Both the position numbers and the translations under genes were made by a program. Below the pieces are notes generated by a model. That model was not told the DNA's origin and did no database searches. It saw only the letters and a list, made by a program, of their open reading frames with translations. Shown piece after piece: positions 1 through 64,000 of a DNA stretch of 64,000 bases (its first letter is position 1; each line of letters begins with the position of its first letter). Origin of the DNA: Pseudomonas fragi (lineage in GTDB: Bacteria > Pseudomonadota > Gammaproteobacteria > Pseudomonadales > Pseudomonadaceae); the NCBI RefSeq assembly GCF_900105835.1, contig NZ_LT629783.1, positions 248,001 to 312,000 on the forward strand, read 5' to 3'.

Positions 1-827
1 TTGAAAAGTATTTCAAGCGTTTTGGCGTGCAGGTCGATTATGTACCTCTGGCCGAGCTGGCTGGCTGGGATGCGGCAATCAAGCCCAACACCAAACTGCT
101 GTTTGTTGAGTCGCCGTCCAACCCCCTGGCCGAGCTGGTTGATATCGCCGCACTGGCAGAAATCGCCCATGCCAAGGGGGCCTTGCTGGTAGTCGACAAC
201 TGCTTCTGCACGCCAGCCTTGCAGCAGCCGCTGAAGCTGGGCGCAGACATCGTGGTGCATTCGGCAACCAAGTTTATCGATGGTCAGGGCCGTTGCATGG
301 GCGGCGTGGTTGCCGGTCGTGGCGAGCTGATGAAAGAAATCGTCGGTTTCCTGCGCACTGCGGGGCCGACCCTGAGCCCGTTCAATGCGTGGATCTTCCT
401 CAAGGGGTTGGAGACCCTCAACCTGCGTATGCGCGCTCACTGCGCCAGTGCCCAGGCCCTGGCCGAGTGGCTGGAGCAGCAGGATGGCGTGGAGAAGGTT
501 CACTACGCCGGCCTCAAGAGCCATCCACAGTACGAATTGGCCCAGCGCCAGCAGCGCGGCTTTGGCGCCGTGGTCAGTTTTGAGGTCAAGGGTGGCAAGG
601 AGGGCGCCTGGCGCTTTATCGATGCCACCCGCCTGATCTCGATCACCGCCAACTTGGGCGACAGCAAAACCACAATTACCCATCCTGCGACCACTTCCCA
701 TGGTCGCCTGGCACCGCAGGAGCGTGAAGCGGCCGGTATTCGTGACAGCCTGATCCGCATTGCCGTGGGTCTGGAAGATGTTGCCGACCTGCAGGCCGAC
801 CTTGCACGAGGCCTGGCTGCGCTGTGA
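1..827 (+). CDS. metZ: O-succinylhomoserine sulfhydrylase, 5'-truncated by window edge
   Basis: This PLP-dependent enzyme of the Cys/Met metabolism family makes homocysteine from O-succinylhomoserine and sulfide in the cytoplasm, for methionine synthesis. The reading frame is already open at base 3, so the start lies outside the window; about 274 codons are visible. The PLP lysine sits in the VHSATKF motif (codon 270-272), followed by the glycine-rich DGQGR stretch. The C-terminal half keeps the family block [21 protein letters not shown], where the serine and asparagine side contacts lie. It shares a 4-base GTGA overlap with the next gene, so the two are probably cotranslated. MetZ rather than cystathionine gamma-synthase is inferred from the Pseudomonas context. 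Confidence 0.9.
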
Positions 828-1603
828 CCGACTGGATGCTCGAAGCACCGGTTGGCGGTAATGGTCGTGTAGCGCTGGTGACCGGCGCTGCGCGCGGCAT
901 TGGCCTGGGGATTGCGGCCTGGCTGGTCAGTGAAGGCTGGCAAGTGGTGTTGACCGATATTGACCGTGCCCGGGGCGCCAGGGTGGCCAAGGCGCTGGGT
1001 GAAAGTGCCTGGTTTGTGACGATGGATGTATCGGTTGAGGTCGATGTCATCCAGTGTGTCGCCCAGGTGCTGGGGCAGTTCGGCCGCCTCGACGGGCTGG
1101 TGTGCAACGCCGCGATTGCGGATCCGCACAATACGCCCCTCGAAAGCCTCGACCTGCAACACTGGAACCGCGTCCTGGCGGTCAATCTCACCGGGCCGAT
1201 GTTGCTGGCCAAGCATTGCGCGCCGTATCTGCGTGCGCACTGTGGTGCGATCGTTAACCTGGCTTCTACCCGCGCCCGTCAGTCGGAGCCTGATACCGAG
1301 GCTTATGTGGCGAGCAAGGGCGGTTTGCTGGCATTGACCCACGCACTGGCCATCAGCCTTGGCCCGCAGATCAGGGTCAATGCCGTCAGCCCGGGCTGGA
1401 TCGATGCCCGGGATCCCTCTGTGAGGCGTTCAGCTCCGCTGACAGAGGCTGATCATGCCCAGCACCCGGCGGGCCGGGCAGGGGCCGTGGAAGACGTGGC
1501 AGCGATGGTGGCGTGGTTGTTGTCGCGCAATGCTGGTTTTGTCACGGGGCAGGAGTTTGTGGTGGACGGCGGCATGAGCAAGAAGATGATCTACGGCGAG
1601 TAA
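824..1603 (+). CDS. SDR family NAD(P)-dependent oxidoreductase
   Basis: A 259-residue classical short-chain dehydrogenase/reductase, a typical length for the family. The N-terminal cofactor motif [10 protein letters not shown] is at about residues 20-29, an NAA-type motif (VCNAAIAD) near residue 100, and the catalytic pair is Tyr161/Lys165 in YVASK. The C-terminal [11 protein letters not shown] is the usual SDR ending. The GTG start at 824 overlaps the metZ stop by 4 bases, which supports coupling with metZ. The substrate cannot be read from sequence. An Asp (TDID) follows beta-strand 2, which suggests NAD+ rather than NADP+ use; that is an inference from family rules. Confidence 0.9.
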
Positions 1604-1651
1604 GGCCAGACCACTATTTTTGCATATTTCGAAAAAAACCCAATCTCGTCC

Positions 1652-1680
1652 TTGACTTAGCTTCGATAGGTGCGTAAATT
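1652..1680 (+). promoter_or_regulatory. sigma70 promoter of the tRNA-Val/Asp/Asp operon
   Basis: A TTGACT -35 box (1652-1657) and a TAAATT -10 box (1675-1680) are separated by 17 bases. A GC-rich TCGCGGCC discriminator follows, as is common for stringently controlled stable-RNA promoters. The first tRNA starts about 22 bases downstream of the -10 box. Confidence 0.75.
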
Positions 1681-1701
1681 TCGCGGCCTCAACGAAGCAA
1701 A

Positions 1702-1777
1702 GGGTGATTAGCTCAGCTGGGAGAGCATCTGCCTTACAAGCAGAGGGTCGGCGGTTCGATCCCGTCATCACCCACCA
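1702..1777 (+). tRNA. tRNA-Val (anticodon TAC)
   Basis: A 76-nt cloverleaf with 7-bp acceptor stem GGGTGAT/ATCACCC, D-arm AGCTCAGCTGGGAGAGC, anticodon stem CTGCC/AGCAG around the loop containing TAC, TTCGATC T-loop and encoded CCA. It is the first tRNA of a three-gene operon. Confidence 0.97.
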
Positions 1778-1832
1778 CTTCTTGAGATTCTCGCAAGAGA
1801 AAGGTCGTTCCGAAAGGAGCTGCCACCGACGC

Positions 1833-1909
1833 GCAGCGGTAGTTCAGTCGGTTAGAATACCGGCCTGTCACGCCGGGGGTCGCGGGTTCGAGTCCCGTCC
1901 GCTGCGCCA
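1833..1909 (+). tRNA. tRNA-Asp (anticodon GTC), copy 1
   Basis: A 77-nt tRNA with acceptor stem GCAGCGG/CCGCTGC, anticodon arm CCGGCCTGTCACGCCGG with GTC, GTTCGAGTC T-loop and encoded CCA. It is identical over its full length to the copy at 2011-2087. Confidence 0.97.
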
Positions 1910-2010
1910 TATTTGTACAAATCAGGTTCGCCTGGTTTGCGATTGAAAAGCACCGAAGCTGTTCAGTCACAGGTTTAAAAGTTTCAAACGGGCGCAAGTC
2001 CGAGCGATAC

Positions 2011-2087
2011 GCAGCGGTAGTTCAGTCGGTTAGAATACCGGCCTGTCACGCCGGGGGTCGCGGGTTCGAGTCCCGTCCGCTGCGCCA
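2011..2087 (+). tRNA. tRNA-Asp (anticodon GTC), copy 2
   Basis: A 77-nt tRNA identical to the copy at 1833-1909, with encoded CCA. The two copies are 101 bases apart and both are followed by ATATTTG, so the duplication extends slightly past the tRNA. The operon terminator follows about 40 bases later. Confidence 0.97.
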
Positions 2088-2126
2088 TATTTGCTCCAGA
2101 GCCCTTGAACTCTCTGGAACTACAAA

Positions 2127-2153
2127 GAAAGCGACCTTAGGGTCGCTTTTTTT
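2127..2153 (+). terminator. Rho-independent terminator of the tRNA operon
   Basis: The hairpin GCGACC-TTAG-GGTCGC (2131-2146) is preceded by AAAGAAA and followed by seven T residues. It is a canonical intrinsic terminator placed just after the second tRNA-Asp. Confidence 0.9.
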
Positions 2154-2189
2154 GTGCCCGGGATTTGGCTCGGGATGCTGCAAAAACTC

Positions 2190-2277
2190 TGTAGGAGCTG
2201 GCTTGCCTGCGATACACGCGGCGCGGTGCTTCTGATGGATCGCGCTGATGCCATCGCGAGCAAGCCCGCTCCCACAG
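2190..2277. repeat. REP doublet (REPIN), left arm diverged
   Basis: Two inverted REP units. The left unit (GTAGGAGCTGGCTTGCC) is diverged and the right unit (CGCGAGCAAGCCCGCTCCCACA) is consensus, with about 45 bases between them. It belongs to the same family as the doublets at 14406, 23504, 25188 and 41033. Confidence 0.85.
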
Positions 2278-2375
2278 GCTCTGCGCAGTTTAACGGGGGA
2301 TGAGCCAATCAAACCCACGCAAAAAACACCACTTGATGCACAATACGTCCCGTACCGTTCTCTTCAGGATCTTCA

Positions 2376-3209
2376 ATGCTTATGTCATTTCCCGTGCGTG
2401 CCGTTGTAGTCGCCCTCGTGCTGGCTGGTCTCGCAGGTTGTTCGTCGAAGAAAACAGCCATCTATGAACATGAAAACTTCGATGACTCCGGTACGTTCTC
2501 GCGCAATTACCCGGTGACCGACAAGTCAGCCTGCGAAGCAGCACGCCGCGCCTTGCTCAGCCAGGGCTATATCATCACCAGCAACGACCCAAAGATGATC
2601 AGCGGCCACAAGAGCTTCCAGCAAACCGGCGAAAGCCATCTGGAAATCAGCTTCAACATTGTGTGTGCTGACGATGGCGGTTCTGAGCATCACGCCACCA
2701 TGTTCGCTAACGCGCTGCAGGACCGATACGCACTGAAGAAAGTCAACAACTCTGCCAGCCTGGGTGTCGGTGTACTGGGTTCGGTGTCGATGCCGATTGG
2801 TTCGACCGATGACTCGATGGTCAAGGTCGCCAGCGAGACGGTGTCTTCGGCGCAGTTCTATGACCGTTTCTTTGGCCTGGTGGAAGTGTTCCTGCCTAAG
2901 CCCAAGGAAGAAAAGAAAGCGCAGCACGCCCCGCAACAACCCAAGCCTGAACTGGGGGTGCCGGAACCCGCGCCGGTGAAGGCTGAAGTCGTTGTGCCTG
3001 CAGCTGTGCCGGTTATCGTGCCCGAGCCAGTGGTGGCGCCAGTCAGCGAGCCGGTGGTGCCACCGGCAACCGTTGAGCCTGTGCTGCCTGTTGAGGTGCC
3101 TGTAACGGTGCCAGCAGTTGTGGCACCGGTCACGCCTGTGGTCGAGCCTGCAGCCGAGCCTGCCATCACCCCCGTACCTGCCGCCGTAGAGCCCTCCACC
3201 GTTCAATAA
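2376..3209 (+). CDS. DUF2242 family lipoprotein with Pro/Val/Glu-rich tail
   Basis: A 277-residue predicted lipoprotein. The signal peptide ends in the lipobox LAGC with lipidated Cys22; a Ser follows the Cys, so there is no Asp+2 inner-membrane retention signal. Residues 30-170 match my recollection of the DUF2242 family (ENFDDSGTFSRNYP, SACEAARRALLSQGY). From about residue 175 the chain is low-complexity, with repeated VPEPV/VAPV/VPVTVPA units, which may act as a cell-wall-spanning spacer. An AGGA box 6 bases before the ATG at 2376 supports this start; a second ATG lies two codons downstream. The function is unknown and no partner gene is evident. Confidence 0.85.
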   Translation: MLMSFPVRAVVVALVLAGLAGCSSKKTAIYEHENFDDSGTFSRNYPVTDKSACEAARRALLSQGYIITSNDPKMISGHKSFQQTGESHLEISFNIVCADDGGSEHHATMFANALQDRYALKKVNNSASLGVGVLGSVSMPIGSTDDSMVKVASETVSSAQFYDRFFGLVEVFLPKPKEEKKAQHAPQQPKPELGVPEPAPVKAEVVVPAAVPVIVPEPVVAPVSEPVVPPATVEPVLPVEVPVTVPAVVAPVTPVVEPAAEPAITPVPAAVEPSTVQ

Positions 3210-3344
3210 CTGTGCAGTAAATCTCAAAAGCTCTGCTACGTTTATCAATGGGTATTGACAGTGCGCGCGAAGGTGTCATTTTTCCTTCATGCGGGCACTT
3301 TATGCTCAGGCATGACTTAACACAGACTGAAAAGGGATGCTGCA

Positions 3345-3431
3345 ATGGACGACTATCAGGAAGAGCTGCTTGAGTACCAGGCCTTTGAACTGGACCCGCT
3401 GGACCCTGCCGATGACGCGACAGAGCTTTGA
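3345..3431 (+). CDS. 28-residue acidic conserved small protein
   Basis: A short gene encoding MDDYQEELLEYQAFELDPLD followed by PADDATEL. It has a good Shine-Dalgarno (AAGGGA) about 8 bases before the ATG at 3345 and stops with TGA at 3429-3431. About a third of its residues are Asp or Glu and it has no Lys or Arg, so it is strongly acidic. I recall near-identical small ORFs in other Pseudomonas genomes, but no search was done. It ends 13 bases before the convergent AraC gene. The function is unknown. Confidence 0.6.
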   Translation: MDDYQEELLEYQAFELDPLDPADDATEL

Positions 3432-3444
3432 GCCCTGCATCGCT

Positions 3445-4485
3445 TCAGGCAGATTGGCGCTGACGCCGCCGGTACTCCCCCGGCGTCTGCGCATTCCAGC
3501 GCTTGAAGGCCCGCTGAAACGCCTCGGCTGAGGCAAACCCCAACAAGTAAGCGATTTCGCCGAAGGCCAGCTCCGTATCGCGGATATAGGTCATGGCGAG
3601 GTCGCGTCGTGTGTCATTGAGAATGGCGCGAAACTGCGTGCCTTCTTCTGTCAGCTTGCGGCGCAGGGTCCAGGTTGGCAGCTTCAGGCGTGCCGCCACT
3701 TCTTCCAGGTCGGGTTCGCGACCGCCATTGAGCAAAGGCCCCAGCAATTGCGTGATGCGCTCGCGCAGGCTGCGGGTACGGGTCAGTTGCTCCAGTTCCC
3801 GTTCGCACAATTGCAGCAGGTACGCCCAGGTGCTGGGGCAGTGCTGGGGGTTACGCAGGTCGAGGGTGGCGTGATTGAGGCGCAGCTGATTGGTGTCGGC
3901 GCGAAAGTGGATTGCGGCACTGCCCAGCTCGCTGTAGTGCTGCGCGTAATCCGGCTCGCTGAATTCAATATCGATCTGTTCGCAGCTCAAGGGTTGCGCC
4001 GCGACCGTTGACAGGTGCTGCAACCAGCCAGCGATGATCGAGTCCACCACAAAGCGGTTGTAGGCGTTGTACGGGCTGATGGAGTAAAACCGCAGCCAGG
4101 CGCCCCGGGCGTCTTCGTGCAGGCTCGATTGCCCGCGGTAGTTGGAGCCGTACAAGGGCTCGAAGCGGATCAGAGTGCGTGCCGCTTCGCGCACGGTGGG
4201 GGCCTCGGCTGCGGTAACCCCGGCCAGCCCCACCTGGCTCAGGCGGCTAAGCTGGCCCATGCGCAGGCCCAGGGCCGGGTTGCCGGTCAGGGCAATCGCG
4301 GCGTGGCCCAGGCGCATATAGCGGGGGATCGACAGGCGTGCCAGCGGCTGGGCCAGACGGGCCGGGTCCAGGCCAAACTGTTCGAGCAGGGGGGCCGGGT
4401 CGTGGGCGCAACTGCGTACGGCGTCAGCCAGGGCCTGGACAAAGCCGACCGAAAGATCGCCCAGACGCATCGGCAGCGGCTTCAT
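3445..4485 (-). CDS. AraC family transcriptional regulator
   Basis: A 346-residue regulator. Residues about 15-200 resemble the AraC-type arabinose-binding/dimerisation domain found in OruR- and ArgR-like Pseudomonas regulators. The C-terminal 100 residues form the double helix-turn-helix, with the second helix region EIAYLLGFASAEAFQRAFK followed by the signature WNAQTPGEYRR. It starts 4 bases after the stop of the nitrilase-fold gene, so both are probably one transcript. Divergent fadH suggests that this regulator might act on fatty-acid-linked genes, but the effector is not readable. Confidence 0.9.
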   Translation of the reverse strand: MKPLPMRLGDLSVGFVQALADAVRSCAHDPAPLLEQFGLDPARLAQPLARLSIPRYMRLGHAAIALTGNPALGLRMGQLSRLSQVGLAGVTAAEAPTVREAARTLIRFEPLYGSNYRGQSSLHEDARGAWLRFYSISPYNAYNRFVVDSIIAGWLQHLSTVAAQPLSCEQIDIEFSEPDYAQHYSELGSAAIHFRADTNQLRLNHATLDLRNPQHCPSTWAYLLQLCERELEQLTRTRSLRERITQLLGPLLNGGREPDLEEVAARLKLPTWTLRRKLTEEGTQFRAILNDTRRDLAMTYIRDTELAFGEIAYLLGFASAEAFQRAFKRWNAQTPGEYRRRQRQSA

Positions 4486-4489
4486 GGCA

Positions 4490-5620
4490 TTACAACCAGA
4501 GATTGAGCAACCGGGCGCCGCTCACCGGCTGGTCCGGGCTGGTCTGGCCGTTGCGGCTGATAAAGCCCTGGCCGGTGCTGTGCTTGTCCCAGAACTTGCC
4601 GCGCAGGAACACGGTCATGCCCGCTTCGGCGGTGCTGCTGGGCAGGCTGCTGATCAGGGTCAGGCGATGCCAGGCATCGCCTTCGGTCACTTCGCCGGGC
4701 TTGAGGCTGATTTCGCTGGGTGTCGATACGCTTTTATAGCCGCCCCAGGGCTTGTCCCAAGTGGTCTTGCCGACGATAAACGCTGGCACGGCTATCAATT
4801 GCACACCTTTTTCGTTGAGGGTGCGGTAGTTCTCGGGGTACCAGCTGTCGCTGCCGATCAGGATGCCCAGGCGCCCGGCCGGGGTATCCACCACATTCAA
4901 CTCATGGTCGGGGCCTGGCTGGATATAGCTTTGCTCTTCATAGGTGGGCAGTAACTGAAGCTGGGGTTTGCCGAGCGCTGCGCCGGTGCGGTCAAACACC
5001 ACGCTGCTGTTGTACAGCGGGCCGCTGCCGGGTAGCAGTTTGCCGTTTTCGATACGCGGCTCGGGCAGGGCAATGCTACCGGCCACCAGGGTCACGCCAA
5101 ACTCTTTGGCCAGGCCACCGAACAGCGTCTGGTAATCAGCGGCCATGCTGGAGGCCTTCATGCGCAGGTGGGCATCGTTGGTCCGGCTTTCGCCGTCGGC
5201 CCGTAACCAGGCACCGGCGAAGGCCAAGGGGTTGCTGATGGCCAGCCAGTGCATGGCTTCATTGAGGTTGGCCGCCTGGTACAGCTGGCTTTTTTCGCCA
5301 CGGAACATCAGCCACGAGCCGATATGTTCCGGCAGTACCACCACGGTTTTGTCGTTGATCAGGCCGGCGTCGCGGGCGCTGTTGAGGTACGCCGCGAGCT
5401 TGAGGTGAACCAGTGCCAGGCTTTGATAATCCCGTGGTGACAGATCGGGTTCGATGCCCAGCAGGTTGCCACGGTCGTTATTGACGCCGTCGTTGATGGC
5501 CAGCTCGATACGCAGGTCAGACAGGTAGTGGCCAACGTCCCTTTGCGTGGTCCACCAGGCATAGCTGCCGGCAGCGGCGAGAAGGGCAATCAGTAAGGTG
5601 CAGCCAATGAGTTTGCGCAT
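4490..5620 (-). CDS. Nitrilase-superfamily protein lacking the catalytic cysteine
   Basis: A 376-residue protein with an N-terminal membrane anchor or signal segment (residues 3-23, IGCTLLIALLAAAGSYAWW) followed by a carbon-nitrogen hydrolase fold. Of the Glu-Lys-Cys triad, Glu98 (VVVLPEHIG) and Lys218 (LGKPQ) are visible. In the block that normally reads LIC-x-D, this protein reads LGILIGSDSWYPE, so the nucleophile position is Gly256 (codon GCC complement at 4853-4855). It may be a pseudoenzyme or use another residue. It is the first gene of a probable two-gene operon with the AraC regulator at 3445 and diverges from fadH. A periplasmic location is inferred. Confidence 0.8.
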   Translation of the reverse strand: MRKLIGCTLLIALLAAAGSYAWWTTQRDVGHYLSDLRIELAINDGVNNDRGNLLGIEPDLSPRDYQSLALVHLKLAAYLNSARDAGLINDKTVVVLPEHIGSWLMFRGEKSQLYQAANLNEAMHWLAISNPLAFAGAWLRADGESRTNDAHLRMKASSMAADYQTLFGGLAKEFGVTLVAGSIALPEPRIENGKLLPGSGPLYNSSVVFDRTGAALGKPQLQLLPTYEEQSYIQPGPDHELNVVDTPAGRLGILIGSDSWYPENYRTLNEKGVQLIAVPAFIVGKTTWDKPWGGYKSVSTPSEISLKPGEVTEGDAWHRLTLISSLPSSTAEAGMTVFLRGKFWDKHSTGQGFISRNGQTSPDQPVSGARLLNLWL

Positions 5621-5806
5621 AGAGATAGAGCGGACAGCTTTCAGCGGAATTCGGCCTCTAGGGTAGGTGGCGCGCGCCGGCTTGCCAAGGGGTGCTGCGC
5701 ATTAGGGTTAATAATTTGTAACTTTGGGTCATTGAGTGGGGCCGGTTGAGTCTTTACTGTGCCTCACATCAACGACGGGAGCCGCAGAGCATCCCGCGTT
5801 CCGTGA

Positions 5807-7867
<2,061 letters not shown>

Positions 7868-7883
7868 AGCGCCCTCACCCTAA

Positions 7884-7970
7884 CCCTCTCCCTGAGGGAG
7901 AGGGGACTAAAAGCAAAAGCAGCTATTCGCAACGTCACAAATCATTCCCTTCACCCTCTGGGTGAGGGAC
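7884..7970. repeat. Pair of hairpins between convergent genes
   Basis: CCCTCTCCC-TGA-GGGAGAGGGG (from 7884) and TCACCC-TCT-GGGTGA (about 7951-7965) fill the gap between fadH and the convergent ABC ATPase gene. The flanking text CCCTCACCCTAACCCTCTCCC is a dispersed repeat I recognise from many proteobacteria. The second hairpin has only a short T-rich tail (TTTGTTCTT), so terminator function is possible but not clear. Confidence 0.55.
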
Positions 7971-7977
7971 TTTGTTC

Positions 7978-8763
7978 TTAATGCACGATCTGCGCTAAAA
8001 ACGCCTTGGCCCGTGGGCTTTTCGGGGCGTTGAAAAACTCTTCGGGTGGCGAGTCCTCGATCACCATGCCGCCATCCAGGAACAACACCCGCTCCGCCAC
8101 CTGCCGGGCAAAGCCCATTTCATGGGTCACGCACAACATGGTCATGCCACTGCCGGCCAGGTTGACCATCACGTCCAGCACTTCGCTGACCATTTCCGGA
8201 TCCAGTGCCGAAGTCGGCTCATCGAACAGCATGATTTTCGGTTCCATGCACAACGCCCGGGCAATGGCCACACGCTGCTGCTGGCCGCCGGACAACTGGC
8301 TCGGGTATTTATCAGCCTGGCTGGCAATGCCGACCTTGGTCAAAAAATGCTGGGCCAGTTCAATGGCTTTTTTGCGCGACAAACCGCGCACCGACATCGG
8401 CGCCAGGATGCAGTTGTCCAGCACACTCATATGCGGGAACAGGTTGAAATGCTGAAACACCATGCCGATTTCACTGCGCACCTTGCTCGCCTCGCGGGTA
8501 GGCAGCGACAGGTCGGTGTCGTTGATCAGGATGCGCCCCTGCTCGGCGATTTCAAGGCGGTTGATGCAGCGGATCAGCGTCGACTTGCCGGAGCCGGACG
8601 GGCCGCACAGCACGATGCGTTCGCCTTCGCGCACTTTCAGGTCGATGCCCTTGAGTACATGAAAAGCGCTGTAGTACTTGTTCAGCCCGGCGATATCCAC
8701 GACTACCTTGCGGGTGTCAGTGACTGGCGACACGGGGTGTACGTAAGCAGGTTGTGCAAGCAT
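7978..8763 (-). CDS. Polar amino-acid ABC transporter ATP-binding protein
   Basis: A 261-residue ATPase of the HisP/GlnQ type that powers amino-acid uptake. It shows Walker [11 protein letters not shown]-loop [11 protein letters not shown], signature LSGGQQQR, Walker [13 protein letters not shown] and switch His (CVTHEMGFA), all in the expected order. There is a 20-residue N-terminal extension before the usual start of the fold. It is the last gene of the rpiR-binding protein-permease-permease-amaD-ATPase operon, 16 bases after amaD. A D-lysine-type substrate is inferred only from these neighbours. Confidence 0.93.
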
Positions 8764-8779
8764 GGTGTGTCTCCAGTAA

Positions 8780-10021
8780 TCAGTGAAAACGCTCGGCGCT
8801 GTAGGGCGCAGGGTCGGTGAAGGGTTTTTCCCCGGTCATCATTTCGGCCAGCAGGCGCCCGCTCACCGGGCCCAGGGTCAGGCCATGGTGGGCGTGGCCA
8901 AAGTTGAACCACAGGCCTTTGTGGCGGCTGCCAGGGCCAATCACCGGGCACATGTCCGGCAGGCACGGGCGCCGGCCCAGCCAGGGTTCGGCATCCACGC
9001 GCTCACCCAGCGGGTACAGGCGTTGGGCGCGTTCTTCGCAGCGGCGCAGCTGGATTTCATTGATCGGGTCATCGCTGTCGGCAAATTCGATCCCGGTGGT
9101 CAGGCGAATGCCTCCGACCATCGGTGCCAGTACATAACCGCCCACCGAATCGAGAATCGGGTGCTGCATGGTCTGGCCGTCTTTGGCGGCGTAGTGCATG
9201 TGGTAACCGCGCTTGATCGCCAGGGGAATGCGATAACCCAGGGGTTCGAAAATCGCCCGCGCTTGCGGGCCGAGGGCAACCACTACTTCATTACCGACGA
9301 TCAGGCCCTTCTGGCTTTCGACCTGCCATTGCCCGGCGGTAGCTCGCAGGCTGGTGGCATCGCCTGTGACAAAGGTGCCGCCACGCTTTACAAACAGTTC
9401 GGCATAACCACGGGTCAGGCCGCCGGGATCGCTGACGGTCTTGGGGTCAAGCCAGTGGATGCCGCCGATCACATCGGTATGCAGGCCCGGCTCCAGGGCG
9501 TGCACCTGCTGCTCGCCCAGCACCCGGTAGTTGAGTTTGTACTCGCCCAGGGCTGCGGCATCGCGCTGGGCCTTGTCGAAGTCGGCCGGGGTGCGATAGA
9601 CCTCGATCCAGCCGCTGTCATCTATCAGCGCCGTGACGCCGGCCGGTTCGGCCAGCAGGTCGTGTTCGCTGACGCATTTTTCAATCAGCGGCAGCATGGC
9701 GCGGGTGGCCTTGGCCAGCTCCTTGGGCGCGGATTGCTGCCAGTACTTCAACAGCCACGGCCCGGCCTTGGGCAGGTGCTTGAGGCTGTAGCGCACGTCC
9801 GATTGCTGGTTGAGGCCATAGCGCAGCAGGCGCGAGATCTCCCGCGGGAACGAGTAGGGGATGACGCTGGCGCGCTCGATCAGCCCGGCATTGCCGTGGC
9901 TGGTGCCGCTGCCCGGCATTGCGCGGTCAAGCAGCACCACGCTGCGCCCGCGGGCCTGGAGTTGCAACGCTGTACTGACGCCGACAATGCCGGCGCCCAG
10001 AACGATAGTGTCGCAGTGCAT
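8780..10021 (-). CDS. amaD: D-amino-acid dehydrogenase/oxidase, AmaD-like
   Basis: A 413-residue FAD oxidoreductase of the DAO/DadA family. The N-terminal Rossmann motif is [14 protein letters not shown], followed by a second flavin contact ([16 protein letters not shown]); the C-terminal [20 protein letters not shown] closes the FAD site. It should deaminate a D-amino acid to its keto acid at the membrane or in the cytoplasm. The ATG at 10021 has an AAGGA site 7 bases upstream, better than the TTG two codons earlier. The gene order with RpiR, ABC genes and a divergent DpkA-like reductase matches, as I recall it, the P. putida amaD-dpkA D-lysine cluster. A different basic D-amino acid is the main alternative. 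Confidence 0.8.
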
Positions 10022-10069
10022 AAACAAATCCTTAAAACAGGGGCCGTGTTCGCAGCCCGGACAATGGGC

Positions 10070-10780
10070 TTACTGCAAGTGACGGCCGAGGCGGCCTTCG
10101 ATCAGCTTCAGGCTGCGGCGCACCACTTCCACGATCAGCAGGTAGAGCACGGCGGCCCACAGGTAGACCTGGAAGTCGAAACTGCGCGAGAACGCCATCT
10201 TGGTCACGCCCATCAGGTCGTATATGGTCACCAGCGAGGCAATCGCACTGGCCTTGATCATCAGGATCAGCTCGTTGCCCAGCGGGCCGATGGCCACCAG
10301 CAGCGATTGCGGCAGGATGATTTTGCGAAAGGCGGTCCAGCGCGACAGGTTCAGGGCCTTGCAGGCTTCACGCTGGCCCTGGGCCACGGAGAGGATGCTG
10401 CCGCGCAGGATCTCGGCCTGATACGCCGCCGTGTTGAGGGTAAAGGCCAGCAGGGTGCAGAACCACGCATCGCGGAAAAACCACCACAGCCCAACGTCCT
10501 GCCAGAAGCCCTTGAATGAGCCCAGGCCGTAGTAGAGCAAAAACAGTTGTGCCAGCAGCGGCGAGCCGCGAAAGAAATACACATAGGCGCCGGTGAAGCT
10601 GCGCAAGAAACGGTTGCTGGACAAACGCCCCAGGGCGATCAGCAAGCCCAGCAAGGCGCCGAGGGTGAAGGAAATCGCCACCAGCTTGCCCGTGACCAGC
10701 AGCCCGTCGATAAAGCGCGGGCCGTAGCGTTCCAGCAAATCGGGGTTGAGAAACATGTTTTGCAGGTCCGCCAGGCTCAT
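10070..10780 (-). CDS. Amino-acid ABC transporter permease (second subunit)
   Basis: A 236-residue HisM/GlnP-type permease with about five hydrophobic segments. The inner-membrane protein carries the EAA loop that docks the ATPase (QREACKALNLSRWTAFRKIILPQ). The N-terminal GLLVTGKLVAISFTLGALLG is the usual first membrane segment of this family. Its start overlaps the stop of the partner permease by 4 bases (10777-10780), so the two are translated together and presumably form the heterodimeric pore. Confidence 0.93.
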   Translation of the reverse strand: MSLADLQNMFLNPDLLERYGPRFIDGLLVTGKLVAISFTLGALLGLLIALGRLSSNRFLRSFTGAYVYFFRGSPLLAQLFLLYYGLGSFKGFWQDVGLWWFFRDAWFCTLLAFTLNTAAYQAEILRGSILSVAQGQREACKALNLSRWTAFRKIILPQSLLVAIGPLGNELILMIKASAIASLVTIYDLMGVTKMAFSRSFDFQVYLWAAVLYLLIVEVVRRSLKLIEGRLGRHLQ

Positions 10781-11514
10781 GGCTGCACGCTCCGTTGGTG
10801 GCGGCTGAAGTAGCGCTCAAGGAAGGCGAACAGGCGCCCCGAGATCGCCGAGAAAAACAGATAACCCAGGCAAGCGACGGTGTAGAACAGCATCGGCTCT
10901 TTGGTCACGCTCACCGCCAGGTTGGTCTGGCGCATCAGGTCCACCAGGGAAATGGTCGACACCAGCGAGGTGTCCTTGAGCAGCGACAACCAGTTGTTAG
11001 ACAGGCCGGGCAGGGCGATGCGTGCCAGTTGCGGCAGTACCACCTTGCGAAAGGTGGTGAATTTGCTCAGGCCCAGGGCCGAGGCCGCTTCGAACTGGCC
11101 CTTGGGGATGGTCTTGAATGCGCCCAGCCAGATCTCGCTGGAGAAGGCGGCAAATACCAGGCTAAAAGCCACCATCGCGGCGACGAAGGTATTGATCGTC
11201 ACCTGGGCGTCGTAGCCCATCATGGCGAGGATTTTTTGCGCAGCGATCTGGCAGCCGTAATAAATGATCAGCAGGGTCAGCAGTTCCGGCAGACCACGAA
11301 ATACTGTAGAAAAAGTGGTCGCCCACGCCCGCAGCCAGCGGTTTTTCGAGCGTGCCGCCACCGCTACGGCCAGGCCCAGGGGCAAGCCGATGGGCAGGCA
11401 GCTCAAGGCCAGGGCAATGGTCACCAGCGCACCGGCGAGCAGCGCCGAGCCCCAGCCGCCACTGGCAAAAGAAAGGAGTGAGAGTTGATCGAGCATGCTC
11501 GAGTCCCCGGGCAA
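10777..11514 (-). CDS. Amino-acid ABC transporter permease (first subunit)
   Basis: A 245-residue HisQ/GlnP-type inner-membrane permease. Its EAA loop is FEAASALGLSKFTTFRKVVLPQ-like (residues about 155-180) and the chain has about five transmembrane segments, with FRGLPELLTLLIIYYG after the second. It pairs with the 10070 permease through a 4-base overlap. The 86-base gap to the upstream binding-protein gene is longer than others in the operon. Confidence 0.93.
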   Translation of the reverse strand: MPGDSSMLDQLSLLSFASGGWGSALLAGALVTIALALSCLPIGLPLGLAVAVAARSKNRWLRAWATTFSTVFRGLPELLTLLIIYYGCQIAAQKILAMMGYDAQVTINTFVAAMVAFSLVFAAFSSEIWLGAFKTIPKGQFEAASALGLSKFTTFRKVVLPQLARIALPGLSNNWLSLLKDTSLVSTISLVDLMRQTNLAVSVTKEPMLFYTVACLGYLFFSAISGRLFAFLERYFSRHQRSVQP

Positions 11515-11600
11515 AATTGGGCCGAAATTCAGCCGCCGCGCACTTCAGGTGCGCAGGGCCGGGTCAATGGCAGGGAGGCCCTCAAACGAGGGCAGGCGAC

Positions 11601-12356
11601 TCAGTAAATGTCGAAGTCGAAGTACTTGCTGCTGATCTTCTTGTAAGTGCCGTCAGCCACGATTTCGTCCAGCGCCTTGTTGAAGCGCTCGCGCAGCACG
11701 GTGTCGCTCTGGCGTACGGCAATGGCCGCGTCGGCATTGGTGCCGTTGACGTCACCGATGATCTTGCAGCAGTCGTCGCTGGCCTTGTTGATCCACTCCA
11801 GCAGCGGGAATTTGTCGGCAATTACCGCATCGACGCGGCCGTTTTTCAGCTCGGCATTGGCTTCGTCCAAGGTCGGGTACAGGTTGAGCTTGGCCCCGGC
11901 TTTTTCGTAATGGTCTTCGGCGTAGATGCCCTGGGTTGCAGCACCCTGGGCACCGATGGTGCGGCCCTTGAAGTCGATCTGGGCATCGGTGATGTCAGAG
12001 TCTTTAGGTACGGCAATGGACAGAGGCGTGCGGTAGTAGTGATTGGTGAACGCGATTTTCTTCTTGCGTTCATCGGTCACGATCATCGAAGCCACGATAG
12101 CGTCGTACTTTTTCGCCATCAGCCCCGGGATGATGCCGTCCCAGTCCTGGGCAACGATCTTGCACTGCGCATTCATGCGTTCGCACAGGGCATTGGTGAT
12201 ATCGACGTCAAAGCCGGACACCGTGCCGTCAGAATTGGTGGTGTTGAAAGGAGGGTAGGCGCCTTCGGTGGCGATAGTCAGCGTATCGGCGTGAGCGTTG
12301 GCTGCAACGGCGGCCACCAGGGCGCATGCACTTGCAAAGCGAATGACGTATTTCAT
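11601..12356 (-). CDS. Periplasmic amino-acid-binding protein of the ABC transporter
   Basis: A 251-residue SBP family 3 protein with a Sec signal peptide ending at about residue 23 (ANAHA-DT). The mature start TLTIATEGAYPPFN and the block GFDVDITNALCERMNAQCKIVAQDWDGIIPGL are hallmarks of the Lys/Arg/Orn- and His-binding branch. It delivers substrate to the two permeases downstream. It begins 13 bases after the RpiR gene and lies in the same strand order, so it belongs to the same operon. Binding of lysine or D-lysine is inferred from context. Confidence 0.93.
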   Translation of the reverse strand: MKYVIRFASACALVAAVAANAHADTLTIATEGAYPPFNTTNSDGTVSGFDVDITNALCERMNAQCKIVAQDWDGIIPGLMAKKYDAIVASMIVTDERKKKIAFTNHYYRTPLSIAVPKDSDITDAQIDFKGRTIGAQGAATQGIYAEDHYEKAGAKLNLYPTLDEANAELKNGRVDAVIADKFPLLEWINKASDDCCKIIGDVNGTNADAAIAVRQSDTVLRERFNKALDEIVADGTYKKISSKYFDFDIY

Positions 12357-12369
12357 CTAGCACCTCGTT

Positions 12370-13245
12370 TTATTGTTTTGATCCGGGTGAGGATGTGTAG
12401 CCCACGAACTCATTGTGTAAGGCCGCGGTTGCCTCAAGACGCTTTTCAACGTCAGGCCCCAGTTGTTTGCACACTTCGTTGATCAGCAGATGCACCAGCG
12501 ACAGCATGGCCGCGGTGGATTCCCAGAACAGGTTGAATTCGGTGGGCACGCGGAACACTTCACTGGCGCTCTGGTCGGCCCAGTCACAGAAGGTGTCGGT
12601 GATCAACGTGACCTCGATCCCGGCCTCGCGCGCCTTGCGGCACAGCAGCTGGGCGTGGCGTGAATAGCGGCGGGCTTCAAACACCACCAGGGCACAGTCG
12701 GCGGGCGGGCACAGCAGTACGTCGGCGTAATGCCCGGCGGCACCGTCCACCAGTTGCACGCCGTCGCGCAGGTATTGCAGCAAATGCACCATCGAGGCGG
12801 CGATCCCGCGCTCGGTCTGGAACCCTGCGACAAACACCTTGCGCCGTGTGGCCAGGCGCTGGCTGACGGCCTGCCACTGCGGCGTGAGGCTGTATTCGTA
12901 GACCTTGACCAGCGCCCCGACTTCCAGCTCGAAGCTGCGCGGCAAGGCCTGCGGGCTCTGGCTCGATTGCTGGCGGAATTCTTGCAGGCGATCACCGACC
13001 AGCCACGGGCCGTCGCCCAGGTCGTCCTTGAGATCGTTTTTCAAATCCTTGAAATGGCTGTAGCCCAGGGAGCGGCAAAAGCGCCCGACACTGGATTCGC
13101 TGACTCCCAGTTTGCTGGCGATGTCGGCGGCGGTCTGAAAGGGCAGTTCGTAAAGATTGGCCAGCATGTAGCTGGCAATCGCTCGACCCGAAGGTGCGGC
13201 GGTTGACAGACTGCTTTCAAGGCGTTGTTTAATCGGCTGGCTCAC
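12370..13245 (-). CDS. MurR/RpiR family transcriptional regulator (HTH-SIS)
   Basis: A 291-residue regulator. The N-terminal HTH_6 domain (residues 1-80) has the recognition-helix region FQTAADIASKLGVSESSVGRF; a SIS fold covers about residues 125-260 (VFVAGFQTERGIAASMVHLL, VVFEARRYSRHA). SIS domains usually bind phosphosugars, yet RpiR proteins also control amino-acid clusters, as here. It heads the transport-amaD operon and diverges from the DpkA-like gene, so both promoters in the 132-base gap are likely targets. It probably also controls its own transcript. Confidence 0.9.
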   Translation of the reverse strand: MSQPIKQRLESSLSTAAPSGRAIASYMLANLYELPFQTAADIASKLGVSESSVGRFCRSLGYSHFKDLKNDLKDDLGDGPWLVGDRLQEFRQQSSQSPQALPRSFELEVGALVKVYEYSLTPQWQAVSQRLATRRKVFVAGFQTERGIAASMVHLLQYLRDGVQLVDGAAGHYADVLLCPPADCALVVFEARRYSRHAQLLCRKAREAGIEVTLITDTFCDWADQSASEVFRVPTEFNLFWESTAAMLSLVHLLINEVCKQLGPDVEKRLEATAALHNEFVGYTSSPGSKQ

Positions 13246-13293
13246 GACTGCTTCCTGTTTTTATTTCAGCGCGTTGCAGAAAGTGAATGTTTT

Positions 13294-13328
13294 CTGTCAT
13301 TAAGTCAACAATTGACAGAGAACTGTCA
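13294..13328. promoter_or_regulatory. Candidate RpiR operator between divergent D-lysine genes
   Basis: CTGTCA at 13294-13299 is matched by inverted TGACAG at 13313-13318, and a third CTGTCA follows at 13323-13328. The cluster lies midway in the gap between rpiR and the DpkA-like gene. The site resembles half of a Pho box by chance, but the inverted arrangement fits a dimeric regulator better. Confidence 0.45.
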
Positions 13329-13377
13329 TCGAAGGATAGTTTGCCTCAGACAAAAATAATCAGATTGGAGCGCCAGA

Positions 13378-14388
13378 ATGTCTTCCACGCAGTCGCTTTC
13401 CCTCGCCGAATTGACCGCTTTGCTGCAGCGGATTTTCGAGCGTCATGGCACATCCCGGCAGGTTGCCGGGGTATTGGCCGATAACTGCGCACGGGCACAG
13501 CGGGATGGCTCCTACAGTCATGGCGTGTTTCGCATTCCGGGCTATCTGTCGTCGCTGGCCAGCAACTGGGTCAATGGCCAGGCGGTGCCGGTGGTTGAAG
13601 ACGTCGCCGCGGGGTTTATTCGCGTGGATGCGGCGGGGGGCTTTGCCCAGCCTGCGTTGGCAGCCGCCCGCGAGTTGCTGGTGGAAAAAGCCCGCAGTGC
13701 CGGGATTGCGGTGCTGGCGATTCGTAACTCCCATCACTTCGCGGCACTCTGGCCGGATGTCGAGCCGTTTGCCGAAGAAGGCCTGGTGGCCTTGAGCGTG
13801 GTCAACAGCATGACCTGCGTGGTGCCCCACGGCGCGCAAAAACCCCTGTTTGGCACTAACCCGATTGCCTTTGCCGCACCGTGCGCTGATGGCAACCCCA
13901 TCGTATTCGACCTGGCCACCAGTGCGATTGCTCATGGCGACGTACAAATTGCCGCACGCAAGGGGCACTCGTTGCCTGCCGGCATGGGCGTGGACAAGCA
14001 GGGCGAGCCGACCGAAGACCCGAAAGCCATTCTCGACGGTGGCGCCTTGCTGCCTTTTGGCGGGCACAAGGGTTCGGCACTGTCGATGATGGTCGAGTTG
14101 CTGGCGGCGGCGTTGACGGGAGGTAACTTCTCGTTCGAATTTGACTGGTCGCAACACCCAGGGGCGCAGACGCCCTGGACCGGGCAATTGCTGATCGTGA
14201 TAGACCCGAGCAAATCCGGCGGCAACAGCTTTGCCCAGCGCAGCGCCGAACTGGTGCGGCAGATGCATGCGGTGGGGCTGGAGCGCATGCCAGGTGATCG
14301 ACGCTTTATCGAACGTGCCAAATCGTTGGACGAAGGAATTCCGCTGGGGGCTGAAGAACTGGCCAAATTGCGCGAACTGGCAGGTTAA
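13378..14388 (+). CDS. dpkA: Ldh-family reductase, DpkA-like delta1-piperideine-2-carboxylate reductase
   Basis: A 336-residue member of the malate/L-lactate dehydrogenase (Ldh2) family, which includes NADPH-dependent delta1-piperideine-2-carboxylate/pyrroline-2-carboxylate reductase. Family blocks visible are RDGSYSHGVFRIPGYL near residue 45, AIRNSHHFAALW with the conserved His, FGTNPIAFAAP, and the C-terminal PFGGHKGSALSMMVELL. The product would convert the cyclic imine from D-lysine to L-pipecolate. A GGAG site lies about 8 bases before the ATG. Divergent orientation from rpiR and the amaD operon supports the assignment; generic malate/lactate dehydrogenase is the fallback. Confidence 0.8.
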   Translation: MSSTQSLSLAELTALLQRIFERHGTSRQVAGVLADNCARAQRDGSYSHGVFRIPGYLSSLASNWVNGQAVPVVEDVAAGFIRVDAAGGFAQPALAAARELLVEKARSAGIAVLAIRNSHHFAALWPDVEPFAEEGLVALSVVNSMTCVVPHGAQKPLFGTNPIAFAAPCADGNPIVFDLATSAIAHGDVQIAARKGHSLPAGMGVDKQGEPTEDPKAILDGGALLPFGGHKGSALSMMVELLAAALTGGNFSFEFDWSQHPGAQTPWTGQLLIVIDPSKSGGNSFAQRSAELVRQMHAVGLERMPGDRRFIERAKSLDEGIPLGAEELAKLRELAG

Positions 14389-14405
14389 CTGAACACCGCA
14401 AAACC

Positions 14406-14492
14406 TGTGGGAGCGGGCTTGCTCGCGATTGCATCGCCGCGGTTCGCCAGATAACCCGCGTAGCCTGCATCGCGAGCAAGCCCGCTCCCACA
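14406..14492. repeat. REP doublet (REPIN)
   Basis: Perfect inverted ends TGTGGGAGCGGGCTTGCTCG and CGAGCAAGCCCGCTCCCACA flank about 45 bases of variable core. It sits between the convergent dpkA and AraC genes, a usual place for REPINs in Pseudomonas. Confidence 0.95.
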
Positions 14493-14525
14493 ATCCATCT
14501 GCGCGCATCAGGTTTTGGTGGTGGC

Positions 14526-15560
14526 TTACAACGCCAAAAACTGCCGTATCAGGTTGGGCGTACACCCCGTCCAGCGCTTCAGGGCCCGGCGAAAGTTCGC
14601 CGGGTCGTTGAAGTTCAGGTATTCGGCCACGGCTTCGTTGCTCAGGCCCTTGATCTGATACAGGTACAGCGCCATATGCTTGCGCGCCTGATCCTGCTGG
14701 GCCTGAAAATGGGTGCCGTGCTTGTTCAGCTTGCGCTTGAGGGTGGCCTGGCTCACCGAAAAATGTTGCGCAGCCTGCTCAAGGCCTGGCGCCTGTTGGG
14801 CGTTGTTGCGCAAGTACACATACAAGCGGTCAAGCAGGCTGGCGCGAAACCCCAGGCTGTGCAACTGATCCTGCGCCTGTTGATGGGCCACTTGCCGGGC
14901 AATGGCCGAAGCGTTGGGCCAGGGTCGGGTCAGGTATTCGCGGGGCAGGCGCATCATGTCCAGCTGGCAACCGAACTGGGTGTTCTCGCCCAGATGCACC
15001 CAGTACTGCTCGATATAGCGCGGCTGCGGGTGGCTAAAGCTGCATTCCCACGGCAGGCGCTCGCCGCTGAGCCACTGACTCATGGCCTTCAGCGCCGTCA
15101 TGCTGGCCTCCAGCACAAAACGCAATTGCTCCCCGGCTCCGCAACTGTCGAGCCAGTACACATAGCAGTACTTGTCGTCCAGGAGTAGGCGCGGGGTGAG
15201 CAAGGGGCTGAGCAGGGCGCGGTGATGGATCAGGGTTTCCAGGGCTTGATGCAGGTTCTGCGCCTGTTGCAGGGCATGGCTGGCCGGACCGTAATGCCCC
15301 GGCCACAGGCGCTGGCCAAACAGAAAACTGCTGTCATCGGCTTCAAGCAAACGTTGCGCGTTGGCGATCAGGGCGAAGCACTGTTGCGGGCTGAGGCGGG
15401 TGTGCCCGGCAACGATATCCTCGTAAAACAGCCCGGTGCCGCGCAGCAGGCGATGGCTGTCGATATCCCGTGACAAGGCAAGGTCGATCAGGGTCGCAGG
15501 TTGATAGTGGCCGGCAATAAATCGGCTGTCGGCTTCGTACCAGCGGCTGTCCAGGGTCAT
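14526..15560 (-). CDS. AraC family transcriptional regulator
   Basis: A 344-residue regulator with an N-terminal arabinose-binding-type domain (residues about 25-210, including RLLRGTGLFYEDIVAG) and a C-terminal HTH (HFSVSQATLKRKL, then LSNEAVAEYLNFNDPANFRRALKRW with TGCTPNLIR). Its start overlaps the stop of the upstream diguanylate-cyclase-like gene by 4 bases, so it is the second gene of a two-gene operon. The target is unknown; the pairing with a membrane GGDEF protein is the only hint about its pathway. Confidence 0.9.
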   Translation of the reverse strand: MTLDSRWYEADSRFIAGHYQPATLIDLALSRDIDSHRLLRGTGLFYEDIVAGHTRLSPQQCFALIANAQRLLEADDSSFLFGQRLWPGHYGPASHALQQAQNLHQALETLIHHRALLSPLLTPRLLLDDKYCYVYWLDSCGAGEQLRFVLEASMTALKAMSQWLSGERLPWECSFSHPQPRYIEQYWVHLGENTQFGCQLDMMRLPREYLTRPWPNASAIARQVAHQQAQDQLHSLGFRASLLDRLYVYLRNNAQQAPGLEQAAQHFSVSQATLKRKLNKHGTHFQAQQDQARKHMALYLYQIKGLSNEAVAEYLNFNDPANFRRALKRWTGCTPNLIRQFLAL

Positions 15561-16477
15561 GCGCGTTTGCTCCGTGGCGGCTTTGCCCGCACCAGCGTCA
15601 GGTTGAGGCGCTTGAGCAGCTCATCGGGCGCTTCGTCGAAAGCCATCACCACCGCGGTACTGGTCGACAGATACACCCGTTCGCCATGTTGACGGGTTTT
15701 GTGGGCCAGACTCTGTACGGCCTGTTGCAGCTCCAGGGCCAGCAGCCGGGCCTGGCTCTCGCCGGTATTGGGCAGCAACACCACAAAACGGTCACCGGCC
15801 AGCCGGCACAGCAGGTCGTGGCGGCGCAGGTTGAGCAGCAGCAACTGGCTCAGGGCTTGCAGCACGGCGTCGCCTTCGGCGTGGCCGTAGCTTTGATTGA
15901 TGGCTGTGAAGTCGTCGATATCCAGTGCCAGCAACGACAGCGGCTGTTGCTGCTCGACGCTTTGCGCCAGACAGTCGCTGACCTGGCGCTTGAGGTATTC
16001 GGCGCCGCCCAGGGGGGTCAGTTTGTCGAACAGGCGGTGTTCGCGAAACACCCGCTCGCGCTTCTCCATCTGCTGGTTAATGGCCTGTTGCTCGCGATGC
16101 CAGTGGAACAGGCCAATGGTCAGCAGGATCATGCCGATGGGCATGGGGGCCGACTCCATCCAGTGATCCCAGCCGATGTGCTTGGGCAGGCGGATAAATT
16201 CGTCGAGCACATCCACCCACCAGGAAAAAAACATAAAGCACAGGCCGTACGCCAGGTAGTTGGTGACCCTGCCGGTGGGTCGGCTTTTAATCACCAGCCC
16301 CAGCCAGAACAGCATAAACAGGGCGGTGCCGCCTTCGCCGAAAATATCCAGCCAGTGCCACTCGCTGAAGGTTTTGGGGGTGCCGAATGCCAGGTTCAGC
16401 AGCACCGCGGCATTGGCAGCCAGCAGCAGTAAACCAAGCTTGTAGCGGTGGTGTTTAAGCACGTTTAACCAAGTCAT
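15557..16477 (-). CDS. Membrane GGDEF-domain protein with degenerate active site
   Basis: A 306-residue protein. The first 150 residues hold four hydrophobic segments (e.g. LGLLLLAANAAVLLNLAF), then a short coiled linker and a GGDEF domain at about 165-305. The signature that should read GGDEF is AGDRF (RLAGDRFVVLLP), so cyclase activity is doubtful, although the LALDIDDFTAINQSYGH metal site is partly kept. The ATG at 16477 is preferred over the TTG at 16492, with no strong ribosome site for either. It is translationally coupled to the AraC gene by a 4-base overlap. It may act as a c-di-GMP or nucleotide sensor; that is inference. Confidence 0.8.
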   Translation of the reverse strand: MTWLNVLKHHRYKLGLLLLAANAAVLLNLAFGTPKTFSEWHWLDIFGEGGTALFMLFWLGLVIKSRPTGRVTNYLAYGLCFMFFSWWVDVLDEFIRLPKHIGWDHWMESAPMPIGMILLTIGLFHWHREQQAINQQMEKRERVFREHRLFDKLTPLGGAEYLKRQVSDCLAQSVEQQQPLSLLALDIDDFTAINQSYGHAEGDAVLQALSQLLLLNLRRHDLLCRLAGDRFVVLLPNTGESQARLLALELQQAVQSLAHKTRQHGERVYLSTSTAVVMAFDEAPDELLKRLNLTLVRAKPPRSKRA

Positions 16478-16615
16478 CACAGTTCTACCCAAACCTATTG
16501 CTGGTCAGCAGAGCAGAGCGGTGTGACAACTGTATGACGGGGCTTGCGGGTCGAATCAGCTCAGGTGTGTGGTGAAAAAAAAGTGAAACGCAAGCCCGTG
16601 GTTCCCCCCGATTTC

Positions 16616-16760
16616 GTAGCAGCTGCCGAAGGAACGAGGCTGCGTTCGGCGGCGAAGCCGTCGTAAAGTCAGGTTGTGCGGTGTTTCAGGTAAATCCGAC
16701 AACCCGCATTTACGAGCGCTTCGCACTCGGACGCAGCCTCGTTCCTTCGGCAGCTGCTAC
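16616..16760. repeat. Long inverted repeat, second REP-like family
   Basis: 29-base arms (16616-16644 and 16732-16760) are exact reverse complements: GTAGCAGCTGCCGAAGGAAC... and ...GTTCCTTCGGCAGCTGCTAC. They are separated by 87 bases that include GTTTCAGGTAAATCCG and TCGGACGCAGCCTCG. The same core (GGACGCAGCCTCG, CAGCGGCTACAGGGG, CAGG-AAATC) recurs in the tandem array at 62020-62458, so both belong to one repeat family. Confidence 0.85.
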
Positions 16761-16851
16761 GGGGGCCGATCTCTTGGCAATCAGGTCAAATCAGCTCATT
16801 TACCCCTTTTCCACCGCTAAAAAGCCTCTGTTTCGGGGTTTTAGCCAAACG

Positions 16852-16885
16852 CTGTCACAGCTCTGTCATCCACCGACCCTAGCTT
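16852..16885 (+). promoter_or_regulatory. Pho box with phosphate-starvation promoter
   Basis: CTGTCAC-AGCT-CTGTCAT (16852-16869) is two direct 7-mers with a 4-base spacer, the PhoB consensus layout. A TAGCTT -10 box (16880-16885) follows 10 bases later with no -35 box of its own, which is how PhoB-activated promoters are built. It lies 77 bases upstream of the TonB-receptor ATG and points toward it. Confidence 0.8.
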
Positions 16886-16946
16886 TCGCTCCCAAGTTGT
16901 CGGGCCATTTGCCCGGCCTGACGGGCGATTTTGGGGGAGGACAAGC

Positions 16947-19481
16947 ATGTACAAGTGTCGCAGCAAGGCGCAGTGGGTCGGCTTTACGGTCAGTGCATTG
17001 GCCCTGGCAATCGCCAGCGAGCGTTTGAGCGCCGCCGAAACATCGGCCATCGGTGCCACCGAGCACGTTGAAGTGGTCGGTCAGGCCGTCAGCCTGGACA
17101 AGGCACTCAGGCAACAACGCAACTCGGACACCATCGAAAGCGTGGTGCATGCCGATGGCGTGGCGCAGTTGCCCGACGCCAACGTCGCCGAGGCCGTGCA
17201 GCGCCTGCCCGGCATCAGCATCGAGCGCGACCAGGGCGAAGGCCGCTTTGTCAGCGTGCGCGGCCTGGGCCCGGACCTCAACAGCGTGACCATCAACGGC
17301 ACGCTGGTGCCGTCCCCGGAAAGCGCCCGCCGCGCCGTGGCCCTGGATGTCTTGCCCTCGGAACTGGTGCAATCGCTGTCGGTGATCAAGACCCTGACCC
17401 CGGATATGGACGCCAACTCCCTGGGCGGTACGGTGGACGTGCAAAGCCTTTCGGCCTTCGACCATGACGGCCTGTTCTTCACAGGCAGCACGGAGGCCGG
17501 CTACAACAAGAACAGCCACAAGACCAGCCCCAAGGTATCGGGGGCCATCAGCGACCGTTTCAGCCTGGGCGACGGCGTCGACAACTTCGGTGTGGCCGCA
17601 GCGCTGAGCTGGAACAAGCGTGACTTTCGCTCCGACAACGTCGAAACCGGCGGCGACTGGGATTTCACCGATGGCGCGCGCCTCAACAGTTTTGAACAGC
17701 GTGTTTATGAAATCAGCCGCGAGCGTGCCGGTGGCGGCCTGAACTTCGACTACAAGCCCGACGACGACACCAGCCTGTACCTGCGCACGCTGTACAGCCG
17801 CTTTGAAGACAACGAAACCCGCAACTCCACCGCCTTTGAGTTCTCCGACCCCCAGGCCGAAGACGAAGTGGGCAAAACCAAAACCAAGCGCAAGCTCAAG
17901 CAGCGCGAGGAAACCCAGGAAATCCAGTCCTATGTATTCGGCGGCGAACGCACCATGGGCCTGTGGACCCTGAGCGGCCAGGCCGGTTACAGCGAGTCCA
18001 GCGAAGACAATCCGGGGGGCATTGCCGGGGCAACGTTCAAGGGCAGCTCCAGCATTGGCGACGGCGGCTTCTACGACACCGAAAAACCGCGGCCGATCAT
18101 CGGCGCAGGCTTTTATGACCCCAACAACTTCAGCCTCGACAAGGTGGACTGGCAAGAACAGCACACCAAGGACATCGAGAAAAACATCCGCCTGGACCTG
18201 GCCCGCGATTACGACGTGCAGGGCTACGCCTCCCAGGTCAAGTTCGGCGGCAAGGTCAGCCGGCGCAACAAGGACAACGACCTCAATGCCTGGACCTACA
18301 AGGACTTCTCCGACCTGGGCTTCAGCGACGAGCAACTGAGCCTTAATGCTTTCAACAAGGGCAACCTGCACTACAACCTCGGCCAGTACGGCCCGGGCAT
18401 TAGCGGCGGCGGAATCAAGGACCTGATCGGTGGCCTGAACCGCGACGACTTCTACAACGAGCAGGACTCGCGGGCCAATGACTTCAAGATGCGCGAAGAC
18501 ATCAACGCCGCGTATCTGATGAATACCGTGGATATCGATGACTGGCGCTTTATCGCCGGCCTGCGCTACGAGGGCACCGAGTTCGAGGCCAAGGGCACGG
18601 GCGTGCGCGATGGCGTATTTGAAGACCAGGACACCCAGCGCGATTACCACCACTGGCTGCCAGGGCTGCATGCCCGTTACCAGTTGGCGAAAAACACCCA
18701 GGTACGTGCGGCCTGGACCAATACCGTAGTGCGCCCGACCTTTGGCCAGTTGGCCCCGGGTTTTGTGATCGAAGACGACAAGGCCGAGTTCGGCAACCCT
18801 AACCTCAAGCCGCTGGAATCGAGCAACTTCGACCTTGGCATCGAGCACTTTATGGGGCAGGCGGGCACGGTGTCAGCGTTCCTGTTCTACAAGGACATCA
18901 AGAACTTCGTCTATAACAACGACCTGGCGGGTAGCGGCGAGTGGGTCGACTTCACCGAAGCCCACAGCTACGCCAACGGCGACAGCGCCAAGCTCTATGG
19001 CCTGGAACTGGCCTACTCGCAGAAGTTCGACTGGCTGCCATCACCCTGGAACGGTTTGATCCTGGGCGCCAACAGCACCTTCAGCCGCTCCAATGCCAGC
19101 ATCAGGGGCGTTGACGCTGCCACCGGAGCCAGCCTCAAGCGCGATATCGACTTGCCCAACCAGTCCAAGACCGTTGGCAACCTGATGCTTGGCTGGGAAG
19201 ACGACAAGTTGAGCCTGCGCCTGTCAGCCAACTACAAGTCGGACTACCTCTACGAACTGGCCGGGGTCAACGACAAGGCCCATGACACCTATGTCGATGC
19301 GCAGACCTTTGTTGATTTCAGCGCCCGCTACTCGCTGACCAAGAACCTGCAGCTCAAGTTCGACGCCCAGAACCTCACGGATCAGCCGTACTTCATGTAC
19401 AGCGGCAACAGTCGCTTCAACAACCAGTACGAAGAATACGGCCCGACCTACTCGCTGGGCCTGACCTACACCCATTTTTAA
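16947..19481 (+). CDS. TonB-dependent outer-membrane receptor of the phytase operon
   Basis: An 844-residue TonB-dependent receptor, the usual size. It has a signal peptide (about 29 residues, ending near LSAAETS), an N-terminal plug (residues about 40-180: LPDANVAEAVQRLPGISIER, RGLGPDLNSVTINGT, LGGTVDV) and a 22-strand barrel ending in the aromatic residue of LGLTYTHF. The strong GGGGGAGG site 6 bases before the ATG at 16947 fixes the start. A Pho box precedes it, and phytase plus ExbB-ExbD-TonB follow, so it probably imports phytate or its inositol-phosphate breakdown products. No iron-siderophore genes are nearby. Confidence 0.92.
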   Translation: MYKCRSKAQWVGFTVSALALAIASERLSAAETSAIGATEHVEVVGQAVSLDKALRQQRNSDTIESVVHADGVAQLPDANVAEAVQRLPGISIERDQGEGRFVSVRGLGPDLNSVTINGTLVPSPESARRAVALDVLPSELVQSLSVIKTLTPDMDANSLGGTVDVQSLSAFDHDGLFFTGSTEAGYNKNSHKTSPKVSGAISDRFSLGDGVDNFGVAAALSWNKRDFRSDNVETGGDWDFTDGARLNSFEQRVYEISRERAGGGLNFDYKPDDDTSLYLRTLYSRFEDNETRNSTAFEFSDPQAEDEVGKTKTKRKLKQREETQEIQSYVFGGERTMGLWTLSGQAGYSESSEDNPGGIAGATFKGSSSIGDGGFYDTEKPRPIIGAGFYDPNNFSLDKVDWQEQHTKDIEKNIRLDLARDYDVQGYASQVKFGGKVSRRNKDNDLNAWTYKDFSDLGFSDEQLSLNAFNKGNLHYNLGQYGPGISGGGIKDLIGGLNRDDFYNEQDSRANDFKMREDINAAYLMNTVDIDDWRFIAGLRYEGTEFEAKGTGVRDGVFEDQDTQRDYHHWLPGLHARYQLAKNTQVRAAWTNTVVRPTFGQLAPGFVIEDDKAEFGNPNLKPLESSNFDLGIEHFMGQAGTVSAFLFYKDIKNFVYNNDLAGSGEWVDFTEAHSYANGDSAKLYGLELAYSQKFDWLPSPWNGLILGANSTFSRSNASIRGVDAATGASLKRDIDLPNQSKTVGNLMLGWEDDKLSLRLSANYKSDYLYELAGVNDKAHDTYVDAQTFVDFSARYSLTKNLQLKFDAQNLTDQPYFMYSGNSRFNNQYEEYGPTYSLGLTYTHF

Positions 19482-19496
19482 GCGCTGGATGCCCCC

Positions 19497-19520
19497 TGTG
19501 GGAGCGGGCTTGCTCGCGAT
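19497..19520 (+). repeat. Single REP unit
   Basis: One TGTGGGAGCGGGCTTGCTCG unit followed by CGAT, without an inverted partner. It lies in the 83-base gap between the receptor and phytase genes and may influence mRNA stability within the operon. Confidence 0.85.
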
Positions 19521-19564
19521 ACAGGCAACTCGGTCTTTCATCCATTTACGGACTGGCATTACCC

Positions 19565-21481
19565 ATGACTCATTTGTTCACACGCAAACCCCGCTTCCTG
19601 CCCTTGCTGGCCTGCCTGACCGCAGGCAGCGTCCAGGCTGCCCCCGATATCGCCGCCCCGGCCTTGCAGCAATGGTCCACCGGCAAGGCCCAGGCCCTGG
19701 GCTTCCTGCCCAGTGGCACGGGTGACGAACGCCTGGCAGTGAGCAAGCGCGAGGGCCTGATGCTGCTCGACAAACAGGGCAAAACCCTGAGCCGGGTACA
19801 GGGCGCCTTTGCCGGGCTGGACAGCCGCGCCCTGGGCGATCAGGTGCTGGTGGCCAGTAACGACAAGGACAAGCAGCAAGTTGCGCTGTTCAACCTCGAC
19901 CCCAAGAGCCATCAATGGCAAGCGCCGTCCTATCTGCCTGCCCGTGACTATGCGGTGAACGGCGTGTGCCTGTACCAGGATGACGCGAGCAATATCTACC
20001 TGTTTACCGTGGGTGAAGAGGGCAAGGGTGAGCAGTGGCTGGTGGCGGCCGACAACCGCCGTCTGCCGACGCCGCTGCTGGTGCGCAGCCTGCCACTGCC
20101 ACCGCAGGCCAAGTTCTGCAAGGTCGATGACGCCGCGCAGAACCTGTTCGTCAACGAAGAGAATGTCGGTTGGTGGGCCTACCCGGCCCATGCCGAGGCC
20201 GACGTCGAGCGCGTGCCGGTGGCGATGGTCGAGCCATTTGGCAACCTGAAAAAATCCGCCGGGGATATGGCCCTGGTGCCGGGCGGCTTGCTTGGCCTCG
20301 ATCCCGAGGCGGCACAACTGAACCTGTATCAGCAGCAGGGCAAGGCCTGGGCGCCGGTGGCTAGCCTGCTGCTGGCCGGGGTCACCGAGCCCGAGCATCT
20401 GGCCCTGCGCCAGACGCCGCAAGGCCTGCAACTGCTGGTGCAGGACGGTGCCAGCAACAAGTTGTACGAAGGCGCATTGGCCTGGAAAGCCACACCGGCC
20501 AGCCTGCCCCCTGTGCTGGTCAGCGTAAAACCTGCGGTGCAAACCGAAGTGGTGATGAGCCAGGGCGATGCGGCCGATGACCCGGCCATCTGGGTTCACC
20601 CGCAAACCCCGGCCCTGAGCCGGGTGCTGGGCACCAACAAGCAGCAGGGCCTTGAGGTGTACGACCTGCAGGGTAAACGCGTGCAGCATCTGCCGGTTGG
20701 GCGGCTGAACAACGTCGATGTGCGCCCGGGCTTCGAGCTGGGCGGGCGTACTGTGGATCTGGCGGTGGCGACCAATCGCGATCACAACAGCCTCAGTGTG
20801 TTCAGCATAGACCGCGCCACCGGCACAGTGCAGGCCGCGGGCGAGATTGCCACGCCGGTTACCGATATCTACGGCCTGTGCCTGTTCAAGGCACCGTCGG
20901 GCGAGATCTACAGCTTTGCCAACGACAAAGACGGCACCTTTGTGCAACACCGCTTGTACGCCAAGGGTGACAAGGTTGAGGGCGAACTGGTGCGCCAGTT
21001 CAAGGTCGCGACCCAGCCTGAAGGCTGCGTGGCAGACGATCGCAATCAGCGCCTGTTTATCGGTGAAGAGGATGTGGCGGTGTGGGCAGTGGACGCCCGA
21101 CCGGATCAACCGGCCACGCTGACCAGCGTGATCAAGGTGGGCGGCCCGGTGCATGACGATATCGAAGGCATGGGCCTGTACCAGACCGAAAAAGACAACT
21201 ACCTGGTGATCTCCAGCCAGGGCAACGACAGCTATGTGGTGGTCGATGCCGAGCCGCCCTATGCCCTGCGTGGTGCGTTCCGGGTAGGGGTCAATGCCGC
21301 TGCGGGCATCGATGGCGCGTCGGAAACCGATGGCCTGGAAGTGACCTCGGCCAACCTCGGCGGCCCGTGGAGCAAAGGCATGCTGGTGGTGCAGGACGGT
21401 CGCAAGCGCATGCCCGAGCAGGCGCAGAACTTCAAGTACATTCCCTGGAGCGAAGTGGCCAAGGCGTTGCGCCTGCCATAA
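19565..21481 (+). CDS. Tandem beta-propeller 3-phytase (BPP)
   Basis: A 638-residue secreted phytase that would release phosphate from phytate in the periplasm or outside. The signal peptide ends at about residue 26 (GSVQA-AP). There are two propeller domains: residues about 28-310 lack the canonical metal/phosphate motifs, while about 315-638 carry them (ADDPAIWVHPQTP, GTNKQQGLEVYD, NNVDVRPGF, HDDIEGMGLY, GASETDGLEV). Dual-domain BPPs with an incomplete N-domain are a known arrangement in which the second domain is catalytic. No strong ribosome site is seen at the ATG. It lies between a TonB receptor and its energiser genes. Confidence 0.92.
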   Translation: MTHLFTRKPRFLPLLACLTAGSVQAAPDIAAPALQQWSTGKAQALGFLPSGTGDERLAVSKREGLMLLDKQGKTLSRVQGAFAGLDSRALGDQVLVASNDKDKQQVALFNLDPKSHQWQAPSYLPARDYAVNGVCLYQDDASNIYLFTVGEEGKGEQWLVAADNRRLPTPLLVRSLPLPPQAKFCKVDDAAQNLFVNEENVGWWAYPAHAEADVERVPVAMVEPFGNLKKSAGDMALVPGGLLGLDPEAAQLNLYQQQGKAWAPVASLLLAGVTEPEHLALRQTPQGLQLLVQDGASNKLYEGALAWKATPASLPPVLVSVKPAVQTEVVMSQGDAADDPAIWVHPQTPALSRVLGTNKQQGLEVYDLQGKRVQHLPVGRLNNVDVRPGFELGGRTVDLAVATNRDHNSLSVFSIDRATGTVQAAGEIATPVTDIYGLCLFKAPSGEIYSFANDKDGTFVQHRLYAKGDKVEGELVRQFKVATQPEGCVADDRNQRLFIGEEDVAVWAVDARPDQPATLTSVIKVGGPVHDDIEGMGLYQTEKDNYLVISSQGNDSYVVVDAEPPYALRGAFRVGVNAAAGIDGASETDGLEVTSANLGGPWSKGMLVVQDGRKRMPEQAQNFKYIPWSEVAKALRLP

Positions 21482-21529
21482 CCCGGTCATTTAAGCCGTT
21501 TATAAATACCCCCTTACTGGAGCAACAAC

Positions 21530-22240
21530 ATGCACGCAACCATGGAACATATGACGATCTGGGGCCTGATCAGCGACGCGAGTCTGCTGGTCAAGGGCGT
21601 GATGCTGACCCTGCTGCTGGCTTCGCTGCTGAGCTGGTTCCTGATTGTGCGCCGCAGCGCCATCCTGCGCCGCAGCGAGCGCGACATGGACAGCTTTGCC
21701 CGGCGCTTGCGTGGCCAGGGTGAGCTCAATGCCCTGTACCGCGAAAGCCGCGATACCAGCCATGAAGATGCCGGTGCCGAGCAAGTCTTCGCCGCCGCCT
21801 ACAGTGAATACGCCCAGCTCAAGCAGCAGCCGGGGGTGGATGCCGATGGTGTGATGCAAGGGGTGGAGCGGGCGCTGTATGTGGCTATCAGCGAGCAGGA
21901 AGTTCGCCTGGAGAAAGGCCTGCAGTTTTTGGCGACCGTGGGTTCGGTAAGCCCCTATATCGGCCTGTTCGGTACCGTATGGGGGATCATGAACTCCTTT
22001 ATCGGTCTGTCCCAGGTACAACAGGCAACCCTGTCCACCGTGGCGCCTGGCATCGCCGAAGCCCTGATCGCCACGGCCATCGGCCTGTTTGCGGCGATCC
22101 CGGCGGTCATCGCTTATAACCGCTTCTCGGCCCGTGGCCAGACCCTGCTGACCCGTTACTACAGCCTCGGCAACGAAGTGCAGATGCGCTTGTACCGCAG
22201 CCTGCATGCCGGTTCGCGGAACATGTCCGCCGTCGCTTGA
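21530..22240 (+). CDS. exbB: MotA/TolQ/ExbB proton channel protein
   Basis: A 236-residue inner-membrane protein with three transmembrane segments. The first is near residues 20-42 (GVMLTLLLASLLSWFLIV) and the other two fall in the conserved block SVSPYIGLFGTVWGIMNSFIGL...IAEALIATAIGLFAAIPAV. It forms the pentameric proton channel that energises TonB. GGAG lies 8 bases before the ATG. It is 48 bases after phytase and 14 before exbD, so this set is probably dedicated to the receptor at 16947. Confidence 0.93.
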   Translation: MHATMEHMTIWGLISDASLLVKGVMLTLLLASLLSWFLIVRRSAILRRSERDMDSFARRLRGQGELNALYRESRDTSHEDAGAEQVFAAAYSEYAQLKQQPGVDADGVMQGVERALYVAISEQEVRLEKGLQFLATVGSVSPYIGLFGTVWGIMNSFIGLSQVQQATLSTVAPGIAEALIATAIGLFAAIPAVIAYNRFSARGQTLLTRYYSLGNEVQMRLYRSLHAGSRNMSAVA

Positions 22241-22254
22241 AAGGGAGTTTGAAT

Positions 22255-22701
22255 ATGCTTGCTCGACCACAGCGCAAACACGGGCCCAAGGCCGAAATGA
22301 ACGTAGTGCCTTACATCGACGTGATGTTGGTGCTGCTGGTGATCTTTATGGTGACCGCGCCGATGTTGACCCAAGGGGTGAAAATCGAGCTGCCCAAGGT
22401 TGCGAGCGAAGCTCTGGTCAATGACAGCCAGCAAAAAATCCTCACCTTGTCGGTCAAGGCTGAAGGCGGCTACTACTGGAACCTGGGCAGTGAACTGGAC
22501 ACCAAAAACCAGACCGACAGCGCCGTAAGCCTTGAAGAGTTGCAGGCCAAGGTTGGGCAGGTGGTGGCCCAGGACAGCAACACTCAGGTGTATATCCGCG
22601 CCGACAACGAGGCAGGTTATGGCAGCGTGGTCAAGGCGATGGCGGCCCTGCAGCAAGGTGGCGTGAGCAACCTGGGGCTGGTGACCGAGGCGCCGCAATG
22701 A
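22255..22701 (+). CDS. exbD: ExbD/TolR family biopolymer transport protein
   Basis: A 148-residue protein with one N-terminal transmembrane helix (YIDVMLVLLVIFMVTAPML) that contains the conserved proton-carrying Asp, preceded by the family motif AEMNVVP. The periplasmic domain follows. The ATG at 22255 has GGGAG 8-9 bases upstream; a TTG 18 bases earlier is not needed. It overlaps tonB by 4 bases (ATGA). Confidence 0.93.
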   Translation: MLARPQRKHGPKAEMNVVPYIDVMLVLLVIFMVTAPMLTQGVKIELPKVASEALVNDSQQKILTLSVKAEGGYYWNLGSELDTKNQTDSAVSLEELQAKVGQVVAQDSNTQVYIRADNEAGYGSVVKAMAALQQGGVSNLGLVTEAPQ

Positions 22702-23483
22702 GTGCCGCGTTGATGCATGGCTCGATGGTGCCGGCGCAGCCGTTGCCGTGGACGCGGGTATGGCGTGACAGCCAGGCGCTGGTGGTCAGCGTGGCCCTGC
22801 ACAGCGCCGTGGTGGCGTTCCTGGTGCTTGGCTGGAGCATGGAGCAATCACTGCCGGAACCTGCGCCCTCGACCCTGAAAACCCGGCTGGTGATGCTGCC
22901 GGCCGAGCCGGTCGCCGCGCCGCCTGCTCCGGAGCCGTTGCCGGTGGTGGCGCCGGCGCCGGTGGTCGAGGCAAAACCTGAGGTGGTAAAACCCAAAGTG
23001 GACCCGCAGATACAGGCGCGCAAACTGGAACAGGCGGCGCTGGCGCGCAAACGCGTCGAGGAGCAGAAGCTGGCGCAAGTGGCGCAACAAAAAGCTGCGC
23101 AGCAGCGCGCCGAGCAGGTTGAGGCCCAGCGTCAACAGGCCGTGGCTGAACAGGCCCGGGTTGCAGCGGCGGACAACGCCCGTCGGGCGCAACAGGCCGC
23201 AGCGGCAGCGGATGTGCGCCAGTACCTGCCAATCAGCAAGCAGGCCCCGGACTACCCGCAACGGGCACTGGACAAGGGCATTGAAGGCGATTGCACAGTC
23301 GAGTATTCGGTGACGCCGCAGGGCAAGGTCGACAACCCCAAAGTGGTGGGCAACTGCCATCCGGCGTTTATCCGGCCGTCACTGGTGGCGGCGGCAACAT
23401 TCCGCTACCAGCCGCGCATGGTCGACGGCCAGCCAGTGACAGTGCCGGGGGTGCGCAATACCTTTCACTACAAGATCCAGTGA
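22698..23483 (+). CDS. tonB: TonB energy transducer
   Basis: A 261-residue TonB. The N-terminal anchor is at about residues 28-50 (VVSVALHSAVVAFLVLGW, with the conserved Ser-His pair), then a proline-rich spacer (residues about 55-95), a Gln/Ala-rich predicted coiled coil (about 100-175) and the C-terminal TonB domain (YPQRALDKGIEGDCTVEYSV). The spacer is built to cross the periplasm and touch the TonB box of a receptor. Its 4-base overlap with exbD and its place after phytase suggest a private energy system for phytate uptake. A REP doublet closes the operon. Confidence 0.93.
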   Translation: MSAALMHGSMVPAQPLPWTRVWRDSQALVVSVALHSAVVAFLVLGWSMEQSLPEPAPSTLKTRLVMLPAEPVAAPPAPEPLPVVAPAPVVEAKPEVVKPKVDPQIQARKLEQAALARKRVEEQKLAQVAQQKAAQQRAEQVEAQRQQAVAEQARVAAADNARRAQQAAAAADVRQYLPISKQAPDYPQRALDKGIEGDCTVEYSVTPQGKVDNPKVVGNCHPAFIRPSLVAAATFRYQPRMVDGQPVTVPGVRNTFHYKIQ

Positions 23484-23503
23484 CCCTGTGAGCTCTGGCC
23501 TAT

Positions 23504-23591
23504 TGTGGGAGCGGGCTTGCCCGCGATGCAGGCGCTGCGGTGGTTCAGTTACACCGGGTTGATGCAATCGCGAGCAAGCCCGCTCCCACAA
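23504..23591. repeat. REP doublet (REPIN)
   Basis: Inverted ends TTGTGGGAGCGGGCTTGCCC and GCGAGCAAGCCCGCTCCCACAA. It starts 21 bases after the tonB stop and may serve as the 3' boundary of the phytate operon; no separate T-tailed terminator is seen. Confidence 0.95.
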
Positions 23592-23677
23592 GGTTTGCAG
23601 CGCACCTGACGAGTATCAACATCCCTCAGGCAGCCTTGACCTATGCTCCACGGGTTTTCAAGTTCAAGGAGATGGCC

Positions 23678-25168
23678 ATGAGTGCCCCTGCAACCAGCCC
23701 CACGCCTGCTGCGGCAAAAGTAAAACTCCCCATAGGTCTGGTGATTGCTGTGCTGGTGATGATCGGCATTCTGCTGCTGCCATTGCCCGCCGACCTGCCC
23801 GTGGCCGGGCACCGCATGCTGGCGATCCTGGCGTTTGCCGTGGTGGTGTGGATCACCGAAGCGGTGTCATACGAAGCCAGTGCCATCATGATCACCTCGC
23901 TGATGGCGTTCCTGATCGGCATGGCGCCCACCCTGGATGATCCGTCCAGGCTCTACGGCACTTCCGCCGGCATCACCATGGCCCTGACCGGGTTTTCCAA
24001 TGCTGCCCTGGCGCTGGTGGCGGGCGCTCTGTTCATCGCCGCGGCCATGACCCACACCGGCCTTGACCGGCGCATTGCTCTGGTCACTTTGTCGCGTATC
24101 GGTACCAGCACCCGGCGCATCCTGCTGGGGGCAATTGCGGTGACCATCCTGCTCAGTCTGGTGGTGCCCAGCGCCACAGCGCGCAGTGCCTGCGTGGTGC
24201 CGATCATGATGGGGGTGATCCTGGCCTTTGGCGTGGACAAGCGCTCAAACATCGCCGCCGGGATCATGATTGTGGTCGCCCAGGGCACCAGTATCTGGAA
24301 CGTCGGCATTCAGACGGCGGCCGCGCAAAACCTGCTGACCGTAGGCTTTATGGACAAGATGCTCGGTGCCCGGGTGAATTGGCTCGACTGGCTGATCGCC
24401 GGTGCGCCGTGGGCGATCATCATGTCGGTGGTGCTGCTGTTCGTGGTGCTCAAAATGCTCCCGCCGGAAAGCGACAGCATCCCCGGCGGCAAAGAGGCGG
24501 TAGAAAAATCACTGGCCGAACTGGGGCCCATGACCGGCCCGCAGAAGCGCCTGATGGGTGTATCGATCGCCTTGCTGCTGGCCTGGGCCACCGAGGGCAA
24601 GCTGCACAGCTTTGACACCACCTCGACCACTTACGCCGGGCTGGTGTTTTTACTGCTGCCGCGATTTGGCGTGATGACCTGGAAAGATGTGCAGTCGCGT
24701 ATTCCGTGGGGCACGGTGATTGTGTTCGGGGTTGGTATCAGCCTGGGCACGGCCTTGCTGACTACCCAGGCCGGGCAGTGGCTGGGCGGGCAGGTGGTGG
24801 CCAATACCGGGCTGGATCAGGTCGGGCCGCTGGGGATCTTTGCGATTCTGGGGGCGTTTTTGATTTTGATTCATCTGGGCTTTGCCAGTGCCACGGCGTT
24901 GACCTCGGCGCTGTTGCCGATCCTGATCGCGGTGCTGCAAACCTTGCCGGGTGAATTCAACCGCCTGGGCATGACCATGTTGCTGGGCTTTGTGGTCAGC
25001 TACGGTTTTATCCTGCCGATCAACGCCCCGCAGAACATGGTGTGCCTGGGCACGCAGACCTTTACAGCCAAACAGTTCGCCAAGGTCGGGTTGATTGTGA
25101 CGGCGGTGGGGTACTTGCTGATGCTGCTGTTTGGCGCCACGTACTGGAGTTGGTTGGGCTGGATGTAG
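23678..25168 (+). CDS. DASS/SLC13-family anion:sodium symporter
   Basis: A 496-residue inner-membrane transporter with about 12 hydrophobic segments. Family features are WITEAVSYEASAIMI in the second helix region, the substrate/Na+ hairpin VVPSATARSACVVPI, and the matching C-terminal repeat INAPQNMVCLGT. The group usually carries C4-dicarboxylates, citrate, sulfate or phosphate with sodium. The ATG at 23678 has AAGGAG 6 bases upstream; an ATG two codons earlier and an open frame back to 23540 are less likely. REP doublets flank it on both sides, so it is probably monocistronic. The substrate is not readable. Confidence 0.85.
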   Translation: MSAPATSPTPAAAKVKLPIGLVIAVLVMIGILLLPLPADLPVAGHRMLAILAFAVVVWITEAVSYEASAIMITSLMAFLIGMAPTLDDPSRLYGTSAGITMALTGFSNAALALVAGALFIAAAMTHTGLDRRIALVTLSRIGTSTRRILLGAIAVTILLSLVVPSATARSACVVPIMMGVILAFGVDKRSNIAAGIMIVVAQGTSIWNVGIQTAAAQNLLTVGFMDKMLGARVNWLDWLIAGAPWAIIMSVVLLFVVLKMLPPESDSIPGGKEAVEKSLAELGPMTGPQKRLMGVSIALLLAWATEGKLHSFDTTSTTYAGLVFLLLPRFGVMTWKDVQSRIPWGTVIVFGVGISLGTALLTTQAGQWLGGQVVANTGLDQVGPLGIFAILGAFLILIHLGFASATALTSALLPILIAVLQTLPGEFNRLGMTMLLGFVVSYGFILPINAPQNMVCLGTQTFTAKQFAKVGLIVTAVGYLLMLLFGATYWSWLGWM

Positions 25169-25187
25169 CTCGGTGGGATCGCGCTTG

Positions 25188-25276
25188 TTGTGGGAGCGGG
25201 CTTGCCCGCGATGGGCGCACTGCGGTCTGGCAGACACACCGCGTCGTTCCTATCGCGAGCAAGCCCGCTCCCACAG
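25188..25276. repeat. REP doublet (REPIN)
   Basis: Inverted ends TTGTGGGAGCGGGCTTGCCC and GCGAGCAAGCCCGCTCCCACA lie between the convergent DASS and shaG genes. This leaves only 2 bases between the repeat and the shaG stop. Confidence 0.95.
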
Positions 25277-25278
25277 GT

Positions 25279-25632
25279 TCAGTTAGCGTTTTCGCTACGC
25301 CCGCCGCTGCTGACTTCTGCCGGTACATCCTCACCCGCCATGCGCTTGCGGAACAGCGATGTGCGGGCCAGCAGCAAGGTGGTCACCGGCACGGTGATCG
25401 ACAGCAGGATCGGCATCAGCCAGGCGTGCAGCACCGGCGTCGACTTGAGCGCCGAGAAGTACAGGATCGACGCCAGCGCCACGCCCCACGCACCAATGGT
25501 CGAGGCCAGTGCAGGCGGGTGCATGCGCTGGAAAAAATCCTTGAGGCGCAACAACCCGATCGCCCCGCACAGGGCAAACAGGCTGCTAAGCACCAGCAGC
25601 ACGGCCACCGGTATTTCAATCCAGAGACTCAT
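25279..25632 (-). CDS. shaG: Na+/H+ (Mrp-type) antiporter subunit G
   Basis: A 117-residue small membrane subunit with three hydrophobic helices. The family block is LFALCGAIGLLRLKDFFQRMHPPALASTIG. It is the last gene of the sha/mrp/pha operon and overlaps shaF by 4 bases. The multi-subunit complex exports Na+ (or K+) in exchange for protons and supports salt and alkaline tolerance. Confidence 0.93.
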   Translation of the reverse strand: MSLWIEIPVAVLLVLSSLFALCGAIGLLRLKDFFQRMHPPALASTIGAWGVALASILYFSALKSTPVLHAWLMPILLSITVPVTTLLLARTSLFRKRMAGEDVPAEVSSGGRSENAN

Positions 25633-25907
25633 TCGATCACCTCGCCACGCAGCAGGAATTTGGCCAGCGCAAACGAACCGACAAAGCCGAACAGGGCAAT
25701 CAGCAGCGCGCCTTCAAAATAGGTGTCACTGGCATAGCGGATACCCAGCACCAGCATCATCAGCATGGCCAGGATATACAGGTAGTCCAGCGCCAGTACC
25801 CGGTCCTGGGCCGACGGGCCCTTGAACAGGCGGATCACGGTCAGGACCATCGCCAGGCTGAAGATGAACAGGCTGAGCAGGATGGCATTGCTGAGCAGGG
25901 CACTCAT
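25629..25907 (-). CDS. shaF: Na+/H+ (Mrp-type) antiporter subunit F
   Basis: A 92-residue subunit with three transmembrane helices and the typical RLFKGPSAQDRVLALD loop after the first helix; its Asp is conserved in MrpF. It overlaps shaG and shaE by 4 bases on either side. Confidence 0.93.
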   Translation of the reverse strand: MSALLSNAILLSLFIFSLAMVLTVIRLFKGPSAQDRVLALDYLYILAMLMMLVLGIRYASDTYFEGALLIALFGFVGSFALAKFLLRGEVIE

Positions 25908-26392
25908 TCAAAGATCTCCATCAGTGGGCGCTCATAAGCGGTTTTAAAGTGTTCGATAAACGCTGCCTCGTCGTCCAGGTCGAACACGTGCAGCAACAAC
26001 ACACTGCGGTCCAGGGCCAGCTCCGACCAGATGGTGCCGGGCACTACGGTGGTAATCATCGACAAGGCAGCAAGGCCGTTGGCATCACGCAAGTCCAGGG
26101 GGATCTTGATAAACCGCGAGCGTGGCGGATTTTTGCCCGCGCGCAGTACACCCCAGGCCACGGCGATGTTGGAGGCCACCACATCACGGCCCACCAGAAA
26201 GAACAGCTTGAGAATCACCCCGGGGCGGCGAATACGTACCGGCAGCGGGCGCAGTGGCGCGAACATGACCGGGGCCAGGATGGCCAGTGCCGCGCCCAGT
26301 AACAGGTTGCCGGCACTCAGTGACAGGTTGAGCAGCAGCCACAGCGCCCACAGTGCCAGCGACAGCCAGGGAGCAGGGAAGAGGCGTTTCAT
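25904..26392 (-). CDS. shaE: Na+/H+ (Mrp-type) antiporter subunit E
   Basis: A 162-residue MrpE-type subunit: two N-terminal hydrophobic segments (LSLALWALWLLLNLSLSAGN), then the conserved cytoplasmic part (RSRFIKIPLDLRDANGLAALS, TVVPGTIWSELA, HVFDLDDEA). The start is set at the ATG at 26392, which overlaps the shaD stop by 4 bases; the longer open frame upstream is the shadow of shaD. Confidence 0.93.
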   Translation of the reverse strand: MKRLFPAPWLSLALWALWLLLNLSLSAGNLLLGAALAILAPVMFAPLRPLPVRIRRPGVILKLFFLVGRDVVASNIAVAWGVLRAGKNPPRSRFIKIPLDLRDANGLAALSMITTVVPGTIWSELALDRSVLLLHVFDLDDEAAFIEHFKTAYERPLMEIFE

Positions 26393-28074
26393 GGCTGCAC
26401 CTCCTGCAGCGCCGCCCTGGCTTGCGGGCTCGGCACCGGGCGCGTAGCGATCACGGCCATCACATAACGCTCGGGGTTGTTCAGGGTGTCGGCGGCGGCC
26501 TGGGTATAACGCAATACCGGCTCGGCCTTGAAGGTCAGCACCACGCACAGCCCGAGCAGCAGCACGATGGGCAGGCACTCGATGCGCCGCAGGATCGGCG
26601 ACGGACGCTCAAGGGGGGTCCAGAAGCGCTGAATGCCCATGCGCGAAAAAGCAATCAACGAGGCCAGGCCCGAGAGAATCAACAACGCCAGCAGGCTCCA
26701 GGCTGCCGTTGAAATCGGCGCATCCGTTGCATTGCCCAGGCCCAGCGGGTTGAGCAGGGCGTTGAGCAACCCGAGCTTGCCGATAAACCCGGACAGCGGC
26801 GGCATGCCGATAATCAACAGCGCGCAGGCGATAAAGCTCAGGCCCAGAAAGGCCATGGTCCAGGGAATGATCAGGCCGACGACGACTTTCTGGTCGTCGT
26901 CCAGGTTGCTGCCCCGCGGTGGGGGTATCGACTCGCTCAGGCTAGGCTGCGGCTCAACATCGTCTTCAAGCACCAGGTCGGCGGAAGAGCGCGAGCGTTC
27001 GATTAGCTCGGCCAGCAGGAACAGCGCACTCAATGCCAGGGTGGAACTGACCAGATAGAACAGCGCCGCGGAGGTCAGGTTGGGCTGGGCGAAACCGACA
27101 GCCGACAACAGGATGCCGGCAGACACCAGAATGCTCAGGCTGGCCATGCGCTCCAGCCGCTGGGCGGCGAGGATGGCGATGGCGGCGCAGACAATGGTGG
27201 CCATGCCACCGTAGATCAGCCAGTCACCGGCAAAGTACGCCGAAGCCCCGGCTTGCCCGGAAAACAGCAGGGTCCACAGGCGCAGCACGGTGTAGATACC
27301 GACCTTGGTCATGATTGCAAACAGCGCAGCCACTGGCGCGCTGGCCGATGAGTAGGCCGGTACCAGCCAGAAGTTCAGCGGCCACATGCCGGCCTTGGCC
27401 AGGAAGGCCACTGCCAGAATGGCCGCGCCAGCATGCAGCAAGCCGCGATCGGCCTCGGGCACCAACGGGATTTTCAGTGCCAGGTCAGCCATGTTCAGGG
27501 TGCCGGTCACGCCATAAATCAGCGCTGCACCGATCAGGAACAGCGACGAGGCCAGCAGGTTGATCGAGATGTAATGCAGCCCCGCCGACACCCGCGCCTT
27601 GCCCGAGCCGTGGAGCATCAAGCCATAGGAAGCGGCCAGCAGCACTTCGAAAAACACGAACAGGTTGAACAGGTCGGCGGTCAGAAAGGCCCCGTACAGG
27701 CCCATCAGCTGGATCTGGAACAAGGCATGGAAGCTGGCCCCGGCACGGTCCCAGCGGGCCATGGCGAAGAGCAGGGCGCAACTGGCGATAATGCCGGTCA
27801 GTACCAGCATCAAGGCGCTCAAGTGGTCGACCACCAGGGCAATCCCGAACGGCACTTGCCAGTTGCTCGGCAGGTATACGCCAATCGAAGCCGGGATCGC
27901 TTGCTCACGCGTCCACAGCAACAGCATCACCGAGATACCCAGGCCGAGCAGGGTCGAGATCAGGTTGATCCGCGCTTTCAGCGGACGGTGTTTCTCCCCC
28001 AGCAACAACATGCAGGCTGCGGTCAGCAGCGGCAGCAGAATGGGCGCGACAATCAGGTGCGGCATCAAATTCAT
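26389..28074 (-). CDS. shaD: Na+/H+ (Mrp-type) antiporter subunit D
   Basis: A 561-residue proton-translocating subunit related to NuoM/NuoN, with about 14 transmembrane helices. Visible family blocks are FFEVLLAASYGLMLHG, with the key membrane Glu, and FLAKAGMWPLNFWLVPAYS, with the functional Lys. Near residues 375-400 there is a hydrophilic insert (SSADLVLEDDVEPQPSLSES) between helices. It overlaps shaC and shaE by 4 bases each. Confidence 0.95.
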   Translation of the reverse strand: MNLMPHLIVAPILLPLLTAACMLLLGEKHRPLKARINLISTLLGLGISVMLLLWTREQAIPASIGVYLPSNWQVPFGIALVVDHLSALMLVLTGIIASCALLFAMARWDRAGASFHALFQIQLMGLYGAFLTADLFNLFVFFEVLLAASYGLMLHGSGKARVSAGLHYISINLLASSLFLIGAALIYGVTGTLNMADLALKIPLVPEADRGLLHAGAAILAVAFLAKAGMWPLNFWLVPAYSSASAPVAALFAIMTKVGIYTVLRLWTLLFSGQAGASAYFAGDWLIYGGMATIVCAAIAILAAQRLERMASLSILVSAGILLSAVGFAQPNLTSAALFYLVSSTLALSALFLLAELIERSRSSADLVLEDDVEPQPSLSESIPPPRGSNLDDDQKVVVGLIIPWTMAFLGLSFIACALLIIGMPPLSGFIGKLGLLNALLNPLGLGNATDAPISTAAWSLLALLILSGLASLIAFSRMGIQRFWTPLERPSPILRRIECLPIVLLLGLCVVLTFKAEPVLRYTQAAADTLNNPERYVMAVIATRPVPSPQARAALQEVQP

Positions 28075-28415
28075 TCTTTCGGCTCCCGGCCATCAACGTG
28101 GTCGGTACCGGTCAGGCCCCGAGAGGCCAGCAAGACCACCAGAAACAGTGCGGTCATGGCGAAACTGATGACGATTGCAGTGAGAACCAGCGCCTGGGGC
28201 AGCGGGTCGGTGTAGTTGAGCAAGTCCTGGGGCACACCGTCCTTGATCACCGGCTCCTTGCCGATAAACAGGCTGCCCATGCTGAAGATGAACAGGTTGA
28301 CCCCGTAAGACAGCAGGCACAGGCCCATGACCACCTGAAAGGTTCGCGGACGCAGAACCAGCCAGGTGCCCGATGCGGCCAAAACTCCTATAGCGATGGC
28401 AATGACTTCTTCCAT
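28071..28415 (-). CDS. shaC: Na+/H+ (Mrp-type) antiporter subunit C
   Basis: A 114-residue NuoK-like subunit with three helices. Family text: IGVLAASGTWLVLRPRTFQV, then LLSYGVNLFIFSMG, then DPLPQALVLTAIVISFA. The ATG at 28415 shares one base with the shaA stop (TGATG), so translation is coupled. The larger open frame that extends upstream is not the gene. Confidence 0.93.
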   Translation of the reverse strand: MEEVIAIAIGVLAASGTWLVLRPRTFQVVMGLCLLSYGVNLFIFSMGSLFIGKEPVIKDGVPQDLLNYTDPLPQALVLTAIVISFAMTALFLVVLLASRGLTGTDHVDGREPKE

Positions 28416-31357
28416 CAGGCGGCTCCTTCTTTGTTGGCAGGCGCGGGTTGCAGGGCGGGCAGAGGGGCAAGCTGATTGCTCGGGCGATGGGCGCGTACCG
28501 ACTGGTGCGCCAGCGCCGTCAGGATCAGCAGGGTTGCCCCGACCACCACGGCATACACGCCAATATCGAAGAACAGGGCGCTGGCCACATGGATATCGCC
28601 CAGCAGCGGCAGGCTGAAGTGCACTGTATGGGTGGTCAGGAATGGATAACCCAGCGGGATCGAACCCAGCCCGGTCAGGGTTGCGCACAGCAGCCCGGTA
28701 CCCATCCAGCGCAGCGGTCGCAGGCTCATCTGCGCTTCGACCCACTGCGTGCCGGCCACCATGTACTGCAGGATAAACGCCACACTCATCACCAGACCCG
28801 CGACGAAACCGCCGCCGGGCTGGTTGTGCCCGCGCATGAACAGGTACATGGACACCACGAAGGCGATCGGCAGCAACAGGCGCACCAGCACCGCCGGCAC
28901 CATCATAAAGCCCAGTGCGGTGTCGCTGGCGCTGCGCGGGTTGACCAGATCGGTCATCACGTCCTTGGCCAGCAGGCGCTGCTGGGCAGGCAACTGCATG
29001 CTCTCTTTCGAAGGGCGGAAGCGGCGCAGCAGGGCAAATACAGTCAGGGCCACGGCGGCCAGTACGGTGATTTCCCCCAGGGTGTCGAAGCCACGGAAGT
29101 CCACCAGCATCACATTCACCACATTGCTGCCACCGCCTTCAGGCAAGGCCCGGCTGAGGTAGAACGAGGAGATGTCGTTGGGGGTCTGGCGGGTCAGCAT
29201 CGCGTAGGACAGCAACGCCATGCCGCCACCCACTGCCGTGGACAGCAGCAAGTCGCGCAAACGACGGACCTGGGCCTTGCGCAAGGTGCCCGGCAGTGGC
29301 GAGACTTCCTCGATACGCCGTGGCAGCCAGCGCAGGCCCAGCAAGATCAGCACCGTGGTCACCACCTCCACCACCAGCTGGGTCAGGGCCAGATCAGGCG
29401 CCGAGAACCATACAAAGGTCACGCAGGTCATCAGGCCGCAGACGCTGACCATGGTCAGGGCTGCCAGACGGTGATACTTGGCTTGCCAGGCGGCGCCCAG
29501 GGCGCAGGCAATCGCGATCAGCCACAGGGTGATAAACACGATCGAGCCGGGGATTTTCGGCCGATCGCCCCAGCCCAGCCCGCTGTACAGCATCGGGATC
29601 AGCCCGGCGATCACGGCGACCAGAATCAACAAAAACAGCTGGGTTTGCAGGCGCTGAGTGCTGATGCGGCGTTCCAGGCGCCGCGCGCCGCGCATGATCA
29701 CCACCAGGCTGCGTTCGAAGAAGCGTTTGCCATTGAAGTACTGGATCAACGGCGGCAGCGGGAAACGGTCGAGCTTGAGCTGCTTGCGCAACAGCACATA
29801 CAGCAGGATACCGCCGGACATGGCGATCAAACTCATGATCATCGGCGCATTCAGGCCGTGCCAGATGGCCAGGCTGTACTCGGGCAGCTCGCCGCCTACC
29901 ACTGGCTGCGCCGCTGCGGCAAGCAGCGGGCCGACGGTTTGCGCCGGGAAAATCCCCACCGTCAGGCACGTCAGTACCAGCAGTTCAACCGGTGCACGCA
30001 TCCAGCGTGGTGGCTCGTGAGGGGTATGGGGCAAGTTGGTCGCGGGCGGGCCGAAGAACACATCCACCGTAAAGCGCAGGGCATAAGCCACGCTGAAGGT
30101 ACCGGCGATGGTCGCAATCACCGGCAGGGCGATTTCGACCCAGGCGGTTGAATTGATAAATACGGTTTCGGCAAAGAACATCTCTTTGGACAGGAACCCG
30201 TTGAGCAGCGGCACCCCGGCCATCGAGGCACTGGCGACCATTGCCAGCGTCGCGGTGTATGGCATGAGCTTGAACAGGCCGCTGAGCTTGCGGATATCTC
30301 GCGTGCCGGTCTCGTGGTCGATGATCCCGGCCGCCATAAACAGCGAAGCCTTTAAGGTGGCGTGGTTAAGAATGTGGAACACTGCAGCCACAGCGGCCAG
30401 CGGGCTGTTGAGGCCCAGCAGCAGGGTAATCAGGCCCAGATGGCTGATGGTCGAGTAGGCCAGCAAGCCTTTAAGGTCATTTTGAAACATTGCGCAATAC
30501 GCGCCCAGCACCAGGGTGCAGGCACCGGCGCCGCTGACAATCCAGAACCACTCCTCGCTGCCTGACAGCGAAGGCCACAGGCGGGCGAGCAGAAACACCC
30601 CGGCCTTGACCATCGTTGCCGAGTGTAGATAAGCCGAGACGGGGGTTGGCGCCGCCATGGCGTGGGGTAACCAGAAATGAAACGGGAACTGCGCGCTTTT
30701 GCTCAGGGCGCCGATCAGGATCAGCGGCAGCAGGATCGGATACAGGCTGTGGGCGCGGATCTTGTCGCCGGCAGCCAGCACTGCATCCAGATCATAGCTG
30801 CCGACAACATGGCCGAGCAGCATGACCCCCGCCAGCAGGCACAGCCCCCCGGCACCCGTGACCATCAGCGCCATATAAGCGCCGCGGCGGGCATCCGAGC
30901 GGTGGTGCCAATAACCAATCAGCAAGAATGAGAAGAGGCTGGTCAGCTCCCAGAAAAATACGATCTGGATCAAATTACCTGACAACACCAGGCCCAGCAT
31001 GGCCCCCATAAACGCCAGGAAAAACGCAAAAAAGCGCGGCACCGGGTCCTCGGGTGACATGTAATAACGGGCGTACAGCGACACCAGCGTGCCGATGCCC
31101 AGCACCAGCATCGAGAACAACCAGGCGAACCCGTCCAGACGCAGGACAAAATTCAGGCCGAGACTGGGCAGCCACATGAACTCTTCACGAATAACGCCAC
31201 CGTGGGCGATCTGTGGGTAGAGCAGGGCTACTTGTACAGTGCCGATCAATGCAATCAGACCGGCCAACAGTGATTCACTGTTACGTGCGTTATGCGGCAA
31301 AACAGCCGCCAGACAGCTGCCGACAAAGGGCAGAAGCAGTAGAACTATCAGGGACAT
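28415..31357 (-). CDS. shaA: Na+/H+ (Mrp-type) antiporter fused subunits A and B
   Basis: A 980-residue protein. Residues 1-800 are MrpA, a NuoL-like part with helix motifs (FFWELTSLFSFLLIGYWHH with the conserved Glu; LSKSAQFPFHFWLPHAMAAP with the functional Lys) plus its extra C-terminal helices. Residues about 820-960 are an MrpB domain (FMRGHNQPGGGFVAGLV). Fusion of A and B, with six genes rather than seven, is the known Pseudomonas sha / rhizobial pha arrangement. It is the first gene of the operon; its promoter must lie in 31358-31535. Confidence 0.94.
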   Translation of the reverse strand: MSLIVLLLLPFVGSCLAAVLPHNARNSESLLAGLIALIGTVQVALLYPQIAHGGVIREEFMWLPSLGLNFVLRLDGFAWLFSMLVLGIGTLVSLYARYYMSPEDPVPRFFAFFLAFMGAMLGLVLSGNLIQIVFFWELTSLFSFLLIGYWHHRSDARRGAYMALMVTGAGGLCLLAGVMLLGHVVGSYDLDAVLAAGDKIRAHSLYPILLPLILIGALSKSAQFPFHFWLPHAMAAPTPVSAYLHSATMVKAGVFLLARLWPSLSGSEEWFWIVSGAGACTLVLGAYCAMFQNDLKGLLAYSTISHLGLITLLLGLNSPLAAVAAVFHILNHATLKASLFMAAGIIDHETGTRDIRKLSGLFKLMPYTATLAMVASASMAGVPLLNGFLSKEMFFAETVFINSTAWVEIALPVIATIAGTFSVAYALRFTVDVFFGPPATNLPHTPHEPPRWMRAPVELLVLTCLTVGIFPAQTVGPLLAAAAQPVVGGELPEYSLAIWHGLNAPMIMSLIAMSGGILLYVLLRKQLKLDRFPLPPLIQYFNGKRFFERSLVVIMRGARRLERRISTQRLQTQLFLLILVAVIAGLIPMLYSGLGWGDRPKIPGSIVFITLWLIAIACALGAAWQAKYHRLAALTMVSVCGLMTCVTFVWFSAPDLALTQLVVEVVTTVLILLGLRWLPRRIEEVSPLPGTLRKAQVRRLRDLLLSTAVGGGMALLSYAMLTRQTPNDISSFYLSRALPEGGGSNVVNVMLVDFRGFDTLGEITVLAAVALTVFALLRRFRPSKESMQLPAQQRLLAKDVMTDLVNPRSASDTALGFMMVPAVLVRLLLPIAFVVSMYLFMRGHNQPGGGFVAGLVMSVAFILQYMVAGTQWVEAQMSLRPLRWMGTGLLCATLTGLGSIPLGYPFLTTHTVHFSLPLLGDIHVASALFFDIGVYAVVVGATLLILTALAHQSVRAHRPSNQLAPLPALQPAPANKEGAA

Positions 31358-31446
31358 AGGCTTCTAATCTGCAGGAGTTTGTAAGCGATCATACGGGGCG
31401 AGCTGCAGATCACCAACAGCAAACCTGTGGCTGAATCCTACAAAGA

Positions 31447-31464
31447 CTGTCAGTAACCTGTCAG
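31447..31464 (+). promoter_or_regulatory. Tandem CTGTCAG direct repeat upstream of the sha operon
   Basis: CTGTCAG-TAAC-CTGTCAG has the 11-base period of a Pho box. It points away from shaA (a minus-strand gene starting at 31357), and no plus-strand gene follows for 1 kb. It is recorded as a site, with PhoB control doubtful. Confidence 0.3.
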
Positions 31465-31535
31465 GTTTCCTACAGTTCTATCCCTGTATAAACGCTTCTG
31501 AGTGAAAATTCTTACCGCATCTCAGGCTTGCCGCT

Positions 31536-32465
31536 TTAATCGCAGGCTTGATCGCCTGGCTTGTCTTCAAGCGCCTCGGGCTTTTTACCCTTTGTTTTTA
31601 ACTCACTGACGATCACCGCTGCAACAATCAATACCGCGCCAAGCAAGGCAATGGCTGGCAAGCGCTCACCCGCCAGGCGCCCGGCAATGCCTGCCCACAC
31701 AGGCTCACCGGCATAAATAAGAGTGGCGCGGGTGGGTGAAACGCTTTTCTGTGCCCAATTCATCGCCACCTGAATCACCGCACTGGCGGCACCAAGGCCT
31801 ACAGCACTGGCTAACAATAGCCACGAAAAGTCAGGAATGGCCTCTTGTGTAGGAATAATCATGAAAAAGGCCAGAATTGACGCCGTACTGAGTTGCACCA
31901 CCGTGACGCGGCGTACGTCGACTTTGCCTGCATAGGCACTGATCAGAATGATCTCGGCAGCTATGGCAATGGCGCTGATCAGCGTGGCGATCTCCCCCGG
32001 GCTGAAATCCAGAGATGCACCGCCGGGGCCGGACAGCAGCATAAGGCCAGTAAAGGCCAGCATGATCCCCAGGCTCGGCATCAACCCGGGCCTGCGCCCC
32101 AGCACCAGCCATTGCAGCAGCGGAACGAAAGGGACGTAGAGCGCGGTAATAAAGGCAGACTGGCTGCTTGGGATAGTTTGCAGGCCAATGGTCTGCAAGC
32201 CATAGCCGAGCATGATCGAAACACCGATAAACATGCCGGCCTTGAGTTCGAACAGGGTGATACCGGCCAGGCTGCGAATTGAAAACGCGGCGACGATTAT
32301 GGCGGCCGCAGCAAAGCGCAGCCCTACAAAAAACATCGGCCCACTTGCCGTCAAGGCATGCTGCACCAATAGAAAGGTGATGCCCCAGACCATGGTGATC
32401 AGGATCAGCACACACTCCGCTTTACTGAAACGGGAAGTCAATGACAGCAATCCGGGAATTTTCAA
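31536..32465 (-). CDS. EamA/DMT family transporter
   Basis: A 10-helix drug/metabolite exporter made of two EamA repeats (first VWGITFLLVQHALTASGPMFFVGLRF; second beginning near GEIATLISAIAIAAEIILI). The open frame reaches a GTG at 32543, but that would leave no promoter space before the divergent regulator. The TTG at 32465 gives a 309-residue protein starting MKIPGLLS and a normal length, so it is preferred, though not certain. The divergent XRE-cupin regulator is probably its controller, a common pairing for amino-acid or metabolite exporters. The short C-terminus is Lys/Glu-rich. Confidence 0.8.
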   Translation of the reverse strand: MKIPGLLSLTSRFSKAECVLILITMVWGITFLLVQHALTASGPMFFVGLRFAAAAIIVAAFSIRSLAGITLFELKAGMFIGVSIMLGYGLQTIGLQTIPSSQSAFITALYVPFVPLLQWLVLGRRPGLMPSLGIMLAFTGLMLLSGPGGASLDFSPGEIATLISAIAIAAEIILISAYAGKVDVRRVTVVQLSTASILAFFMIIPTQEAIPDFSWLLLASAVGLGAASAVIQVAMNWAQKSVSPTRATLIYAGEPVWAGIAGRLAGERLPAIALLGAVLIVAAVIVSELKTKGKKPEALEDKPGDQACD

Positions 32466-32558
32466 TGGCGTTGCAACCTTGCGTGTTACGGGAATGGAGA
32501 CGCACAATGCGCCAAAGCTGGGCAGTATACTGCGCAGCCCCACAAGGTGAGCAATATA

Positions 32559-33122
32559 GTGCCCAAAGAAAATTCACAACGCGCATCGGTTTTGCAGCAT
32601 GTAAGCCAAAACGTGCGCCGCCTCAGGCTGCTCGCGCATCTGAGCCAGAGCGCGCTGGCAGAACTGTCCGGTGTGAGCCGCCGGATGCTGGTGGCTATAG
32701 AAGCGGGCGAAAAGAACGTCAGCCTGAGCACCCTGGACCGTGTGGCAGAGGCGTTGAACGTTGCCTTTAGCGACCTGATCCAGGCCCCGGGCTCGCCGGA
32801 CCCGAGCCGCATCAACGAAGTGGCCTGGACAGGCACCCATGCGGGGAGCAAAGCAGTACTGCTGTCCAAGGCCACGGCCAGCCGCGAAGTTGAACTGTGG
32901 GAATGGACCTTGGAGCCGGGCGAGGAATACCACTCACAAGCGGATGCTGAAGGCTGGAGTGAACAGCTGTATGTGTTTGAGGGTTGCCTGACCCTGGAGA
33001 TGGACGAACAGGTGCTGCACATAGCCGCGGGCGAGTTCCACATGTACGCCAGCAACCGCCCCCATGCCTACCGTAATGATGGTGACGGGATACTGCGCTT
33101 TGTGCGCAACGTCGTGATCTGA
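32559..33122 (+). CDS. XRE family regulator with C-terminal cupin sensor
   Basis: A 187-residue regulator. The N-terminal HTH (residues about 12-65: LRLLAHLSQSALAELSGVSRRMLVAIEAG) is followed by a cupin_2 barrel (about 105-180: EWTLEPGEEYHSQADAEGW, VFEGCLTLEMDEQVLHIAAGE). The GTG at 32559 has AAGGTGAG 7 bases upstream and is preferred; a GTG four codons earlier (32547) has no ribosome site. It diverges from the EamA exporter. Cupins of this class bind small ligands or a metal; the ligand is unknown. Confidence 0.88.
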   Translation: MPKENSQRASVLQHVSQNVRRLRLLAHLSQSALAELSGVSRRMLVAIEAGEKNVSLSTLDRVAEALNVAFSDLIQAPGSPDPSRINEVAWTGTHAGSKAVLLSKATASREVELWEWTLEPGEEYHSQADAEGWSEQLYVFEGCLTLEMDEQVLHIAAGEFHMYASNRPHAYRNDGDGILRFVRNVVI

Positions 33123-33168
33123 AAACGGGTGGTATGAAAATAACTAAAAATTATTAGAATTCAGGGGG

Positions 33169-33197
33169 TTGCCAGCTTCCAGCTTCTAGTACATAAT
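33169..33197 (+). promoter_or_regulatory. sigma70 promoter upstream of tRNA-Cys
   Basis: TTGCCA (33169-33174) and CATAAT (33192-33197) have 17 bases between them and a GCGCGCC discriminator follows. The tRNA starts about 110 bases after the expected transcription start, so the leader is unusually long for a tRNA gene. Confidence 0.6.
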
Positions 33198-33315
33198 GCG
33201 CGCCATCAGCCCGGGGCAACAACCTGAAGTGCTGAAGAATCAAATGCTTGTAGCGATTAGATCGCAGTAACAAACTCTTGTTTTTGATGTTTCCAACGAA
33301 ATTTCAAGCACAATT

Positions 33316-33389
33316 GGCCGAATAGCAAAATGGTTATGCAGCGGATTGCAAATCCGCCCACGCCGGTTCGATTCCGGCTTCGGCCTCCA
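33316..33389 (+). tRNA. tRNA-Cys (anticodon GCA)
   Basis: A 74-nt tRNA with acceptor stem GGCCGAA/TTCGGCC, D-arm TAGCAAAATGGTTATGCA, anticodon arm GCGGATTGCAAATCCGC containing GCA, GTTCGATTC T-loop and encoded CCA. A decayed copy of its 3' part and of the following terminator lies at 36835-36920. Confidence 0.97.
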
Positions 33390-33399
33390 CCTTCGAAAG

Positions 33400-33430
33400 C
33401 CCCGCAGACTCACGTCTGCGGGGTTTTTTT
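33400..33430 (+). terminator. Rho-independent terminator of tRNA-Cys
   Basis: CCCCGCAGAC-TCAC-GTCTGCGGGG followed by seven T residues; a perfect 10-bp stem 11 bases after the tRNA. Confidence 0.93.
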
Positions 33431-33469
33431 ATGACTGCGGAAAAGGGGGGATGTATTCCGCAAAATGAA

Positions 33470-33511
33470 GCTGCGGGCTGCGGGCTGCGGGCTGCGGGCT
33501 GCGGGCTGTCG
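33470..33511. repeat. Heptanucleotide tandem repeat (GCTGCGG)n
   Basis: Five exact GCTGCGG units from 33470 to 33504, followed by a variant GCTGTCG and another GCTG. The unit is 7 bases, so it is not a coding repeat. It lies just inside the accessory patch after tRNA-Cys. Confidence 0.85.
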
Positions 33512-33611
33512 GCTGGTGTACAAGGTCATTGATGAGCGAATCATTGTGTCGGTGAATACCGTCGGCAAACAAGAACACAGCGCCGTTTACAATCAGGCCA
33601 AAAAGCGTTGA

Positions 33612-33950
33612 ATTGCTCCGGGAAAGAGCGGCCAGCCCGTCATTTTTCTGCGGATTAAAGAAAAGCTGTAAGCAGCATGGCAGCGGCTGGCTGGGGTCCA
33701 TATCGAGAACCGGCCTTGGCTTGCATGCGCTGAACGCTACGACCGGCCACATACGTTTCACTACATGGACCCGCTGTATTGGCAGGTGGCGGGGGTATGG
33801 TGTCGTATCGGGTTCGAGAATGAGGAGCGAATGGCGGAGTTTATGCGCGGGTGTCAGGGGAGGGTAATGGTTAGCATCAATGACCAGACGGAGATTCGTC
33901 GGGTTTTTGGTGGGTTTCATTTTGAGCGCCAGGATTCAGGTGTCGAATGA
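33612..33950 (+). pseudogene. D12-class (Dam-like) DNA adenine methyltransferase fragment
   Basis: One reading frame gives a protein-like stretch broken by TAA at 33669-33671. After the stop come LAGVHIENRPWLACAERYDR, then FHYMDPLYW, then FENEERMAEFMRGCQGRVMV and SINDQTEIRRVFGGFHFE. This is the C-terminal half of phage-type D12 adenine methylases, where the catalytic DPPY box is followed by Trp. Here the box reads DPLY, the N-terminal half is missing and there is an internal stop, so the gene is dead. It points to a former phage or island next to tRNA-Cys. Confidence 0.7.
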
Positions 33951-34004
33951 TCCAGCGCGCCTATACAGTAAACGCCCCAAAACAGTCGACTTGGGCAGCG
34001 TGGC

Positions 34005-34334
34005 TCAACTTAAAAATCCTATCGCTCCCAGAGCCTCAATCAAACGCAACAAGGCTGGTTTTTCGGCGGGTTTCTCGCCGATGCAACACACGTCCGGGTC
34101 GCCGAGAGAGCACCAAACCGACACAGGGTCGCCTACCTTCAGCCCGTATGAGGCTTTACGCAGAGTTGCGCTTGACCAAGCGTCAACGGTTTCGTTGAGA
34201 GACTTGTGAAAGCGCTTTCCATTGACGCTATAACTGAAGCACATGAACTGCGCTCCAATCCACGGCCCCTCACTCCCGACAAAGGTTACGTAGCCTTGTA
34301 CCACTTGCCCCACAGGTACATCGCCAGCGCTCAT
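34005..34334 (-). CDS. Hypothetical protein, possibly DUF3592-like
   Basis: A 109-residue protein without a signal peptide or clear membrane helix. The ATG at 34334 has AGGAG 7 bases upstream, which supports real translation. Features such as VVQGYVTFVGSE near the N-terminus, a beta-rich FSYSVNGKRF segment and LKVGDPVSVWCSLGDPDVCC toward the C-terminus resemble the beta-sandwich DUF3592 layout (extracytoplasmic in most homologues), but this is a weak match by eye. It is 44 bases downstream of the PfpI-like gene on the same strand. The role is unknown. Confidence 0.55.
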   Translation of the reverse strand: MSAGDVPVGQVVQGYVTFVGSEGPWIGAQFMCFSYSVNGKRFHKSLNETVDAWSSATLRKASYGLKVGDPVSVWCSLGDPDVCCIGEKPAEKPALLRLIEALGAIGFLS

Positions 34335-34378
34335 CAATTATCTCCTGAGAATGTGCCCGACATACCCGGACGATGCGA

Positions 34379-34945
34379 TCACCCATGTTCCGCTGCCAAC
34401 ATTGCCCTGAACTGAGAAATGCTCTCTGAAGATAGCCCGGCACCTTCAAACACTGCGCAGGTGAAGCTAACGGGAGCGGTGCCTGGAGCAGTAATGATGT
34501 GATCTGCCATCACCGCTGTTGAGCTGCTTCGGTAAAGCATGCTGCCTTTATAACTGTCGGCATTCTGTAAGAAGTCAGCGCTGTTCGAGGTATGAGGAAC
34601 CGTGTCTAGAAGCCCGGCCCTCGCAAGTGCCAGTGTTCCTCCACAGATACCGGCAACAGTTGCTCCACTTGAACGACTGGCATGAAGAAAGTCGCGAATA
34701 TCCGGGGCTTCAGCACTTTCCCAGACCACTCCTCCAATGACGACGACAACGTCCGGTTTCCAGTCCAGACATTGTTGCAAGCTGTTATCGACCGTTACAG
34801 TCAATCCACCCTGCGAACGAAACTGCCCCGTAGCAGGAGCGAAAAACCTGACGTCGATCCCGTAAAACGGGGACGCCGTACCAGCAATGAAAGCATATTC
34901 CCAGTCCGCAAAACCGGGTGTCAGTATCAAGCCCACGCGTGCCAT
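34379..34945 (-). CDS. DJ-1/PfpI family protein
   Basis: A 188-residue class I glutamine-amidotransferase-like protein. The nucleophile is Cys101 in the elbow motif AGICGGTLAL, and Glu16 (ADWEYAFI) is in the position that activates it in DJ-1. Pairing of these residues suggests an intact active site for a glyoxalase/deglycase, isonitrile-hydratase-like or protease-like activity; the exact reaction is unknown. It is followed by the hypothetical gene at 34005. The expected His of PfpI proteases after Cys is not seen, which argues against protease function. Confidence 0.85.
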   Translation of the reverse strand: MARVGLILTPGFADWEYAFIAGTASPFYGIDVRFFAPATGQFRSQGGLTVTVDNSLQQCLDWKPDVVVVIGGVVWESAEAPDIRDFLHASRSSGATVAGICGGTLALARAGLLDTVPHTSNSADFLQNADSYKGSMLYRSSSTAVMADHIITAPGTAPVSFTCAVFEGAGLSSESISQFRAMLAAEHG

Positions 34946-35312
34946 CAGTCAGAATCCTCCATGAAAGCCGACAACATATGACGACAACAAACAGACATCA
35001 AGGGCTGCTTAGGGGCGGTTAGCGACGACCTGACTCCGACCGTCGCTCCACATGGAGGGGCAGTTCAGTGAGGATCTGCCACTGTTCGCCGTCAAACGAA
35101 TGAATGTGGCAGCTGTACGCAGGTTGACGGACCGGGCATGCAGGTCCCCGGCAGATTCAAAGGTCCCCCACGCACAAACGCCATAACACGGATATACGGA
35201 CGCAAAGTAGAGGTGTCTGCTTTATCCTGGATGCCCTTTAAGGGACAGCGTGCCGTGTCGAATCCCGAGGGCTTGAAGTGAATTTGACTCCTGAGCGCCT
35301 GGTCACGATAGC

Positions 35313-35495
35313 GATGACCAATCGGGTACCTGCATTGGCCTGGACCCTGGCACGGGTGAGGTATATGCGCCTTACGGATTGGATGATGTTGCACTGGGGT
35401 ATCTGCGGCCCAACAGCAAAAATCTTCAGCCTGACTTGTTCCATCAAAAGGCTACAAGCTATCAATCACGCTGGCCGTGGTTGCGGATCGTTTAG
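35313..35495 (+). pseudogene. Nucleotidyltransferase-family C-terminal remnant
   Basis: This plus-strand frame has no start codon and reads VYAPYGLDDVALGYLRPNSK, then PDLFHQKATSYQSRWPWLRI before TAG at 35493. It resembles the end of DUF925-type nucleotidyltransferases (APYGLDDLF, RPN, RWPWL). The upstream two thirds are not recognisable in any frame, so this is a relic. The gap 34946-35312 shows nothing else I can identify. Confidence 0.4.
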
Positions 35496-35574
35496 TCCAG
35501 TGCATATGGCTAGAGCATGAATACTGCGGATCAATGTAGACGTCTCGCTGCGCCAGGCCGTACGTAGCCATCCG

Positions 35575-36414
35575 CTACGACAGCATGATGATGGGAGTAC
35601 TTTCGAGCAACACGGGTCGTACCAGGATCTTGTAGCAGTCAGCATCGAATGCTTGCCCGGTCAGCTTGGGTGCCAGTCGGGCTTCTGCTTCGCAGGCATA
35701 GGTTCCGATATAACGCCAGCTGTCCACGACGTGGTACTCCTCGATCTCGCCGTGGCGCTCGTGCAATGCGATTGCGCCTGGATACGGCCAGTGATGCACG
35801 GCCCAGCGTTCTAGAGCACTCAACAAGCGCTGTGTATGCGCCTCATGGCTTTCTGCGCCTTTGCAGGCCCCGGCACACTTGCCGATTTGAGCCCTGAAGC
35901 AGCTACGTCCGGTTGATTTATCAAGACCCAGCAGCGTGTGGCAGAGCCGGTGCTCGTCCGCCATCAGCATCAGGGCCTCGGTGGCCATGCGCCGGTTACG
36001 GAACAACCCGTACAACTGCGGCCCTTCGCAGATCGCGGTGGTGTCGATGATCTCCAGCACCCCGTCGCGAATTCGTAGTGAGCACAGACGTTGCTGGCGC
36101 CGAAGCCGCTTGTTCTTCAACGGCTGCAGTTCTTTGATCAATCGGGACTCCAGCAGGAGGGCGCCGATTTCTCCAGCGGTTTGCCGGTACTCGATCCGTT
36201 GCGCCTGGCGCAGCATCCGGGCTTCTTCCGGTGAGCGCAGGTGAGAAAGCAGTCGGCTGCGGATATCGATGCTTTTACCGATGTAGAGCGGGATCGAGTC
36301 GCCCTCAGCGTAGAAGAAATACACCCCGGGTGCTCGCGGAGCGGCCTCGACCTGAGCGCGCAGGTGCGCCGGGTATTCATACACTAGGTCGGGGCGGGCT
36401 GTGGGGGCGGGCAT
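35575..36414 (-). CDS. cho: Excinuclease Cho (UvrC-like endonuclease)
   Basis: A 279-residue UvrC homologue that makes the 3' incision in UvrAB-dependent nucleotide excision repair. The GIY-YIG domain is at residues about 28-105, with APGVYFFYAEGDSIPLYIGK, catalytic Arg in SIDIRSRLLSH and Glu in LLLESRLIKEL. The C-terminal part has the Cho-type cysteine cluster (GRSCFRAQIGKCAGACKG). The length matches E. coli Cho (about 295) and excludes full UvrC. It is monocistronic inside an accessory patch. In E. coli, cho is SOS-induced; no clear LexA box is seen here. Confidence 0.9.
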   Translation of the reverse strand: MPAPTARPDLVYEYPAHLRAQVEAAPRAPGVYFFYAEGDSIPLYIGKSIDIRSRLLSHLRSPEEARMLRQAQRIEYRQTAGEIGALLLESRLIKELQPLKNKRLRRQQRLCSLRIRDGVLEIIDTTAICEGPQLYGLFRNRRMATEALMLMADEHRLCHTLLGLDKSTGRSCFRAQIGKCAGACKGAESHEAHTQRLLSALERWAVHHWPYPGAIALHERHGEIEEYHVVDSWRYIGTYACEAEARLAPKLTGQAFDADCYKILVRPVLLESTPIIMLS

Positions 36415-36677
36415 GCGGGTGCCTTCGTGGTTGATCTGGGGATATAGAGAATGAGCACTTCCAATTTCAACCCGGACACTTTATCAAATGGGCAGCGCTG
36501 ACATAGGTCCGTACTATTCGAGGTACTGGTTGCTATCCATTGCTCGATACCCGTGGCTGACCCGTATGGCAGTTAAACCGGGTTATAACTTCCTAGACAT
36601 GGCTCGAGGCGGATAATTCCAATGGCAACAATCAACTTCGATATCTAGAAGGGTTAGACGGTTGAACTGAGTCAATC

Positions 36678-36704
36678 CTTTTAGGCCGCCCGGTGCCTAA
36701 AAAG
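36678..36704. terminator. Possible bidirectional terminator hairpin
   Basis: CTTTTAGGC (36678-36686) pairs with GCCTAAAA(A)G (36695-36704) around CGCCCGGT. It lies 264 bases upstream of the cho start in a stretch without genes, so it may be a relic. Confidence 0.35.
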
Positions 36705-36834
36705 CGTTTGCGCATTCAAAAATTCGGATGGCTCTAAATCAGGTATTCCAGCCTGCCTGTAAAACCTGAGTGCGGCTTCGCAGCTATGGTAACCATATGA
36801 AAGGCAATGGCTTTTTTGCCATAAATTACGAGAT

Positions 36835-36920
36835 TGCCCACGCCGGTCCGATTTCGCCTCCGAAAGCTGCGCAGATTATGGTCTACGGAGTATTTTAATG
36901 CCTGCGAAAAAGTGGCGATA
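36835..36920 (+). repeat. Decayed direct repeat of the tRNA-Cys 3' end and terminator
   Basis: GCCCACGCCGGTCCGATTT..CGCCTCC..GAAAGCTGCGCAGAT, then TTTTAATGCCTGCGAAAAAG, aligns with 33356-33445 (tRNA-Cys T-arm, acceptor end, terminator and the bases after it). Similarity runs past the tRNA, as in a segmental duplication or an old integration scar. Gaps remove several T-arm and acceptor bases, so no functional tRNA is possible. The rest of 36415-37384 shows no gene I can support. Confidence 0.65.
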
Positions 36921-37384
36921 AGCCCCGCATATTTGGGAGGTGTTACGCGTATTGGCTTTAGTCAGTGAGACAACTTCGCCGCCCCGTCGATACACCCTGC
37001 GCGTACTTTCCTCCTTGGAGTGCCCCTACAGTTGACGGGGATGTTCCAGCACAATCTACGGGGTGCTTCAGGCCGACTATCCCTGAATTGAAATTGTCGA
37101 ATAGTTGCTGCCAGCTCACTCCTCAGGGGGGGAGCAAAACAACGACGGCGATTCACCTCTGTTCCCATCGAAGCGTCAGTGACCAGGTTGATGGATGTCA
37201 CAGAGGCGCAACTGTCTGAGGGGGAGGGTGAGCACGTTCTGCTGTTTGGCAGTCCAAGCATAGGCTGAAGATGTCTAGGGTGTCAGGGGCCGTCCAGCCC
37301 CGAACTGCATCTCAATGGCTGACATCTTTGATGCCGCCATGAATCAAAAGTGGCCGCGCCAACATGAAACTTGATTCATTCCAG

Positions 37385-37434
37385 TAATGGCCAGTCTGGC
37401 CATTACATCTGTACGAAATTTCCACCGGTATACT
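37385..37434 (+). promoter_or_regulatory. Perfect palindrome and -10 box ahead of the beta-helix gene
   Basis: TAATGGCCAG-T-CTGGCCATTA (37385-37405) is a 21-base perfect palindrome. TATACT at 37429-37434 could be the -10 box of the gene at 37469, which would put the palindrome over or just upstream of the -35 position, a usual operator place. Confidence 0.5.
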
Positions 37435-37468
37435 GCCGACTTTTCCTGTTTTCTGAGGTTTGGTCGTC

Positions 37469-40072
37469 ATGGTAAGTCGCCGGCACTTGTTAAAACTCAG
37501 CGCCCTCGGCACCGCATCCTTCGCGGCGCCGCTGGCGTATTCTGCGAGCAACATCACCATGACCCATAACACCGGCAATCCGATTGGCTCTACCTCGCCA
37601 ACAGATTTATCCGATAACGCCCGGAACCTGGACTACTTGTCCTTGGGGCCCAATCCGTCCTATCCCGATCGAAAAGGCGTGGCACGAAAATCGTGGTCGG
37701 GCATGGAGAGCGAGTTCAGGGCTGGTCAGGTTGAGCGTGACGCGCAGTTCTCTGCATTCATGGATGCCAGCGGATATGAACCACCTGTTCCCTATGCACC
37801 AGGAATCAAGCTAGTCCGCTTAACTCAAACGGTTACTTATCAAGGTAGCCAATACCGAGTCCGAACCCAGTTCCTGCCGTTGACAACAACTGTCTGGGCG
37901 GCTGACGAGCAGAAGCTGAAGTTGATTGGCGATGACTCGCTTCGTCAGGATATGGCTAACTCGACAGACCCAACCAAGGGGGCCGCAATTCTTGGTCGCG
38001 GTGGCGTAGTGGTTGCCAGCATTGTGGGCTTGTCTACATGCCCCAAAAGGGCTGATATCGCAGTTATCGTCAAGGACTACCATCCCAGCATTCACACTGA
38101 CGGTGGGGGGCGTTTTCACTATGACCCCATCATGCCGAAAAGCGCTCATGACGGAGGCACTGTTTTCAGCCCGACAGTTCCCTGGAACGGGACTAAAGCG
38201 ACCCTGCCTGGCTACCTGGTGCGAGCCGGGGAAACGGATCCATCAGGCATTGGTTGCTGGGTCCGCCGCGTAGAAGATCAGTACCTGATCACCATGTTTG
38301 GTGCTGTGCCTGATTGGAGTGTCGAGGCGAATACGGGTTTTGATAATCGCCCGTCAATTGAAGCTTCGATGCGCAGTGTTTATCACACCGTCATCCCGAA
38401 AGGGCATTTCGGAGTTGCGGCTGGTGGATCAATTTTTGCGCAAGGCTTGATCGGAAAACGCATCAGTGGCGGCGGTGAGCTGCACAAGATGGGCGCCAAA
38501 GGGATCTTCTCATTTAAAGATTGCATAGACATCAAGCTGTCAGGGATCATTCTTGATGGTCAGATCGTTCGAGACGAAGCTGAAAACGGCAACATCTGGG
38601 ATGGTTCTCGTCTATCAGAGAGCTTTGCTTTTGCTGTGTCCTTCGTCAACTGCACCGACTGCGAAGTCCGGGCGGTTGAAGTGTATGACTTCGCATGGGA
38701 TGGCTTGCGTGCAACAGGCACTGTTGCTCCAGGTGGGGCAACGGCTGTTCAATCCAGCAGCATCTACTTTATTGAAAACAAACTGCGAAACATTCGCGGC
38801 TCGCAGCTGTGGTTCAAAGCAATCAGCGGCGGGAAAATCAATGGTAACCGCCAGCGCAACGACGTCACTTTCGCGCAAAAAGGCAACGCGATCTTCATTG
38901 TCGAGTGGTGCGCAGACATTGAGGTCGCGCATAACCGGCAGTATTCCAGCGGGGACAACGGTGTAGGCATCGGCGAGCCAGACAACAACAACGTCGCGGC
39001 CCGCAACAAGCGGATCAACACTCACAACAACTCTATTTTCATGACCCGTTATCACGCGATCCTCATCGCGCAGGCTGAAGATTCGCTGACACATAACAAC
39101 CTGATCCACAGGGCAGGTGCCAAATCTGAAATGGCGGGCAAATCGGGCGCCGTGGTGTGTGGGGCTATTACCTTGCTTGGGGGCGGTTCTGCTCCTGCCA
39201 ACTTGCGGAATAAAGTCTACAGCAACGTCATTGTTGATCCGTATGAGCACGGCATTTATGCCCGTGATCGCATGGAAACCCTTTTCGCTAACGCTTCGTC
39301 GGGGCTGGAACTCTACGACAACACCATCTCCGGCTTTGGCAAGCTGGCAACGGCAACTCGCCTGAGCAGCAGTGGTATCACCACGCAATTGCAGATCGCT
39401 CCAATTCTTCGCGGCAACATTACCCAGGATGGAGTTGGTGATGGCCTGCGGGTATTTGGCGACGCAGATATTTCGGAGCACAGGGCGTTTCGCATCATCG
39501 GTAAAGGCATTCATATTCCTACCGATACTTTGCTGGGGAACACACGTTTGTCCTCGCCGCTGACTAACTGTGAGACCGCTGATACCACCGAAACAGGTAT
39601 CAGTATCTGGACGAAAGATCGTGTCCAGCTTATCGGCTGCAAAGCCCTGCGCGCAGGGCGTGGCGGTTCTGAGCCGTCTGCAGAGGACACAGTGAATGCA
39701 TTGCAGCATGCAGGCATCGCATTACGAAGTGTCAAAACGGCAAGTCTGGTCGGTTGCGGTGCGCGAGAGTGCGGCGCTGCGGGGTTGGTGACCCAGTTCT
39801 GTCCAGTCGTCAAAGATACCGATGGCGAGTGGTCAAAGAACGGGCATATGTACAAGGCCACTTACTTGAAGGCTGGCGTGTACGCCGAGGGCGATGAGAA
39901 GTCCGCTGTGAAGTTGACGCTGATTAACCCTGTTATGGAAGGGGGCGCCACTCAATATCAGCCTGTACGTGTGCTTTATGGCCACACCGACAGCGTAGCT
40001 CTTGACCCTGAGTTCTCGAATCACACAAGTGTTAGCATTGGTTTGGCCATCAAGAAGCTGATTAATATTTAA
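37469..40072 (+). CDS. Tat-signal beta-helix protein with phage-tailspike-like N-terminal region
   Basis: An 867-residue protein. It starts MVSRRHLLKLSALGTASFAA, which has a twin-arginine motif (Arg4-Arg5), a hydrophobic core and a cleavage site near YSA-SN. Residues about 35-200 resemble the region after the head-binding part of Podoviridae/Myoviridae tailspikes: GSTSPTDLSDNARNLDYL, PDRKGVARKSWSGME, then TTTVWAADEQKLKLIGDDSL. From about 270 to 800 runs a right-handed parallel beta-helix pattern with many N/G/V/I turns (HNNSIFMTRYHAILI, VYSNVIVDPYEHGIYARD), as in pectate-lyase-type and polysaccharide depolymerase spikes. The ATG at 37469 has TGAGG 10 bases upstream. It is followed by a tiny ORF and lies near the EPS locus. 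A secreted or surface polysaccharide-acting enzyme is inferred; no catalytic residues are assigned. Confidence 0.75.
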   Translation: MVSRRHLLKLSALGTASFAAPLAYSASNITMTHNTGNPIGSTSPTDLSDNARNLDYLSLGPNPSYPDRKGVARKSWSGMESEFRAGQVERDAQFSAFMDASGYEPPVPYAPGIKLVRLTQTVTYQGSQYRVRTQFLPLTTTVWAADEQKLKLIGDDSLRQDMANSTDPTKGAAILGRGGVVVASIVGLSTCPKRADIAVIVKDYHPSIHTDGGGRFHYDPIMPKSAHDGGTVFSPTVPWNGTKATLPGYLVRAGETDPSGIGCWVRRVEDQYLITMFGAVPDWSVEANTGFDNRPSIEASMRSVYHTVIPKGHFGVAAGGSIFAQGLIGKRISGGGELHKMGAKGIFSFKDCIDIKLSGIILDGQIVRDEAENGNIWDGSRLSESFAFAVSFVNCTDCEVRAVEVYDFAWDGLRATGTVAPGGATAVQSSSIYFIENKLRNIRGSQLWFKAISGGKINGNRQRNDVTFAQKGNAIFIVEWCADIEVAHNRQYSSGDNGVGIGEPDNNNVAARNKRINTHNNSIFMTRYHAILIAQAEDSLTHNNLIHRAGAKSEMAGKSGAVVCGAITLLGGGSAPANLRNKVYSNVIVDPYEHGIYARDRMETLFANASSGLELYDNTISGFGKLATATRLSSSGITTQLQIAPILRGNITQDGVGDGLRVFGDADISEHRAFRIIGKGIHIPTDTLLGNTRLSSPLTNCETADTTETGISIWTKDRVQLIGCKALRAGRGGSEPSAEDTVNALQHAGIALRSVKTASLVGCGARECGAAGLVTQFCPVVKDTDGEWSKNGHMYKATYLKAGVYAEGDEKSAVKLTLINPVMEGGATQYQPVRVLYGHTDSVALDPEFSNHTSVSIGLAIKKLINI

Positions 40073-40084
40073 GGGGGAGGGGAT

Positions 40085-40252
40085 ATGCTGGTCAAAAGTT
40101 TGTTTGAATTTGAGAAGGGCCAGCCTATACCCAAATGGCGTTATTTTGTTCGGGTCGAGATAGCCGGAAGGGACGTGCCTTGCAGCTTTGACACGAGCGG
40201 ACGCTGTGCGCTTATGCGCGTCACCCTGGGTCAGGCTGGCAGAGGCTTGTAA
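40085..40252 (+). CDS. 55-residue hypothetical protein
   Basis: An ORF 12 bases after the beta-helix gene with a strong GGGGGAGGGG-type ribosome site before the ATG at 40085. It reads MLVKSLFEFEKGQPIPKWRY, then FVRVEIAGRDVPCSFDTSGR and a short tail. There is no signal peptide. The end overlaps the remnant gene on the other strand (40221-40738), so the last 10 residues may be fusion debris from a once longer protein. It is probably in the same transcript as the beta-helix gene. No family recognised. Confidence 0.45.
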   Translation: MLVKSLFEFEKGQPIPKWRYFVRVEIAGRDVPCSFDTSGRCALMRVTLGQAGRGL

Positions 40253-40738
40253 TTAGTGCATGCTTGGGGGATCCATCAAGGTAGCTCAAGTACAAGGCCG
40301 CAACACCAGCCCCGATCTGAATGCTGAGCGTTTCGAGCACAAGCACACCTTTGGGCGCATTGGCCCCGTACCCGGGAGCACCGGAATCGCCAGCAAGGCC
40401 CAGGTGGCGAACCAGGCCAGCAGGCCGGCAAGCAAGGTTCTGAACAGCATTTTATAAGGGCTTCTGATTGCGCGATTGCGCAGCACGCTGTGCTCTTGGC
40501 CGGCAGGCCGTACAGCGGCTATGACCAACGCTTTATTGAATCCGGGGGCGTAAAACCAGACCCGGCTTTTGGCACTGCGGTCAGCGCCCATCAGGTGGTG
40601 ATAAAGGTCATGGGTTATGGCCAGGCGCTTGGCCGTGCGCCCATTGATTCGGGCAGTGATCTCGTTACTGTGAAGGTCTATTTGTTTCAGATCGGTTATT
40701 ACGCAGTCCGTATAAAAGTACGTCGGCACACAAAACAT
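40221..40738 (-). pseudogene. Frameshifted membrane-protein remnant
   Basis: From ATG 40738 the minus strand encodes a stretch with native Pseudomonas codon bias: DLKQIDLHSNEITARINGRT, then KSRVWFYAPGFNKALVIAAV, then a hydrophobic segment LLAGLLAWFATWALLAIPVL. Near 40370 the sense-like text shifts to another frame (NAPKGVLVLETLSIQIGAGV, then AALYLSYLDGSPK) and ends at a stop at 40221-40223. The continuation in a second frame argues for a frameshift in a once longer gene. I do not recognise the family. Confidence 0.4.
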
Positions 40739-41032
40739 GCTGTTTGAGTGAGATTGGATTATCGGAATGATAGCGTATTGCCATATGTGTTTGCAGTCGA
40801 GACGATAAGGTTGTTTTGTTGAGTGGTTAGAGTGGGTTAATTAGAGGGTATATTGACGTCAATTTAATGGCTGGCAACTTTGGCGAAACTTGAATCTATA
40901 AAAGGAAATTTGAGGTCAGTGCGAGAGGGGTTGTTTTTGCTGCGCGGGATGGGGTGAGCTACGGCGGTATTGAGGCGAGGGGATATTTTGCTCTGAAACG
41001 GAAAAGTCCACGGGAAACAGCAACGCTGCTCA

Positions 41033-41133
41033 GTGTGGGAGCGGGCTTGCTCGCGAGGGTCTTTAGAACGCCGCACTGATTCAGTTAATAGGCGTCATCG
41101 TTAACTACCATCGCGAGCAAGCCCGCTCCCACA
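41033..41133. repeat. REP doublet (REPIN)
   Basis: Inverted ends GTGTGGGAGCGGGCTTGCTC and GAGCAAGCCCGCTCCCACA with a longer core (about 55 bases). It lies 34 bases from the wcaJ stop. Between 40739 and 41032 there is AT-rich sequence with no gene I can support. Confidence 0.93.
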
Positions 41134-41167
41134 GTTTTGTTGCGTGGCACGCTGGAGTTTCGTGCTG

Positions 41168-42556
41168 TCAGTAAATATCTTTCGAGATCAAGGTAAGCGG
41201 AGTCTTGATCATGATTTTTATATCGAGCCACAGCGACCAGTTGTTGATGTAGTCGAGATCGATTTCAACACGCTTTTGCATCTTCTCGATGGTGTCGGTT
41301 TCACCGCGGCAACCGCTGATTTGTGCCAGGCCGGTAATGCCGGGCTTGATGCGGTGACGGGCCATATAAGCGTGGATCTTGCCGGTGTAATAGTCGTTAT
41401 GGGCCACCGCGTGTGGACGTGGTCCCACCAGTGCCATATCACCATGTAGCACATTAAACAGTTGTGGCAGTTCGTCCAGCGAAGTGCGGCGGATAAAGCG
41501 ACCAACAGCGGTAACACGCGAGTCGTTACGGCTGGCTTGTTTGACTTGTTTGTCATCATGAACTTGCATGGAGCGGAACTTCCACACCTTGATGACCTTG
41601 CCGTTCCAGCCATGGCGATGCTGTTTGAACAGGATCGGGCCTGGGGACGACAACTTTACGGCCATGGCAATCACTGCAAGTACCGGGCTGAGGCAAACAA
41701 TGGCGACCAGTGACAGCGAACGCTCCATCAATGCCTTGCTCAAGGCTGCAGTCGGATAGCTTGTAAGCGGGCTTTCATTCAAATGGATGGCTGGACGGCC
41801 GCCAATTTCACTGACCGAATGGTTAAGCAGCATCATGCTGTCCAGATCGGGAACCCAGACGACATCGACATTCAAGTCCAGCAGGTCGATATAAAGCGCT
41901 TCAATACGTTGAGCTTCTTGCAGGGACAAGGAAATATAAAGTCGACGGATATTATGCTCGGTAATCAGTGAGCGTAACTGGGCTAGTTCACCCACAATAA
42001 GTGGGGAATTGGTGGCATCTTCAAATGGAGAGGCGCTGACCACGCCGACCAGCGGGAAATGATTTTGTTGAATAAAGCTGTCGGCCAGTTTCAACGCTAC
42101 ACCATCAGAGCCGATAATCAGGCTGTTGTAATGGTGGTTATTGCGCTGATGATAAAATCTGGACAGTCGATGCAGTATCAGATATGGCGGCACTTGAATC
42201 AGAAAACCCAGCGCGGCCCAGCTGATCAGGGTTTCGCGAGAGAACAGTTCGCCGGATTTGGTCACGAAGCCAATGGTACACAAGCATGCCAGGGTCAGCA
42301 TCCAGCCCAGAAACAGGCGGACGCAACCGTTAAAAGCATTGTGCCTTTTATAGTAAACATGTGTGGCGGAATAGGCGGGCACTGATACCAGCAGGGTCAG
42401 AACAGCGAGGATTCGGTAATGGAAGTCGACGCTGCCGAATTTGGTATAGACCAGTGCCATTAACAAGGCGACGACAAAGGCCATGGCCACAGACCACTGG
42501 CCCCAAAAAGTCAGCCCTCTGGCCACGGTTTTTCGATCTAGACGTGTATGAATCAA
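41168..42556 (-). CDS. wcaJ: Undecaprenyl-phosphate glucose phosphotransferase (WcaJ-type)
   Basis: A 462-residue polyprenyl glycosylphosphotransferase that starts the polysaccharide repeat unit by moving glucose-1-phosphate from UDP-glucose to undecaprenyl phosphate at the inner membrane. There are four N-terminal helices (residues about 20-140), a CoA-binding-like domain (about 145-250: NSLIIGSDGVALKLADSFI), a re-entrant helix (about 275-300) and the catalytic domain (VWKFRSMQVHDDKQVKQAS, RRTSLDELPQLFNVLHGDMA with the Asp-Glu pair, VGPRPHAVAHN). It lies at the 3' end of the minus-strand EPS block but is separated by its own 273-base upstream gap, so it may have its own promoter. Galactose transfer is the alternative. 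Confidence 0.9.
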   Translation of the reverse strand: MIHTRLDRKTVARGLTFWGQWSVAMAFVVALLMALVYTKFGSVDFHYRILAVLTLLVSVPAYSATHVYYKRHNAFNGCVRLFLGWMLTLACLCTIGFVTKSGELFSRETLISWAALGFLIQVPPYLILHRLSRFYHQRNNHHYNSLIIGSDGVALKLADSFIQQNHFPLVGVVSASPFEDATNSPLIVGELAQLRSLITEHNIRRLYISLSLQEAQRIEALYIDLLDLNVDVVWVPDLDSMMLLNHSVSEIGGRPAIHLNESPLTSYPTAALSKALMERSLSLVAIVCLSPVLAVIAMAVKLSSPGPILFKQHRHGWNGKVIKVWKFRSMQVHDDKQVKQASRNDSRVTAVGRFIRRTSLDELPQLFNVLHGDMALVGPRPHAVAHNDYYTGKIHAYMARHRIKPGITGLAQISGCRGETDTIEKMQKRVEIDLDYINNWSLWLDIKIMIKTPLTLISKDIY

Positions 42557-42829
42557 GGGAGCAGCCTTGTGATAAGTACTTGACTATAGGGGAGCAACTG
42601 ACAGAAATAAATCACAGCACTCTTCCATGTGCAGGCGTTGAGTGGCGCCATAGCTGAAACAGTTAGTGGCCACACGAAACGTTAATAATAAAGGTAATCA
42701 GTAGCAAGGGTTCGACGTTTTATAACAATCTGTGGGTTGGTTGTTATTTTCAATGGATCAGAAAATTATGACTTAGAGTGATGTCGATATAATAGCTAAA
42801 TGCCTGTATCTGTCGGTTGCGTGATTGCT

Positions 42830-43495
42830 TTATGCCACTTTTTCGGCAGCCTTCACATCTTGCACCAGGCAATAGCCACGATTACGTACCGAGCGAAAAA
42901 GACGCTCACCAAACATGCCTCTGAACTTGCTCTGAAGTCGACTCAGGCACATTTCCAGGCCGCTATAACTGTAGACGTCTTTATTGATGCCGATAATAAG
43001 TTCTTGTTTGCTGCAAATGCGTTCGTCTGTTTGGGACAGCGTCTTGATCAGCAACGATTCAATGGCGGTTAACTGAATGCAGGCGGTGTTATTGCACAGG
43101 TATTGTGCTGCAGAGCAAAACAACCAAGTATCAGGGCTATCGGAATAGTGTGCCTTGGATTTAGGGGGTTGGGGAGATGTCGGGATAGTTTTCAAGGTAG
43201 GGATAACAGTCAGGCCCAGGGAGTAGGGGTAGGTTTTAAGCAAGTAAGGTGTTCTTGCCGTTATCAGGCTGGCTACTTCAGGGGTGTACTGATGTGCAGA
43301 TACCACGCCGTGTTGCTCATTGATCCGGCAGCCCCAGGGCGCCAAGTGTGGTGTACGCCATTGGCGGGTGCGTTCGCAGGTCGGCAGGCTTGCGGAGCGT
43401 GGCACAAGGGTTGCGCAGAGCAAACCGGAAGAGTCGGCAGGCGGGTTATTGTTTGTTGAGGGTATATAAGTAGAAAAACTGAGTGTTACCTTCAT
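42830..43495 (-). CDS. Winged-helix DNA-binding protein of the EPS locus (A)
   Basis: A 221-residue protein. Only the C-terminal 90 residues are recognisable: an OmpR/PhoB-type winged helix (LTAIESLLIKTLSQ, ICSKQELIIGINKDVYSYSG, LEMCLSRLQSKFRGMFGERL, RSVRNRGYCL). The N-terminal 125 residues are Pro/Ser/Thr-rich without a receiver fold or membrane helix; the true start could be internal. It resembles the second regulator at 43590 in layout. Position between wcaJ and the yjb genes suggests control of EPS expression. GGAG lies about 10 bases before the ATG at 43495. Confidence 0.7.
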   Translation of the reverse strand: MKVTLSFSTYIPSTNNNPPADSSGLLCATLVPRSASLPTCERTRQWRTPHLAPWGCRINEQHGVVSAHQYTPEVASLITARTPYLLKTYPYSLGLTVIPTLKTIPTSPQPPKSKAHYSDSPDTWLFCSAAQYLCNNTACIQLTAIESLLIKTLSQTDERICSKQELIIGINKDVYSYSGLEMCLSRLQSKFRGMFGERLFRSVRNRGYCLVQDVKAAEKVA

Positions 43496-43589
43496 GTTTC
43501 AACGTCTCCATTCGTCGGTATAAGGCTGATGCCAATTGGCAATTACAGCGGTCTGCAGTTCAGCACATGAAGTAATTATAGATGATCGG

Positions 43590-44294
43590 TTATGCTGTGA
43601 TTGTGCCCCGACGCAAACGATAACCGAATGCGCGAACACTAAAGATTAACTCCAGATTATAGGCTTTTTTGATCTTTGTTCTTAAGCGGCTAATGGTTTT
43701 TTCCAGTGCGCGCGGATCATAAAATACAATGTTGGGGTCTAGTGTTTTTGCAATACTGTCTTGGCTCAATACATGCTGCGGCGCTTTAGCAAGGGCGTCG
43801 ATAATAGTCATTTCAGTGTATGAGATTTCAATCTTGCTGGTGGCACTGCACAATAAAAGCCGTGTCCGGTCAAGGGTCAGTCGGGTATTGGTTGCCCAGT
43901 GCGACTCTTCGAAAGTGCGAGACAGGAGTGCCTGCTTTTCCAGGGGATCAACCGGTAGCTTTATGCAGTGATCAGCGCCTGCAAGATAATGATTGATGCT
44001 GGTAAATGACTTGTTATGGGTCACCAGTATAAAGATGCAGGCGGCCTGGTTGAACAGGCGAATATGTTTGAGCAACTCCAGGCTATCGTTGATGGCGTCG
44101 GGCGCATTGACCTCAATAAAGACCGCTTCTGTGTTGCGGAAATCGCAAGCCAGGTTAGCCAAAGTATTGCAGGCGTCAAGATGCCTCACCTCAGAAGTGA
44201 TGAGTTGTTCTATATCGTTGACCAACGCTTGGCTGTGTACAAAATTAAGCGCTTTGGGGGCCTGTATATCGGTATTGCATCCTGCGACAAGCAT
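43590..44294 (-). CDS. Atypical response-regulator-like winged-helix protein of the EPS locus (B)
   Basis: A 234-residue protein. Residues about 5-125 look like a receiver-type alpha/beta fold, but the strand that should end in the phosphoacceptor Asp reads AVFIEVNAPDAINDS, with Glu in that place. The Lys-Pro pair near the end (HCIKLPVDPLEKQALL) is kept. The C-terminal winged helix (about 140-230) shows ISYTEMTIIDALAKAPQHVL, ALEKTISRLRTKIKKAYNLE and SVRAFGYRLRRG. It may be phosphorylation-independent. The start has only a weak GGTGAT site. It is 95 bases upstream of regulator A on the same strand. Confidence 0.75.
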   Translation of the reverse strand: MLVAGCNTDIQAPKALNFVHSQALVNDIEQLITSEVRHLDACNTLANLACDFRNTEAVFIEVNAPDAINDSLELLKHIRLFNQAACIFILVTHNKSFTSINHYLAGADHCIKLPVDPLEKQALLSRTFEESHWATNTRLTLDRTRLLLCSATSKIEISYTEMTIIDALAKAPQHVLSQDSIAKTLDPNIVFYDPRALEKTISRLRTKIKKAYNLELIFSVRAFGYRLRRGTITA

Positions 44295-44403
44295 ATCACC
44301 TAACCCAAGTACTTAGAGGCTTTGGGATTTTGCCATATAAGCCGGTTTTGAATCCGACATTTTATAACATTTGATACATTTGGTGTTATTTCCGCTGGCA
44401 TTT

Positions 44404-44871
44404 TTACAGATTGTGAATATCGAAGGTCGATTTCTCGAAACAAACAGTGTTAAAGGCCTCGAAAAAGGTACGGGATTGACCTGCGCTACCACGCTTTATC
44501 TGTTTTGCCAATCTTTCTTCGTATGGCGCGAACACTGCCATGCTACTGGCGACGCCGGCAGTGTTGGCAAGAGCGTCATAAAACGATGCGGTGCGCAACG
44601 GCATAAGGGCCTGGGCATATTCAATCAGTACCCCTGCCAGCACGCAGCCAATGGCGGGCCAAAGTAGCCTGATGTGCAAAAAGGCAAGGCGGCAACTGAA
44701 CGACAGGGCAAAAAAGCCAATAAAATGATGGTGCTTGTCTTACTGGGCAAAAAACTGCGGAATTGGCCGAGTGCGCAAACCGGTAAACAACAGCCCTGCG
44801 CACACTGCCAAAAAAAGCAGTGCGCGCAGCCAGAAGGGCAGAGCAACCAGGCGTTGAATCAGTTGGCTCAC
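44404..44871 (-). pseudogene. VanZ-like membrane protein interrupted by an in-frame stop
   Basis: A GTG at 44871 overlaps the yjbH stop by 4 bases (GTGA), and a 155-codon frame follows with the VanZ layout: first helix FWLRALLFLAVCAGLLFTGL, then RTRPIPQFFAQ, then DKHHHFIGFFALSFSCRLAF, then VLAGVLIEYAQALMPLRTAS and YDALANTAG. Codon 44 is TAA (44740-44742), between FFAQ and DKHHHF. The conserved DK-HF box lies just after it, so the full protein cannot be made without readthrough or reinitiation. Apart from that codon the frame is intact, so the mutation looks recent. Confidence 0.75.
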
Positions 44872-46955
44872 TCGGTGATCTTCTCGAAGTTCTCGTAAAA
44901 CGCGTCACGATTACGCCCATCGGTCATGGTATGCAGCGAGTACTGGCGATGCAGCATGGCGCCACCGTCTCGAGTCAGCGGTGCCCAGGCGATATTGGCG
45001 CGGCTCATGGTCGACACACTCATCATCTCGTCGAACGGAATCGAGATATAGATACCTTTATCGAAACTACCTTCGCCGTATTCTTCTGAAGAGGCGGTGG
45101 TGCGTGTTACCCAGCCACCGAACTTCACTCCATTGGTGAATTCTCGGGAGATATCGATGGTGGTACCCCAGTCGCGGGCCAGATAGCGGCCGACGCTTAC
45201 TGCGGCGTCCAGATCGAACGGAAGCTTGGTGTAAGTGGTGACATGACCGGTTACTGTCCGGTAATCACGTAGGCCAAAGCCCTGGTCAAATTCCCGTTGG
45301 CGCACATAGTTCAGATCGGCACCGATTGACCAGCGTTCACCCATTGGTCGATAGAGCATTTCGCCACCCACACCGGCGTACATGGGTTCCAGATAACCGC
45401 CATAGACCATACCGTACAAGTCCTGATCCAAGCGCTTTGCCTTGTTAAGTTGTAAGGCTGGCATGGTGACATCGGAGGTTGTGACATATTGGCGTACATC
45501 AGTGCGTACACGTGGCAGGTTGCTTGGTGCGTCGTATTTGAATTTGTCGTAGTTGTTCAGTAAGTTGACGCTGACGCCGCCACTTGCCCATGTATTAGGC
45601 GTAAAGCGATATTGCCCTTCGGCATAGGCGCTAATCTGGTAAAGCAGGAAGCCGTCAGGGCCACCCAGATTCTGCTGGTAACCCAGACCAAACCCGTAGG
45701 TAAATGGGTCAGGTTTGTGTTGGTACAGGGTTTTATCATAATGGGCCGTGGCTCGATTGACCTCGGTGGTACGATGCAGATCGATCAGATCTTGTTCGTT
45801 ATTTACCACATTGCGGAAGGTCGAGCGCGGCACGCTGGTTTCCTCCACAGGCATGTCATAGCGCTTATTGACCAAGGTGAACCACTGGATCTCATCGTTG
45901 GCGGTATTGTCCAGAATTCGGCTGGCTCGACCTACGCCCTTGGCGGAATAGAAGTACTTGGACTGCTCGCCATATACCATCAACTCGGAATCGCGCTGGG
46001 CAATACGCTCCACTTTATAGCCGGCGTTGCTTTCCAACTTTTTCGACACGTCAGCCCAGTCAACCTGGTCCAGCCCTACCCTTGGTGTATTGGTTGGGAG
46101 CGGTTGTGCTGGCGGGTCGAAGCTTTTAGCTGGGGCCTTGCGGCTGACAAAGTTGGTATGCAGGGTAATGCCGAACAAGGCGGTATTGCCGCGCTCCCAG
46201 CCTGCAGTCAGGTCGATATTTTCATTAAGTTTGTAGACAGCACCGATGTTAATTGGTGAGTCCTGAGCGTGGCTGCTGTTTAGAGGCTCGTGTTTGTAGT
46301 CGTTTCCGTCAAACTCTAATTTCAAGCTCAAAGGCGCCCAAGGAGTTTGGTAGGCTACTCCGCCGAAAAGGCCAGGGGAACCACGGAAATACGAATTGGC
46401 GTTGACATTGCCCGCATTGCTGGCATCAATTGAAGGCCGGGTATCGAAACGGTCATCAAGATAACCTAGCGGGTTATCAAGATCTCCGCGATTACCTATA
46501 TACCCCCAAGCTATACCTAAGCTGAAATCAAGGTTTTTATAGCGTTTATTTGCAACAAAATACTCGCTGGAAAAGAGGCCGGTACCACCAACATCTCGGA
46601 AACCTAATGCAACTTCTGGCAGCCAATGGCTTTCTTGCCAGAGTCGGGCTTTAATATCGACTGCTTTGTCTTTATAGCTCTGTTTGCCACTTAAATAATC
46701 AAATCCGTACAAGCGGTCGGTAATAGCAGTGTAGCGAAATGTCCCCTCAAGCCAGTCGAGAGGCTGTAAAGAAAGGCTATACCGAGAATATGGCTCTGTA
46801 CGGTTAGCATTAAGACTTAGCTCGCCCACAGGAGCCATACGAGCCGTAGGCGTTTGAAGCAATCCAACGCCACCAAAGTCATTCTGTGTGTAGCGTGGCT
46901 CCGCATGGGCCAAGCTATAAGGTAACAAGGCGACAACAACAAAACGTAACTTCAA
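44868..46955 (-). CDS. yjbH: YjbH-family outer-membrane EPS protein
   Basis: A 695-residue protein with a signal peptide (ending SLAHA-EP) and a YjbH domain: NDFGGVGLLQTPTARMAPVG near residue 25, NRTEPYSRYSLSLQPLDWLEG, and many alternating beta strands typical of an outer-membrane barrel to the end. In E. coli yjbEFGH makes an extracellular polysaccharide under Rcs control. It overlaps yjbG upstream and the broken vanZ downstream by 4 bases each. Confidence 0.9.
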   Translation of the reverse strand: MKLRFVVVALLPYSLAHAEPRYTQNDFGGVGLLQTPTARMAPVGELSLNANRTEPYSRYSLSLQPLDWLEGTFRYTAITDRLYGFDYLSGKQSYKDKAVDIKARLWQESHWLPEVALGFRDVGGTGLFSSEYFVANKRYKNLDFSLGIAWGYIGNRGDLDNPLGYLDDRFDTRPSIDASNAGNVNANSYFRGSPGLFGGVAYQTPWAPLSLKLEFDGNDYKHEPLNSSHAQDSPINIGAVYKLNENIDLTAGWERGNTALFGITLHTNFVSRKAPAKSFDPPAQPLPTNTPRVGLDQVDWADVSKKLESNAGYKVERIAQRDSELMVYGEQSKYFYSAKGVGRASRILDNTANDEIQWFTLVNKRYDMPVEETSVPRSTFRNVVNNEQDLIDLHRTTEVNRATAHYDKTLYQHKPDPFTYGFGLGYQQNLGGPDGFLLYQISAYAEGQYRFTPNTWASGGVSVNLLNNYDKFKYDAPSNLPRVRTDVRQYVTTSDVTMPALQLNKAKRLDQDLYGMVYGGYLEPMYAGVGGEMLYRPMGERWSIGADLNYVRQREFDQGFGLRDYRTVTGHVTTYTKLPFDLDAAVSVGRYLARDWGTTIDISREFTNGVKFGGWVTRTTASSEEYGEGSFDKGIYISIPFDEMMSVSTMSRANIAWAPLTRDGGAMLHRQYSLHTMTDGRNRDAFYENFEKITE

Positions 46956-47719
46956 GGTGCAACCTCAGCCAGCGGTTGGGTGGCGAGGAACTGCGCCAAC
47001 TGCTCGTTCAAATCGGGTGTAGGCAAATCGGCGTTATCGTTGCGCACGGGCACCAGAATCCTGCTGCCAGCGACCGCATAGACGCCGTCCTCGCGGTTCC
47101 AGGCAGCAATCGCAACACGCTTGTAGGTGCCATCAGGGTGAATCAACCACAAGAAATCCACTTCTGCTTCTTTCAGTCGCGGGCAGCTGTCGAGGTAGTC
47201 ACGTACTTCCAGCAGGGGCTGATAGGGCAGAGTGCAGTCATGTTCAACTGCGCCTACCACGGACACACTATTAGTGCGCGTCGGGTAAGTTACCTTGTCG
47301 CCATCACTGAGCAGATAGTTGTGGGCAAAGCCGACTTCCAGCGCGACCGGGTCAAGGCTTACCACTTTGCGGCCAGTAACCGGTAATTGGCTGATGTCCT
47401 GGTGCAGGCGCGCCGCCACAGCCGCGAGGCCGCCGTTGTTATTAAGCAAGGCGCCGCGTTGCAGCATTTTCAGGTCGAACAGCACACCAGCCTTGAGCCG
47501 TATCTGCTTTTCAACTTCTGGTTGATGCAGCCATGCGGCTGCCAGCCAATAGCTTTCCGGGTTGGGCTGGGCCTGGCTGATCACATCCAGCAAGCGCATG
47601 CCTGGCTTGAATGCCACGCTTACCGGCTTGAGCACATCACCGCTGACGGACACGGCGGCCTGACTGATTGCGGCATGACTAAGCAATACGCACAGCGCCA
47701 GTTTTTTCAAAGAGATCAC
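46952..47719 (-). CDS. yjbG: GfcC/YjbG-family capsule biosynthesis protein
   Basis: A 255-residue periplasmic protein with a signal peptide (ISQA-AV). GfcC-type blocks are SGDVLKPVSVAFKPGMRLLD, PESYWLAAAWLHQPEVEKQI, the SLBB-like PVTGRKVVSLDPVALEV and YLLSDGDKVTYPTR. Family members are periplasmic partners of Wza-type secretion; GfcC is required for group 4 capsule. It overlaps both yjbF and yjbH by 4 bases, so yjbFGH are translated as a unit. Confidence 0.88.
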   Translation of the reverse strand: MISLKKLALCVLLSHAAISQAAVSVSGDVLKPVSVAFKPGMRLLDVISQAQPNPESYWLAAAWLHQPEVEKQIRLKAGVLFDLKMLQRGALLNNNGGLAAVAARLHQDISQLPVTGRKVVSLDPVALEVGFAHNYLLSDGDKVTYPTRTNSVSVVGAVEHDCTLPYQPLLEVRDYLDSCPRLKEAEVDFLWLIHPDGTYKRVAIAAWNREDGVYAVAGSRILVPVRNDNADLPTPDLNEQLAQFLATQPLAEVAP

Positions 47720-48375
47720 TGGGCAGCCTCCCAGTCAGGTCGCAGATGCACAATGCGCAGCTCAAGCCCCGGCGTGACGTACTGCTCGCTTTGCAGGATC
47801 ACGCCATCTGCGGGCCTGACCCAAAAATGGTTGGTGCCGCTAAAGCCAAGGGCCGGAATTTCAAATTTTTCATCGATACGCTGCAGTACATAAGGCTTGT
47901 CGAGAATGGTCACGGTTTCCAGGCCTTTACGCACAAAGCGGCTGTTAACCGCCAGGCCGACCTGCTCACCCTGATACATATCGATCCAGCGCGTGCTGCG
48001 TTCGCCGTCCGCCACCAGATGCAGGCCGCGCTTGAACGGTGACTGCCCGTCGAAACGGGTACCGTCCAGGGCGGGTTGCAGCCCGGTGGTACGAACCACC
48101 AGGCCGTTACGCATCAGCAACACTTGCTTGCCCGAGGCGACCCAGTACTGCAAGTCCCCTTGCTGACGAAGTTTGGCCATCACACCTTCGCTCGAAGGTG
48201 TGGTCACCAGGATTTGCGCATAAGGTACCGCCGCGACGTCGGCCGCGGTCAATTCCAGCGGCACGGGGCCTTGAACGGCGGCCTTGAAGGTATCGAGCGA
48301 GCCCTGCATCAGCGGGCTACAGCCACACAGCAACAGGCACGCCACCAGGCATGAGCGGTTACGAAGAGTTTTCAA
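47716..48375 (-). CDS. yjbF: YjbF/GfcB-family lipoprotein
   Basis: A 219-residue predicted lipoprotein: signal peptide with lipobox LLLCGC (Cys18-19 region), then the YjbF domain (ITTAD-like LTAADVAAVPYAQILV, VLLMRNGLVVRTTGLQ, GTNHFWVRPADGVILQS). Homologues sit in the outer membrane as part of EPS export machinery. It follows wza by 13 bases and overlaps yjbG by 4 bases. Confidence 0.88.
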   Translation of the reverse strand: MKTLRNRSCLVACLLLCGCSPLMQGSLDTFKAAVQGPVPLELTAADVAAVPYAQILVTTPSSEGVMAKLRQQGDLQYWVASGKQVLLMRNGLVVRTTGLQPALDGTRFDGQSPFKRGLHLVADGERSTRWIDMYQGEQVGLAVNSRFVRKGLETVTILDKPYVLQRIDEKFEIPALGFSGTNHFWVRPADGVILQSEQYVTPGLELRIVHLRPDWEAAQ

Positions 48376-48388
48376 AACGGCTCAAACC

Positions 48389-49528
48389 TTATCGGCTGCT
48401 GGCTTCACTGAGGTTGTTGCCTGCGGCAGCACCGGTACCCAAAATAGTTGCTGATGGCAGCAACTGGCTGATCAGGCGATTCCAGCGGGTAACCTGAGCA
48501 GGGCCAACGTACACGATGTCTTGTGGTTTCAATTCAAAATGGCTGGCAACCGCGAAGGACACTGGCGACTCTCCATCCAGCTGGAAGACTTTAACCGGTT
48601 GCGTCTCCAGGTTTTCAGCGCCACGAATCACATACAGTGCGTTACCGTTGGAGGTGGTTTGGTTCAAACCACCCACGGAGCCGACTACATCGGCAAGGCT
48701 CATATTTTTGGTTTTGAAGCGTATTGCCTGGGGGGAAAGCACTTCACCCATGACATAAATCTTTTTGCGGTCATTGTAAGGCAGGTACAGCTGATCACCG
48801 TCTTTCAAGAACACATTGTGCAATTGCGAGCCGCTGTTGTTCAGGGCATCTATGTCCAACACATATTCGTGACCATCGCGGGTAAGTATCAACCCGGACA
48901 GATCTGCAACAGAGGGCTGAATGCCAGCAGCGCCGAGGGCCTCGATCACACTTAGTGGCGAGGTTGTGATAGGCATTGGCCCGGCCTTGGATACGGCACC
49001 GGCAAGAATTGCCTTTTGGCTGGCAAAACGCAGCACGTTCAGATCCACCTGAGGGCTGTCTACATACTGCCTCAGGCGGTCGGAAATTGCTGTACGAAGC
49101 TCCTCAATGGTTTTCCCCGCTGCATCGAGTTGGCCAATGTAGGGGTAAAAGATTGTACCGTCCGGGCGCACCAAGCGACCGTTGGAATCAATCTGTTGTT
49201 GCGGGCCCGAAGGTGCCGTCAACTCGGGATGATCCCAAACGGTGATATACAGCACATCGTTGGCGCCGATTCGGTAGGCTGCAGGCTTGAATGCCAGCAA
49301 TTCTGCTGGCACCGAGCTTGAGACGTATGTCGCCGCGTTTTGCGCAATCAGCTTGGGAGTGATAGGGATTAACTCGACCCGACTGCTTTCTGGCGAGCCT
49401 TCAGTCCCGATTTCACTGGTATCCAGGTACTGACCGGGCGCAAACATACAACCTTGCAGGGCGAACCCTGCAAGTACCGCGAGCGACAAACTACGAATCA
49501 TCATTGAGGACACTTGTAAAGGAAACAC
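48389..49528 (-). CDS. wza: Polysaccharide export outer-membrane lipoprotein Wza
   Basis: A 379-residue OMA-family lipoprotein forming the octameric export channel. The signal ends in the lipobox FALQGC. The Poly_export domain is at residues about 85-175 (YRIGANDVLYITVWDHPELT, GRLVRPDGTIFYPYIGQLDA), then two SLBB domains (KAILAGAVSKAGPMPITT; KKIYVMGEVLSPQAIRF) and the C-terminal membrane-spanning segment region. The open frame starts at 49528; the ATG pair at 49504/49501 gives a shorter, more usual signal peptide and may be the true start. It works with Wzc across the envelope. It lies between yjbE and yjbF rather than beside wzb-wzc. Confidence 0.92.
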   Translation of the reverse strand: MFPLQVSSMMIRSLSLAVLAGFALQGCMFAPGQYLDTSEIGTEGSPESSRVELIPITPKLIAQNAATYVSSSVPAELLAFKPAAYRIGANDVLYITVWDHPELTAPSGPQQQIDSNGRLVRPDGTIFYPYIGQLDAAGKTIEELRTAISDRLRQYVDSPQVDLNVLRFASQKAILAGAVSKAGPMPITTSPLSVIEALGAAGIQPSVADLSGLILTRDGHEYVLDIDALNNSGSQLHNVFLKDGDQLYLPYNDRKKIYVMGEVLSPQAIRFKTKNMSLADVVGSVGGLNQTTSNGNALYVIRGAENLETQPVKVFQLDGESPVSFAVASHFELKPQDIVYVGPAQVTRWNRLISQLLPSATILGTGAAAGNNLSEASSR

Positions 49529-49587
49529 ATCAAAATCAAATGCCTGGAGTTTTCCAGGTGGTTTAGTCCTTTCGACCTGGCGGGTAC

Positions 49588-49914
49588 TTACTTGGTACCG
49601 GTAGTGCCAGTAGTGCCAGTAGTGCCCGTGGTGCCAGTAGTACCACCATTGCTGCCGCCACCGCCGCCGCCACCCGAAGCAGCGGCTGCAATGCCAGCAG
49701 CAGCTGCAACACCAAGGCCTACTGCGGTAGTTGTGCTAACGCCACCCAGTACGCCAGTGGTGGTAGCCAAGGAGGTGCCTGAGGTAGTACCTGCAGCGCC
49801 TGCTTCGGCAGCAGGGGCTGAGTCAGTCGCAGGAGCAGGAGCTGCCACAGGCTCAGCTGCAAATGCAGAAGCGCTCAAAGCGAGGGTGAAGGCGGAAACG
49901 ATAAATTTATTCAT
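49588..49914 (-). CDS. yjbE: YjbE-like small secreted protein with Gly/Thr repeat tail
   Basis: A 108-residue protein starting MNKFIVSAFTLALSASAFAA with a Sec signal cut before EPVAAP. The mature chain is almost only Ala, Gly, Thr, Ser and Val, with a poly-Gly run and a C-terminal GTT repeat (five units). E. coli YjbE has the same layout and heads yjbEFGH. AAGGA lies 8 bases before the ATG at 49914. It is the first gene of the yjbE-wza-yjbFGH transcript; a promoter must lie in 49915-50426. Repeats at the DNA level (GTGCCAGTA) suggest length variation. Confidence 0.75.
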   Translation of the reverse strand: MNKFIVSAFTLALSASAFAAEPVAAPAPATDSAPAAEAGAAGTTSGTSLATTTGVLGGVSTTTAVGLGVAAAAGIAAAASGGGGGGGSNGGTTGTTGTTGTTGTTGTK

Positions 49915-50426
49915 GGGAAATCCTTTTGGTAAAGAGTCTGTATTGGTGCAAGACACAACAAGCATGATACACAAGTATGTCGACTAATATCAGTTTCAGA
50001 GTGCCTGTGCTGAACCAGTATGAGGCTGACCTTTTATAACGCTTGGTCCGGCTTGATCACTGTACAGGCGGCAGGCTACTCCTGCATCTGCGTGATTGAC
50101 TGAGTAGTGACTGCGCACGATTCCGTAGTTTGCACTACAAACATTATGCTGAATATCATGATTTGGCAAGTTTTCTGCGAATGTGATTGGTAGAGATAGA
50201 TCTGGTGAACAGAGCCCCGTATCAAAGATGAAGTAACTGCGCTTTCAACATGATTTTCGAAAGCCGTGAGTAAAAGCACTCTGCGCATAACAATATAGAG
50301 TCTGGCGCTCAGTGTTCCAGGCAGGGCGTGTGAACAATCACCTTTAATATGAACGGGGTGGAGTTACTTTGGAAAATACTCGGATTGCATTGGGTGTTCA
50401 AAAGAAAGGGGGGGCATAGAGATAGA
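49915..50426. other. Intergenic region between yjbE and the MurB paralogue
   Basis: 512 bases of AT-rich sequence without a gene I can support. It must contain the minus-strand promoter for yjbE-wza-yjbFGH and the 3' end of the AT-rich sugar cassette. No canonical terminator or ops element is visible in it. Confidence 0.5.
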
Positions 50427-51530
50427 CTACAATACCACAATTTCAGCCTCTAAAGAGATATTGAATTTGTTTTTCACGTCTTGTTGTATTTTGTCCATTA
50501 CATGTAATACATCTTCACCGGTCGCATCTCCTGCGTTCATTAGAACCACAGGTCGTTTGCTTTCAATACGGACGTTGTTGAATGTTTTTCCTGACCAGTT
50601 GGTGTTTTTCATTAGCCAGCATGCAGATATTTTTACAGAGTTACTGTCGTGCTCAAACCACTCGACGTCAGGGTATATGTCTTTAAGTGTCCGAAAGGAA
50701 GCGGAAGGTAATATGGGGCATTTAAAAAAACATCCACAATTCCCTATCTTGTCAGGGCTATGCAATGTGCGAGTTCTGATGTAAATGACAAGCTTGCGCT
50801 TTATTCTGGCAGGTATAATGCAAAGTTTTAAAATGTCCCGAACGCAATTGAAGCTGAATTTTATTTTTGGTTTTGGGAGTAGTTTTAAATTGATACTTTT
50901 GAATGATAGCTGTATTAGGCGCGCTGAGTCCTTTAAGAACTCCAGTTTGTTGTAGTGTGCGGAATTGGCTAGCTCTTTTACTAAAAGATTAGACTTGCAG
51001 AGTCTGAAGGTAACATGGGTAATGAAAAGTTCAGGCCTGGATTTGAAAATGCTGGACCTGTAGCCTAGAGCGCACTGCTCATTAGTCAGATCTAAAAATG
51101 TACCTGTGTCTAAATTGAAACAGTGAACAGTATGTATAAAGGTTGAAGCTTCAACGCCATATGCACCGATGTTTTGCACCGGAGCTGCGCCAACAGAGCC
51201 AGGTATGAGAGAAAGATTCTCAAGGCCAAGGTACCCTTGCATGACTGTAAAGCCTACAAAATCATCCCACACTACACCTGAGCCGGCCTTTATTAAAATA
51301 TAGTCTTTGGTGTCTAGAGTTATCTCTATCGTCTTTAAATCAGACTTAATGACTATGCCATCAATGAAGCTTCTCGGTATGATATTATAGCCGCCGCCAA
51401 TGATGGATGTATGACTGTTTAGAGTACCATCGTTTGATTTTTCAATCAGGCTTTCGAGAGAGGTTATGTGATGAAGTTCTGTGCACTGAGACTTTACTTT
51501 GAATGAGTTTTTAATTTCATTTGAAGTGTT
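50427..51530 (-). CDS. Divergent MurB-like FAD oxidoreductase in the EPS cassette
   Basis: A 367-residue paralogue of UDP-N-acetylenolpyruvoylglucosamine reductase. The FAD_binding_4 domain (residues about 20-160) has IIGGGYNIIPRSF and LSLIPGSVGAAPVQNIGAYG; the C-terminal MurB domain has LGYRSSIFK (active-site Arg), GNCGCFFKCP and LEAEIVVL (active-site Glu). In E. coli MurB the proton donor is Ser in GNAGSFFKNP; here it is Cys (codon complement at 50730-50732). AT-rich codon use unlike housekeeping genes and a position at the end of the sugar cassette suggest a role in making an unusual sugar, not peptidoglycan. Start ATG at 51530. Confidence 0.8.
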   Translation of the reverse strand, partial: NTSNEIKNSFKVKSQCTELHHITSLESLIEKSNDGTLNSHTSIIGGGYNIIPRSFIDGIVIKSDLKTIEITLDTKDYILIKAGSGVVWDDFVGFTVMQGYLGLENLSLIPGSVGAAPVQNIGAYGVEASTFIHTVHCFNLDTGTFLDLTNEQCALGYRSSIFKSRPELFITHVTFRLCKSNLLVKELANSAHYNKLEFLKDSARLIQLSFKSINLKLLPKPKIKFSFNCVRDILKLCIIPARIKRKLVIYIRTRTLHSPDKIGNCGCFFKCPILPSASFRTLKDIYPDVEWFEHDSNSVKISACWLMKNTNWSGKTFNNVRIESKRPVVLMNAGDATGEDVLHVMDKIQQDVKNKFNISLEAEIVVL

Positions 51531-51604
51531 CATGATGTATTGGAGGCCTAAGGGCAGGTGGTTGAGTCGCTTAACTTGCAAGACAAGGCCACGAATGGAG
51601 GTCT

Positions 51605-52348
51605 TCAGTTTGTTTTTTGACCTAATTTTGCCTGTATCAGCATCTTTAAGAAAACAGAATTTGACTTTACATAGCGTTTCCACATTCTACGCGGTTCTTG
51701 ATAAATTCTGAAAGCCCACTCAAGTCCGGATTTTTGCATCCACTGTGGCGCACGCTTGACCTTGCCCGAAATCACATCAAATGTTCCTCCTACACCCATA
51801 ATGAACTGGACGTTAAGTTTAGAAGACCACTCGTGAATGAACGTCTCTTTTTCTGGGGACTTAATGCCTATAAAAAGCATGTTTGCGCCAGAAGCATTAA
51901 TGTTGGCAACTACTTCCTCTTCTTTTCCCCAGAAATATCCGTCATGGTACCCGGCAATGTTGAGATTGGGTACGTTGTACTTTAAATTTTGAATCATTTT
52001 CGTTAGAACTGAATCTGTGGCGCCAAGGAAATAAACGGAGTAGTTTTTTTGCTCGGCAGTTGCAAGAAGGTCCGAAAACAGGTCGACCCCTGTAACCCGC
52101 TCTGGAACAGCCAGGTTTAAAAACTTCGCTCCCCAGATAGCACCCATTCCATCTATATTGATAAGGTCTGAGCTATTGACAGCCTCTCTAAGTGCGGCGT
52201 CATGCTGACAGCTTACAATGGTGGCTACGTTTAGGTCACTTCGAATGAATTGTTTTTCTCCGCTATCGATAGCTGAGCAAATTCTAGAGATGGTTTCTTT
52301 TTTTGAGAAGAGTTCGTAGCGAAGGCCGAAAATATTATGCTTGTTCAT
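51605..52348 (-). CDS. WecG/TagA/CpsF family glycosyltransferase
   Basis: A 247-residue GT26 enzyme, which usually adds ManNAc or ManNAcA to a lipid-linked GlcNAc. Motifs: DLINIDGMGAIWGAKFLNL near residue 65, ERVTGVDLF, VYFLGATDSVLTKM, then FIGIKSPEKETFI and GVGGTFDVISGKVKRAPQWM with RIYQEPRRMWKRY at the end. It overlaps the GT4 gene by 14 bases. The nearby WecB can supply UDP-ManNAc, which fits this family. Confidence 0.9.
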   Translation of the reverse strand: MNKHNIFGLRYELFSKKETISRICSAIDSGEKQFIRSDLNVATIVSCQHDAALREAVNSSDLINIDGMGAIWGAKFLNLAVPERVTGVDLFSDLLATAEQKNYSVYFLGATDSVLTKMIQNLKYNVPNLNIAGYHDGYFWGKEEEVVANINASGANMLFIGIKSPEKETFIHEWSSKLNVQFIMGVGGTFDVISGKVKRAPQWMQKSGLEWAFRIYQEPRRMWKRYVKSNSVFLKMLIQAKLGQKTN

Positions 52349-53333
52349 TAGGAGTACTTTCTAAGAAGGTTTTGTAGTTAGATAACATATCGTCAGTAGT
52401 AAGAAAATCATGTCGCTTTAATGGAGATCCTGCAGTGATCCAAAGATCTTGCTTGTCACGACAGTTTGCCATTTTATGTGCTAAGTCGGTCGCATCGTTT
52501 TGGATAAAGAACTCAACCCCTAAGTCGTCAGTTTTTTTCCTAAAAACTGGAAGGTTAGAAGCAAGTACCATATGGCCTCGTTCTAGTGCTTCGTAGTAAA
52601 CCAGGCCGAATCCTTCAAATTGAGAGGGGACAACTAACAGGTCTACATGTTTAAGCAGTGTAAAAGGGGCGTCAGAGTAGCCGTGAAAGGTTATTTTATT
52701 TGATAAATCAGAAAGAGCTGCATTTTCAAGCTGCTGCGGGTCAAGCTCGCCTGAACCAACAATATGAAGCTCCGTGTTAACGTGTTGGTTATCTGTTATA
52801 AAAGCTCTGAATGCTTCTAGCAGCAGGTAAATTCCTTTTTCTTTAGCAAGCCGACCAATGAAACCAATTTTAAAAGTGCCGTTATCATTACGCTCAAAGT
52901 TTTCTGCTTCATTCACTGAAACCCCGTTGGGTATGACAGTGATGTTGAGCTTAGGATTGACGGTATGGAGGTAGTCTTTGACCTCTGAAGATACAGCAAT
53001 GATTTTAAGGTGAGTCAGGTGCTTGAATATAAAGTTTTTGCTTGGGAAGATGTTGTGGCAAATAAATATTGAATTTGAATTCCGCATGAATATGAAAGGA
53101 ATTAGAAAGATGCGGTGATGAATGATAAAGGTGTTCCTATGCTTTCTGATCAGGTCGGAAAAAAAAGCGAGGGCAGCATATAAGTAGTTTGAGCGACGTT
53201 GTCTTGATTTGTCTTTGATATAATCAAATGAGATGATTTTGGAGTGTTCTTCATTGTCATCGTAGATGAGCTTGAGTATTTTTTGTGCTCCGCCTAAATT
53301 TTCTGCGGAATGGTTAATTAAGTGTACGAGCAT
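52335..53333 (-). CDS. Glycosyltransferase family 4 protein
   Basis: A 332-residue GT-B fold retaining transferase acting on the cytoplasmic side of the membrane. The N-terminal start is HLINHSAENLGGAQK. The C-terminal Glycos_transf_1 domain has IGFIGRLAKEKGIYLLLEAF, LHIVGSGELD and the nucleotide-sugar EX7E-type block VPSQFEGFGLVYYEALERGH. It overlaps wzy by 20 bases and the GT26 gene by 14. The sugar is not known. Confidence 0.9.
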   Translation of the reverse strand: MLVHLINHSAENLGGAQKILKLIYDDNEEHSKIISFDYIKDKSRQRRSNYLYAALAFFSDLIRKHRNTFIIHHRIFLIPFIFMRNSNSIFICHNIFPSKNFIFKHLTHLKIIAVSSEVKDYLHTVNPKLNITVIPNGVSVNEAENFERNDNGTFKIGFIGRLAKEKGIYLLLEAFRAFITDNQHVNTELHIVGSGELDPQQLENAALSDLSNKITFHGYSDAPFTLLKHVDLLVVPSQFEGFGLVYYEALERGHMVLASNLPVFRKKTDDLGVEFFIQNDATDLAHKMANCRDKQDLWITAGSPLKRHDFLTTDDMLSNYKTFLESTPNEQA

Positions 53334-54582
53334 TCTGCTGTCCTCTAAAAATCTCGCATCTAATGACCATTAGTGGGATGAGGTACATAATAAAACCATA
53401 TATTGGGTAGAATAAAGAAGATAGGTATATGCAAGCTACAAATATTGGCAGCGGGAGATATTTCGATTTTTTTCCGATGACAAGCAAGTCATATGCGAAA
53501 ATTGCGAAAGCAATCGCTCCCATTTCGAATAGATATACATATATTTCAGCGTTATCGCGCCGGGTAAGGGGCTGTTCGTATGTAAAGTTACTTCTGCTGA
53601 ACTCCAGGCTGTTGGAGAAGTAACCCCAGTTGGACAGCCCGTGACCTATAAGTTTGGTCAGTGGGTTGTCGGCAAACCACATGTTTATAATATTGGCGGC
53701 GGTGTAGGTTCGCGCAATTGCTGATCTGTCGCTGAAATCGGTTTCTGATATAGAGAAATAAAAGTAGACAAAAGCGGCCAGCCCTACTGTAACTATAGGT
53801 ATGAGCCTGCGGAATGACTTTATGTAAGGCTCTGTATGGATGCTCAGTGCGCAAATGATCAGAAGAATGAATATGGTTCTGTTTTCACTCAGGTAAAGGC
53901 ATGCTATGGCAAGAGCTATTAATGCGTAATCCGTCCATTTTTTATATTGTTGCTTGTAGTAATACAAAAAAAGCCAAGAAAATAGCGCGAGACCATACCA
54001 GTTAGGCTCCAAGAAAAAACCACGCATGCGTGTGCCTAAGTTTCCTTTGTCTACATAGTAGCTAGAATCTATTCCTCTAAGTTCAAGTTGGACGCCGAGT
54101 GCGTTGATGAAAATATATTGAATAAGTCCAGTTGCAATCAGCAGCGTGACAGCTAATTTGGAGACCTTGCGCCAGTTTACGTACTTGTATGAATAGCTAA
54201 CAAGAGTATACATGGCCGCGTAAATCAGCAGGTAGGAAAGGATCGCAAAATAGACATCTATGTTTTTGGCCAGCGCTATATGGAGTATGGCATAAAGCAG
54301 TAAAATCATTGTTGGCTTGTCAGGCAGGTTCTTGGATATAGAAGATTGCCCTGAATTTGCTTTGGTCAAAAAGATCATCAGTAATGCAAACAGTCCTAAA
54401 AGGATACCTGACTGTATGAAAATTGGGCCGGCTGGGATTTTGAGCACGCTATCAAAGCACATCAAGAAAACTATGACGTACATTAGCTGTCCCAGTTTTA
54501 ACTTGCGAGTGGTGCTTTGTGTAAAACTGACTCCGCTATTCATTGGCTTGCCTGGGTGTTGTTGCTGTTTTGTTGCGCGCAT
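53314..54582 (-). CDS. wzy: Wzy-like polysaccharide polymerase
   Basis: A 422-residue membrane protein with about 10-12 hydrophobic helices, such as LMYVIVFLMCFDSVL, ILLGLFALLMIFL and YALIALAIACLYLSENRTIF, and a large periplasmic loop (residues about 265-345). The arrangement and SENRT motif resemble O-antigen ligase/polymerase proteins. The start could be the ATG at 54582 or at 54543 (MNSGVSFTQ), which has AGGC upstream. It overlaps the GT4 gene by 20 bases. Polymerase is assigned from topology and from its place in a Wzx/Wzy locus. Confidence 0.75.
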   Translation of the reverse strand: MRATKQQQHPGKPMNSGVSFTQSTTRKLKLGQLMYVIVFLMCFDSVLKIPAGPIFIQSGILLGLFALLMIFLTKANSGQSSISKNLPDKPTMILLLYAILHIALAKNIDVYFAILSYLLIYAAMYTLVSYSYKYVNWRKVSKLAVTLLIATGLIQYIFINALGVQLELRGIDSSYYVDKGNLGTRMRGFFLEPNWYGLALFSWLFLYYYKQQYKKWTDYALIALAIACLYLSENRTIFILLIICALSIHTEPYIKSFRRLIPIVTVGLAAFVYFYFSISETDFSDRSAIARTYTAANIINMWFADNPLTKLIGHGLSNWGYFSNSLEFSRSNFTYEQPLTRRDNAEIYVYLFEMGAIAFAIFAYDLLVIGKKSKYLPLPIFVACIYLSSLFYPIYGFIMYLIPLMVIRCEIFRGQQNARTLN

Positions 54583-54639
54583 GATAAATATTTTCAGTGA
54601 GCCTGTTTGTGCAGGACATCAATTAATCTCATGGCTACG

Positions 54640-55704
54640 TTAGTTTTTAAGGGCGTTATCCAAAAAATCTTGAGATTGTTTGATGAATTCAGCAAGTTTT
54701 GTTTTATTTGGTTTTTGCCAGATGTCTCGATTGCTTAATTCATCAATGTGGTCGTATACAACATGGTTTAAATCAGTTTTATCTAGAAGGCTCAGTGCGC
54801 GAGCATTTTTTTCGTTTTCTATGTGTTTTACAAATACTAGAGGCTTGCTGAAATTCAGTGAAAATGCGGTCCCATGAAACGAGTTCGTGCATACCATAGC
54901 GGCTGACTGAACCAGCCCTATCCAGTCACTTGGTGAAATACCCAATAAGCATTGATCCGCTGCGCTAATCGGCTTGTCACCTATGTGGTATACCGGCAGC
55001 CCAGTCATCACTTTTAGTGCGGCAACAAATTCATTAAGCTTGCTGCGTGTTTCGTCGGTGCTCACTTCATATGAAACTATATACTTTCCGTTGGGTACAT
55101 GTTTGCGACTCATGATTTTACTGTAGTCACTAATTAAGAATGTTGGATCAATAACCAGTTCAGGATCGTTGTGTAGCTTATGTTCAATCATGTCTGTTTT
55201 AAGGTGTTGTTCTCGAACACCCATGCTGTTAAATGACTGAGTGTATTCCTTCGGTTGAGGATCTTGCGATAAGATATTTCCTCCAGCACTCGCGGCATAT
55301 GCGATTTTACGAGCCTTATTAGATACAAAGTTTAGGAAAAAAGCTGGGTCGTATTTTTTTCCTGTAATAGATTTATTCCATATTTGGTCACTGCCACATA
55401 CGACAGCGTGGTATTCACCTAATTTAAGCCAGTCTTGAGGGGTTGTAATGCTGTGCTTGTTTAAGGCTAGATATTTAGTTGAGAACTTCTTGAATAGATA
55501 AAGGCGTTTGTACTTCAGTATTGTCTTTCCAATACCTTTGGCAGGGCGCAGAACTTGGTACGTCAGGTACCAAGGCTTATAGTTGATAAGCTCGCTAGAG
55601 TAGCCTTTGTTTAGGATGTATGCTTGTAGTGCGTAAGCTTGGAGTACGGCCCCATGATTCAATACGCCATGAAATGTCAGTGTGTATACAGTTTTAGAAT
55701 TCAT
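54640..55704 (-). CDS. Polysaccharide pyruvyl transferase family protein
   Basis: A 354-residue PS_pyruv_trans (WcaK/CsaB) protein. Signature blocks: YTLTFHGVLNHGAVLQAYAL at the start, YHAVVCGSDQIWNKSITG, SYEVSTDETRSKLNEFV and CTNSFHGTAFSLNFSKPLVF. It would place a pyruvate ketal on a sugar residue, giving the polymer negative charge. Its start overlaps the wzx stop by 4 bases. Confidence 0.9.
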   Translation of the reverse strand: MNSKTVYTLTFHGVLNHGAVLQAYALQAYILNKGYSSELINYKPWYLTYQVLRPAKGIGKTILKYKRLYLFKKFSTKYLALNKHSITTPQDWLKLGEYHAVVCGSDQIWNKSITGKKYDPAFFLNFVSNKARKIAYAASAGGNILSQDPQPKEYTQSFNSMGVREQHLKTDMIEHKLHNDPELVIDPTFLISDYSKIMSRKHVPNGKYIVSYEVSTDETRSKLNEFVAALKVMTGLPVYHIGDKPISAADQCLLGISPSDWIGLVQSAAMVCTNSFHGTAFSLNFSKPLVFVKHIENEKNARALSLLDKTDLNHVVYDHIDELSNRDIWQKPNKTKLAEFIKQSQDFLDNALKN

Positions 55705-56966
55705 TTTTTAATATTCCTGAATAGCACAGCATCGCATTGCAGGTGCCATATGTAATTGTATTTTCTAATGAGAATGTTAGATAGTACGTTGCTCAGTAGC
55801 ATCGCAACAAGTGTTGATACTGCTGCGCCAGCGATGCCGAGCAGTGGGATCAAAGTAATGTTTAAAGTGATCCCCAAGGTTAATGCCATCAATGCTTTGT
55901 AAAAAACTATATTTGAGTTGTTGTCTGCAATTATGATTTGTGTGCTTGCGGCACCTAAAGCTATGATCAGCGGGGTTGCAAACGATATTTTCAATATCGT
56001 GCCGGCTTTTGAATAAGCTTCACCGTACAAAGTGCTTATTATGAAGTCGCTACAAGCTAACAAGGTAAGGGATAAAGCTATGCCCATGAGTGCGATATTT
56101 TGTATGTATTTGACGCGTATTGCGTGAAAGTTTGGGTTGTCCTTAGTGAGCTTGTATATAGCAGGAGAATTAGTCTGGCTAAAGAGCATTGGTGCGATTG
56201 AAAATACTGTTAATATATTCGCCGCAGCACTGTAGATACCAAGCTCATAGTTTCCTAGGATGTATTTTATCATTATTTGATCTATCTTTTGTAGTAGGAT
56301 AACCACAAACCCGGAGAGCACAAGCGGTGTAGATTCTATGAGGATCGCCTTGATGCTTAAAAGATCTGGTTTGGTGATTTTAAACTGATAAGCTGTTTTG
56401 TATAAAATAAGCCCTAGTGCGGAGACCATTGCAGCGTCAAATATTCTTATATATATATATGAGCTGATAGTTATCTTTGTGCCAAAAAACCAGATAAAAA
56501 ATACTGTCGTGATGGCCAGGGAGGTTGCTTCGATAGCGCAATTGGCTATGTTGTTCATCTTCGCTATCAACGCATATTTAAAAACTTTCAAGCTTGAGGC
56601 GATGAAGATTATAGAGTACAGGGCGAGGTAAGTTTCCCAGTCAGAGGTTACGCTGGTAAATTCCGCAAGCCCAGTTGTTGCAAGAAAGCCGAGTGTGCTG
56701 AAAAAAAGACAGATGATAATGGAGTTGGCAATGATCGAGTTTTCACTTTCTCCGCGAGAGATCTTTTTAATCATTACATCCTGGACTCGAAACTCCGTCA
56801 AGACACCCATTATCGTTGCGATGGATATAATAAATGAAAGTGTTCCGAAGTCTTCGGCGCCCAAGGACCGTGCGCTAATTACATTGAGGACAAAGATTTT
56901 GCCTAATTCAATACCTTTAGATGCTAGTGAGCTAATTTGATTGATGAGGCGTTTGCCGATTAACAT
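55701..56966 (-). CDS. wzx: Wzx-type repeat-unit flippase
   Basis: A 421-residue membrane protein of the MOP/RfbX family with about 12 helices. It moves undecaprenyl-linked repeat units to the periplasm. N-terminal text FVLNVISARSLGAEDFGTLSFI is typical, as is the mid-chain YILGNYELGIYSAAANILTV. It is AT-rich like its neighbours. It overlaps the pyruvyl transferase gene by 4 bases and follows wecB after a hairpin. Confidence 0.88.
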   Translation of the reverse strand: MLIGKRLINQISSLASKGIELGKIFVLNVISARSLGAEDFGTLSFIISIATIMGVLTEFRVQDVMIKKISRGESENSIIANSIIICLFFSTLGFLATTGLAEFTSVTSDWETYLALYSIIFIASSLKVFKYALIAKMNNIANCAIEATSLAITTVFFIWFFGTKITISSYIYIRIFDAAMVSALGLILYKTAYQFKITKPDLLSIKAILIESTPLVLSGFVVILLQKIDQIMIKYILGNYELGIYSAAANILTVFSIAPMLFSQTNSPAIYKLTKDNPNFHAIRVKYIQNIALMGIALSLTLLACSDFIISTLYGEAYSKAGTILKISFATPLIIALGAASTQIIIADNNSNIVFYKALMALTLGITLNITLIPLLGIAGAAVSTLVAMLLSNVLSNILIRKYNYIWHLQCDAVLFRNIKK

Positions 56967-57079
56967 GTGTTGGCTAGCTCTTTAGGTTTTGGCTTGGCAA
57001 AGAGGTAGTTGCCGGGATGTTGAAAGCTCAATTAAATAAAGCTATTGATTCTATATGCTTCTATTCTTTGGCTTGGCAG

Positions 57080-57106
57080 TGCGCCCACGCGTTAGCTGTG
57101 GGCGCA
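57080..57106. other. Perfect intergenic hairpin between wzx and wecB
   Basis: TGCGCCCAC (57080-57088) pairs with GTGGGCGCA (57098-57106) around a 9-base loop. There is no T-tail on the minus strand, so it is more likely an mRNA stability or attenuation element than a terminator. Location is 6 bases past the wecB stop. Confidence 0.5.
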
Positions 57107-57111
57107 TGGTT

Positions 57112-58230
57112 TTAGTACTGAAGTAGTGCCTCAGTAATTCGTTTGCATGCATTCCCATCGCCATACGGATTGTGCGCATAACTCATAGCTTGGTAGGCGC
57201 TTGTGTCCACCAGTAAACGATTTAGCTCGCGCACAATATCGGTTGTGCTCGTTCCAACCAACTTAACTGTGCCTGCTGAAACTGCCTCTGGTCGTTCTGT
57301 AGTGTCGCGCATCACGAGCACGGGCTTGCCAAGTGATGGCGCTTCCTCCTGAATCCCTCCAGAGTCTGTCAAAATGATATGTGCGCGAGTCATCATGTGC
57401 ACAAAGGGAAGGTAGTCTAGCGGCGCAATCAGGTGGACATTGTCAATGCCTTTCAGCAAGCGATTAACAGGTTCGCGTACGTTAGGATTCAGATGTACCG
57501 GGTAAACAATATCTACATCAGGGTGTTGTTGAGCAACCTCCATTAGTGCCTGACAAATACGCTCGAAACCGTCACCAAAGCTTTCACGACGATGGCCAGT
57601 AACAAGAATCAACTTGCGTGTAGGGTCGAGAAATGCTGCAGGTGCAGAGGCTTGAGCCAAAAGTTGCGGGTCTTGATCCAGGCGTTTCACCACGTCCAGT
57701 AGGGCATCAATTACGGTATTGCCCGTAACAATTATGCTGTCTGGGTTAACGCCTTCGCGCAGCAGATTGTTTTGCGAGGTTTCAGTAGGGGCAAAGTGTA
57801 GATTGGCCAAGGCGCCTGTAAGCTTGCGGTTACCTTCTTCGGGCCAGGGTGAGTAAAGGTTGCCCGTACGCAAACCAGCTTCGACATGGGCTACAGGAAT
57901 CTGCTGGTAGTACGCAGCAAGGCTTGCTGCGAATGTGGTTGCAGTGTCGCCGTGTACCAGCACGATATCCGGCTTAAATTCGTTCAGTACGGTCTTCAGC
58001 CCCTGCAAAATGGCAGTGGTCACATCAGTCAAGTCTTGGCCTGGCTTCATGATTTGCAAATCAAATTCTGGACTGATGGCAAACAAGTCCAGTACCTGGT
58101 CAAGCATTTCACGGTGTTGGCCGGTGACGCAGACTTTTGCTTCAAAACGTTCGTCAGCCGCCAGTGCCAGTACCAATGGGGCCATTTTAATGGCTTCTGG
58201 GCGAGTACCAAAAATACACAGGGTCTTCAT
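57112..58230 (-). CDS. wecB: UDP-N-acetylglucosamine 2-epimerase
   Basis: A 372-residue non-hydrolysing epimerase converting UDP-GlcNAc to UDP-ManNAc in the cytoplasm. Motifs: [80 protein letters not shown] and [28 protein letters not shown] lies before the ATG. GC-rich codons contrast with the AT-rich genes that follow. It is the first gene after the ops element and heads the sugar cassette. Confidence 0.95.
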
Positions 58231-58404
58231 TGAACGTTCCTTTATATGTCCGTAAATAAATGACGAAATATCTTCGATCTAAAATAGGCTTTAATAACTA
58301 AAGCTCACGAGTTAGTGAGTGGTATCAAAGTGCTACAATTAATCGATTTTAGTGGTCTATATAGATCCCCAGGTGTCCATTATTCATGCTGTTCGATGAT
58401 TTAG

Positions 58405-58421
58405 CACGCTACCGCCCCAGG
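58405..58421 (-). promoter_or_regulatory. JUMPstart/ops element (RfaH recruitment site)
   Basis: On the minus strand the sequence is CCTGGGGCGGTAGCGTG, containing the 12-base ops core GGCGGTAGCGTG intact and preceded by the usual C-rich JUMPstart part. It is in the 315-base gap between wzc and wecB, about 175 bases ahead of the wecB start, in the direction of transcription. RfaH binding here would allow read-through of the long AT-rich cassette. Confidence 0.8.
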
Positions 58422-58545
58422 ATTGCGCGCCGGTCCCTGAAAGCGGATGAATGGGTTTTCATGTGGGGTTGTATGTGAATGTTGTTGGGCAAGAGCACCC
58501 TTAAACTATCCCGGGCGCTCTATAAATATTAAAGGCAGTACTGTT

Positions 58546-60774
58546 TTAAACGCTATCCGACTTATATTCGTAGTTGTAATAACCATATGCACCATAACCG
58601 TATTTGGCGGATGCACGTTTTTCTACGCCATTGAAAATGGCGCCTTTAAGTTCGATGCCGTTCTGCGCAAAGCGACGCATGGTCAGCTCTACTTCACGGG
58701 CAGGGTTCAGCTCAAAGCGGGTCACAATCAGGTTGGTGCCTGACTGACGACCTACAATGGCCGCATCTGCCACGGCCAGGAATGGCGGGGTATCGAGAAT
58801 GACCTGGTCGTAGCGGGCGCTGATTTCCTCAAGGAAGTCGCTGAAGTTTTTATGCATCAACAACTCAGATGGATTAGGCGGGATTTGTCCACGGCCAATG
58901 ACATCGAGGTTTTCAACTTCTGTTTTATGAATGGCTGTATCGAGGTCACAACGCTTGGCCAGCAAGTCAGACAAGCCGTTCTCTACTGGAATGCCAAACA
59001 TTTTATGGATATAGCCTTTGCGCATATCCACGTCGACCAACAGTACTTTCTGGCCAGATTGTGCAATCACTGCCGCAAGGTTGGCGGAAACGAATGATTT
59101 ACCAACTTTGGGACTAGGGCCGGAAATCATCAGGCGGTTGTTGGTGGCTTCCAGCATCGCAAAGTGCAGGCTGGTCCGCAGGCTGCGCAACCCTTCAATT
59201 GCCAGATCTGTTGGATGGCTACTTGCCAGTAGTGGTGTTACACGAGTTCCACGACCCCCTGGGCTCTTTTCATCTTCGACTTTTTGCAGGGAGCTGAACG
59301 GAATGGACGCATAGACTGGCAAGCCCAGCTTCTCAATATCGTCTGGATTTTCCACGCCGCGGTTAAGAGCTTTGCGAAACAGTACATAAGCGATCGAGAG
59401 GAATGCGCCGAGCAGGGTGGCGATCAAAACGATCAACGCCTTCTTCGGTTTCACTGGATAGCGCAGATCTACATCGGCGGTATCGATCAGCAACACGTTA
59501 CCCACTGCACCGGCGCGCATTACGTCCAGCTCTTGGGATTTGTTCAGCAGTTGGGTGTAGATTTCGGTACTGACTTTAAGGTCGCGGGTCAAACTCAGCA
59601 ATTCTTGCTGGGTCGTTGGCAGGTTCTCAACTTGCTTGGCCAGACGCTGTTGCTTACTGGTCAGTTCTGCCAGTTGGCCCATCAGTGCGCGGTAAGCGGG
59701 ATGCTGTGGGGTGAACTTGCGGTCCATTTCGGCTTGTTGCAGTTTCAGGGTCGAAATGCTGGTGTCCAGCGCCACGATCTGGTCGAGAATGGCTTTGGCT
59801 TCAAGGCTGATATCAATCGACTTGCTGCGGATCTGGAAAGCATTCAGCGCGTTTTCAGCTTTTTCCAGATCTTTGCGTACTTGCGGCAATTGATCTTTCA
59901 GGAAGCCCAAGCTTTGCGCAGCTTCGGCGGAAGTACGCTCAATATTTTGCTGAACGTACAGGCGGGCGATTTCATTCAGGGTGCGAATTGCAGTTTCAGG
60001 CTCGGGACTTTCCAGTGCCAATGCCACCATGCCTGACTCTTTGCCACGCTCTGAAACATCAAGATCTTTTTGGTAGTTGAGGATAGTGGTCAGGCGAGGG
60101 TAACGGACTACTTCAAAGGTAGTGCCAGGGTTGGCTTGCAGAGACTCGACCTGCACTTTTACGCCATTCTGCTCGTAGGCTTGGCCGACCTGGCCCTTGA
60201 CCAAGACATTGCTGTCTTCATCAAGCAGGGTAAAACTGCCTCCCTCACCAGCAACCAGTGTCAGGTCTGTACCCAGCAGTTCTTGAGGCAGTTGCAAGTC
60301 GGCCAGCTTCAGGTGCTCACCACCCCAGGCGAAGCTGTTCATGCCCAGTAGCGGGCTGGCTACAGGATTTTCTGCGTCTGGCTTGAAGCGACGGGCTACA
60401 AACTCACCGATCAACGGGAAGTAGTTGGGCTCTACTTCAATATCCAGCTTGAGGTTATCAACGGCAGCGCCAATATTTCTACGCGACTTGATCAGCTCGA
60501 TTTCTGTTGCAGAAGGCGACTCTTTGCCCAGCATGCTGCCGATATCGGAGAAGCCCAGCATGTCATTCTTCTTGGCTTCCACCTGAATCAACGCATTCGC
60601 CTGGTACACCGGCGTGGCCAGCAGGGCATAGGCAACGCCTGCCGCCATAAACACGCCCGTGACGCCGGCAATCAGCCATTTATGGTCGATCAGCGTGCCC
60701 AACAACCCCATCAGGTCGATTTCGTCGTTATCGTCATCTTGTTCATGGGGCTTTGTCACGGGTGCTTGCTGCAT
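58546..60774 (-). CDS. wzc: Polysaccharide co-polymerase and tyrosine autokinase Wzc
   Basis: A 742-residue PCP-2a protein. The N-terminal Wzz domain has helices near residues 35-55 (WLIAGVTGVFMAAGVAYALL) and about 450 (ALIVLIATLLGAFLSIAYVL), with a coiled-coil periplasmic part between. The C-terminal BY-kinase has Walker A SGPSPKVGKSFVSANLA, Walker A' LLVDVDMRKG, Walker B VILDTPPFL and a tail with many Tyr (YGYGAYGYYNYEY). It controls polymer length with Wza and is dephosphorylated by Wzb. The ATG at 60774 is preferred over GTG at 60795. Confidence 0.93.
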   Translation of the reverse strand: MQQAPVTKPHEQDDDNDEIDLMGLLGTLIDHKWLIAGVTGVFMAAGVAYALLATPVYQANALIQVEAKKNDMLGFSDIGSMLGKESPSATEIELIKSRRNIGAAVDNLKLDIEVEPNYFPLIGEFVARRFKPDAENPVASPLLGMNSFAWGGEHLKLADLQLPQELLGTDLTLVAGEGGSFTLLDEDSNVLVKGQVGQAYEQNGVKVQVESLQANPGTTFEVVRYPRLTTILNYQKDLDVSERGKESGMVALALESPEPETAIRTLNEIARLYVQQNIERTSAEAAQSLGFLKDQLPQVRKDLEKAENALNAFQIRSKSIDISLEAKAILDQIVALDTSISTLKLQQAEMDRKFTPQHPAYRALMGQLAELTSKQQRLAKQVENLPTTQQELLSLTRDLKVSTEIYTQLLNKSQELDVMRAGAVGNVLLIDTADVDLRYPVKPKKALIVLIATLLGAFLSIAYVLFRKALNRGVENPDDIEKLGLPVYASIPFSSLQKVEDEKSPGGRGTRVTPLLASSHPTDLAIEGLRSLRTSLHFAMLEATNNRLMISGPSPKVGKSFVSANLAAVIAQSGQKVLLVDVDMRKGYIHKMFGIPVENGLSDLLAKRCDLDTAIHKTEVENLDVIGRGQIPPNPSELLMHKNFSDFLEEISARYDQVILDTPPFLAVADAAIVGRQSGTNLIVTRFELNPAREVELTMRRFAQNGIELKGAIFNGVEKRASAKYGYGAYGYYNYEYKSDSV

Positions 60775-60813
60775 AAGTCGGTTTCTTATCTTCACGGTAA
60801 TTCGAGGGATGAC

Positions 60814-61254
60814 TCAGCGTTTGATCCGCTGGGCCCATGCATTTACAGCGGTATCAATCAGTGCGTACGCATGCACAAAAGCAGGCTTGCCCTGGCGGTA
60901 CGGGTCGTTGATTTCGCGGTTGTCTTGCCATTTGCCCAGCAGGAATACTTTCCCCCGTGCCTCTGGAGCGAGGCTTAGGACACCATTAATATGATGTTGT
61001 TCCATGACCAAAATAAGATCGGCTTCATTTATCTTGGCAGCGGTCAGCTGGGTGGAGATGTGTTCGGGCACGGCGTGGCCATGTTCTTCTAGAACAGCAG
61101 CAGCAGTGGCTTCGATGGGCTTGCTTTTTACGGCGCTCAGGCCTGCGGAGCTCACGACGATGTCGGTGGGCGCAAGGGCGACCCGCAAGAGGTGTTCGGC
61201 GGTAGGGCTGCGGCAAATATTGCCAATGCAGACAATCAAGATTCGTTTAAACAA
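60814..61254 (-). CDS. wzb: Low-molecular-weight protein-tyrosine phosphatase Wzb
   Basis: A 146-residue LMW-PTP. The P-loop CIGNICRSP (Cys9, Arg15) is near the N-terminus, and the general-acid loop INDPYRQGK near residue 117. It removes phosphate from the Tyr tail of Wzc. The TTG at 61254 has AAGGA 7 bases upstream and gives the standard MFKRILIVCIGN start; the ATG at 61278 would add eight residues and is less likely. It precedes wzc by 39 bases. Confidence 0.92.
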   Translation of the reverse strand: MFKRILIVCIGNICRSPTAEHLLRVALAPTDIVVSSAGLSAVKSKPIEATAAAVLEEHGHAVPEHISTQLTAAKINEADLILVMEQHHINGVLSLAPEARGKVFLLGKWQDNREINDPYRQGKPAFVHAYALIDTAVNAWAQRIKR

Positions 61255-61278
61255 GGCAGCTTCCTTTGTGCCATACAT

Positions 61279-62009
61279 GCTCAGCCGGCGAGAGCACTTA
61301 ACGAATCGTCACGACCAATACTCCCTGTCCAGGGAGTGGCAGTGCCTATCAATAAAGGCTGCCGGCATCAGTATGATGTGGCGATGGCCTGGGCGGGAGC
61401 ACAGTTGCTCCGGCTTTATTACAGATAAAGGGTCGGTACGAAGTTGAACGGGCAAAATATTAACTGCGAACCGATTGCAATATCAACCTTTAAATCAGCA
61501 GATGATTTTATTTGAGCTATATAGGCGTATTTCAATATTTATTGGCCGACAATAAATAACATTTCGGCCGTTACCGACCAAAAATAACTCCGCCCAATGG
61601 CAGGTGTCTTGAGCAGGGCCCTGTGCTAGCGGGCGCTGCCCCGGACTTTGGGGGCGGCCCTTGCCGGGGCCGTGTACGGGCAGGAGGTGATGTGCAGGCC
61701 GGTATTTTTGGCCTGGAAGCCGCTGCTCTGGCAGCAGGTTGGCTGCGCACCGGGCGCTTGGGTGTCGGTGTGTCGCAATGATGGCACTATGATATGGCTG
61801 TGTAAATGGTCTTTTTATTGGTGGTGTTACTGGCCAGTTAGTTGTTTGGAAGTGCGTGGGTTAGTTATGGTTATAAGTGGTGCATATATAGATTTAATGT
61901 GAGTTTGTGCATCAAGTTCGTGCCGATATATAGGGGATGTGTGAGTTGCACCATGATGGTGACTGGAATGTTGTTTGTGGTCACGGTTGGGGGGCGCTGT
62001 GGGGGGGCA
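61279..62009. other. Long intergenic region upstream of the EPS locus
   Basis: It contains AT-rich sequence (61440-61620), which probably holds the minus-strand promoter of wzb-wzc, then GC-rich text (61620-61780) and T/G-rich sequence up to the satellite. No gene, RNA or clear terminator is recognised. Confidence 0.4.
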
Positions 62010-62019
62010 GGTAAATCCC

Positions 62020-62458
62020 GGGTTCAGGTTTGACGGTCGCTGCGCAACCGGACGCAGCCTCGCTTCGTTCGTCAGCGGCTACAGGGGGGTTGGGGCTGCT
62101 CTTTGAGTGTGTCGCCGGACTCGGCGGGGTTTCAGGCAAATCGTGGGTTCAGGTTTGACGGTCGCTGCGCAACCGGACGCAGCCTCGCGTTGCTCGTCAG
62201 CGGCTACAGGGGTTTGGGGCTGCTCTTTGAGTGTGTCGCCGGACTCGGCGGGGTTTCAGACAAATCGTGGGTTCAGGTTTGACGGTCGCTTCGCAACCGG
62301 ACGCAGCCTCGCTTCGCTCGTCAGCGGCTACAGGGGTTTGGGGCTGCTCTTTGAGTGTGTCGCCGGACTCGGCGGGGTTTCAGGCAAATCGTGGGTTCAG
62401 GTTTGACGGTCGCTGCGCAACCGGACGCAGCCTCGCTTCGCTCGTCAGCGACTACGCG
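62020..62458 (+). repeat. 124-bp tandem satellite made of REP-like units
   Basis: The phrase GGGTTCAGGTTTGACGGTCG starts at 62020, 62145, 62269 and 62393, a period of 125, 124 and 124 bases. Three full units and a partial fourth are nearly identical (single changes such as GCTGCG/GCTTCG). Each unit carries GGACGCAGCCTCG, CAGCGGCTACAGGGG and GCCGGACTCGGC. The unit is not a multiple of 3, so the overlapping open frames are not genes. It ends about 110 bases before the next gene. Confidence 0.9.
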
Positions 62459-62565
62459 GTTTTATGTTTGTCCGGTCGGCGGCCGTTGCGCGAAAGCACA
62501 ACACTTGCCGGCGAAAAACCGGATAATGGCCGCCATTATTTGTCTGGCAATTCTGGTAATCCCGC

Positions 62566-64000
62566 ATGGAAATCAAGGTCAACTTTCTCGACAACCTCCG
62601 ACTTGAAGCCAAGTTCGATGACTTCACCGTGGTTGCCGATCAGCCCATCCGCTACAAGGGCGATGGTTCGGCTCCTGGTCCGTTCGATTACTTTCTGGCG
62701 TCGTCGGCGCTGTGCGCGGCCTACTTTGTGAAGTTGTACTGCTCGACGCGCAATATTCCTACCGAGAATATTCGCCTGTCGCAGAACAATATTGTCGACC
62801 CCGAAAACCGCTACAACCAGATTTTCAAGATTCAGGTCGAGTTGCCTGCGGATATTTCCGAGAAGGACCGCCAGGGCATTCTGCGCTCCATCGATCGCTG
62901 TACGGTGAAGAAGGTGGTGCAGGCCGGCCCCGAGTTTGTCATTGAAGAGGTGGAGAACCTCGACGCCGATGCCCAGGCCCTGTTGATGCCGGCATCCGGT
63001 TCAGAAGGCGGTACCTTTATCGCCGGCAAAGACCTGCCACTGGAGCAGACCATCGCCAATATGTCGGCCATTCTGGCTGGCCTGGGGATGAAGATCGAAA
63101 TCGCTTCGTGGCGCAATATCGTGCCCAATGTGTGGTCGCTGCATATCCGCGATGCGCAGTCGCCGATGTGCTTCACCAACGGCAAGGGCGCGACCAAGGA
63201 GGGCGCCCTGGCGTCGGCGTTGGGCGAGTTTATCGAGCGCCTGAACTGCAACTTCTTCTACAACGATCAGTTCTGGGGCGAAGAGATTGCCAATGCCGAG
63301 TTTGTCCATTACCCGGACGAGCGCTGGTTCCAGCCGGGGCCCAACGACGAGCTGCCGGGCGAGATTCTCGACCCGTACTGCCTCAAGGCGTTTAACCGCG
63401 AAGGTGAGTTGCGCGGCTCCCATCTGATCGATACCAATTCGGGTAATGAAGCGCGCGGTATCTGTTCGCTGCCTTTCGTGCGCCAGTCGGATGGCGAGGT
63501 GGTGTATTTCCCCTCCAATCTGATCGAGAACCTGTTCCTGAGCAACGGCATGAGCGCGGGCAATACCCTGGCCGAAGCCCAGGTGCAGTGCCTGTCGGAG
63601 ATTTTCGAGCGGGCGGTCAAGCGTGAAATCATCGAGGGTGAATTCGCCCTGCCGGATGTGCCGCAGGCCGTGCTGGCCAGGTACCCGTCGATTCTGGCCG
63701 GGATCCAGGCGCTGGAAGAGCAGGGCTTCCCGGTGCTGGTCAAGGATGCCTCCTTGGGCGGCGAGTTCCCGGTGATGTGCGTGACCTTGATGAACCCGCG
63801 CACCGGTGGTGTGTTTGCGTCGTTCGGTGCCCACCCGAGCCTGGAAGTGGCGCTGGAGCGCAGCCTCACCGAGTTGCTGCAGGGGCGCAGTTTTGAAGGG
63901 CTTAACGATCTGCCGCAGCCGACCTTTGAAGGGCAGGCGGTGACCGAGCCGAACAATTTCGTCGAGCACTTTATCGATTCCAGCGGTGTGGTGTCCTGGC
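62566..64000 (+). CDS. ycaO: OsmC-like/YcaO domain protein, cut by window end
   Basis: At least 478 residues; no stop before the window ends. Residues 1-140 are an OsmC-like domain: GDGSAPGPFDYFLASSALCA near residue 35, and the second Cys in SIDRCTVKKV near residue 110. From about residue 145 (GTFIAGKDLPLEQTIANMSA) it follows E. coli YcaO from its very start: NVWSLHIRDA, TNGKGATKEGALASALGEFI, SGNEARGICSLPF, SNGMSAGNTLAEAQVQ, and SLGGEFPVMCVTLMNP, the ATP-grasp-like YcaO core. E. coli YcaO lacks the OsmC part and acts with RimO in ribosomal S12 methylthiolation. The ATG at 62566 lacks a strong ribosome site. Confidence 0.92.
   Translation, partial: MEIKVNFLDNLRLEAKFDDFTVVADQPIRYKGDGSAPGPFDYFLASSALCAAYFVKLYCSTRNIPTENIRLSQNNIVDPENRYNQIFKIQVELPADISEKDRQGILRSIDRCTVKKVVQAGPEFVIEEVENLDADAQALLMPASGSEGGTFIAGKDLPLEQTIANMSAILAGLGMKIEIASWRNIVPNVWSLHIRDAQSPMCFTNGKGATKEGALASALGEFIERLNCNFFYNDQFWGEEIANAEFVHYPDERWFQPGPNDELPGEILDPYCLKAFNREGELRGSHLIDTNSGNEARGICSLPFVRQSDGEVVYFPSNLIENLFLSNGMSAGNTLAEAQVQCLSEIFERAVKREIIEGEFALPDVPQAVLARYPSILAGIQALEEQGFPVLVKDASLGGEFPVMCVTLMNPRTGGVFASFGAHPSLEVALERSLTELLQGRSFEGLNDLPQPTFEGQAVTEPNNFVEHFIDSSGVVSW

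Follow-up and report, generated by a model that had tools for sequence, protein, structure and literature searches.

The window (the whole 64-kb stretch of DNA analysed here, part of a one-contig genome of 5.07 Mb) carries a gene for a tailspike-type protein of 867 amino acids with a twin-arginine (Tat) signal (37469..40072, + strand, stop included), of which one copy was found in the genome. The explanation that is favoured here with moderate confidence is that this Tat-signal spike derives from a decayed prophage and was retained beside an EPS operon, and that its product would be exported and would act on the cell's own EPS. A temperate phage whose tailspike gene already bore the Tat signal would have integrated near the EPS operon, after which the prophage would have decayed and the spike gene remained open. 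The spike chain would fold and trimerise in the cytoplasm, followed by export of the folded protein through Tat, and, either in the periplasm or outside, its C-terminal part would bind the EPS of the cell itself and cut or otherwise modify it, so that the chain length would be set or the matrix loosened.

Tailspike-fold EPS enzymes such as WceF raise the question of how bacteria obtained them. A single genus holds the phage form, the signal-less leader, the decayed-prophage form and the EPS-linked form, which would make the route traceable gene by gene. Moreover, a virion-type protein would not be expected to bear a conserved Tat signal, and this can be put to the test.

The tailspike gene and its signal peptide

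The gene-calling opened the reading frame at TTG 37460; a Shine-Dalgarno sequence GAGGT (37455..37459, + strand) instead precedes the ATG at 37469. The spike gene is solitary, with a GIY-YIG-type gene on the opposite strand as upstream neighbour (35575-36414, Pfam match just under the cut-off), and with a short ORF lacking a Pfam match downstream, followed by the opposite-strand EPS operon that extends from 41168 to about 61278. A hairpin (CGGTATACTGCCG, 37426..37438, + strand) contains the hexamer TATACT (37429-37434), and TATACT or TATAAT is present in 14/14 Tat leaders and in 0/9 non-Tat leaders. This element may be a promoter -10 box or a terminator component; since it also lies within a terminator-like hairpin no promoter is claimed, and no sigma-70 promoter was found on the + strand upstream of the spike. 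A perfect palindrome (AATGGCCAGTCTGGCCATT, 37386-37404) is located 5' of the spike and is partially retained in several other Tat leaders; it may be an operator or a terminator.

Codons 1-30 (MVSRRHLLKLSALGTASFAAPLAYSASNIT, 37469..37558, + strand) encode the predicted Tat signal peptide, consisting of the motif SRRHLLK and a long uncharged stretch, which is conserved across 14 distinct loci. The pN/pS ratio over codons 2-30 was 0.19 for these 14 loci, 0.22 for the 7 phage or prophage loci, and 0.15 for the 7 decayed chromosomal loci, and variable positions among codons 1-30 in the 14 loci were concentrated in the third codon position (21/30, as compared to 7/30 for the first and 5/30 for the second). 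The Shine-Dalgarno energy at M1 of the window spike was -6.3 kcal/mol, and a Shine-Dalgarno match at M1 was present in 14/14 Tat loci (mean -5.1 kcal/mol, range -4.0 to -7.0), a level that 12% of the internal Met codons equal. The Pfam TAT_signal model scored 12.4 bits on the window spike, under its cut-off of 22.7, and a search with the 18950 NCBIfam models returned 0 families at E up to 1; the Tat assignment therefore relies on motif and conservation. The genome encodes TatC. At the sequence level, these data show a Tat-type signal that is under selection against amino-acid change, in agreement with the original prediction of a twin-arginine signal ahead of a tailspike head.

Residues 31-165 (37559..37963, + strand) constitute a phage virion anchor and neck, of which the first codon corresponds to the start of non-Tat phage spikes. 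Profile phrog_32929 matches residues 32-286 of the spike (E 3.8e-51), and a profile derived from 32 relatives aligns with the Sf11 tailspike gp13 over its residues 6-161 (PDB 9occ, E 1.2e-20) and, more weakly, with the CBA120 tailspikes (E 4e-4 to 2e-3). The search of the PDB with the head/neck profile gave 9 matches, none of which was named WceF, and phmmer with the single spike protein gave 0 PDB matches at E up to 1. AlphaFold modelled residues 51-150 with pLDDT values of 84-97; structural agreement in Foldseek was weak, with 9occ chains at probability 1.00 but E 0.04-0.11, and in a BFVD structure search 5 entries reached an E of 0.001 or lower, including one with the name tail spike TSP1/Gp66 N-terminal. 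The tailspike-like head region that had been proposed is thus corroborated by phrog_32929, by the Sf11 gp13 profile match and by the AlphaFold model, and the spike module is evidently of phage origin.

According to the available text on Sf11, the portion of gp13 that is modelled on the virion comprises residues 4-59, which are in contact with the tail adaptor as their binding partner (PMC12724387), and the N-terminal anchor and neck of the window spike are homologous to this protein. The sister spikes of the Sf11/phrog_32929 type start at the codon equivalent to 31; the window gene differs from them in bearing a Tat signal and in lacking a tail module. At spike residue 45 (37601-37603), the window has Thr, whereas Lys occupies this position in G132, in P. 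fragi D12 and in those Tat phage spikes that were compared; its counterpart in Sf11 gp13 is Arg16, which, in the Sf11 model as described in that text, is near the tail adaptor. Thr45 could mark the loss of virion docking.

Phage-borne relatives and the origin of the leader

The Tat-plus-head profile matched 23 of the 398 genus genomes, including 4 with the signal (G000, G132, G172, and G366) and 19 without it. A scan of genome collections, using patterns that favour Tat copies, yielded five named loci that all had the signal: P. fragi D12, P. fluorescens PS691, Pseudomonas sp. GV085, Pseudomonas sp. ERMR1:02, and P. vancouverensis Dha-51, the last of which is the G172 copy that is repeated once more in L057. 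Peptide patterns led to 63 viral loci, of which L056-L061 and L072 carry the signal. The total amounts to 14 distinct Tat loci, and the motif rule flags 18 of 96 loci, being those 14 and their repeats.

In the phages the gene order is J-type tail protein, phrog_384 and spike. Matches of the J-type (TipJ) gene are to phrog_469 (tail protein) as well as to phrog_31 (central tail fiber J); the intervening gene matches the virion protein phrog_384. An almost complete J-type gene is present in L055, L056, L059, L060, L061, and L072, and a partial one in L058. A tape-measure gene is present in L055, with matching genes in L059 and L060, and L072 has one that matches that of L059; none was called in L056. 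The statement that phage tailspikes have no export signal is contradicted by these loci, since the same signal occurs on spikes within Pseudomonas phage and prophage tail modules, and the existence of these copies also excludes that the bacterium added the signal. Cultured phage records gave no match with a 40-residue Tat query (one query, BLAST low-complexity filter on). In three phage records an apparent signal match upstream of the spike start, in some cases from query residue 2 onwards, was rejected as a signal: the annotated genes begin later, and the upstream frame contains stops in two of them. Acyltransferase genes were encountered near phage spikes in L016 (6006-8039), L131 (17603-19576), L059 (10558-12558), and L072 (14032-16035), on basis of an annotated O-antigen acetylase (BK061588), of Acyl_transf_3 and SGNH matches (L131, L072), or of similarity (L059).

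The non-Tat sister spikes begin at the codon equivalent to 31, and their leaders align with the signal DNA, relative to which the Tat form has approximately 40 additional bases that supply the ribosome site, the ATG, and the twin-arginine codons. Among the 72 Tat/non-Tat leader pairs (8 x 9), which are not mutually independent, 68 beat all 200 dinucleotide shuffles (mean z 8.1), and in the other 4 pairs 1-2 shuffles scored as high; chance similarity of signal DNA and leader was therefore rejected. None of the 9 non-Tat leaders had an in-frame start more than 12 codons upstream of the spike and within 40 codons. As judged from these alignments, the signal DNA is homologous to a leader that is non-coding in sister phage spikes, which would provide a concrete case of how export signals arise or vanish. 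In L063 (about 5412-5511), the leader has no start codon, yet its translation in the spike frame is still RREL...SADGSASFAAALA; this leader may be either an intermediate or a vestige, and would fit birth and loss of the signal alike.

Phylogenetic trees of 20 rows (8 Tat, 12 non-Tat; two of the J-type rows are short and one is long-branched) required 7 changes of Tat label for the J-type protein, 7 for phrog_384, and 5 for the spike head, of which strongly supported branches force at least 6, 3, and 2, respectively. Trees with one Tat clade were rejected with p-values of 2e-5 (J-type), 2e-51 (phrog_384), and 0.003 (head). These label changes imply that the leader has been exchanged between phage backbones. 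The combined proposition, i.e., that a group of temperate Pseudomonas phages has two swappable leader alleles, in one of which some 40 bp make the Tat signal, that lysogens export the spike onto their own EPS, and that hosts repeatedly keep the gene, with another C-terminus, beside EPS operons once the prophage has decayed, is given a chance only just short of even. If correct, it would mean that an export signal was born from phage leader DNA, and that a phage weapon can turn directly into an EPS enzyme of the bacterium. A phage-borne exchangeable Tat leader homologous to non-coding DNA was not found described in the accessible parts of the open-licence PMC literature.

In lysogens, such export would alter or strip away the surface polysaccharide serving as receptor for other phages, and the benefit for the phage itself may differ from that for the host in being receptor removal. 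An alternative to the favoured explanation is thereby obtained, in which the Tat allele serves the prophage by stripping the receptor and excluding other phages, with any host benefit being secondary. We consider this possible, although somewhat doubtful: the Tat spikes reside within otherwise normal tail modules, acyltransferase genes are found near several phage spikes, and the Tat leader moves between phage backbones, whereas the recurrent loss of the remainder of the phage with the spike being kept argues against it.

A second alternative, which appears unlikely, is that two starts are used in phages, with codon 1 yielding an exported spike and codon 31 a virion spike. In line with this proposal, codon 31 is ATG in 13/14 Tat loci and GTG in 1/14, and the GAG box of the non-Tat start is retained in 13/14; against it, the Shine-Dalgarno energy at codon 31 is -2.2 kcal/mol, no better than the mean of -2.4 kcal/mol for internal Met codons (n=155). 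A true start further downstream, which would have removed the signal, is likewise contradicted by -2.2 at codon 31 versus -6.3 kcal/mol at M1, and a start solely at codon 31 is ruled out by these energies together with the pN/pS of codons 2-30.

The C-terminal part, the EPS operon and the putative function

The C-terminal receptor or enzyme part comprises residues 281-867 (38309..40069, + strand). Pfam Beta_helix was detected above its cut-off (28.4 versus 25.9 bits) in 2 stretches, the best of which covers residues 519-620. AlphaFold assigned pLDDT values below 50 to nearly all residues from 205 on, also when residues 221-867 were modelled alone. The proposal of about 500 residues of beta-helix is thus supported in part, by the Pfam match at 519-620, with pLDDT values below 50 over nearly the whole C-terminus. 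Relatives of the C-terminal part were found neither among 50,697 phage records nor in the other 243 of the 244 genomes of the order, and none was confirmed in IMG/VR by peptide patterns; a set of 199 genus genomes contained one weak match, in G045 (residues 314-391, E 5e-4), with 3 internal stop codons. Among the 14 Tat spikes the C-termini are dissimilar, except for L054 and L060 (80%), and five further pairs have short or weak similarity. The C-terminus of the spike evidently differs between strains.

The EPS operon comprises the gene for the initiating sugar-phosphate transferase (Bac_transf; 41168..42556, - strand), which is located about 1.1 kb from the spike gene and converges with it, an export part encoding YjbH, GfcC/YjbG, YjbF, and Wza (44868..49528, - strand) and an assembly part encoding a MurB-like protein, WecG, GT4, a Wzy_C-like protein (below cut-off), pyruvyl transferase, flippase, epimerase, and Wzc (50427..60795, - strand). 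The prediction that a phage tailspike module bearing an export signal lies next to EPS genes is confirmed, with the spike gene lying outside the operon. The polysaccharide pyruvyl transferase gene (54640-55704, - strand) makes it probable that the EPS is acidic. The MurB-like gene within the operon (50427-51683, - strand) has a MurB_C match above cut-off and a low G+C content (40%). Between Wza and the assembly genes, a frame with PVV/poly-P repeats is present (49592-49987, + strand), which is also found in G343 (L133 14907-15242).

The spike site beside the initiating transferase is common to the window, G132, and P. fragi D12, the last having 94% identity to the window in the initiating transferase and 89% in YjbH, from which the window's strain is probably a Pseudomonas close to P. 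fragi; initiating transferase genes are few, with 2 in the window's genome. The G366 spike is about 1 kb from YjbH, and the spikes of GV085 and ERMR1:02 are 8.4 kb and 7.0 kb from a Bac_transf gene. The EPS link is weakest for PS691, in which the spike is 4.8 kb from a KdsB/KdsC-like gene, the only nearby sugar gene to pass curated cut-offs, the others being below cut-off or unmatched. YjbH (E up to 1e-50) occurs in 102/398 genomes, including 4/4 Tat genomes (p=0.004, kinship ignored), and also in 4/4 genomes with the closest non-Tat spikes (8/8 taken together, p 1.5e-5, with post hoc grouping and kinship ignored); the other genomes with non-Tat spikes display no excess (3/15). Between the window and G132, the export and kinase genes are 76-91% alike, three assembly genes are 28-49% alike, and others have no match. 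This divergence fits a spike that would be matched to the EPS.

Folding and trimerisation of phage spikes take place in the cytoplasm, and the cargo of Tat consists of folded proteins; for this reason, and given that TatC is present and that WceF of Pantoea stewartii provides a precedent, WceF-like export and EPS cutting is proposed here. The most likely function would be that of an exported trimer trimming the cell's own EPS in the manner of WceF. The available text on WceF describes a Tat signal followed by a trimeric tailspike-like beta-helix, encoded in an EPS cluster (PMC7949094), contrary to the earlier statement that no described family with this order was known. According to the same text, WceF slowly hydrolyses the cell's own EPS, wceF mutation leads to longer EPS, the protein also clumps with its EPS, and a neck is described and no phage-type anchor (PMC7949094). 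The window spike shares with WceF, as presented there, the Tat signal and a tailspike-type protein near its own EPS genes; unlike in WceF, the gene lies outside the EPS operon and converges with it, and the spike has a phage anchor, a phage relic as neighbour, and phage-borne Tat relatives. No sequence relation to WceF was found by phmmer or by the head/neck profile against the PDB, WceF itself not being compared directly; as a bacterial protein, the window spike would be a variant that works like WceF, with membership of the WceF family not established by sequence. Besides WceF, no Tat tailspikes were found among the papers listed from the open-licence PMC literature. TspA of RcGTA is a tailspike of a phage-derived element that, in the text available, degrades biofilm (PMC13420450); the window spike is likewise a phage-derived tailspike, and TspA differs in belonging to a gene transfer agent and, in that text, has no Tat signal. 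The virion anchor is still conserved, which would be needless for a purely bacterial enzyme and counts against the favoured explanation. Further points against it are the sub-threshold TAT_signal score, the negative search for a sigma-70 promoter on the + strand upstream, and the partial support for a beta-helix.

It is distinctly unlikely that the exported protein is a lectin or an epimerase rather than a depolymerase. Searches with Pfam and NCBIfam identified no catalytic family for the spike, and the clumping of WceF with its EPS would also suit this alternative. Tailspike anchors and necks, in general, often bear polysaccharide-cleaving domains, which argues against it.

Prophage decay and retention of the spike gene

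Upstream of the spike, the phage gene for virion protein phrog_384 survives in the window as a broken relic (37104..37371, + strand) in two pieces, corresponding to residues 24-73 (37104-37253) and 130-154 (37297-37371). The remaining parts of phrog_384 were not found in the window, and a tail module around the spike is absent, the relic being all that is left upstream; the neighbouring phage genes have evidently been lost. Because the signal occurs on phage spikes and the broken phrog_384 relic is present in the window, signal and spike most likely arrived together. Of the original prediction that a captured phage module had been given a secretion signal, the phage module with a signal is thus retained, and the bacterium as its adder is not, since phage copies carry it. 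Other loci have decayed to different extents: G366 and PS691 retain other pieces of phrog_384 and PS691 also an endolysin gene, GV085 retains a whole phrog_384, an endolysin gene and the C-terminal 118 residues encoded by the J-type gene, ERMR1:02 retains one downstream phage ORF, and P. fragi D12 shows the spike only.

A J-type gene upstream was lacking, or reduced to the 118-residue remnant, for 7/8 Tat spikes in bacterial genomes, as compared to 0/19 non-Tat spikes lacking an adjoining J-type gene (1/19 when the partial L049 is counted as broken), where the view of the 19 non-Tat loci extends 1.5 kb upstream and hence includes only the end of the J-type gene. Within the genus sample the difference was 3/4 Tat versus 0/19 or 1/19 non-Tat (Fisher, p=0.002 or 0.009), and with the three same-site copies of the P. 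fragi group counted once it was 5/6 versus 0/19 (p=1.1e-4) or 1/19 (p=6e-4), a comparison in which named loci were added on the Tat side only. The spike was open in 7/7 decayed Tat contexts, with 534-904 codons, of which the 534-codon GV085 copy may be shortened. Comparison of the spike from the decayed context of L054 with phage spike L060 gave an omega of 0.085 at a dS of 1.6 over 766 aligned codons.

A tRNA-Cys gene (33316..33389, + strand) is located 4 kb from the spike and is a possible prophage attachment site, since an Rz-spanin relic adjoins tRNA-Cys in G132. In GV085 and ERMR1:02, the EPS transferase and the prophage remnant are separated by a dihydrouridine-synthase gene, a type of gene that we take to be used by phages for integration. 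In G244, a non-Tat prophage has its integrase gene at a distance of about 11 kb from the EPS transferase of this same operon. Attachment sites in such regions could by themselves account for the location next to EPS genes, which counts against the favoured explanation. That the spike would be a neutral leftover without a present role, in which a prophage integrated at a hot spot next to the EPS operon has no other gene still open, would agree with these attachment-like sites and with the G244 prophage, but is considered improbable, as the spike is open in all seven decayed contexts while adjacent genes are broken or gone in most of them, omega is low between L054 and L060, and the decayed contexts track the Tat allele and not spikes generally. 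The dihydrouridine-synthase gene was located at 5591-6586 in L053, 14770-15765 in L054, and 8723-9733 in L139, with a Pfam Dus match in L053 and L054.
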